The notes under the pieces: model-generated | Told to the model about the DNA's origin: nothing | Database searches by the model: none | Seen by the model: the letters and a program-made list of their open reading frames with translations, nothing else | Translations under genes and position numbers: made by a program | Source: Balaenoptera acutorostrata | Lineage: Eukaryota > Chordata > Mammalia > Artiodactyla > Balaenopteridae | NCBI RefSeq assembly: GCF_949987535.1 | Contig: NW_026646032.1 | Span: 1 to 64,000 of the forward strand | Length of the DNA stretch: 64,000 bases | Direction of reading: 5' to 3' | Part shown: piece after piece, positions 1-64,000 of the stretch | How the letters are laid out: each line of letters begins with the position of its first letter | Position numbering within the stretch: the first letter of the stretch is position 1

Positions 1-92
1 AGTGTCTAAACTCTTCTCCATGGCTGGACCCCCAAATAATATTCCTTTACGTGCTAAGGGGTATCTAGAGAGTGGGATAGGTTTAATAAGTA
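1..92 (+). repeat. Unit head (non-telomeric), unit 1 as the example
   Basis: This 92-base head opens every unit and is the most constant part of the array. Landmarks are CCATGG at 18-23, AATATT at 38-43 and TCTAGA at 64-69, each present once in most units. Common variants that mark unit types are the base after CTCTT (C, or A in units at 15905, 18425 and 33961), CCT versus CCC before TTACGTGC, and AACTA versus AAGTA at the junction with the tract. It matches no gene or RNA family that I recognise. It is an open frame in nearly all units but shows no sign of being a gene. Confidence 0.9.
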
Positions 93-290
93 CCCTAACC
101 CTAACGCGTACCCTAACCCTAACCCCTACCCTAAACCTAACGCGTACCCTAATCCTAACCCGTACCCTAAACCGAGCCCTAACCCTAACACTAACCCTAA
201 CCCTAACCCTAGCCCATACCCTACGCCGTACCCGAACCCCTCCCCGAACCCGTACCCTAAGCCGTACCCTAACCCTAACCCTAACCCTAA
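93..290 (+). repeat. Patterned telomere-like tract of 33 hexamers, unit 1 as the example
   Basis: The 198 bases divide exactly into 33 hexamers with no register break. Most are CCCTAA. The exceptions, by ordinal, are 3 and 9 CGCGTA, 6 CCCCTA, 8 ACCTAA (only in the A-type unit), 11 TCCTAA, 12 and 27 CCCGTA, 14 ACCGAG, 17 CACTAA, 20 CCCTAG, 21 CCCATA, 22 CCCTAC, 23 and 29 GCCGTA, 24 and 26 CCCGAA, and 25 CCCCTC. Hexamers 30-33 are a pure CCCTAA run whose length (3 to 8) accounts for most size differences between units. A second, shorter variable run lies between CACTAA and CCCTAG. The two CGCGTA hexamers create two MluI-type ACGCGT sites, 36 bases apart (104-109 and 140-145). The - strand is strongly G-rich. 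Confidence 0.95.
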
Positions 291-410
291 GCTACCCTTG
301 ACTGCTTCTGCCTCCAATAGATTTCCTAAGCACTAATGTTTTAAGGAACAGGTTTAAAAGAGAATCCTAATGTGATTTCTTGAGAATGGGTGTGTTCCTT
401 ATCTTATCCT
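291..410 (+). repeat. Unit tail (non-telomeric), unit 1 as the example
   Basis: This 120-base tail begins GCTACCCTTGACTGC and ends at the next AGTGTCTAA. It carries the best markers of unit type: CACTAGTG, CACTAATG, CACTACTG or CACCAGTC in the middle; GGGTGTG, GTGTGTG, GGGCGTG or GGGGGTG near the end; and TTATCTTATCC, TTCTCTCATCC, TTATCTTAATC or TTATCTTCTCC last. Units starting at 34383, 35214, 36979 and 42374 share a one-base loss with substitution (CCAAAAATTT in place of CCAATAGATTT), which makes them 409 long. No promoter, terminator or RNA gene can be supported in it. Confidence 0.9.
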
Positions 411-1676
411 AGTGTCTAAACTCTTCTCCATGGCTGGACCCCCAAATAATATTCCTTTACGTGCTAAGGGGTATCTAGAGAGTGGGATAGGTTTAATAAC
501 TACCCTAACCCTAACGCGTACCCTAACCCTAACCCCTACCCTAACCCTAACGCGTACCCTAATCCTAACCCGTACCCTAAACCGAGCCCTAACCCTAACA
601 CTAACCCTAACCCTAACCCTAGCCCATACCCTACGCCGTACCCGAACCCCTCCCCGAACCCCTCCCCGAACCCGTACCCTAAGCTGTACCCTAACCCTAA
701 CCCTAACCCTAAGCTACCCTTGACTGCTTCTGCCTCCAATAGATTTCCTAAGCACTAGTGTTTTAAGGAACAGGTTAAAAAGAGAATCCTAATGTGATTT
801 CTTGAGAATGTGTGTGTTCCTTATCTTATCCTAGTGTCTAAACTCTTCTCCATGGCTGGACCCCCAAATAATATTCCTTTACGTGCTAAGGGGTATCTAG
901 AGAGTGGGATAGGTTTAATAACTACCCTAACCCTAACGCGTACCCTAACCCTAACCCCTACCCTAACCCTAACGCGTACCCTAATCCTAACCCGTACCCT
1001 AAACCGAGCCCTAACCCTAACACTAACCCTAACCCTAACCCTAGCCCATACCCTACGCCGTACCCGAACCCCTCCCCGAACCCGTACCCTAAGCCGTACC
1101 CTAACCCTAACCCTAACCCTAACCCTAACCCTAAGCTACCCTTGACTGCTTCTGCCTCCAATAGATTTCCTAAATACTAGTGTTTTAAGGAACAGGTTAA
1201 AAAGAGAATCCTAATGTGATTTCTTGAGAATGGGCGTGTTCCTTATCTTATCCTAGTGTCTAAACTCTTCTCCATGGCTGGACCCCCAAATAATATTCCT
1301 TTACGTGCTAAGGGGTATCTAGAGAGTGGGATAGGTTTAATAACTACCCTAACCCTAACGCGTACCCTAACCCTAACCCCTACCCTAACCCTAACGCGTA
1401 CCCTAATCCTAACCCGTACCCTAAACCTAGCCCTAACCCTAACACTAACCCTAACCCTAGCCCATACCCTACGCCGTACCCGAATCCCTCCCCGAACCCG
1501 TACCCTAAGCCGTACCCTAACCCTAACCCTAACCCTAACCCTAACCCTAACCCTAAGCTACCCTTGACTGCTTCTGCCTCCAATAGATTTCCTAAGCACT
1601 AGTGTTTTAAGGAACAGGTTAAAAAGAGAATCCTAATGTGATTTCTTGAGAATGGGTGTGTTCCTTATCTTATCCT

Positions 1677-2092
1677 AGTGTCTAAACTCTTCTCCATGGC
1701 TGGACCCCCAAATAATATTCCCTTACGTGCTAAGGGGTATCTAGAGAGTGGGATAGGTTTAATAACTACCCTAACCCTAACGCGTACCCTAACCCTAACC
1801 CCTACCCTAACCCTAACGCGTACCCTAATCCTAACCCGTACCCTAAACCGAGCCCTAACCCTAACACTAACCCTAACCCTAACCCTAACCCTAACCCTAA
1901 CCCCTCCCCGAACCCGTACCCTAAGCCGTACCCTAACCCTAACCCTAACCCTAACCCTAACCCTAACCCTGAGCTACCCTTGACTGCTTCTGCCTCCAAT
2001 AGATTTCCTAAGCACTAGTGTTTTAAGGAACAGGTTAAAAAGAGAATCCTAATGTGATTTCTTGAGAATGGGTGTGTTCCTTATCTTATCCT
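1677..2092 (+). repeat. E-type unit (416), rearranged tract
   Basis: In this unit the five hexamers CCCTAG, CCCATA, CCCTAC, GCCGTA and CCCGAA are gone, and CACTAA is followed by five CCCTAA leading straight to CCCCTC. The tract ends in CCCTGA instead of CCCTAA. The change looks like a replacement of variant hexamers by canonical ones in register. The only other unit with this tract is at 12969. Confidence 0.85.
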
Positions 2093-2502
2093 AGTGTCTA
2101 AACTCTTCTCCATGGCTGGACCCCCAAATAATATTCCTTTACGTGCTAAGGGGTATCTAGAGAGTGGGATAGGTTTAATAACTACCCTAACCCTAACGCG
2201 TACCCTAACCCTAACCCCTACCCTAACCCTAACGCGTACCCTAATCCTAACCCGTACCCTAAACCGAGCCCTAACCCTAACACTAACCCTAACCCTAGCC
2301 CATACCCTACGCCGTACCCGAACCCCTCCCCGAACCCGTACCCTAAGCCGTACCCTAACCCTAACCCTAACCCTAACCCTAAGCTACCCTTGACTGCTTC
2401 TGCCTCCAATAGATTTCCTAAGCACTACTGTTTTAAGGAACAGGTTAAAAAGAGAATCCTAATGTGATTTCTTGAGAATGGGTGTGTTCCTTCTCTCATC
2501 CT
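2093..2502 (+). repeat. F-type unit (410)
   Basis: One CCCTAA between CACTAA and CCCTAG and five terminal CCCTAA. The tail carries CACTACTG and TTCTCTCATCC. That tail variant nearly always directly precedes an A unit, so tail and following head travel together as one block. Related units with longer terminal runs start at 4589, 10871, 23061, 26425 and 29373. Confidence 0.82.
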
Positions 2503-4178
2503 AGTGTCTAAACTGTTCTCCATGGCTGGACCCCCAAATAATATTCCTTTACGTGCTAAGGGGTATCTAGAGAGTGGGATAGGTTTAATAAGTACCCTAA
2601 CCCTAACGCGTACCCTAACCCTAACCCCTACCCTAAACCTAACGCGTACCCTAATCCTAACCCGTACCCTAAACCGAGCCCTAACCCTAACACTAACCCT
2701 AACCCTAACCCTAGCCCATACCCTACGCCGTACCCGAACCCCTCCCCGAACCCGTACCCTAAGCCGTACCCTAACCCTAACCCTAACCCTAAGCTACCCT
2801 TGACTGCTTCTGCCTCCAATAGATTTCCTAAGCACTAATGTTTTAAGGAACAGGTTAAAAAGAGAATCCTAATGTGATTTCTTGAGAATGGGTGTGTTCC
2901 TTATCTTATCCTAGTGTCTAAACTCTTCTCCATGGCTGGACCCCCAAATAATATTCCTTTACGTGCTAAGGGGTATCTAGAGAGTGGGATAGGTTTAATA
3001 ACTACCCTAACCCTAACGCGTACCCTAACCCTAACCCCTACCCTAACCCTAACGCGTACCCTAATCCTAACCCGTACCCTAAACCGAGCCCTAACCCTAA
3101 CACTAACCCTAACCCTAACCCTAGCCCATACCCTACGCCGTACCCGAACCCCTCCCCGAACCCCTCCCCGAACCCGTACCCTAAGCTGTACCCTAACCCT
3201 AACCCTAACCCTAAGCTACCCTTGACTGCTTCTGCCTCCAATAGATTTCCTAAGCACTAGTGTTTTAAGGAACAGGTTAAAAAGAGAATCCTAATGTGAT
3301 TTCTTGAGAATGTGTGTGTTCCTTATCTTATCCTAGTGTCTAAACTCTTCTCCATGGCTGGACCCCCAAATAATATTCCTTTACGTGCTAAGGGGTATCT
3401 AGAGAGTGGGATAGGTTTAATAACTACCCTAACCCTAACGCGTACCCTAACCCTAACCCCTACCCTAACCCTAACGCGTACCCTAATCCTAACCCGTACC
3501 CTAAACCGAGCCCTAACCCTAACACTAACCCTAACCCTAACCCTAGCCCATACCCTACGCCGTACCCGAACCCCTCCCCGAACCCGTACCCTAAGCCGTA
3601 CCCTAACCCTAACCCTAACCCTAACCCTAACCCTAAGCTACCCTTGACTGCTTCTGCCTCCAATAGATTTCCTAAGCACTAATGTTTTAAGGAACAGGTT
3701 AAAAAGAGAATCCTAATGTGATTTCTTGAGAATGGGCGTGTTCCTTATCTTATCCTAGTGTCTAAACTCTTCTCCATGGCTGGACCCCCAAATAATATTC
3801 CTTTACGTGCTAAGGGGTATCTAGAGAGTGGGATAGGTTTAATAACTACCCTAACCCTAACGCGTACCCTAACCCTAACCCCTACCCTAACCCTAACGCG
3901 TACCCTAATCCTAACCCGTACCCTAAACCTAGCCCTAACCCTAACACTAACCCTAACCCTAGCCCATACCCTACGCCGTACCCGAACCCCTCCCCGAACC
4001 CGTACCCTAAGCCGTACCCTAACCCTAACCCTAACCCTAACCCTAACCCTAACCCTAAGCTACCCTTGACTGCTTCTGCCTCCAATAGATTTCCTAAGCA
4101 CTACTGTTTTAAGGAACAGGTTAAAAAGAGAATCCTAATGTGATTTCTTGAGAATGGGTGTGTTCCTTCTCTCATCCT
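2503..4178 (+). repeat. Higher-order repeat A-B-C-D, copy 2
   Basis: Units start at 2503, 2913, 3335 and 3757 with the A, B, C and D markers of copy 1. The A unit has a private CTGTTCTCC in its head, shared only with the A unit at 13385. The D unit ends in the CACTACTG / TTCTCTCATCC tail normally found on F units, so it looks like a D-F hybrid with the exchange in the tail. Confidence 0.87.
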
Positions 4179-6686
4179 AGTGTCTAAACTCTTCTCCATG
4201 GCTGGACCCCCAAATAATATTCCTTTACGTGCTAAGGGGTATCTAGAGAGTGGGATAGGTTTAATAAGTACCCTAACCCTAACGCGTACCCTAACCCTAA
4301 CCCCTACCCTAAACCTAACGCGTACCCTAATCCTAACCCGTACCCTAAACCGAGCCCTAACCCTAACACTAACCCTAACCCTAACCCTAGCCCATACCCT
4401 ACGCCGTACCCGAACCCCTCCCCGAACCCGTACCCTAAGCCGTACCCTAACCCTAACCCTAACCCTAAGCTACCCTTGACTGCTTCTGCCTCCAATAGAT
4501 TTCCTAAGCACTAATGTTTTAAGGAACAGGTTAAAAAGAGAATCCTAATGTGATTTCTTGAGAATGGGTGTGTTCCTTATCTTATCCTAGTGTCTAAACT
4601 CTTCTCCATGGCTGGACCCCCAAATAATATTCCTTTACGTGCTAAGGGGTATCTAGAGAGTGGGATAGGTTTAATAACTACCCTAACCCTAACGCGTACC
4701 CTAACCCTAACCCCTACCCTAACCCTAACGCGTACCCTAATCCTAACCCGTACCCTAAACCGAGCCCTAACCCTAACACTAACCCTAACCCTAGCCCATA
4801 CCCTACGCCGTACCCGAACCCCTCCCCGAACCCGTACCCTAAGCCGTACCCTAACCCTAACCCTAACCCTAACCCTAACCCTAACCCTAAGCTACCCTTG
4901 ACTGCTTCTGCCTCCAATAGATTTCCTAAGCACTACTGTTTTAAGGAACAGGTTAAAAAGAGAATCCTAATGTGATTTCTTGAGAATGGGTGTGTTCCTT
5001 CTCTCATCCTAGTGTCTAAACTCTTCTCCATGGCTGGACCCCCAAATAATATTCCTTTACGTGCTAAGGGGTATCTAGAGAGTGGGATAGGTTTAATAAG
5101 TACCCTAACCCTAACGCGTACCCTAACCCTAACCCCTACCCTAAACCTAACGCGTACCCTAATCCTAACCCGTACCCTAAACCGAGCCCTAACCCTAACA
5201 CTAACCCTAACCCTAACCCTAGCCCATACCCTACGCCGTACCCGAACCCCTCCCCGAACCCGTACCCTAAGCCGTACCCTAACCCTAACCCTAACCCTAA
5301 GCTACCCTTGACTGCTTCTGCCTCCAATAGATTTCCTAAGCACTAATGTTTTAAGGAACAGGTTAAAAAGAGAATCCTAATGTGATTTCTTGAGAATGGG
5401 TGTGTTCCTTATCTTATCCTAGTGTCTAAACTCTTCTCCATGGCTGGACCCCCAAATAATATTCCTTTACGTGCTAAGGGGTATCTAGAGAGTGGGATAG
5501 GTTTAATAACTACCCTAACCCTAACGCGTACCCTAACCCTAACCCCTACCCTAACCCTAACGCGTACCCTAATCCTAACCCGTACCCTAAACCGAGCCCT
5601 AACCCTAACACTAACCCTAACCCTAACCCTAGCCCATACCCTACGCCGTACCCGAACCCCTCCCCGAACCCCTCCCCGAACCCGTACCCTAAGCTGTACC
5701 CTAACCCTAACCCTAACCCTAAGCTACCCTTGACTGCTTCTGCCTCCAATAGATTTCCTAAGCACTAGTGTTTTAAGGAACAGGTTAAAAAGAGAATCCT
5801 AATGTGATTTCTTGAGAATGTGTGTGTTCCTTATCTTATCCTAGTGTCTAAACTCTTCTCCATGGCTGGACCCCCAAATAATATTCCTTTACGTGCTAAG
5901 GGGTATCTAGAGAGTGGGATAGGTTTAATAACTACCCTAACCCTAACGCGTACCCTAACCCTAACCCCTACCCTAACCCTAACGCGTACCCTAATCCTAA
6001 CCCGTACCCTAAACCGAGCCCTAACCCTAACACTAACCCTAACCCTAACCCTAGCCCATACCCTACGCCGTACCCGAACCCCTCCCCGAACCCGTACCCT
6101 AAGCCGTACCCTAACCCTAACCCTAACCCTAACCCTAACCCTAAGCTACCCTTGACTGCTTCTGCATCCAATAGATTTCCTAAGCACTAATGTTTTAAGG
6201 AACAGGTTAAAAAGAGAATCCTAATGTGATTTCTTGAGAATGGGCGTGTTCCTTATCTTATCCTAGTGTCTAAACTCTTCTCCATGGCTGGACCCCCAAA
6301 TAATATTCCTTTACGTGCTAAGGGGTATCTAGAGAGTGGGATAGGTTTAATAACTACCCTAACCCTAACGCGTACCCTAACCCTAACCCCTACCCTAACC
6401 CTAACGCGTACCCTAATCCTAACCCGTACCCTAAACCTAGCCCTAACCCTAACACTAACCCTAACCCTAGCCCATACCCTACGCCGTACCCGAACCCCTC
6501 CCCGAACCCGTACCCTAAGCCGTACCCTAACCCTAACCCTAACCCTAACCCTAACCCTAACCCTAAGCTACCCTTGACTGCTTCTGCCTCCAATAGATTT
6601 CCTAAGCACTAGTGTTTTAAGGAACAGGTTAAAAAGAGAATCCTAATGTGATTTCTTGAGAATGGGTGTGTTCCTTATCTTATCCT
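4179..6686 (+). repeat. Six-unit block A-F'-A-B-C-D, first copy of a dispersed 2,508-base duplication
   Basis: Units start at 4179 (410), 4589 (422), 5011 (410), 5421, 5843 and 6265 (422 each). The same series of types and lengths returns at 10461-12968, displaced by 6,282 bases, including the rare C-unit variant TCTGCATCC near 6165. All six units have the same length and, as far as I can read, the same tract in both copies. The last four units are copy 3 of A-B-C-D (5011-6686). F' is the F type with seven terminal CCCTAA. Confidence 0.85.
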
Positions 6687-8766
6687 AGTGTCTAAACTCT
6701 TCTCCATGGCTGGACCCCCAAATAATATTCCCTTACGTGCTAAGGGGTATCTAGAGAGTGGGATAGGTTTAATAACTACCCTAACCCTAACGCGTACCCT
6801 AACCCTAACCCCTAACCTAACCCTAACGCGTACCCTAATCCTAACCCGTACCCTAAACCGAGCCCTAACCCTAACACTAACCCTAACCCTAGCCCATACC
6901 CTACGCCGTACCCGAACCCCTCCCCGAACCCGTACCCTAAGCCGTACCCTAACCCTAACCCTAACCCTAACCCTAACCCTAACCCTAAGCTACCCTTGAC
7001 TGCTTCTGCCTCCAATAGATTTCCTAAGCACTAGTGTTTTAAGGAACAGGTTAAAAAGAGAATCCTAATGTGATTTCTTGAGAATGGGTGTGTTCCTTAT
7101 CTTATCCTAGTGTCTAAACTCTTCTCCATGGCTGGACCCCCAAATAATATTCCCTTACGTGCTAAGGGGTATCTAGAGAGTGGGATAGGTTTAATAACTA
7201 CCCTAACCCTAACGCGTACCCTAACCCTAACCCCTACCCTAACCCTAACGCGTACCCTAATCCTAACCCGTACCCTAAACCGAGCCCTAACCCTAACACT
7301 AACCCTAACCCTAACCCTAGCCCATACCCTACGCCGTACCCGAACCCCTCCCCGAACCCGTACCCTAAGCCGTACACTAACCCTAACCCTAAACCTAACC
7401 CTAACCCTAAGCTACCCTTGACTGCTTCTGCCTCCGATAGATTTCCTAAGCACTAGTGTTTTAAGGAACAGGTTAAAAAGAGAATCCTAATGTGATTTCT
7501 TGAGAATGGGTGTGTTCCGTATCTTATCCTAGTGTCTAAACTCTTCTCCATGGCTGGACCCCCAAATAATATTCCTTTACGTGCTAAGGGGTATCTAGAG
7601 AGTGGGATAGGTTTAATAACTACCCTAACCCTAACGCGTACCCTAACCCTAACGCGTACCCTAATCCTAACCCGTACCCTAAACCGAGCCCTAACCCTAA
7701 CACTAACCCTAACCCTAACCCTAGCCCATACCCTACGCCATACCCGAACCCCTCCCCGAACCCGTACCCTAAGCCGTACCCTAACCCTAACCCTAACCCT
7801 AAGCTACCCTTGACTGCTTCTGCCTCCAATAGATTTCCTAAGCACTAGTGTTTTAAGGAACAGGTTAAAAAGAGAATCCTAATGTGATTTCTTGAGAATG
7901 GGTGTGTTCCTTATCTTATCCTAGTGTCTAAACTCTTCTCCATGGCTGGACCCCCAAATAATATTCCCTTACGTGCTAAGGGGTATCTAGAGAGTGGGAT
8001 AGGTTTAATAACTACCCTAACCCTAACGCGTACCCTAACCCTAACCCCTACCCTAACCCTAACGCGTACCCTAATCCTAACCCGTACCCTAAACCGAGCC
8101 CTAACCCTAACACTAACCCTAACCCTAACCATAGCCCATACCCTACGCCGTACCCGAACCCCTCCCCGAACCCGTACCCTAAGCCGTACCCTAACCCTAA
8201 CCCTAACCCTAACCCTAACCCTAAGCTACCCTTGACTGCTTCTGCCTCCGATAGATTTCCTAAGCACTAGTGTTTTAAGGAACAGGTTAAAAAGAGAATC
8301 CTAATGTGATTTCTTGTGAATGGGTGTGTTCCTTATCTTATCCTAGTGTCTAAACTCTTCTCCATGGCTGGACCCCCAAATAATATTCCCTTACGTGCTA
8401 AGGGGTATCTAGAGAGTGGGATAGGTTTAATAACTACCCTAACCCTAACGCGTACCCTAACCCTAACCCCTACCCTAACCCTAACGCGTACCCTAATCCT
8501 AACCCGTACCCTAAACCGAGCCCTAACCCTAACACTAACCCTAACCCTAACCCTAACCCATACCCTACGCCGTACCCGAACCCCTCCCCGAACCCGTACC
8601 CTAAGCCGTACCCTAACCCTAACCCTAAACCTAACCCTAACCCTAAGCTACCCTTGACTGCTTCTGCATCCAATAGATTTCCTAAGCACTAATGTTTTAA
8701 GGAACAGGTTAAAAAGAGAATCCTAATGTGATTTCTTGAGAATGGGCGTGTTCCTTATCTTATCCT
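6687..8766 (+). repeat. Five mixed units (17-21)
   Basis: Units start at 6687, 7109, 7531, 7923 and 8345. All are 422 except 7531, which is 392. The first has CCCCTA followed by ACCTAA. The second has ACCTAA within the terminal run and CCGATAG in the tail, as do the units at 9189 and 10039. The fourth has CCATAG in place of CCCTAG. The fifth has CCCTAA in that place and the TCTGCATCC tail. Heads with CCC before TTACGTGC dominate here. Confidence 0.85.
7531..7922 (+). repeat. Short unit (392), three hexamers lost
   Basis: The tract is 30 hexamers (7623-7802). Only two CCCTAA separate the two CGCGTA hexamers, where other units have five hexamers including CCCCTA. The loss is exactly 18 bases and keeps register, so the two ACGCGT sites are 18 apart here and 36 apart elsewhere. 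In-register slippage or exchange between the two identical CGCGTA flanks explains it. Confidence 0.88.
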
Positions 8767-10460
8767 AGTGTCTAAACTCTTCTCCATGGCTGGACCCCCA
8801 AATAATATTCCTTTACGTGCTAAGGGGTATCTAGAGAGTGGGATAGGTTTAATAACTACCCTAACCCTAACGCGTACCCTAACCCTAACCCCTACCCTAA
8901 CCCTAACGCGTACCCTAATCCTAACCCGTACCCTAAACCTAGCCCTAACCCTAACACTAACCCTAACCCTAGCCCATACCCTACGCCGTACCCGAACCCC
9001 TCCCCGAACCCGTACCCTAAGCCGTACCCTAACCCTAACCCTAACCCTAACCCTAACCCTAACCCTAAGCTACCCTTGACTGCTTCTGCCTCCAATAGAT
9101 TTCCTAAGCACTAGTGTTTTAAGGAACAGGTTAAAAAGAGAATCCTAATGTGATTTCTTGAGAATGGGTGTGTTCCTTATCTTATCCTAGTGTCTAAACT
9201 CTTCTCCATGGCTGGACCCCCAAATAATATTCCCTTACGTGCTAAGGGGTATCTAGAGAGTGGGATAGGTTTAATAACTACCCTAACCCTAACGCGTACC
9301 CTAACCCTAACCCCTACCCTAACCCTAACGCGTACCCTAATCCTAACCCGTACCCTAAACCGAGCCCTAACCCTAACACTAACCCTAACCCTAACCCTAG
9401 CCCATACCCTACGCCGTACCCGAACCCCTCCCCGAACCCGTACCCTAAGCCGTACCCTAACCCTAACCCTAAACCTAACCCTAACCCTAAGCTACCCTTG
9501 ACTGCTTCTGCCTCCGATAGATTTCCTAAGCACTAGTGTTTTAAGGAACAGGTTAAAAAGAGAATCCTAATGTGATTTCTTGAGAATGGGTGTGTTCCGT
9601 ATCTTATCCTAGTGTCTAAACTCTTCTCCATGGCTGGACCCCCAAATAATATTCCTTTACGTGCTAAGGGGTATCTAGAGAGTGGGATAGGTTTAATAAC
9701 TACCCTAACCCTAACGCGTACCCTAACCCTAACCCCTACCCTAACCCTAACGCGTACCCTAATCCTAACCCGTACCCTAAACCTAGCCCTAACCCTAACA
9801 CTAACCCTAACCCTAGCCCATACCCTACGCCGTACCCGAACCCCTCCCCGAACCCGTACCCTAAGCCGTACCCTAACCCTAACCCTAACCCTAACCCTAA
9901 CCCTAACCCTAACCCTAAGCTACCCTTGACTGCTTCTGCCTCCAATAGATTTCCTAAGCACTAGTGTTTTAAGGAACAGGTTAAAAAGAGAATCCTAATG
10001 TGATTTCTTGAGAATGGGTGTGTTCCTTATCTTATCCTAGTGTCTAAACTCTTCTCCATGGCTGGACCCCCAAATAATATTCCCTTACGTGCTAAGGGGT
10101 ATCTAGAGAGTGGGATAGGTTTAATAACTACCCTAACCCTAACGCGTACCCTAACCCTAACCCCTACCCTAACCCTAACGCGTACCCTAATCCTAACCCG
10201 TACCCTAAACCGAGCCCTAACCCTAACACTAACCCTAACCCTAACCCTAGCCCATACCCTACGCCGTACCCGAACCCCTCCCCGAACCCGTACCCTAAGC
10301 CGTACCCTAACCCTAACCCTAAACCTAACCCTAACCCTAAGCTACCCTTGACTGCTTCTGCCTCCGATAGATTTCCTAAGCACTAGTGTTTTAAGGAACA
10401 GGTTAAAAAGAGAATCCTAATGTGATTTCTTGAGAATGGGTGTGTTCCGTATCTTATCCT
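8767..10460 (+). repeat. Duplicated dimer (units 22-23 and 24-25)
   Basis: The pair 8767-9610 (422+422) is followed by a near copy at 9611-10460 (428+422). The first member of each pair is D-type. In the second pair it has gained one terminal CCCTAA (eight in place of seven). The second member of each has ACCTAA in the terminal run, CCGATAG in the tail and TTCCGTATC at the end. This is a tandem dimer duplication followed by a one-hexamer slip. Confidence 0.83.
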
Positions 10461-12968
10461 AGTGTCTAAACTCTTCTCCATGGCTGGACCCCCAAATAAT
10501 ATTCCTTTACGTGCTAAGGGGTATCTAGAGAGTGGGATAGGTTTAATAAGTACCCTAACCCTAACGCGTACCCTAACCCTAACCCCTACCCTAAACCTAA
10601 CGCGTACCCTAATCCTAACCCGTACCCTAAACCGAGCCCTAACCCTAACACTAACCCTAACCCTAACCCTAGCCCATACCCTACGCCGTACCCGAACCCC
10701 TCCCCGAACCCGTACCCTAAGCCGTACCCTAACCCTAACCCTAACCCTAAGCTACCCTTGACTGCTTCTGCCTCCAATAGATTTCCTAAGCACTAATGTT
10801 TTAAGGAACAGGTTAAAAAGAGAATCCTAATGTGATTTCTTGAGAATGGGTGTGTTCCTTATCTTATCCTAGTGTCTAAACTCTTCTCCATGGCTGGACC
10901 CCCAAATAATATTCCTTTACGTGCTAAGGGGTATCTAGAGAGTGGGATAGGTTTAATAACTACCCTAACCCTAACGCGTACCCTAACCCTAACCCCTACC
11001 CTAACCCTAACGCGTACCCTAATCCTAACCCGTACCCTAAACCGAGCCCTAACCCTAACACTAACCCTAACCCTAGCCCATACCCTACGCCGTACCCGAA
11101 CCCCTCCCCGAACCCGTACCCTAAGCCGTACCCTAACCCTAACCCTAACCCTAACCCTAACCCTAACCCTAAGCTACCCTTGACTGCTTCTGCCTCCAAT
11201 AGATTTCCTAAGCACTACTGTTTTAAGGAACAGGTTAAAAAGAGAATCCTAATGTGATTTCTTGAGAATGGGTGTGTTCCTTCTCTCATCCTAGTGTCTA
11301 AACTCTTCTCCATGGCTGGACCCCCAAATAATATTCCTTTACGTGCTAAGGGGTATCTAGAGAGTGGGATAGGTTTAATAAGTACCCTAACCCTAACGCG
11401 TACCCTAACCCTAACCCCTACCCTAAACCTAACGCGTACCCTAATCCTAACCCGTACCCTAAACCGAGCCCTAACCCTAACACTAACCCTAACCCTAACC
11501 CTAGCCCATACCCTACGCCGTACCCGAACCCCTCCCCGAACCCGTACCCTAAGCCGTACCCTAACCCTAACCCTAACCCTAAGCTACCCTTGACTGCTTC
11601 TGCCTCCAATAGATTTCCTAAGCACTAATGTTTTAAGGAACAGGTTAAAAAGAGAATCCTAATGTGATTTCTTGAGAATGGGTGTGTTCCTTATCTTATC
11701 CTAGTGTCTAAACTCTTCTCCATGGCTGGACCCCCAAATAATATTCCTTTACGTGCTAAGGGGTATCTAGAGAGTGGGATAGGTTTAATAACTACCCTAA
11801 CCCTAACGCGTACCCTAACCCTAACCCCTACCCTAACCCTAACGCGTACCCTAATCCTAACCCGTACCCTAAACCGAGCCCTAACCCTAACACTAACCCT
11901 AACCCTAACCCTAGCCCATACCCTACGCCGTACCCGAACCCCTCCCCGAACCCCTCCCCGAACCCGTACCCTAAGCTGTACCCTAACCCTAACCCTAACC
12001 CTAAGCTACCCTTGACTGCTTCTGCCTCCAATAGATTTCCTAAGCACTAGTGTTTTAAGGAACAGGTTAAAAAGAGAATCCTAATGTGATTTCTTGAGAA
12101 TGTGTGTGTTCCTTATCTTATCCTAGTGTCTAAACTCTTCTCCATGGCTGGACCCCCAAATAATATTCCTTTACGTGCTAAGGGGTATCTAGAGAGTGGG
12201 ATAGGTTTAATAACTACCCTAACCCTAACGCGTACCCTAACCCTAACCCCTACCCTAACCCTAACGCGTACCCTAATCCTAACCCGTACCCTAAACCGAG
12301 CCCTAACCCTAACACTAACCCTAACCCTAACCCTAGCCCATACCCTACGCCGTACCCGAACCCCTCCCCGAACCCGTACCCTAAGCCGTACCCTAACCCT
12401 AACCCTAACCCTAACCCTAACCCTAAGCTACCCTTGACTGCTTCTGCATCCAATAGATTTCCTAAGCACTAATGTTTTAAGGAACAGGTTAAAAAGAGAA
12501 TCCTAATGTGATTTCTTGAGAATGGGCGTGTTCCTTATCTTATCCTAGTGTCTAAACTCTTCTCCATGGCTGGACCCCCAAATAATATTCCTTTACGTGC
12601 TAAGGGGTATCTAGAGAGTGGGATAGGTTTAATAACTACCCTAACCCTAACGCGTACCCTAACCCTAACCCCTACCCTAACCCTAACGCGTACCCTAATC
12701 CTAACCCGTACCCTAAACCTAGCCCTAACCCTAACACTAACCCTAACCCTAGCCCATACCCTACGCCGTACCCGAACCCCTCCCCGAACCCGTACCCTAA
12801 GCCGTACCCTAACCCTAACCCTAACCCTAACCCTAACCCTAACCCTAAGCTACCCTTGACTGCTTCTGCCTCCAATAGATTTCCTAAGCACTAGTGTTTT
12901 AAGGAACAGGTTAAAAAGAGAATCCTAATGTGATTTCTTGAGAATGGGTGTGTTCCTTATCTTATCCT
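10461..12968 (+). repeat. Six-unit block A-F'-A-B-C-D, second copy of the dispersed duplication
   Basis: Units start at 10461, 10871, 11293, 11703, 12125 and 12547 and match the block at 4179-6686 unit for unit in type and length. The TCTGCATCC variant is present near 12447. The last four units are copy 4 of A-B-C-D (11293-12968). The units before and after the two copies differ, so the edges lie close to 4179/10461 and 6686/12968. Confidence 0.85.
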
Positions 12969-13384
12969 AGTGTCTAAACTCTTCTCCATGGCTGGACCCC
13001 CAAATAATATTCCCTTACGTGCTAAGGGGTATCTAGAGAGTGGGATAGGTTTAATAACTACCCTAACCCTAACGCGTACCCTAACCCTAACCCCTACCCT
13101 AACCCTAACGCGTACCCTAATCCTAACCCGTACCCTAAACTGAGCCCTAACCCTAACACTAACCCTAACCCTAACCCTAACCCTAACCCTAACCCCTCCC
13201 CGAACCCGTACCCTAAGCCGTACCCTAACCCTAACCCTAACCCTAACCCTAACCCTAACCCTGAGCTACCCTTGACTGCTTCTGCCTCCAATAGATTTCC
13301 TAAGCACTAGTGTTTTAAGGAACAGGTTAAAAAGAGAATCCTAATGTGATTTCTTGAGAATGGGTGTGTTCCTTCTCTCATCCT
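12969..13384 (+). repeat. Hybrid unit: E tract with F-type end (416)
   Basis: The tract is that of the E unit at 1677 (five CCCTAA leading into CCCCTC, CCCTGA end) with one private change, ACTGAG in place of ACCGAG. The tail starts as E (CACTAGTG) but ends as F (TTCTCTCATCC), and the next unit has the CTGTTCTCC head that follows the F unit at 2093. The order A-B-C-D-E-F-A-B-C-D at 1-4178 is thus A-B-C-D-(E/F)-A-B-C-D at 11293-15060. An unequal exchange within the tail, roughly 13310-13375, would remove one unit and give this hybrid. Confidence 0.78.
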
Positions 13385-15060
13385 AGTGTCTAAACTGTTC
13401 TCCATGGCTGGACCCCCAAATAATATTCCTTTACGTGCTAAGGGGTATCTAGAGAGTGGGATAGGTTTAATAAGTACCCTAACCCTAACGCGTACCCTAA
13501 CCCTAACCCCTACCCTAAACCTAACGCGTACCCTAATCCTAACCCGTACCCTAAACCGAGCCCTAACCCTAACACTAACCCTAACCCTAACCCTAGCCCA
13601 TACCCTACGCCGTACCCGAACCCCTCCCCGAACCCGTACCCTAAGCCGTACCCTAACCCTAACCCTAACCCTAAGCTACCCTTGACTGCTTCTGCCTCCA
13701 ATAGATTTCCTAAGCACTAATGTTTTAAGGAACAGGTTAAAAAGAGAATCCTAATGTGATTTCTTGAGAATGGGTGTGTTCCTTATCTTATCCTAGTGTC
13801 TAAACTCTTCTCCATGGCTGGACCCCCAAATAATATTCCTTTACGTGCTAAGGGGTATCTAGAGAGTGGGATAGGTTTAATAACTACCCTAACCCTAACG
13901 CGTACCCTAACCCTAACCCCTACCCTAACCCTAACGCGTACCCTTATCCTAACCCGTACCCTAAACCGAGCCCTAACCCTAACACTAACCCTAACCCTAA
14001 CCCTAGCCCATACCCTACGCCGTACCCGAACCCCTCCCCGAACCCCTCCCCGAACCCGTACCCTAAGCTGTACCCTAACCCTAACCCTAACCCTAAGCTA
14101 CCCTTGACTGCTTCTGCCTCCAATAGATTTCCTAAGCACTAGTGTTTTAAGGAACAGGTTAAAAAGAGAATCCTAATGTGATTTCTTGAGAATGTGTGTG
14201 TTCCTTATCTTATCCTAGTGTCTAAACTCTTCTCCATGGCTGGACCCCCAAATAATATTCCTTTACGTGCTAAGGGGTATCTAGAGAGTGGGATAGGTTT
14301 AATAACTACCCTAACCCTAACGCGTACCCTAACCCTAACCCCTACCCTAACCCTAACGCGTACCCTAATCCTAACCCGTACCCTAAACCGAGCCCTAACC
14401 CTAACACTAACCCTAACCCTAACCCTAGCCCATACCCTACGCCGTACCCGAACCCCTCCCCGAACCCGTACCCTAAGCCGTACCCTAACCCTAACCCTAA
14501 CCCTAACCCTAACCCTAAGCTACCCTTGACTGCTTCTGCCTCCAATAGATTTCCTAAGCACTAATGTTTTAAGGAACAGGTTAAAAAGAGAATCCTAATG
14601 TGATTTCTTGAGAATGGGCGTGTTCCTTATCTTATCCTAGTGTCTAAACTCTTCTCCATGGCTGGACCCCCAAATAATATTCCTTTACGTGCTTAGGGGT
14701 ATCTAGAGAGTGGGATAGGTTTAATAACTACCCTAACCCTAACGCGTACCCTAACCCTAACCCCTACCCTAACCCTAACGCGTACCCTAATCCTAACCCG
14801 TACCCTAAACCTAGCCCTAACCCTAACACTAACCCTAACCCTAGCCCATACCCTACGCCGTACCCGAACCCCTCCCCGAACCCGTACCCTAAGCCGTACC
14901 CTAACCCTAACCCTAACCCTAACCCTAACCCTAACCCTAAGCTACCCTTGACTGCTTCTGCCTCCAATAGATTTCCTAAGCACTACTGTTTTAAGGAACA
15001 GGTTAAAAAGAGAATCCTAATGTGATTTCTTGAGAATGGGTGTGTTCCTTCTCTCATCCT
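13385..15060 (+). repeat. Higher-order repeat A-B-C-D, copy 5
   Basis: Units start at 13385, 13795, 14217 and 14639. Private changes include CCCTTA in place of CCCTAA in the B tract near 13943, and GCTTAGGGG in place of GCTAAGGGG in the D head near 14694, which puts a stop in the otherwise open head frame. The D unit ends with the CACTACTG / TTCTCTCATCC tail, as in copy 2. Confidence 0.86.
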
Positions 15061-15482
15061 AGTGTCTAAACTCTTCTCCATGGCTGGACCCCCAAATAAT
15101 ATTCCTTTACGTGCTAAGGGGTATCTAGAGAGTGGGATAGGTTTAATAAGTACCCTAACCCTAACGCGTACCCTAACCCTAACCCCTACCCTAAACCTAA
15201 CGCGTACCCTAATCCTAACCCGTACCCTAAACCGAGCCCTAACCCTAACACTAACCCTAACCCTAACCCTAGCCCATACCCTACGCCGTACCCGAACCCC
15301 TCCCCGAACCCCTCCCCGAACCCGTACCCTAAGCTGTACCCTAACCCTAACACTAACCCTAAGCTACCCTTGACTGCTTCTGCCTCCAATAGATTTCCTA
15401 AGCACTAGTGTTTTAAGGAACAGGTTAAAAAGAGAATCCTAATGTGATTTCTTGAGAATGGGTGTGTTCCTTATCTTATCCT
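15061..15482 (+). repeat. Hybrid unit: A head and B end (422)
   Basis: The left half has A markers (AAGTA junction, ACCTAA as hexamer 8). The right half has B markers (doubled CCCCTC-CCCGAA, GCTGTA, CACTAGTG tail). One terminal CCCTAA is CACTAA. An exchange between A and B within the tract, which removes one unit, accounts for it. The following C and D units are absent, so this is where the A-B-C-D organisation ends until 23483. Confidence 0.8.
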
Positions 15483-18002
15483 AGTGTCTAAACTCTTCTC
15501 CATGGCTGGACCCCCAAATAATATTCCTTTACGTGCTAAGGGGTATCTAGAGAGTGGGATAGGTTTAATAACTACCCTAACCCTAACGCGTACCCTAACC
15601 CTAACCCCTACCCTAACCCTAACGCGTATCCTAATCCTAACCCGTACCCTAAACCGAGCCCTAACCCTAACACTAACCCTAACCCTAACCCTAGCCCATA
15701 CCCTACGCCGTACCCGAACCCCTCCCCGAACCCGTACCCTAAGCCGTACCCTAACCCTAACCCTAAACCTAACCCTAACCCTAAGCTACCCTTGACTGCT
15801 TCTGCCTCCAATAGATTTCCTAAGCACTACTGTTTTAAGGAACAGGTTAAAAAGAGAATCCTAATGTGATTTCTTGAGAATGGGTGTGTTCCTTATCTTA
15901 TCCTAGTGTCTAAACTCTTATCCTTGGCTGGACCCCCAAATAATATTCCTTTACGTGCTAAGGGGTATCTAGAGAGTGGGATAGGTTTAATAAGTACCCT
16001 AACCCTAACGCGTACCCTAACCCTAACCCCTACCCTAGCCCTAACGCGTACCCTAATCCTAACCCGTACCCTAAACCGAGCCCTAACCCTAACACTAACC
16101 CTAACCCTAACCATAGCCCATGCCCTACGCCGTACCCGAACCCCTCCCCGAACCCGTACCCTAGGCCGTACCCTAACCCTAACCCTAACCCTAACACTAA
16201 CCCTAAGCTACCCTTGACTGCTTCTGCCTCCAATAGATTTCCTAAGCACTAGTGTTTTAAGGAACAGGTTAAAAACAGAATCCTAATGTGATTTCTTGAG
16301 AATGGGTGTGTTCCTTATCTTATCCTAGTGTCTAAACTCTTCTCCATGGCTGGACCCCCAAATAATATTCCCTTACGTGCTAAGGGGTATCTAGAGAGTG
16401 GGATAGGTTTAATAACTACCCTAACCCTAACGCGTACCCTAACCCTAACCCCTGCCCTAACCCTAACGCGTACCCTAATCCTAACCCGTACCCTAAACCG
16501 AGCCCTAAACCTAACACTAACCCTAACCCTAACCCTAGCCCATACCCTACGCCGTACCCGAACCCCTCCCCGAACCCGTACCCTAAGCCGTACCCTAACC
16601 CTAACCCTAACCCTAACCCTAACCCTAAGCTACCCTTGACTGCTTCTGCCTCCAATAGATTTCCTAAGCACTAGTGTTTTAAGGAACAGGTTAAAAAGAG
16701 AATCCTAAAGTGATTTCTTGAGAATGGGTGTGTTCCTTATCTTATCCTAGTGTCTAAACTCTTCTCCATGGCTGGACCCCCAAATAATATTCCTTTACGT
16801 GCTAAGGGGTATCTAGAGAGTGGGATAGGTTTAATAACTACCCTAACCCTAACGCGTACCCTAACCCTAACCCCTACCCTAACCCTAACGCGTACCCTAA
16901 TCCTAACCCGTACCCTAAACCGAGCCCTAACCCTAACACTAACCCTAACCCTAACCCTAGCCCATACCCTACGCCGTACCCGAACCCCTCCCCGAACCCG
17001 TACCCTAAGCCGTACCCTAACCCTAACCCTAACCCTAACCCTAACCCTAAGCTACCCTTGACTGCTTCTGCCTCCGATAGATTTCCTAAGCACTAGTGTT
17101 TTAAGGAACAGGTTAAAAAGAGAATCCTAATGTGATTTCTTGAGAATGGGTGTGTTCCTTATCTTATCCTAGTGTCTAAACTCTTCTCCATGGCTGGACC
17201 CCCAAATAATATTCCTTTACGTGCTAAGGGGTATCTAGAGAGTGGGATAGGTTTAATAACTACCCTAACCCTAACGCGTACCCTAACCCTAACCACTACC
17301 CTAACCCTAACGCGTACCCTAATCCTAACCCGTACCCTAATCCGAGCCCTAACCCTAACACTAACCCTAACCCTAACCCTAGCCCATACCCTACGCCGTA
17401 CCCGAACCCCTCCCCGAACCCGTACCCTAAGCCGTACCCTAACCCTAACCCTAACCCTAACCCTAACCCTAAGCTACCCTTGACTGCTTCTGCCTCCAAT
17501 AGATTTCCTAAGCACTAGTGTTTTAAGGAACAGGTTAAAAAGAGAATCCTAATGTGATTTCTTGAGAATGGGTGTGTTCCTTATCTTATCCTAGTGTCTA
17601 AACTCTTCTCCATGGCTGGACCCCCAAATAATATTCCTTTACGTGCTAAGGGGTATCTAGAGAGTGGGATAGGTTTAATAACTACCCTAACCCTAACGCG
17701 TACCCTAACCCTAACCCCTACCCTAACCCTAACGCGTACCCTAATCCTAACCCGTACCCTAAACCGAGCCCTAACCCTAACACTAACCCTAACCCTAACC
17801 CTAGCCCATACCCTACGCCGTACCCGAACCCCTCCCCGAACCCGTACCCTAAGCCATACCCTAACCCTAACCCTAACCCTAAGCTACCCTTGACTGCTTC
17901 TGCCTCCAATAGATTTCCTAAGCACTAATGTTTTAAGGAACAGGTTAAAAAGAGAATCCTAATGTGATTTCTTGAGAATGGGTGTGTTCCTTATCTTATC
18001 CT
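15483..18002 (+). repeat. Six-unit block, first copy of a very young tandem duplication
   Basis: Units start at 15483, 15905, 16327, 16749, 17171 (422 each) and 17593 (410). Private markers are GCGTATCC in the first, CTCTTATCC with CCCTAGCCC and TAGGCCG in the second, CCTGCCC and AGCCCTAAACC in the third, CCGATAG in the fourth, and AACCACTACC with TCCGAG in the fifth. The five 422 units return at 18003-20112. Position by position, 15409-17855 and 17929-20375 (2,447 bases) differ at four sites: 15924/18444, 16081/18601, 16311/18831 and 17471/19991. Confidence 0.88.
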
Positions 18003-20534
18003 AGTGTCTAAACTCTTCTCCATGGCTGGACCCCCAAATAATATTCCTTTACGTGCTAAGGGGTATCTAGAGAGTGGGATAGGTTTAATAACTACCCTAA
18101 CCCTAACGCGTACCCTAACCCTAACCCCTACCCTAACCCTAACGCGTATCCTAATCCTAACCCGTACCCTAAACCGAGCCCTAACCCTAACACTAACCCT
18201 AACCCTAACCCTAGCCCATACCCTACGCCGTACCCGAACCCCTCCCCGAACCCGTACCCTAAGCCGTACCCTAACCCTAACCCTAAACCTAACCCTAACC
18301 CTAAGCTACCCTTGACTGCTTCTGCCTCCAATAGATTTCCTAAGCACTACTGTTTTAAGGAACAGGTTAAAAAGAGAATCCTAATGTGATTTCTTGAGAA
18401 TGGGTGTGTTCCTTATCTTATCCTAGTGTCTAAACTCTTATCCATGGCTGGACCCCCAAATAATATTCCTTTACGTGCTAAGGGGTATCTAGAGAGTGGG
18501 ATAGGTTTAATAAGTACCCTAACCCTAACGCGTACCCTAACCCTAACCCCTACCCTAGCCCTAACGCGTACCCTAATCCTAACCCGTACCCTAAACCGAG
18601 TCCTAACCCTAACACTAACCCTAACCCTAACCATAGCCCATGCCCTACGCCGTACCCGAACCCCTCCCCGAACCCGTACCCTAGGCCGTACCCTAACCCT
18701 AACCCTAACCCTAACACTAACCCTAAGCTACCCTTGACTGCTTCTGCCTCCAATAGATTTCCTAAGCACTAGTGTTTTAAGGAACAGGTTAAAAACAGAA
18801 TCCTAATGTGATTTCTTGAGAATGGGTGTGCTCCTTATCTTATCCTAGTGTCTAAACTCTTCTCCATGGCTGGACCCCCAAATAATATTCCCTTACGTGC
18901 TAAGGGGTATCTAGAGAGTGGGATAGGTTTAATAACTACCCTAACCCTAACGCGTACCCTAACCCTAACCCCTGCCCTAACCCTAACGCGTACCCTAATC
19001 CTAACCCGTACCCTAAACCGAGCCCTAAACCTAACACTAACCCTAACCCTAACCCTAGCCCATACCCTACGCCGTACCCGAACCCCTCCCCGAACCCGTA
19101 CCCTAAGCCGTACCCTAACCCTAACCCTAACCCTAACCCTAACCCTAAGCTACCCTTGACTGCTTCTGCCTCCAATAGATTTCCTAAGCACTAGTGTTTT
19201 AAGGAACAGGTTAAAAAGAGAATCCTAAAGTGATTTCTTGAGAATGGGTGTGTTCCTTATCTTATCCTAGTGTCTAAACTCTTCTCCATGGCTGGACCCC
19301 CAAATAATATTCCTTTACGTGCTAAGGGGTATCTAGAGAGTGGGATAGGTTTAATAACTACCCTAACCCTAACGCGTACCCTAACCCTAACCCCTACCCT
19401 AACCCTAACGCGTACCCTAATCCTAACCCGTACCCTAAACCGAGCCCTAACCCTAACACTAACCCTAACCCTAACCCTAGCCCATACCCTACGCCGTACC
19501 CGAACCCCTCCCCGAACCCGTACCCTAAGCCGTACCCTAACCCTAACCCTAACCCTAACCCTAACCCTAAGCTACCCTTGACTGCTTCTGCCTCCGATAG
19601 ATTTCCTAAGCACTAGTGTTTTAAGGAACAGGTTAAAAAGAGAATCCTAATGTGATTTCTTGAGAATGGGTGTGTTCCTTATCTTATCCTAGTGTCTAAA
19701 CTCTTCTCCATGGCTGGACCCCCAAATAATATTCCTTTACGTGCTAAGGGGTATCTAGAGAGTGGGATAGGTTTAATAACTACCCTAACCCTAACGCGTA
19801 CCCTAACCCTAACCACTACCCTAACCCTAACGCGTACCCTAATCCTAACCCGTACCCTAATCCGAGCCCTAACCCTAACACTAACCCTAACCCTAACCCT
19901 AGCCCATACCCTACGCCGTACCCGAACCCCTCCCCGAACCCGTACCCTAAGCCGTACCCTAACCCTAACCCTAACCCTAACCCTAACCCTTAGCTACCCT
20001 TGACTGCTTCTGCCTCCAATAGATTTCCTAAGCACTAGTGTTTTAAGGAACAGGTTAAAAAGAGAATCCTAATGTGATTTCTTGAGAATGGGTGTGTTCC
20101 TTATCTTATCCTAGTGTCTAAACTCTTCTCCATGGCTGGACCCCCAAATAATATTCCTTTACGTGCTAAGGGGTATCTAGAGAGTGGGATAGGTTTAATA
20201 ACTACCCTAACCCTAACGCGTACCCTAACCCTAACCCCTACCCTAACCCTAACGCGTACCCTAATCCTAACCCGTACCCTAAACCGAGCCCTAACCCTAA
20301 CACTAACCCTAACCCTAACCCTAGCCCATACCCTACGCCGTACCCGAACCCCTCCCCGAACCCGTACCCTAAGCCGTACCCTAACCCTAACCCTAACCCT
20401 AACCCTAACCCTAAGCTACCCTTGACTGCTTCTGCCTCCAATAGATTTCCTAAGCACTAGTGTTTTAAGGAACAGGTTAAAAAGAGAATCCTAATGTGAT
20501 TTCTTGAGAATGGGTGTGTTCCTTATCTTATCCT
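18003..20534 (+). repeat. Six-unit block, second copy of the young tandem duplication
   Basis: Units start at 18003, 18425, 18847, 19269, 19691 and 20113, all 422. The first five match the preceding block with the four substitutions listed there. The sixth differs from its counterpart at 17593 by two more terminal CCCTAA and by GCCGTA in place of GCCATA. One of the four changes (19991) turns the last AAGCTACC into TAGCTACC. Confidence 0.88.
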
Positions 20535-22216
20535 AGTGTCTAAACTCTTCTCCATGGCTGGACCCCCAAATAATATTCCTTTACGTGCTAAGGGGTATCT
20601 AGAGAGTGGGATAGGTTTAATAACTACCCTAACCCTAAAGCGTACCCTAACCCTAACCCCTACCCTAACCCTAACGTGTACCCTAATCCTAACCCGTACC
20701 CTAAACCGAGCCCTAACTCTAACACTAACCCTAACCCTAACCCTAGCCCATACCCTAGGCCGTACCCGAACACCTCCCCGAACCCGTACCCTAAGCCGTA
20801 CCCTAACCCTAACCCTAACCCTAACCCTAAGCTACCCTTGACTGCTTCTGCCTCCAATAGATTTCCTAAGCACTAGTGTTTTAAGGAACAGGTTAAAAAG
20901 AGAATCCTAATGTGATTTCTTGAGAATGGGTGTGTTCCTTATCTTATCCTAGTGTCTAAACTCTTCTCCATGGCTGGACCCCCAAATAATATTCCCTTAC
21001 GTGCTAAGGGGTATCTAGAGAGTGGGATAGGTTTAATAACTACCCTAACCCTAACGCGTACCCTAACCCTAACCCCTACCCTAACCCTAACGCGTACCCT
21101 AATCCTAACCCGTACCCTAAACCGAGCCCTAACCCTAACACTAACCCTAACCCTAACCCTAGCCCATACCCTACGCCGTACCCGAACCCCTCCCCGAACC
21201 CGTACCCTTAGCCGTACCGTAACCCTAACCCTAACCCTAACCCTAACCCTAAGCTACCCTTGACTGCTTCTGCCTCCAATAGATTTCCTAAGCACTAGTG
21301 TTTTAAGGAACAGGTTAAAAAGAGTATCCTAATGTGATTTCTTGAGAATGGGTGTGTTCCTTATCTTATCCTAGTGTCTAAACTCTTCTCCATGGCTGGA
21401 CCCCCAAATAATATTCCTTTACGTGCTAAGGGGTATCTAGAGAGTGGGATAGGTTTAATAACTACCCTAACCCTAACGCGTACCCTAACCCTAACCCCTA
21501 CCCTAACCCTAACGCGTACCCTAATCCTAACCCGTACCCTAAACCGAGCCCTAACCCTAACACTAACCCTAACCCTAACCCTAGCCCATACCCTACACCG
21601 TACCCGAACACCTCCCCGAACCCGTACCCTAAGCCGTGCCCTAACCCTAACCCTAACCCTAACCCTAACCCTAAGCTACCCTTGACTGCTTCTGCCTCCA
21701 ATAGATTTCCTAAGCACTAGTGTTTTAAGGAACAGGTTAAAAAGAGAATCCTAATGTGATTTCTTGAGAATGGGTGTGTTCCTTATCTTATCCTAGTGTC
21801 TAAACTCTTCTCCATGGCTGGACCCCCAAATAATATTCCCTTACGTGCTAAGGGGTATCTAGAGAGTGGGATAGGTTTAATAACTACCCTAACCCTAACG
21901 CGTACCCTAACCCTAACCCCTACCCTAACCCTAACGCGTACCCTAATCCTAACCCGTACCCTAAACCGAGCCCTAACCCTAACACTAACCCTAACCCTAA
22001 CCCTAGCCCATACCCTACGCCGTACCCGAACCCCTCCCCGAACCCGTACCCTAAGCCGTACCCTAACCCTAACCCTAACCCTAACCCTAACCCTAAGCTA
22101 CCCTTGACTGCTTCTGCCTCCAATAGATTTCCTAAGCACTAGTGTTTTAAGGAACAGGTTAAAAAGAGAATCCTAATGTGATTTCTTGAGAATGGGTGTG
22201 TTCCTTATCTTATCCT
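20535..22216 (+). repeat. Four units with private substitutions (50-53)
   Basis: Units start at 20535 (416), 20951, 21373 and 21795 (422 each). The first is unusually divergent for this half of the array: AAGCGTA, CGTGTA, a CTCTAAC, TAGGCCG and CGAACACC all occur in it. The second has CCTTAGCCG, ACCGTAACC and AGAGTATCC. The third has CTACACCG, CGAACACC and GCCGTGCC. The fourth shows no private change that I can see. Confidence 0.83.
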
Positions 22217-25200
22217 AGTGTCTAAACTCTTCTCCATGGCTGGACCCCCAAATAATATTCCTTTACGTGCTAAGGGGTATCTAGAGAGTGGGATAGGTTT
22301 AATAACTACCCTAACCCTAACGCGTACCCTAACCCTAACCCCTACCCTAACCCTAACGCGTACCCTAATCCTAACCCGTAACCTAAACCGAGCCCTAACC
22401 CTAACACTAACCCTAACCCTAACCCTAGCCCATACCCTACGCCATACCCGAACCCCTCCCCGAACCCGTACCCTAAGCCGTACCCTAACCCTAACCCTAA
22501 CCCTAACCCTAAGCTACCCTTGACTGCTTCTGCCTCCAATAGATTTCCTAAGCACTAGTGTTTTAAGGAACAGGTTAAAAAGAGAATCCTAATGTGATTT
22601 CTTGAGAATGGGTGTGTTCCTTATCTTATCCTAGTGTCTAAACTCTTCTCCACGGCTGGACCCCCAAATAATATTCCCTTACGTGCTAAGGGGTATCTAG
22701 AGAGTGGGATAGGTTTAATAACTACCCTAACCCTAACGCGTACCCTACCCCTAACCCCTACCCTAACCCTAACGCGTACCCTAATCCTAACCCGTACCCT
22801 AAACCGAGCCCTAACCCTAACACTAACCCTAACCCTAACCCTAGCCCATACCCTACGCCGTACCCGAACCCCTCCCCGAACCCGTACCCTAAGCCGTACC
22901 CTAACCCTAACCCTAACCCTAACCCTAACCCTAACCCTGAGCTACCCTTGACTGCTTCTGCCTCCAATAGATTTCCTAAGCAATAGTGTTTTAAGGAACA
23001 GGTTAAAAAGAGAATCCTAATGTGATTTCTTGAGAATGGGTGTGTTCCTTATCTTATCCTAGTGTCTAAACTCTTCTCCATGGCTGGACCCCCAAATAAT
23101 ATTCCTTTACGTGCTAAGGGGTATCTAGAGAGTGGGATAGGTTTAATAACTACCCTAACCCTAACGCGTACCCTAACCCTAACCCCTACCCTAACCCTAA
23201 CGCGTACCCTAATCCTAACCCGTACCCTAAACCGAGCCCTAACCCTAACACTAACCCTAACCCTAGCCCATACCCTACGCCGTACCCGAACCCCTCCCCG
23301 AACCCGTACCCTAAGCCGTACCCTAACCCTAACCCTAACCCTAACCCTAACCCTAACCCTAAGCTACCCTTGACTGCTTCTGCCTCCAATAGATTTCCTA
23401 AGCACTACTGTTTTAAGGAACAGGTTAAAAAGAGAATCCTAATGTGATTTCTTGAGAATGGGTGTGTTCCTTCTCTCATCCTAGTGTCTAAACTCTTCTC
23501 CATGGCTGGACCCCCAAATAATATTCCTTTACGTGCTAAGGGGTATCTAGAGAGTGGGATAGGTTTAATAAGTACCCTAGCCCTAACGCGTACCCTAACC
23601 CTAACCCCTACCCTAAACCTAACGCGTACCCTAATCCTAACCCGTACCCTAAACCGAGCCCTAACCCTAACACTAACCCTAACCCTAACCCTAGCCCATA
23701 CCCTACGCCGTACCCGAACCCCTCCCCGAACCCGTACCCTAAGCCGTACCCTAACCCTAACCCTAACCCTAAGCTACCCTTGACTGCTTCTGCCTCCAAT
23801 AGATTTCCTAAGCACTAATGTTTTAAGGAACAGGTTAAAAAGAGAATCCTAATGTGATTTCTTGAGAATGGGTGTGTTCCTTATCTTATCCTAGTGTCTA
23901 AACTCTTCTCCATGGCTGGACCCCCAAATAATATTCCTTTACGTGCTAAGGGGTATCTAGAGAGTGGGATAGGTTTAATAACTACCCTAACCCTAACGCG
24001 TACCCTAACCCTAACCCCTACCCTAACCCTAACGCGTACCCTAATCCTAACCCGTACCCTAAACCGAGCCCTAACCCTAACACTAACCCTAACCCTAACC
24101 CTAGCCCATACCCTACGCCGTACCCGAACCCCTCCCCGAACCCCTCCCCGAACCCGTACCCTAAGCTGTACCCTAACCCTAACCCTAACCCTAAGCTACC
24201 CTTGACTGCTTCTGCCTCCAATAGATTTCCTAAGCACTAGTGTTTTAAGGAACAGGTTAAAAAGAGAATCCTAATGTGATTTCTTGAGAATGTGTGTGTT
24301 CCTTATCTTATCCTAGTGTCTAAACTCTTCTCCATGGCTGGACCCCCAAATAATATTCCTTTACGTGCTAAGGGGTATCTAGAGAGTGGGATAGGTTTCA
24401 TAACTACCCTAACCCTAACGCGTACCCTAACCCTAACCCCTACCCTAACCCTAACGCGTACCCTAATCCTAACCCGTACCCTAAACCGAGCCCTAACCCT
24501 AACACTAACCCTAACCCTAACCCTAGCCCATACCCTACGCCGTACCCGAACCCCTCCCCGAACCCGTACCCTAAGCCGTACCCTAACCCTAACCCTAACC
24601 CTAACCCTAACCCTAAGCTACCCTTGACTGCTTCTGCCTCCAATAGATTTCCTAAGCACTAATGTTTTAAGGAACAGGTTAAAAAGAGAATCCTAATGTG
24701 ATTTCTTGAGAATGGGCGTGTTCCTTATCTTATCCTAGTGTCTAAACTCTTCTCCATGGCTGGACCCCCAAATAATATTCCTTTACGTGCTAAGGGGTAT
24801 CTAGAGAGTGGGATAGGTTTAATAACTACCCTAACCCTAACGCGTACCCTAACCCTAACCCCTACCCTAACCCTAACGCGTACCCTAATCCTAACCCGTA
24901 CCCTAAACCTAGCCCTAACCCTAACACTAACCCTAACCCTAGCCCATACCCTACGCCGTACCCGAACCCCTCCCCGAACCCGTACCCTAAGCCGTACCCT
25001 AACCCTAACCCTAACCCTAACCCTAACCCTAACCCTAAGCTACCCTTGACTGCTTCTGCCTCCAATAGATTTCCTAAGCACTAGTGTTTTAAGGAACAGG
25101 GTAAAAAGAGAATCCTAATGTGATTTCTTGAGAATGGGTGTGTTCCTTATCTTATCCTAGTGTCTAAACTCTTCTCCATGGCTGGACCCCCAAATAATAT

Positions 25201-25581
25201 TCCCTTACGTGCTAAGGGGTATCTAGAGAGTGGGATAGGTTTAATAACTACCCTAACCCTAACGCGTACCCTAACCCTAACCCCTACCCTAACCCTAACG
25301 CGTACCCTAATCCTAACCCGTACCCTAAACCGAGCCCTAACCCTAACACTAACCCTAACCCTAACCCTAGCCCATACCCTACGCCGTACCCGAACCCCTC
25401 CCCGAACCCGTACCCTAAGCCGTACCCTAACCCTAACCCTAACCCTAACCCTAACCCTAAGCTACCCTTGACTGCTTCTGCCTCCAATAGATTTCCTAAG
25501 CACTAGTGTTTTAAGGAACAGGTTAACAAAGAGAATCCTAATGTGATTTCTTGAGAATGGGTGTGTTCCTTATCTTATCCT
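22217..25581 (+). repeat. Eight-unit block (3,365 bases), first of two tandem copies
   Basis: Units start at 22217 (416), 22633 (428), 23061 (422), 23483 (410), 23893, 24315, 24737 (422 each) and 25159 (423). Shared private markers with the next block are CGTAACCTAAACC and CGCCATACC in the first unit, CCACGGCTGG, ACCCTACCCC and GCAATAGTG in the second, CCCTAGCCC at the start of the A tract, GTTTCATAAC in the C head and CAGGGTAAAA in the D tail. Units four to seven are copy 6 of A-B-C-D (23483-25158). Confidence 0.87.
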
Positions 25582-28500
25582 AGTGTCTAAACTCTTCTCC
25601 ATGGCTGGACCCCAAATAATATTCCTTTACGTGCTAAGGGGTATCTAGAGAGTGGGATAGGTTTAATAACTACCCTAACCCTAACGCGTACCCTAACCCT
25701 AACCCCTACCCTAACCCTAACGCGTACCCTAATCTCCTAACCCGTAACCTAAACCGAGCCCTAACCCTAACACTAACCCTAACCCTAACCCTAGCCCATA
25801 CCCTACGCCATACCCGAACCCCTCCCCGAACCCGTACCCTAAGCCGTACCCTAACCCTAACCCTAACCCTAACCCTAAGCTACCTGACTGCTTCTGCCTC
25901 CAATAGATTTCCTAAGCACTAGTGTTTTAAGGAACAGGTTAAAAAGAGAATCCTAATGTGATTTCTTGAGAATGGGTGTGTTCCTTATCTTATCCTAGTG
26001 TCTAAACTCTTCTCCACGGCTGGACCCCCAAATAATATTCCCTTACGTGCTAAGGGGTATCTAGAGAGTGGGATAGGTTTAATAACTACCCTAACCCTAA
26101 CGCGTACCCTACCCCTAACCCCTACCCTAAACCTAACGCGTACCCTAATCCTAACCCGTACCCTAAACCGAGCCCTAACCCTAACACTAACCCTAACCCT
26201 AACCCTAGCCCATACCCTACGCCGTACCCGAACCCCTCCCCGAACCCGTACCCTAAGCCGTACCCTAACCCTAACCCTAACCCTAACCCTAACCCTAACC
26301 CTGAGCTACCCTTGACTGCTTCTGCCTCCAATAGATTTCCTAAGCAATAGTGTTTTAAGGAACAGGTTAAAAAGAGAATCCTAATGTGATTTCTTGAGAA
26401 TGGGTGTGTTCCTTATCTTATCCTAGTGTCTAAACTCTTCTCCATGGCTGGACCCCCAAATAATATTCCTTTACGTGCTAAGGGGTATCTAGAGAGTGGG
26501 ATAGGTTTAATAACTACCCTAACCCTAACGCGTACCCTAACCCTAACCCCTACCCTAACCCTAACGCGTACCCTAATCCTAACCCGTACCCTAAACCGAG
26601 CCCTAACCCTAACACTAACCCTAACCCTAGCCCATACCCTACGCCGTACCCGAACCCCTCCCCGAACCCGTACCCTAAGCCGTACCCTAACCCTAACCCT
26701 AACCCTAACCCTAACCCTAACCCTAAGCTACCCTTGACTGCTTCTGCCTCCAATAGATTTCCTAAGCACTACTGTTTTAAGGAACAGGTTAAAAAGAGAA
26801 TCCTAATGTGATTTCTTGAGAATGGGTGTGTTCCTTCTCTCATCCTAGTGTCTAAACTCTTCTCCATGGCTGGACCCCCAAATAATATTCCTTTACGTGC
26901 TAAGGGGTATCTAGAGAGTGGGATAGGTTTAATAAGTACCCTAGCCCTAACGCGTACCCTAACCCTAACCCCTACCCTAAACCTAACGCGTACCCTAATC
27001 CTAACCCGTACCCTAAACCGAGCCCTAACCCTAACACTAACCCTAACCCTAACCCTAGCCCATACCCTACGCCGTACCCGAACCCCTCCCCGAACCCGTA
27101 CCCTAAGCCGTACCCTAACCCTAACCCTAACCCTAAGCTACCCTTGACTGCTTCTGCCTCCAATAGATTTCCTAAGCACTAATGTTTTAAGGAACAGGTT
27201 AAAAAGAGAATCCTAATGTGATTTCTTGAGAATGGGTGTGTTCCTTATCTTATCCTAGTGTCTAAACTCTTCTCCATGGCTGGACCCCCAAATAATATTC
27301 CTTTACGTGCTAAGGGGTATCTAGAGAGTGGGATAGGTTTAATAACTACCCTAACCCTAACGCGTACCCTAACCCTAACCCCTACCCTAACCCTAACGCG
27401 TACCCTAATCCTAACCCGTACCCTAAACCGAGCCCTAACCCTAACACTAACCCTAACCCTAACCCTAGCCCATACCCTACGCCGTACCCGAACCCCTCCC
27501 CGAACCCCTCCCCGAACCCGTACCCTAAGCTGTACCCTAACCCTAACCCTAACCCTAAGCTACCCTTGACTGCTTCTGCCTCCAATAGATTTCCTAAGCA
27601 CTAGTGTTTTAAGGAACAGGTTAAAAAGAGAATCCTAATGTGATTTCTTGAGAATGTGTGTGTTCCTTATCTTATCCTAGTGTCTAAACTCTTCTCCATG
27701 GCTGGACCCCCAAATAATATTCCTTTACGTGCTAAGGGGTATCTAGAGAGTGGGATAGGTTTCATAACTACCCTAACCCTAACGCGTACCCTAACCCTAA
27801 CCCCTACCCTAACCCTAACGCGTACCCTAATCCTAACCCGTACCCTAAACCGAGCCCTAACCCTAACACTAACCCTAACCCTAACCCTAGCCCATACCCT
27901 ACGCCGTACCCGAACCCCTCCCCGAACCCGTACCCTAAGCCGTACCCTAACCCTAACCCTAACCCTAACCCTAACCCTAAGCTACCCTTGACTGCTTCTG
28001 CCTCCAATAGATTTCCTAAGCACTAATGTTTTAAGGAACAGGTTAAAAAGAGAATCCTAATGTGATTTCTTGAGAATGGGCGTGTTCCTTATCTTATCCT
28101 AGTGTCTAAACTCTTCTCCATGGCTGGACCCCCAAATAATATTCCTTTACGTGCTAAGGGGTATCTAGAGAGTGGGATAGGTTTAATAACTACCCTAACC
28201 CTAACGCGTACCCTAACCCTAACCCCTACCCTAACCCTAACGCGTACCCTAATCCTAACCCGTACCCTAAACCTAGCCCTAACCCTAACACTAACCCTAA
28301 CCCTAGCCCATACCCTACGCCGTACCCGAACCCCTCCCCGAACCCGTACCCTAAGCCGTACCCTAACCCTAACCCTAACCCTAACCCTAACCCTAACCCT
28401 AAGCTACCCTTGACTGCTTCTGCCTCCAATAGATTTCCTAAGCACTAGTGTTTTAAGGAACAGGGTAAAAAGAGAATCCTAATGTGATTTCTTGAGAATG

Positions 28501-28944
28501 GGTGTGTTCCTTATCTTATCCTAGTGTCTAAACTCTTCTCCATGGCTGGACCCCCAAATAATATTCCCTTACGTGCTAAGGGGTATCTAGAGAGTGGGAT
28601 AGGTTTAATAACTACCCTAACCCTAACGCGTACCCTAACCCTAACCCCTACCCTAACCCTAACGCGTACCCTAATCCTAACCCGTACCCTAAACCGAGCC
28701 CTAACCCTAACACTAACCCTAACCCTAACCCTAGCCCATACCCTACGCCGTACCCGAACCCCTCCCCGAACCCGTACCCTAAGCCGTACCCTAACCCTAA
28801 CCCTAACCCTAACCCTAACCCTAAGCTACCCTTGACTGCTTCTGCCTCCAATAGATTTCCTAAGCACTAGTGTTTTAAGGAACAGGTTAAAAAGAGAATC
28901 CTAATGTGATTTCTTGAGAATGGGTGTGTTCCTTATCTTATCCT
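25582..28944 (+). repeat. Eight-unit block (3,363 bases), second tandem copy
   Basis: Units start at 25582 (415), 25997 (428), 26425, 26847 (410), 27257, 27679, 28101 and 28523. It repeats the private markers of 22217-25581 in the same order. One tract difference is ACCTAA in place of CCCTAA in the second unit near 26130. The first unit carries several small indels (see the finding on 25525-25885). Units four to seven are copy 7 of A-B-C-D (26847-28522). Confidence 0.87.
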
Positions 28945-29788
28945 AGTGTCTAAACTCTTCTCCACGGCTGGACCCCCAAATAATATTCCCTTACGTGCTA
29001 AGGGGTATCTAGAGAGTGGGATAGGTTTAATAACTACCCTAACCCTAACGCGTACCCTACCCCTAACCCCTACCCTAACCCTAACGCGTACCCTAATCCT
29101 AACCCGTACCCTAAACCGAGCCCTAACCCTAACACTAACCCTAACCCTAACCCTAGCCCATACCCTACGCCGTACCCGAACCCCTCCCCGAACCCGTACC
29201 CTAAGCCGTACCCTAACCCTAACCCTAACCCTAACCCTAACCCTAACCCTGAGCTACCCTTGACTGCTTCTGCCTCCAATAGATTTCCTAAGCACTAGTG
29301 TTTCAAGGAACAGGTTAAAAACAGAATCCTAATGTGATTTCTTGAGAATGGGTGTGTTCCTTATCTTATCCTAGTGTCTAAACTCTTCTCCATGGCTGGA
29401 CCCCCAAATAATATTCCTTTACGTGCTAAGGGGTATCTAGAGAGTGGGATAGGTTTAATAACTACCCTAACCCTAACGCGTACCCTAACCCTAACCCCTA
29501 CCCTAACCCTAACGCGTACCCTAATCCTAACCCGTACCCTGAACCGAGCCCTAACCCTAACACTAACCCTAACCCTAGCCCATACCCTACGCCGTACCCG
29601 AACCCCTCCCCGAACCCGTACCCTAAGCCGTACCCTAACCCTAACCCTAACCCTAACCCTAACCCTAAGCTACCCTTGACTGCTTCTGCCTCCAATAGAT
29701 TTCCTAAGCACTACTGTTTTAAGGAACAGGTTAAAAAGAGAATCCTAATGTGATTTCTTGAGAATGGGTGTGTTCCTTCTCTCATCCT
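28945..29788 (+). repeat. Start of a partial third copy of the eight-unit block (units 70-71)
   Basis: The unit at 28945 (428) has the CCACGGCTGG head and ACCCTACCCC tract of the units at 22633 and 25997, so a third copy begins here, without the leading unit of the two previous copies. Its tail differs (CACTAGTG, TTTCAAGG, AAAAACAG). The unit at 29373 (416) is F-like with one terminal CCCTAA fewer, CCCTGAACC in the tract and the TTCTCTCATCC tail. Confidence 0.82.
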
Positions 29789-31464
29789 AGTGTCTAAACT
29801 CTTCTCCATGGCTGGACCCCCAAATAATATTCCTTTACGTGCTAAGGGGTATCTAGAGAGTGGGATAGGTTTAATAACTACCCTAACCCTAACGCGTACC
29901 CTAACCCTAACCCCTACCCTAAACCTAACGCGTACCCTAATCCTAACCCGTACCCTAAACCGAGCCCTAACCCTAACACTAACCCTAACCCTAACCCTAG
30001 CCCATACCCTACGCCGTACCCGAACCCCTCCCCGAACCCGTACCCTAAGCCGTACCCTAACCCTAACCCTAACCCTAAGCTACCCTTGACTGCTTCTGCC
30101 TCCAATAGATTTCCTAAGCACTAATGTTTTAAGGAACAGGTTAAAAAGAGAATCCTAATGTGATTTCTTGAGAATGGGTTTGTTCCTTATCTTATCCTAG
30201 TGTCTAAACTCTTCTCCATGGCTGGACCCCCAAATAATATTCCTTTACGTGCTAAGGGGTATCTAGAGAGTGGGATAGGTTTAATAACTACCCTAACCCT
30301 AAAGCGTACCCTAACCCTAACCCCTACCCTAACCCTAACGCGTACCCTAATCCTAACCCGTACCCTAAACCGAGCCCTAACCCTAACACTAACCCTAACC
30401 CTAACCCTAGCCCATACCCTACGCCGTACCCGAACCCCTCCCCGAACCCCTCCCCGAACCCGTACCCTAAGCTGTACCCTAACCCTAACCCTAACCCTAA
30501 GCTACCCTTGACTGCTTCTGCCTCCAATAGATTTCCTAAGCACTAGTGTTTTAAGGAACAGGTTAAAAAGAGAATCCTAATGTGATTTCTTGAGAATGTG
30601 TGTGTTCCTTATCTTATCCTAGTGTCTAAACTCTTCTCCATGGCTGGACCCCCAAATAATATTCCTTTACGTGCTAAGGGGTATCTAGAGAGTGGGATAG
30701 GTTTAATAACTACCCTAACCCTAACGCGTACCCTAACCCTAACCCCTACCCTAACCCTAACGCGTACCCTAATCCTAACCCGTACCCTAAACCGAGCCCT
30801 AACCCTAACACTAACCCTAACCCTAACCCTAGCCCATACCCTACGCCGTACCCGAACCCCTCCCCGAACCCGTACCCTAAGCCGTACCCTAACCCTAACC
30901 CTAACCCTAACCCTAACCCTAAGCTACCCTTGACTGCTTCTGCCTCCAATAGATTTCCTAAGCACTAATGTTTTAAGGAACAGGTTAAAAAGAGAATCCT
31001 AATGTGATTTCTTGAGAATGGGCGTGTTCCTTATCTTATCCTAGTGTCTAAACTCTTCTCCATGGCTGGACCCCCAAATAATATTCCTTTACGTGCTAAG
31101 GGGTATCTAGAGAGTGGGATAGGTTTAATAACTACCCTAACCCTAACGCGTACCCTAACCCTAACCCCTAACCTAACCCTAACGCGTACCCTAATCCTAA
31201 CCCGTACCCTAAACCTAGCCCTAACCCTAACACTAACCCTAACCCTAGCCCATACCCTACGCCGTACCCGAACCCCTCCCCGAACCCGTACCCTAAGCCG
31301 TACCCTAACCCTAACCCTAACCCTAACCCTAACCCTAACCCTAAGCTACCCTTGACTGCTTCTGCCTCCAATAGATTTCCTAAGCACTACTGTTTTAAGG
31401 AACAGGTTAAAAAGAGAATCCTAATGTGATTTCTTGAGAATGGGTGTGTTCCTTCTCTCATCCT
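29789..31464 (+). repeat. Higher-order repeat A-B-C-D, copy 8
   Basis: Units start at 29789, 30199, 30621 and 31043. The A unit has AACTA at the junction in place of AAGTA, so the A head marker has been lost or converted. B has AAGCGTA in place of AACGCGTA near 30302, and D has CCCCTAACCTAA. D ends in the CACTACTG / TTCTCTCATCC tail and is followed by another A unit. Confidence 0.85.
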
Positions 31465-32296
31465 AGTGTCTAAACTCTTCTCCATGGCTGGACCCCCAAA
31501 TAATATTCCTTTACGTGCTAAGGGGTATCTAGAGAGTGGGATAGGTTTAATAAGTACCCTAACCCTAACGCGTACCCTAACCCTAACCCCTACCCTAAAC
31601 CTAATGCGTACCCTAATCCTAACCCGTACCCTAAACCGAGCCCTAACCCTAACACTAACCCTAACCCTAACCCTAGCCCATACCCTACGCCGTACCCGAA
31701 CCCCTCCCCGAACCCGTACCCTAAGCCGTACCCTAACCCTAACCCTAACCCTAAGCTACCCTTGACTGCTTCTGCCTCCAATAGATTTCCTAAGCACTAA
31801 TGTTTTAAGGAACAGGTTAAAAAGAGAATCCTAATGTGATTTCTTGAGAATGGGTGTGTTCCTTATCTTATCCTAGTGTCTAAACTCTTCTCCATGGCTG
31901 GACCCCCAAATAATATTCCTTTACGTGCTAAGGGGTATCTAGAGAGTGGGATAGGTTTAATAACTACCCTAACCCTAACGCGTACCCTAACCCTAACCCC
32001 TACCCTAACCCTAACGCGTACCCTAATCCTAACCCGTACCCTAAACCGAGCCCTAACCCTAACACTAACCCTAACCCTAACCCTAGCCCATACCCTACGC
32101 CGTACCCGAACCCCTCCCCGAACCCCTCCCCGAACCCGTACCCTAAGCTGTACCCTAACCCTAACCCTAACCCTAAGCTACCCTTGACTGCTTCTGCCTC
32201 CAATAGATTTCCTAAGCACTAGTGTTTTAAGGAACAGGTTAAAAAGAGAATCCTAATGTGATTTCTTGAGAATGGGTGTGTTCCTTATCTTATCCT
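31465..32296 (+). repeat. Last A-B pair of the homogenised zone
   Basis: A (31465, 410) and B (31875, 422) carry their usual markers, except that B ends GGGTGTG in place of GTGTGTG. A has TAATGCGTACC near 31604. No C or D unit follows. Apart from one B-like unit at 36027, the A-B-C-D organisation stops here. Confidence 0.85.
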
Positions 32297-33128
32297 AGTG
32301 TCTAAACTCTTCTCCATGGCTGGACCCCCAAATAATATTCCTTTACGTGCTAAGGGGTATCTAGAGAGTGGGATAGGTTTAATAACTACCCTAACCCTAA
32401 CGCGTACCATAACCCTAACCCCTACCCTAACCCTAACGCGTACCCTAATCCTAAACCGTACCCTAAACCGAGCCCTAACCCTAACACTAACCCTAACCCT
32501 AACCCTAGCCAATACCCTACGCCGTACCCGAACCCCTCCCCGAACCCGTACCCTAAGCCGTACCCTAACCCTAACCCTAACCCTAACCCTAACCCTAAGC
32601 TACCCTTGACTGCTTCTGCCTCCAATAGATTTCCTAAGCACTAATGTTTTAAGGAACAGGTTAAAAAGAGAATCCTAATGTGATTTCTTGAGAATGGGTG
32701 TGTTCCTTATCTTATCCTAGTGTCTAAACTCTTCTCCATGGCTGGACCCCCAAATAATATTCCTTTACGTGCTAAAGGGTATCTAGAGAGTGGGATAGGT
32801 TTAATAACTACCCTAACCCTAACGCGTACCCTAACCCTAACCCCTACCCTAACCCTAACGCATACCCTAATCCTAACCCGTACCCTAAACCTAGCCCTAA
32901 CCCTAACACTAACCCTAACCCTAACCCTAGCCCATACCCTACGCCGTACCCGAACCCCTCCCCGAACCCATACCCTAAGCCGTACCCTAACCCTAACCCT
33001 AACCCTAAGCTAACCTTGACTGCTTCTGCCTCCAATAGATTTCCTAAGCACTAGTGTTTTAAGGAACAGGTTAAAAAGAGAATCCTAATGTGATTTCTAG
33101 AGAATGGGTGTGTTCCTTATCTTATCCT
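32297..33128 (+). repeat. Two transitional units (78-79)
   Basis: The unit at 32297 (422) has four private C-to-A changes visible in its tract: ACCATAACC, TAAACCGTACC and GCCAATACC among them. The unit at 32719 (410) has CGCATACC, ACCTAG and CCCATACCC in place of CCCGTACCC, and GCTAACC at the start of the tail, a variant common only further right. Confidence 0.82.
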
Positions 33129-34382
33129 AGTGTCTAAACTCTTCTCCATGGCTGGACCCCCAAATAATATTCCTTTACGTGCTAAGGGGTATCTAGAGAG
33201 TGGGATAGGTTTAATAACTACCCTAACCCTAACGCGTACCCTAACCCTAACCCCTACCCTAACCCTAACGCGTACCCTAATCCTAACCCGTACCCTAAAC
33301 CGAGCCCTAACCCTAACACTAACCCTAACCCTAACCCTAGCCCATACCCTACGCCGTACCCGAACCCCTCCCCGAACCCGTACCCTAAGCCATACCCTAA
33401 CCCTAACCCTAACCCTAAGCTACCCTTGACTGCTTCTGCCTCCAATAGATTTCCTAAGCACTAATGTTTTAAGGAACAGGTTAAAAAGAGAATCCTAATG
33501 TGATTTCTTGAGAATGGGTGTGTTCCTTATCTTATCCTAGTGTCTAAACTCTTCTCCATGGCTGGACCCCCAAATAATATTCCTTTACGTGCTAAGGGGT
33601 ATCTAGAGAGTGGGATAGGTTTAATAACTACCCTAACCCTAACGCGTACCCTAACCCTAACCCCTACCCTAACCCTAACGCGTATCCTAATCCTAACCCG
33701 TACCCTAAACCGAGCCCTAACCCTAACACTAACCCTAACCCTAACCCTAGCCCATACCCTACGCCGTACCCGAACCCCTCCCCGAACCCGTACCCTAAGC
33801 CGTACCCTAACCCTAACCCTAAACCTAACCCTAACCCTAAGCTACCCTTGACTGCTTCTGCCTCCAATAGATTTCCTAAGCACTACTGTTTTAAGGAACA
33901 GGTTAAAAAGAGAATCCTAATGTGATTTCTTGAGAATGGGTGTGTTCCTTATCTTATCCTAGTGTCTAAACTCTTATCCATGGCTGGACCCCCAAATAAT
34001 ATTCCTTTACGTGCTAAGGGGTATCTAGAGAGTGGGATAGGTTTAATAAGTACCCTAACCCTAACGCGTACCCTAACCCTAACCCCTACCCTAGCCCTAA
34101 CGCGTACCCTAATCCTAACCCGTACCCTAAACCGAGCCCTAACCCTAACACTAACCCTAACCCTAACCCTAGCCCATGCCCTACGCCGTACCCGAACCCC
34201 TCCCCGAACCCGTACCCTAGGCCGTACCCTAACCCTAACCCTAACCCTAACACTAACCCTAAGCTACCCTTGACTGCTTCTGCCTCCAATAGATTTCCTA
34301 AGCACTAATGTTTTAAGGAACAGGTTAAAAAGAGAATCCTAATGTGATTTCTTGAGAATGGGTGTGTTCCTTATCTTATCCT
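33129..34382 (+). repeat. Three-unit block related to 17593-18846
   Basis: Units start at 33129 (410), 33539 (422) and 33961 (422). They match the series at 17593, 18003 and 18425 in order and in private markers: GCCATACC in the first, GCGTATCC and ACCTAA in the terminal run of the second, CTCTTATCC, CCCTAGCCC, CCCATGCCC and TAGGCCG in the third. The separation is about 15.5 kb, so copies were moved or retained well beyond adjacent units. Confidence 0.8.
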
Positions 34383-35622
34383 AGTGTCTAAACTCTTCTC
34401 CATGGCTGGACCCCCAAATAATATTCCTTTACGTGCTAAGGGGTATCTAGAGAGTGGGATAGGTTTAATAACTACCCTAACCCTAACGCGTACCCTAACC
34501 CTAACCCCTACCCTAACCCTAACGCGTACCCTAATCCTAACCCGTACCCTAAACCGAGCCCTAACCCTAACACTAACCCTAACCCTAACCCTAGCCCATA
34601 CCCTACGCCGTACCCGAACCCCTCCCCGAACCCGTACCCTAAGCCGTACCCTAACCCTAACCCTAACCCTAAGCTACCCTTGACTGCTTCTGCCTCCAAA
34701 AATTTCCTAAGCACTAGTGTTTTAAGGAACAGGTTAAAAAGAGAATCCTAATGTGATTTCTTGAGAATGGGTGTGTTCCTTATCTTATCCTAGTGTCTAA
34801 ACTCTTCTCCATGGCTGGACCCCCAAATAATATTCCTTTACGTGCTAAGGGGTATCTAGAGAGTGGGATAGGTTTAATAAGTACCCTAACCCTAACGCGT
34901 ACCCTAACCCTAACCCCTACCCTAGCCCTAACGCGTACCCTAATCCTAACCCGTACCCTAAACCGAGCCCTAACCCTAACACTAACCCTAACCCTAACCC
35001 TAGCCCATGCCCTACGCCGTACCCGAACCCCTCCCCGAACCCGTACCCTAGGCCGTACCCTAACCCTAACCCTAACCCTAACACTAACCCTAAGCTACCC
35101 TTGACTGCTTCTGCCTCCAATAGATTTCCTAAGCACTAATGTTTTAAGGAACAGGTTAAAAAGAGAATCCTAATGTGATTTCTTGAGAATGGGTGTGTTC
35201 CTTATCTTATCCTAGTGTCTAAACTCTTCTCCATGGCTGGACCCCCAAATAATATTCCTTTACGTGCTAAGGGGTATCTAGAGAGTGGGATAGGTTTAAT
35301 AACTACCCTAACCCTAACGCGTACCCTAACCCTAACCCCTACCCTAACCCTAACGCGTACCCTAATCCTAACCCGTACCCTAAACCGAGCCCTAACCCTA
35401 ACACTAACCCTAACCCTAACCCTAGCCCATACCCTACGCCGTACCCGAACCCCTCCCCGAACCCGTACCCTAAGCCGTACCCTAACCCTAACCCTAACCC
35501 TAAGCTACCCTTGACTGCTTCTGCCTCCAAAAATTTCCTAAGCACTAGTGTTTTAAGGAACAGGTTAAAAAGAGAATCCTAATGTGATTTCTTGAGAATG
35601 GGTGTGTTCCTTATCTTATCCT
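33961..35622 (+). repeat. Tandem duplication of an 831-base dimer
   Basis: 33961-34791 and 34792-35622 each contain a 422 unit (CCCTAGCCC, CCCATGCCC, TAGGCCG, a CACTAA in the terminal run, CACTAATG tail) and a 409 unit (CCAAAAATTT in the tail). I see one difference: CTCTTATCC in the first copy, CTCTTCTCC in the second. The shared one-base loss in the 409 units shows they are copies and not independent events. Confidence 0.87.
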
Positions 35623-36448
35623 AGTGTCTAAACTCTTCTCCATGGCTGGACCCCCAAATAATATTCCTTTACGTGCTAAGGGGTATCTAGAGAGTGGGAT
35701 AGGTTTAATAACTACCCTAACCCTAACGCGTACCCTAACCCTAACCCCTACCCTAACCCTAACGCGTACCCTAATCCTAACCCGTACCCTAAACCTAGCC
35801 CTAACCCTAACACTAACCCTAACCCTAGCCCATACCCTACGCCGTACCCGAACCCCTCCCCGAACCCGTACCCTAAGCCGTACCCTAACCCTAACCCTAA
35901 CCCTAAGCTACCCTTGACTGCTTCTGCCTCCAATAGATTTCCTAAGCACTAATGTTTTAAGGAACAGGTTAAAAAGAGAATCCTAATGTGATTTCTTGAG
36001 AATGGGTGTGTTCCTTATCTTATCCTAGTGTCTAAACTCTTCTCCATGGCTGGACCCCCAAATAATATTCCTTTACGTGCTAAGGGGTATCTAGAGAGTG
36101 GGATAGGTTTAATAACTACCCTAACCCTAACGCGTACCCTAACCCTAACCACTACCCTAACCCTAACGCGTACCCTAATCCTAACCCGTACCCTAAACCG
36201 AGCCCTAACCCTAACACTAACCCTAACCCTAACCCTAGCCCATACCCTACGCCGTACCCGAACCCCTCCCCGAACCCCTCCCCGAACCCGTACCCTAAGC
36301 TGTACCCTAACCCTAACCCTAACCCTAAGCTACCCTTGACTGCTTCTGCCTCCAATAGATTTCCTAAGCACTAATGTTTTAAGGAACAGGTTAAAAAGAG
36401 AATCCTAATGTGATTTCTTGAGAATGGGTGTGTTCCTTATCTTATCCT
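35623..36448 (+). repeat. Units 86-87
   Basis: The unit at 35623 (404, 32 hexamers) is D-like with ACCTAG but only four terminal CCCTAA. The unit at 36027 (422) has the B markers (doubled CCCCTC-CCCGAA, GCTGTA) plus AACCACTACC and a CACTAATG tail. It is the last B-like unit in the window. Confidence 0.83.
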
Positions 36449-36978
36449 AGTGTCTAAACTCTTCTCCATGGCTGGACCCCCAAATAATATTCCTTTACGT
36501 GCTAAGGGGTATCTAGAGAGTGGGATAGGTTTAATAACTACCCTAACCCTAACGCGTACCCTAACCCTAACCCCTACCCTAACCCTAACGCGTACCCTAA
36601 TCCTAACCCGTACCCTAAACCTAGCCCTAACCCTAACACTAACCCTAACCCTTACCCTAGCCCATACCCTACGCCGTACCCGAACCCCTCCCCGAACCCA
36701 TACCCTAAGCCGTACCCTAACCCTAACCCTAACCCTAACCCTAACCCTAACCCTAACCCTAACCCTAGCCCATGCCCTACGACGTACCCGAACCCCTCCC
36801 CGAACCCGTACCCTAGGCCGTACCCTAACCCTGACCCTAACCCTAACACTAACCCTAAGCTACCCTTGACTGCTTCTGCCTCCAATAGATTTCCTAAGCA
36901 CCAGTCTTTTAAGGAACAGGTTAAAAAGAGAATCCTAATGTGATTTCTTGAGAATGGGTGTGTTCCTTATCTTATCCT
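36449..36978 (+). repeat. Giant fused unit (530)
   Basis: The head and tail are single and normal in length, but the tract is 318 bases (36541-36858), 53 hexamers against the usual 33-36. It holds two successive right halves. The first has CCCATA, GCCGTA and CCCATACCC like the unit at 32719. After a run of CCCTAA comes a second with CCCATGCCC, ACGACGTACC, TAGGCCG and CACTAA, like the units at 33961 and 34792. The gain of 108 bases is exactly 18 hexamers. The tail carries CACCAGTC, the earliest instance of a tail frequent further right. Confidence 0.87.
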
Positions 36979-39045
36979 AGTGTCTAAACTCTTCTCCATG
37001 GCTGGACCCCCAAATAATATTCCTTTACGTGCTAAGGGGTATCTAGAGAGTGGGATAGGTTTAATAACTACCCTAAACCTAACGCGTACCCTAACCCTAA
37101 CCCCTACCCTAACCCTAATGCGTACCCTAATCCTAACCCGTACCCTAAACCGAGCCCTAACCCTAACACTAACCCTAACCCTAACCCTAGCCCATACCCT
37201 ACGCCGTACCCGAACCCCTCCCCGAACCCGTACCCTAAGCCGTACCCTAACCCTAACCCTAACCCTAAGCTACCCTTGACTGCTTCTGCCTCCAAAAATT
37301 TCCTAAGCACTAGTGTTTTAAGGAACAGGTTAAAAAGAGAATCCTAATGTGATTTCTTGAGAATGGGTGTGTTCCTTATCTTATCCTAGTGTCTAAACTC
37401 TTCTCCATGGCTGGACCCCCAAATAATATTCCTTTACGTGCTAAGGGGTATCTAGAGAGTGGGATAGGTTTAATGACTACCCTAACCCTAAGGCGTACCC
37501 TAACCCTAACCCCTACCCTAACCCTAACGCGTACCCTAATCCTAACCCGTACCCTAAACCGAGCCCTAACCCTAACACTAACCCTAACCCTAACCCTAGC
37601 TCATACCCTACGCCGTACCCGAACCCCTCCCCGAACCCGTACCCTAAGCCGTACCCTAACCCTAACCCTAACCCTAAGCTACCCTTGAATGCTTCTGCCT
37701 CCAATAGATTTCCTAAGCACTAGTGTTTTAAGGAACAGGTTAAAAAGAGAATCCTAATGTGATTTCTTCAGAATGGGTGTGTTCCTTATCTTATCCTAGT
37801 GTCTAAACTCTTCTCCATGGCTGGACCCCCAAATAATATTCCTTTACGCGCTAAGGGGTATCTAGAGAGTGGGATAGGTTTAATAACTACCCTAACCCTA
37901 ACGCGTACCCTAACCCTAACCCCTACCCTAACCCTAACGGGTACCCTAATCCTAACCCGTACCCTAAACCGAGCCCTAACCCTAACACTAACCCTAACCC
38001 TAACCCTAGCCCATACCCTACGCCGTACCCGAACCCCTCCCCGAACCCATACCCTAAGCCGTACCCTAACCCTAACCCTAACCCTAAGCTACCCTTGACT
38101 GCTTCTGCCTCCAATAGGTTTCCTAAGCACTAGTGTTTTAAGGAACAGGTTAAAAAGAGAATCCTAATGTGATTTCTTGAGAATGGGTGTGTTCCTTATC
38201 TTATCCTAGTGTCTAAACTCTTCTCCATGGCTGGACCCACAAATAATATTCCTTTACGTGCTAAGGGGTATCTAGAGAGTGGGATAGGTTTAATAACTAC
38301 CCTAACCCTAACGCGTACCCTAACCCTAACCCCTACCCTAACCCTAACGCATACCCTAATCCTAACCCGTACCCTAAACAGAGCCCTAACCCTAACACTA
38401 ACCCTAACCCTAACCCTAGCCCATACCCTATGCCGTACCCGAACCCCTCCCCGAACCCGTACCCTAAGCCGTACCCTAACCCTAACCCTAACCCTAACCC
38501 TAAGCTACCCTTGACTGCTTCTGCCTCCAATAGATTTCCTAAGCACTAGTGTTTTAAGGAACAGTTTAAAAAGAGAATCCTAATGTGATTTCTTGAGAAT
38601 GGGTGTGTTCCTTATCTTATCCTAGTGTCTAAACTCTTCTCCATGGCTGGACCCCCAAATAATATTCCTTTACGTGCTAAGGGGTATCTAGAGAGTGGGA
38701 TAGGTTTAATAACTACCCAAACCCTAACGCGTACCCTAACCCTAACCCCTACCCTAACCCTAACGCGTACCCTAATCCTAACCCGTACCCTAAACCGAGC
38801 CCTAACCCTAACACTAACCCTAACCCTAACCCTAGCCCATACCCTACGCCGTACCCGAACCCCTCCCCGAACCCGTACCCTAAGCCGTACCCTAACCCTA
38901 ACCCTAAACCTAACCCTAACCCTGAGCTACCCTTGACTGCTTCTGCCTCCAATAGATTTCCTAAGCACTAGTGTTTTAAGGAACAGGTTCAAAAGAGAAT
39001 CCTAATGTGATTTCTTGAGAATGGGTGTGTTCTTTATCTTATCCT
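36979..39045 (+). repeat. Units 89-93, diverse zone begins
   Basis: Units start at 36979 (409), 37388, 37798, 38208 (416) and 38624 (422). Private changes per unit are clearly more frequent than in the first 32 kb: AATGCGTACC and TAAACCTAACG in the first, TAATGACTACC, AAGGCGTACC and CTTGAATGC in the second, ACGGGTACC and TTACGCGC in the third, GACCCACAAAT and AAACAGAGCC in the fourth, CTACCCAAACC and CCCTGAGCT in the fifth. The first two resemble the pair at 42374-43192. Confidence 0.83.
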
Positions 39046-41119
39046 AGTGTCTAAACTCTTCTCCATGGCTGGACCCCCAAATAATATTCCTTTACGTGCT
39101 AAGGGGTATCTAGAGAGTGGGATAGATTTAATAACTACCCTAACCCTAACACGTACCCTAACCCTAACCCCTACCCTAACCCTAACGCGAACCCTAATCC
39201 TAACCCGTACCCTAAACGGAGCCCTAACCCTAACACTAACCCTAACCCTAACCCTAGCCCATACCCTACGCCGTACCCGAACCCCTCCCCGAACCCGTAC
39301 CCTAAGCCGTACCCTAACCCTAACCCTAAGCTACCCTTGACTGCTTCTGCCTCCAATAGATTTCCTAAGCACTACGGTTTTAAGGAACAGGTTAAAAAGA
39401 GAATCCTAATGTGATTTCTTGAGAATGGGTGTGTTCCTTATCTTATCCTAGTGTCTAAACTCTTCTCCATGGCTGGACCCCCAAATAATATTGCTTTACG
39501 TGCTAAGGGGTATCTAGAGAGTGGGATAGGTTTAATAAATACCCTAACCCTAACGCGTACCCTAACCCTAACCCCTACCCTAGCCCTAACGCGTACCCTA
39601 ATCCTAACCCGTACCCTAAACCGAGCCCTAACCCTAACACTAACCCTAACCCTAACCCTAGCCCATGCCCTACGCCGTACCCGAACCCCTCCCCGAACCC
39701 GTACCCTAAGCCGTACCCTAACCCTAACCCTAACCCTAACCCTAACCCTAAGCTACCCTTGACTGCTTCTGCCTCCAATAGATTTCCTAAGCACTAATGT
39801 TTTAAGGAACAGGTTAAAAAGAGAATCCTAATGTGATTTCTTGAGAATGGGTGTGTTCCTTATCTTATGCTAGTGTCTAAACTCTTCTCCATGGCTGGAC
39901 CCCCAAATAATATTCCTTTACGTGCTAAGGGGTATCTAGAGAGTGGGATAGGTTTAATAACTACCCTAACCCTAACGCGTACCCTAACCCTAACCCCTAC
40001 CCTAACCTTAGCACGTACCCTAATCCTAACCCGTACCCTAAACCGAGCGCTAACCCTAACACTAACCCTAACCCTAACCCTAGCCCATACCCTACGCCGT
40101 ACCCGAACCCCTCCCCGAACCCGTACCCTAAGCCGTACCCTAACCCTAACCCTAACCCTAACCCTAACCCTAACCCTAAGCGACCCTTGACTGCTTCTGC
40201 CTCCAATAGATTTCCTAAGCACTAGTGTTTTAAGGAACAGGTTAAAAAGAGAATCCTAATGTGATTTCTTGAGAATGGGTGTGTTCCTTATCTTATCCTA
40301 GTGTCTAAACTCTTCTCCATGGCTGGACCCCCAAATAATATTCCTTTACGTGCTAAGGGGTATCTAGAGAGTGGGATAGGTTTAATAACTACCCTAACCC
40401 TAACGCGTACCCTAACCCTAACCCCTACCCTAACCCTAACGCGTACCCTAATCCTAACCCTTACCCTAAACCGAGCCCTAACCCTAACACTAACCCTAAC
40501 CCTAACCCTAGCCCATACACTACGCCGTACCCGAACCCCTCCCCGAACCCGTACCCTAAGCCGTACCCTAACCCTAACCCTAACCCTAAGCTACCCTTGA
40601 CTGCTTCTGCCTCCAATAGATTTCCTAAGCACTAGTGTTTTAAGGAACAGGTTAAAAAGAGAATCCTAATGTGATTTCTTGAGAATGGGTGTGTTCCTTA
40701 TCTTATCCTAGTGTCTAAACTCTTCTCCATGGCTGGACCCCCAAATAATATTCCTTTACGTGGTAAGGGGTATCTAGACAGTGGGATAGGTTTAATAACT
40801 ACCCTAACCCTAAGGCGTACCCTAACCCTAACCCCTACCCTAACCCTAACGCGTACCCTAATCCTAACCCGTACCCTAAACCGAGCCCTAACCCTAACAC
40901 TAACCCTAACCCTAACCCTAGCCCATACCCTACGCCGTACCCGAACCCCTCCCCGAACCCGTACCCTAAGCCGTACCCTAACCCTAACCCTAACCCTAAG
41001 CTAACCTTGACTGCTTCTGCCTCCAATAGATTTCCTAAGCACTAGTGTTTTAAGGAACAGGTTAAAAAGAGAATCCTAATGTGATTTCTTGAGAATGGGG
41101 GTGTTCCTTATCTTATCCT
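39046..41119 (+). repeat. Units 94-98
   Basis: Units start at 39046 (404), 39450 (422), 39872 (428), 40300 (410) and 40710 (410). The first has GATAGATTTAAT in the head, AACACGTACC and AAACGGAGCC, with three terminal CCCTAA. The second is of the CCCTAGCCC / CCCATGCCC kind with ATTGCTTTACG and TAATAAATACC. The third has CTTATGCTAGTG just before it and AACCTTAGCACG in its tract. The fifth has ACGTGGTAAGG, CTAGACAGTGG and a GCTAACC tail. Confidence 0.83.
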
Positions 41120-42373
41120 AGTGTCTAAACTCTTCTCCATGGCTGGACCCCCAAATAATATTCCTTTACGTTCTAAGGGGTATCTAGAGAGTCGGATAGG
41201 TTTAATAACTACCCTAACCCTAACGCGTACCCTAACCCTAACCCCTACCCTAACCCTAACGCGTACCCTAATCCTAACCCGTACCCTAAACCGAGCCCTA
41301 ACCCTAACACTAACCCTAACCCTAACCCTAGCCCATACCCTACGCCGTACCCGAACCCATCCCCGAACCCATAACCTAAGCCGTACCCTAATCCTAACCC
41401 TAAACCTAACCCTAACCCTAAGCTACCCTTGAATGCTTCTGCCTCAAATAGATTTCCTAAGCACCAGTCTTTTAAGGAACAGGTTAAAAAGAGAATCCTA
41501 ATGTGATTTCTTGAGAATGGGTGTGTTCCTTATCTTATCCTAGTGTCTAAACTCTTCTCCATGGCTGGACCCCCAAATAATATTCCTTTACGTGCTAAGG
41601 GGTATCTAGAGAGTGGGATAGGTTTAATAACTACCCTAACCCTAACGCGTACCCTAACCCTAACCCCTACCCTAACACTAACGCGTACCCTAATCCTAAC
41701 CCGTACCCTAAACCGAGCCCTAACCCTAACACTAACCCTAACCCTAACCCTAGCCCATACCCTACGCCGTACCCGAACCCCTCCCCGAACCCGTACCCTA
41801 AGCCGTACCCTAACCCTAACCCTAACCCTAAGCTACCCTTGACTGCTTCTGCCTCCAATAGATTTCCTAAGCACTAGTGTTTTAAGGAACAGGTTAAAAA
41901 GAGAAACCTAATGTGATTTCTTGAGAATGGGTGTGTTCCTTATCTTATCCTAGTGTCTAAACTCTTCTCCATGGCTGGACCCCCAAATAATATTCCTTTA
42001 CGTGCTAAGGGGTATCTAGAGAGTGGGATAGGTTTAATAACTACCCTAACCCTAAGGCGTACCCTAACCCTAACCCCTACCCTAACCCTAACGCGTACCC
42101 TAATCCTAACCTGTACCCTAAACCGAGCCCTAACCCTAACACTAACCCTAACCCTAACCCTAGCCCATACCCTACGCCGTACCCGAACCCATCCCCCAAC
42201 CCGTACCCTAAGCCATACCCTAAACCTAACCCTAACCCTAACCCTAACCCTAAGCTACCCTTGACTGCTTCTGCCTCCAATAGATTTCCTAAGCACTAGT
42301 GTTTTAAGGAACAGGTTAAAAAGAGAATCCGAATGTGATTTCTTGAGAATGGGTGTGTTCCTTATCTTATCCT
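41120..42373 (+). repeat. Units 99-101, first full X-family unit
   Basis: The unit at 41120 (422) is the first full member of the X family: CCCATCCCCG in place of CCCCTCCCCG, CCCATAACC in place of CCCGTACCC, CCTAATCC in the terminal run, CTCAAATAG and CACCAGTCTTTT in the tail. Its head has ACGTTCTAAGG. The unit at 41542 (410) has AACACTAACGCG. The unit at 41952 (422) has AAGGCGTACC, CCTGTACCC, CATCCCCCAACCC and GAATCCGAATG. The pair 41120-41951 is closely matched by 43193-44030. Confidence 0.82.
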
Positions 42374-44030
42374 AGTGTCAAAACTCTTCTCCATGGCTGG
42401 ACCCCCAAATAATATTCCTTTACATGCAAAGGGGTATCTAGACAGTGGGATAGGTTTAATAACTACCCTAACCCTAACGCGTACCCTAACCCTAACCCCT
42501 ACCCTAACCCTAACGCGTACCCTAATCCTAACCCGTACCCTAAACCGAGCCCTAACCCTAACACTAACCCTAACCCTAACCCTAGCCCATACCCTACGCC
42601 GTACCCGAACCCCTCCCCGAACCCGTACCCTAAGCCGTACCCTAACCCTAACCCTAACCCTAAGCTACCCTTGACTGCTTCTGCCTCCAAAAATTTCCTA
42701 AGCACTAGTGTTTTAAGGAACAGGTTAAAAAGAGAATCCTAATGTGATTTCTTGAGAATGGGTGTGTTCCTTATCTTATCCTAGTGTCTAAACTCTTCTC
42801 CATGGCTGGACCCCCAAATAATATTCCTTTACGTGCTAAGGGGTATCTAGAGAGTGGGATAGGTTTAATGACTACCCTAACCCTAAGGCGTACCCTAACC
42901 CTAACCCCTACCCTAACCCTAACGCGTACCCTAATCCTAACCCGTACCCTAAACCGAGCCCTAACCCTAACACTAACCCTAACCCTAACCCTAGCTCATA
43001 ACCTACGCCGTACCCGAACCCCTCCCCGAACCCGTACCCTAAGCCGTACCCTAACCCTAACCCTAACCCTAAGCTACCCTTGACTGCTTCTGCCTCCAAT
43101 AGATTTCCTAAGCACTAGTGTTTTAAGGAACAGGTTAAAAAGAGAATCCTAATGTGATTTCTTGAGAATGGGGGTGTTCCTTATCTTATCCTAGTGTCTA
43201 AACTCTTCTCCATGGCTGGACCCCCAAATAATATTCCTTTACGTTCTAAGGGGTATCTAGAGAGTGGGATAGGTTTAATAACTACCCTAACCCTAACGCG
43301 TACCCTAACCCTAACCCCTACCCTAACCCTAACGCGTACCCTAATCCTAACCCGTACCCTAAACCGAGCCCTAACCCTAACACTAACCCTAACCCTAACC
43401 CTAGCCCATACCCTACGCCGTACCCGAACCCATCCCCGAACCCATAACCTAAGCCGTACCCTAATCCTAACCCTAAACCTACCCCTAACCCTAAGCTACC
43501 CTTGAATGCTTCTGCCTCAAATAGATTTCCTAAGCACCAGTCTTTTAAGGAACAGGTTAAAAAGAGAATCCTAATGTGATTTCTTGAGAATGGGTGTGTT
43601 CCATATCTTATCCTAGTGTCTAAACTCTTCTCCATGGCTGGACCCCCAAATAATATTCCTTTACGTGCTAAGGGGTATCTAGAGAGTGGGATAGGTTTAA
43701 TAACTACCCTAACCCTAACGCGTACCCTAACCCTAACCCCTACCCTAACACTAACGCGTACCCTAATCCTAACCCGTACCCTAAACCGAGCCCTAACCCT
43801 AACACTAACCCTAACCCTAACCCTAGCCCATACCCTACGCCGTACCCGAACCCCTCCCCGAACCCGTACCCTAAGCCGTACCCTAACCCTAACCCTAACC
43901 CTATCCCTAAGCTACCCTTGACTGCTTCTGCCTCCAATAGATTTCCTAAGCACTAGTGTTTTAAGGAACAGGTTAAAAAGAGAATCCTAATGTGATTTCT
44001 TGAGAATGGCTGTGTTCCTTATCTTATCCT
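42374..44030 (+). repeat. Units 102-105, copies of earlier pairs
   Basis: Units start at 42374 (409), 42783 (410), 43193 (422) and 43615 (416). The first two match 36979-37797 (CCAAAAATTT tail, then TAATGACTACC with AAGGCGTACC and GCTCATA). The last two match 41120-41951 (ACGTTCTAAGG head and X-family tract, then AACACTAACGCG), the second having gained a hexamer written CCCTAT-like near 43900. So the order of pairs here is a new combination of blocks found earlier. Confidence 0.8.
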
Positions 44031-46900
44031 AGTGTCTAAACTCTTCTCCATGGCTGGACCCCCAAATAATATTCCTTTACGTGCTAAGGGGTATCTAGAG
44101 AGTGGGATAGGTTTAATAACTACCCTAACCCTAACGCGTACCCTAACCCTAACCCCTACCCTAACCCTAACGCGTATCCTAATCCTAACCCGTACCCTAA
44201 ACCGAGCCCTAAACCTAACACTAACCCTAACCCTAACCCTAGCCCATACCCTACGCCATACCCGAACCCCTCCCCGAACCCGTACCCTAAGCCGTACCCT
44301 AACCCTAACCCTAAACCTAACCCTAACCCTAAGCTACCCTTGACTGCTTCTGCCTCCAATAGATTTCCTAAGCACTAGTGTTTTAAAGAACAGGTTAAAA
44401 AGAGAATCCTAATGTGATTTCTTGAGAATGGGTGTGTTCCTTATTTTCTCCTAGTGTCTAAACTCTTCTCCATGGCTGGACTCCCAAATAATATTCCTTT
44501 ACGTGCTAAGGGGTATCTAGAGAGTGGGATAGGTTTAATAAGTACCCTAACCCTAACGCGTACCCTAACCCTAACCCCTACCCTAGCCCTAACGCGTACC
44601 CTAATCCTAACCTGTACCCTAAACCGAGCCCTAACCCTAACACTAACCCTAACCCTAACCCTAGCCCATGCCCTACGCCGTACCCGAACCCCTCCCCGAA
44701 CCCGTACCCTAAGCCGTACCCTAACCCTAACCCTAACCCTAACCCTAACCCTAAGCTACCCTTGACTGCTTCTGCCTCCAATAGATTTCCTAAGCACTAA
44801 TGTTTTAAGGAACAGGTTAAAAAGAGAATCCTAATGTGATTTCTTGAGAATGGGTGTGTTCCTTATCTTATCCTAGTGTCTAAACTCTTCTCCATGGCTG
44901 GACCCCCAAATAATATTCCTTTACGTGCTAAGGGGTATCTAGAGAGTGGGATAGGTTTAATAACTACCCTAACCCTAACGCGTACCCTAACCCTAACCCC
45001 TACCCTAACCCTAACGCGTACCCTAATCCTAACCCGTACCCTAAACCGAGCCCTAACCCTAACACTAACCCTAACCCTAACCCTAGCCCATACACTACGC
45101 CGTACCCGAACCCCTCCCCGAACCGATACCCTAAGCCGTACCCTAACCCTAACCCTAACCCTAAGCTGCCCTTGACTGCTTCTGCCTCCAATAGATTTCC
45201 TAAATACTAGTGTTTTAAGGAACAGGTTAAAAAGAGAATCCTAATGTGATTTCTTGAGAATGGGTGTGTTCCTTATCTTATCCTAGTGTCTAAACTCTTC
45301 TCCATGGCTGGACCCCCAAATAATATTCCTTTACGTGCTAAGGGGTATCTAGAGAGTGGGATAGATTTAATAAGTACCCTAACCCTAACGCGTACCCTAA
45401 CCCTAACCCCTACCCTAACCCTAACGCGTACCCTAATCCTAACCCGTACCCTAAACGGAGCCCTAACCCTAACACTAACCCTAACCCTAACCCTAGCCCA
45501 TACCCTACGCCGTACCCGAACCCCTCCCCGAACCCGTACCCTAAGCCGTACCCTAACCCTAACCCTAACCCTAACCCTAAGCTACCCTTGACTGCTTCTG
45601 CCTCCAATAGATTTCCTAAGCACTAGTGTTTTAAGGAACAGGTTAAAAAGAGAATCCTAATGTGATTTCTTGAGAATGGCTGTGTTCCTTATCTTATCCT
45701 AGTGTCTAAACTCTTCTCCATGGCTGGACCCCCAAATAATATTCCTTTACGTGCTAAGGGGTATCTAGAGAGTGGGATAGGTTTAATAAGTACCCTAACC
45801 CTAACGCGTACCCTAACCCTAATCCCTACCCTAACCCTAACGCGTATCCTAATCCTAACCCGTACCCTAAACCGAGCCCTAACCCTAACACTAACCCTAA
45901 CCCTAACCCTAGCCCATACCCTACGCCGTACCCGAACCCCTCCCCGAACCCGTACCCTAAGCCGTACCCTAACCCTAACCCTAAACCTCACCCTAACCCT
46001 AAGCTACCCTTGACTGCTTCTGCCTCCAATAGATTTCCTAAGCACTAATGTTTTAAGGAACAGGTTAAAAAGAGAATCCTAATGTGATTTCTTGAGAATG
46101 GGTGTGTTCCTTATCTTATCCTAGTGTCTAAACTCTTCTCCATGGCTGGACCACCAAATAATATTCCTTTACGTGCTAAGGGGTATCTAGAGAGTGGGAT
46201 AGGTTTAATAACTACCCTAACCCTAACGCGTACCCTAACCCTAACCCCTACCCTAACCCTAACGCGTACCCTAATCCTAACCCGTACCCTAAACCGAGCC
46301 CTAACCCTAACACTAACCCTAACCCTAACCCTAGCCCATACCCTACGCCGTAACCGAACCCCTCCCCGAACCCATACCCTAAGCCGTACCCTAACCCTAA
46401 CCCTAACCCTAACCCTAACACTAAGCTACCCTTGACTGCTTCTGCCTCCAATAGATTTCCTAAGTACTAGTGTTTTAAGGAACAGGTTAAAAAGAGAATC
46501 CTAATGTGATTTCTTGAGAATGGGTGTGTTCCTTATCTTATCCTAGTGTCTAAACTCTTCTCCATGGCTGGACCCCCAAATAATATTCCTTTACGTGCTA
46601 AGGGGTATCTAGAGAGTGGGATAGGTTTAATAACTACCCTAATCCTAACCCGTACCCTAAACCGAGCCCTAACCCTAACACTAACCCTAACCCTAACCCT
46701 AGCCCATACCCTACACAGTACCCGAACCCCTCCCCGAACCCGTACCCTAAGCCGTACCCTAACCCTAACCCTAACCCTAAGCTAACCTTGACTGCTTCTG
46801 CCTCCAATAGATTTCCTAAGCACCAGTGTTTTAAGGAACAGGTTAAAAAGAGAATCCTAATGTGATTTCTTGAGAATGGGTGTGTTCTTTATCTTATCCT
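44031..46900 (+). repeat. Units 106-112
   Basis: Units start at 44031, 44453, 44875 (410), 45285 (416), 45701, 46123 and 46545 (356). The first and the fifth have GCGTATCC and ACCTAA or ACCTCA in the terminal run, like 15483 and 33539. The second is of the CCCTAGCCC / CCCATGCCC kind. The fourth has GATAGATTT and AAACGGAGCC, a V-type unit that recurs at 46901 and 53985. The sixth has GGACCACCAAAT and TAACCGAACC. Confidence 0.82.
46545..46900 (+). repeat. Shortest unit (356), nine hexamers lost
   Basis: The tract is 24 hexamers (46637-46780). After the first CCCTAA it goes straight to TCCTAA, so both CGCGTA hexamers and the CCCCTA are missing, and no ACGCGT site remains. The loss is 54 bases in register. 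CTACACAGTACC is a further private change. Head and tail are full length. Confidence 0.88.
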
Positions 46901-49414
46901 AGTGTCTAAACTCTTCTCCATGGCTGGACCCCCAAATAATATTCCTTTACGTGCTAAGGGGTATCTAGAGAGTGGGATAGATTTAATAAGTACCCTAACC
47001 CTAACGCGTACCCTAACCCTAACCCCTACCCTAACCCTAACGCGTACCCTAATCCTAACCCGTACCCTAAACGGAGCCCTAACCCTAACACTAACCCTAA
47101 CCCTAACCCTAGCCCATACCCTACGCCGTACCCGAAACCCTCCCCGAACCCGTACCCTATGCCGTACCCTAACCCTAACCCTAACCCTAACCCTAAGCTA
47201 CCCTTGACTGCTTCTGCCTCCAATAGATTTCCTAAGCACTAATGTTTTAAGGAACAGGTTAAAAAGAGAATCCTATTGTGATTTCTTGAGAATGGGTGTG
47301 TTCCTTATCTTATCCTAGTGTCTAAACTCTTCTCCATGGCTGAACACCCAAATAATATTCCTTTACGTGCTAAGGGGTATCTAGAGAGTGGGATAGGTTT
47401 AATAACTACCCTATCCCTAACGCGTACCCTAACCCTAACCCCTACCCTAACCCTAACGCGTACCCTAATCCTAACCCGTACCCTAAACCGAGCCCTAACC
47501 CTAACACTAACCCTAACCCTAACCCTAGCCCATACCCTACGCCGTACCCGAACCGCTCCCCGAACCCATACCCTAAGCCGTACCCTAACCCTAACCCTAA
47601 CCCTAACCCTAACCCTAACCCTAAGCTACCCTTGACTGCTTCTGCCTCCAATAGATTTCCTAAGTACTAGTGTTTTAAGGAACAGGTTAAAAAGAGAATC
47701 CTAATGTGATTTCTTGAGAATGGGTGTGTTCCTTATCTTATCCTAGTGTCTAAACTCTTCTCCATGGCTGGACCCCCAAATCATATTCCTTTACGTGCTA
47801 AGGGGTATCTAGAGAGTGGGATAGGTTTAATAACTACCCTAACCCTAACGCGTACCCTAACCCTAACCCCTACCCTAACACTAACGCGTACCCTAATCCT
47901 AACCCGTACCCTAAACCGAGCCCTAACCCTAACACTAACCCTAACCCTAACCCTAGCCCATACCCTACACCGTACCCGAACCCCTCCCCGAACCCGTACC
48001 CTAAGCCGTACCCTAACCCTAACCCTAACCCTAAGCTAACCTTGACTGCTTCTGCCTCCAATAGATTTCCTAAGCACTAGTGTTTTAAGGAACAGGTTAA
48101 AAAGAGAATCCTAATGTGATTTCTTGAGAATGGGTGTGTTCCTTATCTTCTCCTAGTGTCTAAACTCTTCTCCATGGCTGGACCCCCAAATAATATTCCT
48201 TTACGTGCTAAGGGGTATCTAGAGAGTGGGATAGGTTTAATAACTACCCTAACCCTAACGCGTACCCTAACCCTAACCCCTACCCTAACCCTAACGCGTA
48301 CCCTAATCCTAACCCGTACCCTAAACCGAGCCCTAACCCTAACACTAACCCTAACACTAACCCTAGCCCATACCCTACGCCGTACCCGAACCCCTCCCCG
48401 AACCCGTACCCTAAGCCATACCCTAACCCTAACCCTAACCCTAACCCTAACCCTAAGCTAACCTTGACTGCTTCTGCCTCCAATAGATTTCCTAAGCACT
48501 AGTGTTTTAAGGAACAGGTTAAAAAGAGAATCCTAATGTGATTTCTTGAGAATGGGTGTGTTCTTTATCTTATCCTAGTGTCTAAACTCTTCTCCATGGC
48601 TGGACCCCCAAATAATATTCCTTTACGTGCTAAGGGGTATCTAGAGAGTGGGATAGGTTTAATAACTACCCTAACCCTAACGCGTACCCTAACCCTAACC
48701 CCTACCCTAACCCTAACGCGTACCCTAATCCTAACCCGTACCCTAAACGGAGCCCTAACCCTAACACTAACCCTAACCCTAACCCTAGCCCATACCCTAC
48801 GCCGTACCCGAACCCCTCCCCGAACCCGTACCCTAAGCCGTACCCTAACCCTAACCCTAACCCTAACCCTAAGCTACCCTTGACTGCTTCTGCCTCCAAT
48901 AGATTTCCTAAGCACTAATGTTTTAAGGAACAGGTTAAAAAGAGAATCCTATTGTGATTTCTTGAGAATGGGTGTGTTCCTTATCTTATCCTAGTGTCTA
49001 AACTCTTCTCCATGGCTGGACCCCCAAATAATATTCCTTTACGTGCTAAGGGGTATCTAGAGAGTGGGATAGGTTTAATAACTACCCTATCCCTAACGCG
49101 TTCCCTAACCCTAACCCCTACCCTAACCCTAACGCGTACCCTAATCCTAACCCGTACCCTAAACCGAGCCCTAACCCTAACACTAACCCTAACCCTAACC
49201 CTAGCCCATACCCTACGCCGTACCCGAACCACTCCCCGAACCCATACCCTAAGCCGTACCCTAACCCTAACCCTAACCCTAACCCTAACCCTAAGCTACC
49301 CTTGACTGCTTCTGCCTCCAATAGATTTCCTAAGCACTAGTGTTTTAAGGAACAGGTTAAAAAGAGAATCCTAATGTGATTTCTTGAGAATGGGTGTGTT
49401 CCTTATCTTATCCT
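46901..49414 (+). repeat. Units 113-118, V-led blocks
   Basis: Units start at 46901 (416), 47317 (428), 47745 (410), 48155 (422), 48577 (416) and 48993 (422). The first four recur as 53985-55667: V type with GATAGATTTAATAAG and AAACGGAGCC, then a unit with CCCTATCCC, then one with AACACTAACGCG and CTACACCG, then one with CTAACACTAACCC and GCCATACC. The last two repeat the V and CCCTATCCC pair. The tail of each V unit has TCCTATTGTG in place of TCCTAATGTG. Confidence 0.82.
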
Positions 49415-51898
49415 AGTGTCTAAACTCTTCTCCATGGCTGGACCCCCAAATAATATTCCTTTACGTGCTAAGGGGTATCTAGAGAGTGGGATAGGTTTAA
49501 TAACTACCCTCACCCTAACGCGTACCCTAACCCTAACCCCTACCCTAACCCTAACGCGTACCCTAATCCTAACCCGTACCCTAAACCGAGCCCTAACCCT
49601 AACACTAAACCTAACCCTAACCCTAGCCCATACCTTATGCCGTACCCGAACCCATCCCCGAACCCATAACCTAAGCCATACCCTAATCCTAACCCTAACC
49701 CTAACCCTAACCCTAAGCTACCCTTGACTGCTTCTGCCTCAAATAGATTTCCTAAGCACCAGTCTTTTAAGGAACAGGTTAAAAAGAGAATCCTAATGTG
49801 ATTTCTTGAGAATGGGTGTGTTCCTTATCTTATCCTAGTGTCTAAACTCTTCTCCATGGCTGGACCCCCAAATAATATTCCTTTACGTGCTAAGGGGTAT
49901 CTAGAGAGTGGGATAGGTTTAATAACTACCCTAACCCTAACGCGTACCCTAACCCTAACCCCTACCCTAACACTAACGCGTACCCTAATCCTAACCCGTA
50001 CCCTAAACCGAGCCCTAACCCTAACACTAACCCTAACCCTAACCCTAGCCCATACCCTACACCGTACCCGAACCCCTCCCCGAACCCGTACCCTAAGCCG
50101 TACCCTAACCCTAACCCTAACCCTAAGCTACCCTTGACTGCTTCTGCCTCCAATAGATTTCCTAAGCACTAGTGTTTTAAGGAACAGGTTAAAAAGAGAA
50201 TCCTAATGTGATTTCTTGAGAATGGGTGTGTTCCTTATCTTATCCTAGTGTCTAAACTCTTCTCCATGGCTGGACCCCCAAATAATATTCCTTTACGTGC
50301 TAAGGGGTATCTAGAGAGTGGGATAGGTTTAATAACTACCCTAACCCTAACGCGTACCCTAACCCTAACCCCTACCCTAACCCTAACGCGTACCCTAATC
50401 CTAACCCGTACCCTAAACCGAGCCCTAACCCTAACACTAACCCTAACCCTAACCCTGGCCCATACCCTACGCCGTACCCGAACCCCTCCCCGAACCCGTA
50501 CCCTAACCCTAACCCTAACCCTAAGCTAACCTTGACTGCTTCTGCCTCCAATAGATTTCCTAAGCACTAGTGTTTTAAGGAACAGGTTAAAAAGAGAATC
50601 CTAATGTGATTTCTTGAGAATGGGTGTGTTCCTTATCTTCTCCTAGTGTCTAAACTCTTCTCCATGGCTGGACCCCCAAATAATATTCCTTTACGTGCTA
50701 AGGGGTATCTAGAGAGTGGGATAGGTTTAATAACTACCCTAACCCTAACGCGTACCCTAACCCTAACCCCTACCCTAACCCTAACGCGTACCCTAATCCT
50801 AACCCGTACCCTAAACCGAGCCCTAACCCTAACACTAACCCTAACACTAACCCTAGCCCATACCCTACGCCGTAACCGAACCCATCCCCGAACCCATAAC
50901 CTAAGCCATACCCTAACCCTAACCCTAACCCTAACCCTAACCCTAAGCTACCCTTGACTGCTTCTGCCTCCAATAGATTTCCTAAGCACTAGTGTTTTAA
51001 GGAACAGGTTAAAAAGAGAATCCTAATGTGATTTCTTGAGAATGGGTGTGTTCCTTATCTTATCCTAGTGTCTAAACTCTTCTCCATGGCTGGACCCCCA
51101 AATAATATTCCTTTACGTGCTAAGGGGTATCTAGAGAGTGGGATAGGTTTAATAACTACCCTCACCCTAACGCGTACCCTAACCCTAACCCCTACCCTAA
51201 CCCTAACGCGTACCCTAATCCTAACCCGTACCCTAAACGGAGCCCTAACCCTAACACTAACCCTAACCCTAACCCTAGCCCATACCGTACGCCGTACCCG
51301 AACCCATCCCCGAACCCATAACCCAAGCCGTACCCTAATCCTAACCCTAACCCTAACCCTAACCCTAAGCTACCCTTGACTGCTTCTGCCTCCAATAGAT
51401 TTCCTAAGCACTAGTGTTTTAAGGAACAGGTTAAAAAGAGAATCCTAATGTGATTTCTTGAGAATGGGTGTGTTCCTTATCTTATCCTAGTGTCTAAACT
51501 CTTCTCCATGGCTGGACCCCCAAATAATATTCCTTTACGTGCTAAGGGGTATCTAGAGAGTGGGATAGGTTTAATAACTACCCTCACCCTAACGCGTACC
51601 CTAACCCTAACCCCTACCCTAACCCTAACGCGTACCCTAATCCTAACCCGTACCCTAAACGGAGCCCTAACCCTAACACTAACCCTAACCCTAACCCTAG
51701 CCCATACCCTACGCCGTACCCGAACCCCTCCCCGAACCCGTACCCTAAGCCGTACCCTAACCCTAACCCTAACCCAAAGCTACCCTTGACTGCTTCTGCC
51801 TCCAATAGATTTCCTAAGCACTAGTGTTTTAAGGAACAGGTTAAAAAGAGAATCCTAATGTGATTTCTTGAGAATGGGTGTGTTCCTTATCTTATCCT
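49415..51898 (+). repeat. Units 119-124, X family
   Basis: Units start at 49415, 49837 (410), 50247 (398), 50645, 51067 and 51489 (410). Those at 49415 and 51067 are X type with CTACCCTCACCC at the start of the tract. The unit at 50645 joins a CTAACACTAACCC left part to an X-like CCCATCCCCG / CCCATAACC right part and a CACTAGTG tail, so it looks like a hybrid. The unit at 50247 has lost CCCTAA-GCCGTA near its end and has CCTGGCCC. Confidence 0.82.
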
Positions 51899-53984
51899 AG
51901 TGTCTAAACTCTTCTCCATGGCTGGACCCCCAAATAATATTCCTTTACGTGCTAAGGGGTATCTAGAGAATGGGATAGGTTTAATAACTACCCTAACCCT
52001 AACGCGTACCCTAACCCTAACCCCTACCCTAACCCTAACGCGTACCCTAATCCTAACCCGTACCCTAAACCAAGGCCTAACCCTAACACTAACCCTAACC
52101 CTAACCCTAGCCCATACCCTACGCCGTACCCGAACCCCTCCCCGAACCCGTACCCTAAGCCGTACCCTAACCCTAACCCTAACCCTAACCCTAACCCTAA
52201 GCTACCCTTGACTGCTTCTGCCTCCAATAGATTTCCTAAGCACTAGTGTTTTAAGGAACAGGTTAAAAAGAGAATCCTAATGTGATTTCTTGAGAATGGG
52301 TGTGTTCCTTATCTTATCCTAGTGTCTAAACTCTTCTCCATGGCTGGACCCCCAAATAATATTCCTTTACGTGCTAAGGGGTATCTAGAGAGTGGGATAG
52401 GTTTAATAACTACCCTAACCCTAAGGCGTACCCTAACCCTAACCCCTACCCTAACCCTAACGTGTACCCTAATCCTAAACCGTACCCAAAACCGAGCCCT
52501 AACCCTAACACTAACCCTAACCCTAACCCTAGCCCATACCCTACGCCGTAACCGAACCCCTCCCCGAACCCGTACCCTAAGCCGTACCCTAACCCTAACC
52601 CTAACCCTAAGCTAACCTTGACTGCTTCTGCCTCCAATAGATTTCCTAAGCACTAGTGTTTTAAGGAACAGGTTAAAAAGAGAATCCTAATGTGATTTCT
52701 TGAGAATGGGTGTGTTCCTTATCTTAATCTAGTGTCTAAACTCTTCTCCATGGCTGGACCCCCAAATAATATTCCTTTACGTGCTAAGGGGTATCTAGAG
52801 AGTGGGATAGGTTTAATAACTACCCTAACCCTAACTCGTACCCTAACCCTAACCCCTACCCTAACCCTAACGCGTACCCTAATCCTAATCCGTACCCTAA
52901 ACCGAGCCCTAACCCTAACACTAACCCTAACCCTAACCCTAGCCCATACCCTACGCCGTACCCGAACCCCTCCCCGAACCCCTACCCTAAGCCATACCCT
53001 AACCCTAACCCTAACCCTAACCCTAACCCTAAGCTACCCTTGACTGCTTCTGCCTCCAATAGATTTCCTAAGCACTAGTGTTTTAAGGAACAGGTTAAAA
53101 AGAGAATCCTAATGTGATTTCTTGAGAATGGGTGTGTTCCTTATCTTATCCTAGTGTCTAAACTCTTCTCCATGGCTGGACCCACAAATAATATTCCTTT
53201 ACGTGCTAAGGGGTATCTAGAGAGTGGGATAGGTTTAATAACTACCCTAACCCTAACGCGTACCCTAACCCTAATCCCTACCCTAACCCTAACGCGTACC
53301 CTAATCCTAACCCGTACCCTAAACCGAGCCCTAACCCTAACACTAACCCTCACCCTAACCCTAGCCCATACCCTACGCCGTACCCGAACCCCTCCCCGAA
53401 CCCGTACCCTAAGCCGTACCCTAACCCAAACCCTAACCCTAACCCTAACCCTAAGCTACCCTTGACTGCTTCTGCCTCCAATAGATTTCCTAAGCACTAG
53501 TGTTTTAAGGAACAGGTTAAAAAGAGAATCCTAATGTGATTTCTTGAGAATGGGTGTGTTCCTTATCTTATCCTAGTGTCTAAACTCTTCTCCATGGCTG
53601 GACCCCCAAATAATATTCCTTTACGTGCTAAGGGGTATCTAGAGAGTGGGATAGGTTTAATAACTACCCTAACCCTAAGGCGTACCCTAACCCTAACCCC
53701 TACCCTAACCCTAACGCGTACCCTAATCCTAACCCGTACCCTAAACCGAGCCCTAACCCTAACACTAACCCTAACCCTAACCCTAGCCCATACCCTACGC
53801 CGTACCCGAACCCCTCCCCGAACCCGTACCCTAAGCCGTACCCTAACCCTAACCCTAACCCTAAGCTAACCTTGACTGCTTCTGCCTCCAATAGATTTCC
53901 TAAGCACTAGTGTTTTAAGGAACAGGTTAAAAAGAGAATCCTAATGTGATTTCTTGAGAATGGGTGTGTTCTTTATCTTATCCT
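51899..53984 (+). repeat. Units 125-129, Q-R-S block and two others
   Basis: Units start at 51899 (Q, 422), 52321 (R, 410), 52731 (S, 422), 53153 (422) and 53575 (410). Q has AGAGAATGGG in the head and ACCAAGGCC in place of ACCGAGCCC. R has AAGGCGTACC, ACGTGTACC and TAAACCGTACC. S is preceded by CTTAATCTAG and has CTAATCCGTACC and CCCCTACCC. The series Q-R-S returns at 56922-58157. Confidence 0.82.
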
Positions 53985-56921
53985 AGTGTCTAAACTCTTC
54001 TCCATGGCTGGAACCCCAAATAATATTCCTTTACGTGCTAAGGGGTATCTAGAGAGTGGGATAGATTTAATAAGTACCCTAACCCTAACGCGTACCATAA
54101 CCCTAACCCCTACCCTAACCCTAACGCGTACCCTAATCCTAACCCGTACCCTAAACGGAGCCCTAACCCTAACACTAACCCTAACACTAACCCTAGCCCA
54201 TACCCTACGCCGTACCCGAACCCCTCCCCGAACCCGTACCCTAAGCCGTACCCTAACCCTAACCCTAACACTAACCCTAAGCTACCCTTGACTGCTTCTG
54301 CCTCCAATAGATTTCCTAAGCACTAATGTTTTAAGGAACAGGTTAAAAAGAGAATCCTATTGTGATTTCTTGAGAATGGGTGTGTTCCTTATCTTATCCT
54401 AGTGTCTAAACTCTTCTCCATGGCTGGACCCCCAAATAATATTCCTTTACGTGCTAAGGGGTATCTAGAGAGTGTGATATGTTTAATAACTACCCTATCC
54501 CTAACGCGTACCCTAACCCCTAACCCCTACCCTAACCCTAACGCGTACCCTAATCCTAACCCGTACCCTAAACCGAGCCCTAACCCTAACACTAACCCTA
54601 ACCCTAACCCTAGCCCATACCCTACACCGTACCCGAACCGCTCCTCGAACCCATACCCTAAGCCGTACCCTAACCCTAACCCTAACCCTAACCCTAACCC
54701 TAACCCTAACCCTAAGCTACCCTTGACTGCTTCTGCCTCCAATAGATTTCCTAAGTACTAGTGTTTTAAGGAACAGGTTAAAAAGAGAATCCTAATGTGA
54801 TTTCTTGAGAATGGGTGTGTTCCTTATCTTATCCTAGTGTCTAAACTCTTCTCCATGGCTGGACCCCCAAATAATATTCCTTTACGTGCTAAGGGGTATC
54901 TAGAGAGTGGGATAGGTTTAATAACTACCCTAACCCTAACGTGTACCCTAACCCTAACCCCTACCCTAACACTAACGCGTACCCTAATCCTAACCCGTAC
55001 CCTAAACCGAGCCCTAACCCTAACACTAACCCTAACCCTAACCCTAGCCCATACCCTACACCGTACCCGAACCCCTCCCCGAACCCGTACCCTAAGCCGT
55101 ACCCTAACCCTAACCCTAACCCTAAGCTACCCTTGACTGCTTCTGCCTCCAATAGATTTCCTAAGCACTAGTGTTTTAAGGAACAGGTTAAAAAGAGAAT
55201 CCTAATGTGATTTCTTGAGAATGGGTGTGTTCCTTATCTTATCCTAGTGTCTAAACTCTTCTCCATGGCTGGATCCCCAAATAATATTCCTTTACGTGCT
55301 AAGGGGTATCTAGAGAGTGGGATAGGTTTAATAACTACCCTAACCCTAACGCGTACCCTAACCCTAACCCCTACCCTAACCCTAACGCGTACCCTAATCC
55401 TAACCCGTACCCTAAACCGAGCCCTAACCCTAACACTAACCCTAACACTAACCCTAGCCCATACCCTACGCCGTACCCGAACCCCTCCCCGAACCCGTAC
55501 CCTAAGCCATACCCTAACCCTAACCCTAACCCTAACCCTAACCCTAAGCTACCCTTGACTGCTTCTGCCTCCAATAGATTTCCTAAGCACTAGTGTTTTA
55601 AGGAACAGGTTAAAAAGAGAATCCTAATGTGATTTCTTGAGAATGGGTGTGTTCCTTATCTTATCCTAGTGTCTAAACTCTTCTCCATGGCTGGACCCCC
55701 AAATAATATTCCTTTACGTGCTAAGGGGTATCTAGAGAGTGGGATAGGTTTAATAACTACCCTCACCCTAACGCGTACCCTAACCCTAACCCCTACCCTA
55801 ACCCTAACGCGTACCCTAATCCTAACCCGTAACCTAAACCGAGCCCTAACCCTAACACTAACCCTAACCCTAACCCTAGCCCATACCGTACGCCGTACCC
55901 GAACCCATCCCCGAACCCATAACCTAAGCCGTACCCTAATCCTAACCCTAACCCTAACCCTAACCCTAAGCTACCCTTGACTGCTTCTGCCTCAAATACA
56001 TTTCCTAAGCACCAGTCTTTTAAGGAACAGGTTAAAAAGAGAATCCTAATGTGATTTCTTGAGAATGGGTGTGTTCCTTATCTTATCCTAGTGTCTAAAC
56101 TCTTCTCCATGGCTGGACCCCCAAATAATATTCCTTTACGTGCTAAGGGGTATCTAGAGAGTGGGATAGGTTTAATAACTACCCTCACCCTAACGCGTAC
56201 CCTAACCCTAACCCCTACCCTAACCCTAACGCGTACCCTAATCCTAACCCGTACCCTAAACCGAGCCCTAACCCTAACACTAACCTTAACCCTAACCCTA
56301 GCCCATACCGTATGCCGTACCCGAACCCATCCCCGAACCCATAACCTAAGCCGTACCCTAATCCTAACCCTAACCCTAACCCTAACCCTAAGCTACCCTT
56401 GACTGCTTCTGCCTCAAATAGATTTCCTAAGCACCAGTCTTTTAAGGAACAGGTTAAAAAGAGAATCCTAATGTGATTTCTTGAGAATGGGTGTGTTCCT
56501 TATCTTATCCTAGTGTCTAAACTCTTCTCCATGGCTGGACCCCCAAATAATATTCCTTTACGTGCTAAGGGGTATCTAGAGAGTGGGATAGGTTTAATAA
56601 CTACCCTAACCCTAACGCGTACCCTAACCCTAACCCCTACCCTAACCCTAACGCGTACCCTAATCCTAACCCGTACCCTAAACCGAGCCCTAACCCTAAC
56701 ACTAACCCTAACACTAACCCTAGCCCATACCCTACGCCGTACCCGAACCCCTCCCCGAACCCGTACCCTAAGCCGTACCCTAACCCTAACCCTAACCCTA
56801 AGCTACCCTTGACTGCTTCTGCCTCCAATAGATTTCCTAAGCACTAGTGTTTTAAGGAACAGGTTAAAAAGAGAATCCTAATGTGATTTCTTGAGAATGG
56901 GTGTGTTCCTTATCTTATCCT
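53985..56921 (+). repeat. Units 130-136, second V-led tetramer and X-Y series
   Basis: Units start at 53985 (416), 54401 (435), 54836 (410), 55246 (422), 55668 (422), 56090 (422) and 56512 (410). The first four are the second copy of the tetramer at 46901-48576. The two at 55668 and 56090 are X type with CCCTCACCC; the second also has GTATGCCG. The last, called Y, has CTAACACTAACCC and four terminal CCCTAA. Confidence 0.82.
54401..54835 (+). repeat. 435-base unit with a register break
   Basis: The tract (54493-54715) is 223 bases, 37 hexamers plus one base. An extra C near 54520 makes CCCCTAACCCCTACC, one of very few places where hexamer register is lost inside a tract. The terminal CCCTAA run is eight, among the longest. 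The head has AGTGTGATATG in place of AGTGGGATAGG. A single-base sequence error is possible. Confidence 0.8.
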
Positions 56922-59900
56922 AGTGTCTAAACTCTTCTCCATGGCTGGACCCCCAAATAATATTCCTTTACGTGCTAAGGGGTATCTAGAGAATGGGATA
57001 GGTTTAATAACTACCCTAACCCTAACGCGTACCCTAACCCTAACCCCTACCCTAACCCTAACGCGTACCCTAATCCTAACCCGTACCCTAAACCAAGGCC
57101 TAACCCTAACACTAACCCTAACCCTAAACCTAGCCCATACCCTACGCCGTACCCGAACCCCTCCCCGAACCCGTACCCTAAGCCGTACCCTAACCCTAAC
57201 CCTAACCCTAACCCTAACCCTAAGCTACCCTTGACTGCTTCTGCCTCCAATAGATTTCCTAAGCACTAGTGTTTTAAGGAACAGGTTAAAAAGAGAATCC
57301 TAATGTGATTTCTTGAGAATGGGTGTGTTCCTTATCTTATCCTAGTGTCTAAACTCTTCTCCATGGCTGGACCCCCAAATAATATTCCTTTACGTGCTAA
57401 GGGGTATCTAGAGAGTGGGATAGGTTTAATAACTACCCTAACCCTAAGGCGTACCCTAACCCTAACCCCTACCCTAACCCTAACGTGTACCCTAATCCTA
57501 AACCGTACCCTAAACCGAGCCCTAACCCTAACACTAACCCTAACCCTAACCCTAGCCCATACCCTACGCCGTACCCGAACCCCTCCCCGAACCCGTACCC
57601 TAAGCCGTACCCTAACCCTAACCCTAACCCTAAGCTAACCTTGACTGCTTCTGCCTCCAATAGATTTCCTAAGCACTAGTGTTTTAAGGAACAGGTTAAA
57701 AAGAGAATCCTAATGTGATTTCTTGAGAATGGGTGTGTTCCTTATCTTAATCTAGTGTCTAAACTCTTCTCCATGGCTGGACCCCCAAATAATATTCCTT
57801 TACGTGCTAAGGGGTATCTAGAGAGTGGGATAGGTTTAATAACTACCCTAACCCTAACGCGTACCCTAACCCTAACCCCTACCCTAACCCTAACGCGTAC
57901 CCTAATCCTAATCCGTACCCTAAACCGAGCCCTAACCCTAACCCTAGCCCATACCCTACGCCGTACCCGAACCCCTCCCCGAACCCCTACCCTAAGCCAT
58001 ACCCTAACCCTAACCCTAACCCTAACCCTAACCCTAAGCTACCCTTGACTGCTTCTGCCTCCAATAGATTTCCTAAGCACTAGTGTTTTAAGGAACAGGT
58101 TAAAAAGAGAATCCTAATGTGATTTCTTGAGAATGGGTGTGTTCCTTATCTTATCCTAGTGTCTAAACTCTTCTCCATGGCTGGACCCCCAAATAATATT
58201 CCTTTACGTGCTAAGTGGTATCTAGAGAGTGGGATAGGTTTAATAACTACCCTAACCCTAACGCGTACCCTAACCCTAACCCCTACCCTAACCCTAACGC
58301 GTACCCTAATCCTAACCCGTACGCTAAACCGAGCCCTAACCCTAACACTAACCCTAACCCTAACCCTAGCCCATACCGTATGCCGTACCCGAACCCATCC
58401 CCGAACCCATAACCTAAGCCGTACCCTAATCCTAACCCTAACCCTAACCCTAACCCTAAGCTACCCTTGACTGCTTCTGCCTCAAATAGATTTCCTAAGC
58501 ACCAGTCTTTTAAGGAACAGGTTAAAAAGAGAATCCTAATGTGATTTCTTGAGAATGGGTGTGTTCCTTATCTTATCCTAGTGTCTAAACTCTTCTCCAT
58601 GGCTGGACCCCCAAATAATATTCCTTTACGTGCTAAGGGGTATCTAGAGAGTGGGATAGGTTTAATAACTAACCTAACCCTAAAGCGTACCCTAACCCTA
58701 ACCCCTACTCAAACCCTAACGCGTACCCTAATCCTAACCCGTACCCTAAACCGAGCCCTAACCCTAACACTAACCCTAACACTAACCCTAGCCCATACCC
58801 TACGCCGTACCCGAACCCCTCCCCGAACCCGTACCCTAAGCCATACCCTAACCCTAACCCTAACCCTAACCCTAACCCTAAGTAACCCTTGACTGCTTCT
58901 GCCTCCAATAGATTTCCTAAGCACTAGTGTTTTAAGGAACAGGTTAAAAAGAGAATCCTAATGTGATTTCTTGAGAATGGGTGTGTTCCTTATCTTATCC
59001 TAGTGTCTAAACTCTTCTCCATGGCTGGACCCCCAAATAATATTCCTTTACGTGCTAAGGGGTATCTAGAGAGTGGGATAGGTTTAATAACTACCCTCAC
59101 CCTAACGCGTACCCTAACCCTAACCCCTACCCTAACCCTAACGCGTACCCTAATCCTAACCCGTACCCTAAACCGAGCCCTAACCCTAACACTAACCCTA
59201 ACCCTAACCCTAGCCCATACCGTACGCCGTACCCGAACCCATCCCCGAACCCATAACCTAAGCCGTACCCTAATCCTAACCCTAACCCTAACCCTAACCC
59301 TAAGCTACCCTTGACTGCTTCTGCCTCAAATACATTTCCTAAGCACCAGTCTTTTAAGGAACAGGTTAAAAAGAGAATCCTAATGTGATTTCTTGAGAAT
59401 GGGTGTGTTCCTTATCTTATCCTAGTGTCTAAACTCTTCTCCATGGCTGGACCCCCAAATAATATTCCTTTACGTGCTAAGGGGTATGTAGAGAGTGGGA
59501 TAGGTTTAATAACTACCCTAACCCTAACGCGTACCCTAACCCTAACCCCTACCATAACCCTAACGCGTACCCTAATCCTAACCCGTACCCTAAACCGAGC
59601 CCTAACCCTAACACTAACCCTAACCCTAACCCTAGCCCATACCCTACGCCGTACCCGAACACCTCCCCGAACCCGTACCCTAAGCCGTACCCTAACCCTA
59701 ACCCTAACCCTAAGCTAACCTTGACTGCTTCTGCCTCCAATAGATTTCCTAAGCACTAGTGTTTTAAGGAACAGGTTAAAAAGAGAATCCTAATGTGATT
59801 TCTTGAGAATGGGTGTGTTCCTTATCTTAATCTAGTGTCTAAACTCTTCTCCATGGCTGGACCCCCAAATAATATTCCTTTACGTGCTAAGGGGTATCTA

Positions 59901-60653
59901 GAGAGTGGGATAGGTTTAATAACTACCCTAACCCTAAGGCGTACCCTAACCCTAACCCCTACCCTAACCCTAACGCGTACCCTAATCCTAACCCGTACCC
60001 TAAACCGAGCCCTAACCCTAACACTAACCCTAACCCTAACCCTAGCCCATACCCTACGCCGTACCCGAACCCCTCCCCGAAACCGTACCCTAAGCCGTAC
60101 CCTAACTCTAACCCTAACCCTAAGCTAACCTTGACTGCTTCTGCCTCCAATAGATTTCCTAAGCACCAGTCTTTTAAGGAACAGGTTAAAAAGAGAATCC
60201 TAATGTGATTTCTTGAGAATGGGTGTGTTCCTTATCTTATCCTAGTGTCTAAACTCTTCTCCATGGCTGGACCCCCAAATAATATTCCTTTACGTGCTAA
60301 GGGGTATCTAGAGAGTGGGGTAGGTTTAATAACTACCCTAACCCTAACGCGTACCCTAACCCTAACCCCTACCCTAACCCTAACGCGTACCCTAATCCTA
60401 ACCCGTACCCTAAACCGAGCCCTAACCCTAACACTAACCCTAACACTAACCCTAGCCCATACCCTACGCCGTACCCGAACCCCTCCCCGAACCCGTACCC
60501 TAAGCCGTACCCTAACCCTAACCCTAACCCTAAGCTACCCTTGACTGCTTCTGCCTCCAATAGATTTCCTAAGCACTAGTGTTTTAAGGAACAGGTTAAA
60601 AAGAGAATCCTAATGTGATTTCTTGAGAATGGGTGTGTTCCTTATCTTATCCT
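56922..60653 (+). repeat. Units 137-145
   Basis: Units start at 56922 (Q), 57344 (R), 57754 (S, 404), 58158 (X), 58580, 59002 (X), 59424 (410), 59834 (410) and 60244 (Y, 410). Q-R-S repeats 51899-53152. Its S unit has lost 18 bases, including CACTAA. The unit at 58580 has CTAACCTAACCC, AAGCGTACC, CTACTCAAACC and AAGTAACCC. The trimer at 59002-60243 is matched by 61076-62299: X with CAAATACATTT, then a unit with CTACCATAACCC and CGAACACC, then one led by CTTAATCTAG with AAGGCGTACC and CTAACTCTAACC. Confidence 0.81.
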
Positions 60654-63600
60654 AGTGTCTAAACTCTTCTCCATGGCTGGACCCCCAAATAATATTCCTT
60701 TACGTGCTAAGGGGTATCTAGAGAATGGGATAGGTTTAATAACTACCCTAACCCTAACGCGTACCCTAACCCTAACCCCTACCCTAACCCTAACGCGTAC
60801 CCTAATCCTAACCCGTACCCTAAACCAAGGCCTAACCCTAACACTAACCCTAACCCTAACCCTAGCCCATACCCTACGCCGTACCCGAACCCCTCCCCGA
60901 ACCCGTACCCTAAGCCGTACCCTAACCCTAACCCTAACCCTAACCCTAACCCTAAGTAACCCTTGACTGCTTCTGCCTCCAATAGATTTCCTAAGCACTA
61001 GTGTTTTAAGGAACAGGTTAAAAAGAGAATCCTAATGTGATTTCTTGAGAATGGGTGTGTTCCTTATCTTATCCTAGTGTCTAAACTCTTCTCCATGGCT
61101 GGACCCCCAAATAATATTCCTTTACGTGCTAAGGGGTATCTAGAGAGTGGGATAGGTTTAATAACTATCCTCACCCTAACGCGTACCCTAACCCTAACCC
61201 CTACCCTAACCCTAACGCGTACCCTAATCCTAACCCGTACCCTAAACCGAGCCCTAACCCTAACACTAACCCTAACCCTAACCCTAGCCCATACCGTACG
61301 CCGTACCCGAACCCATCCCCGAACCCATAACCTAAGCCGTACCCTAATCCTAACCCTAACCCTAACCCTAACCCTAAGCTACCCTTGACTGCTTCTGCCT
61401 CAAATACATTTCCTAAGCACCAGTCTTTTAAGGAACAGGTTAAAAAGAGAATCCTAATGTGATTTCTTGAGAATGGGTGTGTTCCTTATCTTATCCTAGT
61501 GTCTAAACTCTTCTCCATGGCTGGACCCCCAAATAATATTCCTTTACGTGCTAAGGGGTATCTAGAGAGTGGGATAGGTTTAATAACTACCCTAACCCTA
61601 ACGCGTACCCTAACCCTAACCCCTACCATAACCCTAACGCGTACCCTAATCCTAACCCGTACCCTAAACCGAGCCCTAACCCTAACACTAACCCTAACCC
61701 TAGCCCATACCCTACGCCGTACCCGAACACCTCCCCGAACCCGTACCCTAAGCCGTACCCTAACCCTAACCCTAACCCTAAGCTAACCTTGACTGCTTCT
61801 GCCTCCAATAGATTTCCTAAGCACTAGTGTTTTAAGGAACAGGTTAAAAAGAGAATCCTAATGTGATTTCTTGAGAATGGGTGTGTTCCTTATCTTAATC
61901 TAGTGTCTAAACTCTTCTCCATGGCTGGACCCCCAAATAATATTCCTTTACGTGCTAAGGGGTATCTAGAGAGTGGGATAGGTTTAATAACTACCCTAAC
62001 CCTAAGGCGTACCCTAACCCTAACCCCTACCCTAACCCTAACGCGTACCCTAATCCTAACCCGTACCCTAAACCGAGCCCTAACCCTAACACTAACCCTA
62101 ACCCTAACCCTAGCCCATACCCTACGCCGTACCCGAACCCCTCCCCGAACCCGTACCCTAACTCTAACCCTAACCCTAAGCTAACCTTGACTGCTTCTGC
62201 CTCCAATAGATTTCCTAAGCACTAGTGTTTTAAGGAACAGGTTAAAAAGAGAATCCTAATGTGATTTCTTGAGAATGGGTGTGTTCCTTATCTTATCCTA
62301 GTGTCTAAACTCTTCTCCATGGCTGGACCCCCAAATAATATTCCTTTACGTGCTAAGGGGTATCTAGAGAGTGGGATAGGTTTAATAACTACCCTAACCC
62401 TAACGCGTACCCTAACCCTAACCCCTACCCTAACCCTAACGCGTACCCTAATCCTAACCCGTACCCTAAACCGAGCCCTAACCCTAACACTAACCCTAAC
62501 ACTAACCCTAGCCCATACCCTACGCCGTACCCGAACCCCTCCCCGAACCCGTACCCTAAGCCATACCCTAACCCTAACCCTAACCCTAACCCTAACCCTA
62601 AGCTACCCTTGACTGCTTCTGCCTCCAATAGATTTCCTAAGCACTAGTGTTTTAAGGAACAGGTTAAAAAGAGAATCCTAATGTGATTTCTTGAGAATGG
62701 GTGTGTTCCTTATCTTATCCTAGTGTCTAAACTCTTCTCCATGGCTGGACCCCCAAATAATATTCTTTACGTGCTAAGGGGTATCTAGAGAGTGGGATAG
62801 GTTTAATAACTACCCTCACCCTAACGCGTACCCTAACCCTAACCCCTACCCTAACCCTAACGCGTACCCTAATCCTAACCCGTACCCTAAACCGAGCCCT
62901 AACCCTAACACTAACCTTAACCCTAACCTTAGCCCATACCGTATGCCGTACCCGAACCCATCCCCGAACCCATAACCTAAGCCGTACCCTAATCCTAACC
63001 CTAACCCTAACCCTAACCCTAAGCTACCCTTGACTGCTTCTGCCTCAAATAGATTTCCTAAGCACCAGTCTTTTAAGGAACAGGTTAAAAAGAGAATCCT
63101 AATGTGATTTCTTGAGAATGGGTGTGTTCCTTATCTTATCCTAGTGTCTAAACTCTTCTCCATGGCTGGACCCCCAAATAATATTCCTTTACGTGCTAAG
63201 GGGTATCTAGAGAGTGGGATAGGTTTAATAACTACCCTAACCCTAACGCGTACCCTAACCCTAACCCCTACCCTAACCCTAACGCGTACCCTAATCCTAA
63301 CCCGTACCCTAAACCGAGCCCTAACCCTAACACTAACCCTAACACTAACCCTAGCCCATACCCTACGCCGTACCCGAACCCCTCCCCGAACCCGTACCCT
63401 AAGCCGTACCCTAACCCTAACCCTAACCCTAAGCTACCCTTGACTGCTTCTGCCTCCAATAGATTTCCTAAGCACTAGTGTTTTAAGGAACAGGTTAAAA
63501 AGAGAATCCTAATGTGATTTCTTGAGAATGGGTGTGTTCCTTATCTTATCCTAGTGTCTAAACTCTTCTCCATGGCTGGACCCCCAAATAATATTCCTTT

Positions 63601-63974
63601 ACGTGCTAAGGGGTATCTAGAGAATGGGATAGGTTTAATAACTACCCTAACCCTAACGCGTACCCTAACCCTAACCCCTACCCTAACCCTAACGCGTACC
63701 CTAATCCTAACCCGTACCCTAAACCAAGGCCTAACCCTAACACTAACCCTAACCCTAACCCTAGCCCATACCCTACGCCGTACCCGAACCCCTCCCCGAA
63801 CCCGTACCCTAAGCCGTACCCTAACCCTAACCCTAACCCTAACCCTAACCCTAAGCTACCCTTGACTGCTTCTGCCTCCAATAGATTTCCTAAGCACTAG
63901 TGTTTTAAGTAACAGGTTAAAAAGAGAATCCTAATGTGATTTCTTGAGAATGGGTGTGTTCCTTATCTTATCCT
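60654..63974 (+). repeat. Units 146-153
   Basis: Units start at 60654 (Q), 61076 (X), 61498 (404), 61902 (398), 62300 (422), 62722 (X, 421), 63143 (Y, 410) and 63553 (Q). The trimer X-Y-Q at 62722-63974 repeats 56090-57343, with GTATGCCG and CTAACCTTAACCC in both X units. The Q at 60654 ends AAGTAACCC, like 58580. The X at 62722 has lost one base in its head (ATTCTTTACG in place of ATTCCTTTACG). Confidence 0.81.
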
Positions 63975-64000
63975 AGTGTCTAAACTCTTCTCCATGGCTG
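63975..64000 (+). repeat. Partial unit 154 at the window edge
   Basis: Only the first 26 bases of the next head are present, ending in CCATGGCTG. The array continues beyond the window. Confidence 0.95.

Follow-up and report, generated by a model that had tools for sequence, protein, structure and literature searches.

A telomere-related terminal satellite of a whale and a TTAGGG/TACGGG mosaic at inner telomeres of the same genome

A satellite that is terminally located and present in all whalebone whales is announced in the title of Adegoke, Arnason and Widegren (1993, Chromosoma 102:382), which is referenced in PMC5088352, PMC7763226 and PMC3975639. The passages citing it in PMC5088352 and PMC3975639 speak of a telomere-related sequence as part of the satellite DNA, and a passage of PMC7763226 puts heterochromatin at up to 25–30% of whale genomes. 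Other described systems resemble the satellite reported here in part. FA-SAT, the major cat satellite, is described as lying primarily at telomeres, as the satellite here is terminal; FA-SAT is also described as GC-rich, whereas the whale satellite has 47–48% G+C and is half non-telomeric. FA-SAT reportedly originated from the hexamer TAACCC and has a unit of 483 bp. It was the first candidate identity considered and was dropped.

Mammalian telomeres have variant repeat zones, in which canonical and variant hexamers are intermixed at the inner edge, and the same arrangement is seen in this whale. Known human variants include TGAGGG, TCAGGG and TTGGGG; here the variant is TACGGG and, unlike in the known zones, one stretch is frozen inside a satellite. 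The TALT units of telomerase-negative Caenorhabditis elegans survivors (Seo et al. 2015, PMC4595603) are genomic blocks flanked by telomere-like sequence and amplified at chromosome ends, a trait that the whale satellite shares. TALT is described there as a response to telomerase loss, whereas the whale satellite belongs to the germline, is old and sits in a genome that has telomerase RNA (TERC) and canonical telomeres.

The array, its placement and its published counterpart

We analysed a stretch of 64,000 nucleotides, hereafter the window, which begins the 77,984-bp contig C566. The tandem repeat finder run that the first-pass annotation had proposed returned a single array over the whole window (1–64000; period 422, 153.1 copies, 93% matches), and the 422-bp satellite continues through the other 13,984 bases to the end of the contig. 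The features on which the analysis rests are as follows.

1..64000, + strand: satellite array of a 422-bp unit, about 153 copies in a single orientation (TRF).
93..290, + strand: telomere-type hexamer tract of unit 1, 33 hexamers on the C-rich strand with variants in fixed places (direct reading and ordinal table of 153 units).
93..164, + strand: first twelve hexamers of that tract, forming four 18-bp triplets (reading and periodicity analysis).
291..502, + strand: non-telomeric part, the tail of unit 1 (120 bp) followed by the head of unit 2 (92 bp) (reading; matchless in the collections searched).

Each unit joins 212–213 bp of ordinary sequence to about 209 bp of CCCTAA-type hexamers. Read directly, unit 1 occupies positions 1–410 and consists of a 92-base head, the tract at 93–290 and a 120-base tail; its non-telomeric part thus amounts to 92 + 120 = 212 bp, 213 bp being usual elsewhere. 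A canonical run near the right end of the tract varies in length, and the spacing between units is exactly 422 in 85 of 153 cases. The G+C content of the window is 46.8–48.4%, and no complete open reading frame of at least 150 amino acids was found in it. Putative TRF1/TRF2-type sites number 10.5 per unit.

Across the genome, a 26-base core of the unit has 108,649 exact occurrences (55,777 forward and 52,872 reverse), which at 422 bp each correspond to about 46 Mb, or 1.65% of the 2.77-Gb assembly, inexact copies being uncounted. We examined the 28 ends of 14 chromosome-scale contigs, inspecting the outermost 10 kb on the left and 2 kb on the right. The satellite was present at six of them: on the + strand at the left ends of C3, C6, C18 and C19, and on the - strand at the right ends of C1 and C17, so that the C-rich strand has telomere orientation at all six. 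At the other 22 ends no satellite was found within the 2–10 kb examined, nor was any found at the left starts of C4 and C8–C12, six contigs shorter than 2 Mb that lie outside the 28. The right end of C1 stops 56 bases into a canonical run. No clean junction between satellite and telomere was seen at the ends examined, and the telomere mosaics of C3 and C13 described below border other DNA.

Copies also lie inside C1, so the satellite family is not terminal only. Averaged over BLAST matches of at least 300 bases, those near 138.5 Mb are 86.7–90.4% identical to the window consensus and are older, while those near 134.6 Mb are better conserved (95.0–96.5%); at both places most retain the same variant order. 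At 134.6 Mb the few satellite units are bracketed by copies of one T-rich interspersed sequence (locus L004, 200–720 and 1870–2026), and the island looks as if it had been cut into, or carried by, that sequence.

We conclude that the 422-bp satellite is most likely the mysticete "heavy satellite". Shared traits are the whale host, a tandem unit of about 422 bp (422 by TRF), a telomere-related component (half of each unit is CCCTAA-type hexamers) and terminal placement, seen at 6 of 28 ends with 22 ends lacking it and internal copies on C1; the likeness is one of traits, and no difference was found among them. The whalebone-whale repeat is reportedly 422 bp long. We judged the satellite to be already known on the basis of the 1993 title, the passages that cite it and this reported length. 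The first-pass annotation knew of no described satellite with this structure, which is most likely wrong given that a terminal, telomere-related satellite of whalebone whales, as far as title and citing passages tell, was published in 1993. The satellite itself has thus most likely been in print since then, and the finding as first stated is ordinary.

Other loci show the host to be a whale. When the myoglobin exons on C17 were joined, the best solved matches, among the best 60 of 158, were reconstructed ancestral whale myoglobins, and the residues presumably fit baleen rather than toothed whales. A SINE beside the TERC gene resembles the CHR type of whales and ruminants.

Sequence collections gave no further identity. 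The unit had no Rfam match at gathering score, and none up to an E value of 10 for 1,301 bases; the non-telomeric part had no exact 26-mer match in bacterial, archaeal or viral contigs and no blastn match in plasmids and phages. These searches covered Rfam and prokaryote, virus and plasmid collections, where blanks mean little for a whale satellite. A flank derived from telomerase RNA, of the TERC-ITS kind, was another candidate; in the stretch tested, Rfam detected no telomerase RNA.

Order of the hexamer variants and homogeneity of the units

The first-pass annotation had described the tract of unit 1 as an unbroken series of hexamers with CGCGTA in places three and nine, CCCCTA in place six and ACCGAG in place fourteen, an order common to nearly all 153 units. 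Positions 93–290 read exactly so, and decomposition into hexamers by ordinal position, which it had suggested, bears out that the variant places are shared between units. Across the 153 aligned units, ordinals 1–28 show their consensus hexamer in between 116 of 151 units (the lowest, at ordinal 27) and 153 of 153. Among units in which the hexamer in question is ungapped, CGCGTA occurs at ordinal 3 in 135 of 151 and at ordinal 9 in 142 of 152, CCCCTA at ordinal 6 in 144 of 151, CCCGTA at ordinal 12 in 145 of 153, and ACCGAG at ordinal 14 in 125 of 153. All ordinal counts are restricted to ungapped units in this way; few units are lost at most ordinals, and about 20 each are left out at ordinals 17 and 18 for gaps inside the hexamer. 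Ordinals 29–31 are less stable (77/98, 98/100 and 86/109 ungapped units), and ordinal 30 is completely missing from 44 units.

Unit spacing minus 422 was a multiple of 6 in 144, 146 and 144 of 152 cases with three fixed anchors, and spacing stepped by 6 in 129 of 153 with a looser anchor; the multiple-of-6 spacings include one at 530 and one at 356. We infer that whole hexamers are gained or lost while the variant order stays unchanged.

The first third of the tract has an 18-bp rhythm, with variants at every third hexamer (3, 6, 9 and 12) and one more at 11. Each of the four triplets in 93–164 contains two hexamers of canonical type (CCCTAA or a one-base derivative) and one variant, and the closing variants are, in order, CGCGTA, CCCCTA, CGCGTA and CCCGTA. 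Self-similarity of the tract gave shuffle p values of 0.02 at lag 18 and 0.008 at lag 36, uncorrected for the eight lags tested.

The mean pairwise identity between units is 97.9%, and identity to the consensus is 99.3% in the head, 98.6% in the tract and 98.8% in the tail. The fixed places of the variants follow from this identity and are not independent evidence that register is kept; any variant would hold its place at such identity, and a special force keeping the hexamers in register is not needed. Identical unit pairs number 45 of 11,628. Nine runs of at least three successive units recur at one spacing, each pair differing by at most one change, and the longest spans six units; in 200 shuffles of unit order the mean was 0.015 such runs and the longest was three. 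Units have therefore been copied in irregular blocks. No regular higher-order repeat was found over lags 1–39, where mean identity stayed at 0.978–0.981. CpG positions of the unit consensus change about three times as often as other positions, with 63 transitions and 61 transversions at CpG and G to A as the commonest change (49). A methylation signature was considered and set aside, since simple deamination is no clean fit to near-equal transitions and transversions.

A TTAGGG/TACGGG mosaic at inner telomeres

What is new here is that some inner telomeres of this genome are a mosaic of TTAGGG and TACGGG. Contigs C13 and C20 start with kilobases of CCCTAA and CCCGTA (TTAGGG and TACGGG on the other strand), and CCCGTA contributes 225 of the 776 such hexamers at C13 and 107 of the 400 at C20 (about 27–29%). 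On C3 and C18 the last 2 kb are essentially pure, canonical terminal TTAGGG, and the mosaic lies about 11 kb and 5 kb inside, respectively; that of C3 grades into degenerate forms (CCCTAG, CCCATA, CCCTGA) and then into other DNA. Three mosaic stretches were read.

C13:1–4710: mosaic, 4,710 bases.
C20:1–2500: mosaic, 2,500 bases.
C3:183800901–183801500: mosaic, 600 bases.

A 57-base CCCGTA/CCCTAA mosaic probe has 81 copies genome-wide. Near one contig end lie 44 of them (4 on C3, 10 on C13, 5 on C18, 9 on C20 and 16 on C23); elsewhere, C932 has 35, and C25 (98.6 kb in) and C265 carry a single copy each. The order of two canonical hexamers followed by one variant is frequent in the inner-telomere mosaics, and the four-triplet order of the first twelve hexamers of the tract has 8 overlapping occurrences in each of two terminal mosaics. 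In 500 shuffles the means were 0.44 and 0.15, and the maxima 6 and 4.

TERC is present in this genome, although part of the gene reads N. Its template region reads CTAACCCTAATTG (locus L002, 1865–1928, minus strand), and the human template region is CTAACCCTAACTG. Because CTAACCCTAATTG does not specify TACGGG, the variant would have to be copied as DNA rather than templated. A second, weaker match to telomerase RNA lies at 378.5 kb on C26 (63 bits, below cut-off; locus L003, about 1711–1783). By eye this piece is nearly identical to TERC; A-rich sequence follows it, a configuration like that of a retrocopied pseudogene fragment.

No earlier report of telomeric TACGGG was found in a limited literature search that covered few subscription papers. 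Among publications pairing TACGGG with "telomer", none concerned mammalian telomere repeats as far as titles and the opening of abstracts tell.

Origin of the hexamer tract

From the satellite consensus alone, CCCGTA was the best second ancestral hexamer for the tract out of all 4096. It lowered the cost from 32 to 17, a gain of 15, against a best gain of 8 in 300 random-substitution controls, which scored the variants present and their neighbours rather than all 4096 hexamers. Two tract hexamers, ACCGAG and CCCCTC, are more than one change away from either ancestor, and CGCGTA, GCCGTA and ACCGAG have no occurrence in the three mosaic stretches of 4,710, 2,500 and 600 bases. All four must therefore be later changes in the satellite, and since the mosaics lack CGCGTA, GCCGTA and ACCGAG, the mosaic looks like the source rather than the product.

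Most likely, an inner telomere supplied the tract, which was captured with 213 bp of subtelomere and then amplified in blocks. We put at roughly 85% the probability of the whole explanation, namely that the array belongs to the terminal heavy satellite of baleen whales, formed from a mosaic telomere edge and about 213 bp of subtelomere and amplified in blocks. The first-pass annotation had proposed that a single capture placed a particular degenerate stretch beside 212 bp of other DNA, the whole then being amplified. This proposal gains support from the same variant order on six chromosome-scale contigs (C1, C3, C6, C17, C18 and C19), from the lack of a tract-less unit and from the TTAGGG/TACGGG mosaic as the likely source at inner telomeres. 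Head and tail joined without the tract had no exact match genome-wide (10-base head and 12-base tail anchors with 0–10 bases between), a search by exact anchors that would miss diverged tract-less forms. The same blank leaves the state before capture unseen, which counts against the picture, as does the lack of a clean junction between satellite and telomere.

Under this explanation, the inner edge of a single ancestral telomere would by then have been a degenerate TTAGGG/TACGGG mosaic, and would have been copied jointly with some 213 bp of the neighbouring subtelomere. The resulting 422-bp unit would then have spread in blocks of several units, reaching several chromosome ends, possibly by unequal exchange, break-induced copying or circles. 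Slippage in the tract would add or remove whole hexamers, and frequent exchange would keep units about 98% alike, the variant order being inherited as ordinary satellite sequence. The satellite may serve as bulk subtelomeric heterochromatin, a buffer inside the true telomere with about ten putative TRF1/TRF2-type sites per unit; judged from these motifs, shelterin binding to the units is plausible. What this adds to the published satellite is its link to an apparent source, the inferred second ancestor CCCGTA still standing at the inner edge of telomeres in the same genome. It provides a specific and testable example of a chromosome end giving rise to a satellite, and does so in long-lived animals, in which telomere biology attracts interest.

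A further reading, which we consider unlikely, holds that there is a telomere inner zone of TACGGG that is not template-encoded, and that the heavy satellite is a fossil of this zone and its subtelomeric edge, spread by telomere-to-telomere copying of the TALT/ALT type. Were this true, the satellite would record past recombination-based end maintenance and might still act as a reserve template.

It is very unlikely that transfer ran the other way, recombination having carried CCCGTA variants from the satellite into the inner telomere zone. The two do have the same orientation, which would allow recombination, and in 21 units genome-wide CGCGTA-CCCTAA-TCCTAA is immediately preceded by at least eight canonical hexamers, against two in the consensus (12 of these units are on C1371 and 4 on C250); these units could be junction remnants or plain slippage. 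However, the terminal mosaics consist over long distances of little else than two hexamers; CGCGTA, GCCGTA and ACCGAG, which should have come along in such a transfer, are missing from the three stretches read, and the 26-base satellite core, allowing up to five errors, is absent from the mosaic-bearing loci.

We find it hard to credit that the tract is not telomere-derived at all, being either an 18- or 36-bp minisatellite that resembles CCCTAA by chance or a hexamer expansion inside the satellite. The self-similarity of the tract at 18 and 36 bp and an 18-bp period found by TRF agree with such an origin, but the CCCGTA deduced from the tract is the main variant of the genome's own inner-telomere mosaics, two of these repeat its triplet order far beyond the shuffle means, and orientation is telomeric at every satellite-bearing end. 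That the array was collapsed or falsely expanded in assembly is a negligible prospect: array length is unreliable in a 78-kb contig of satellite alone, but chromosome-scale contigs anchor the unit in both orientations and with unchanged variant order, and the differences between units are point changes and length steps of whole hexamers.

An old and heavily degenerate telomere-like patch of about 550 bases, with remnants of CCCTAA and CCCGTA, is shared by the right ends of C6 and C7. The two copies are nearly identical by eye and represent a subtelomeric duplication.
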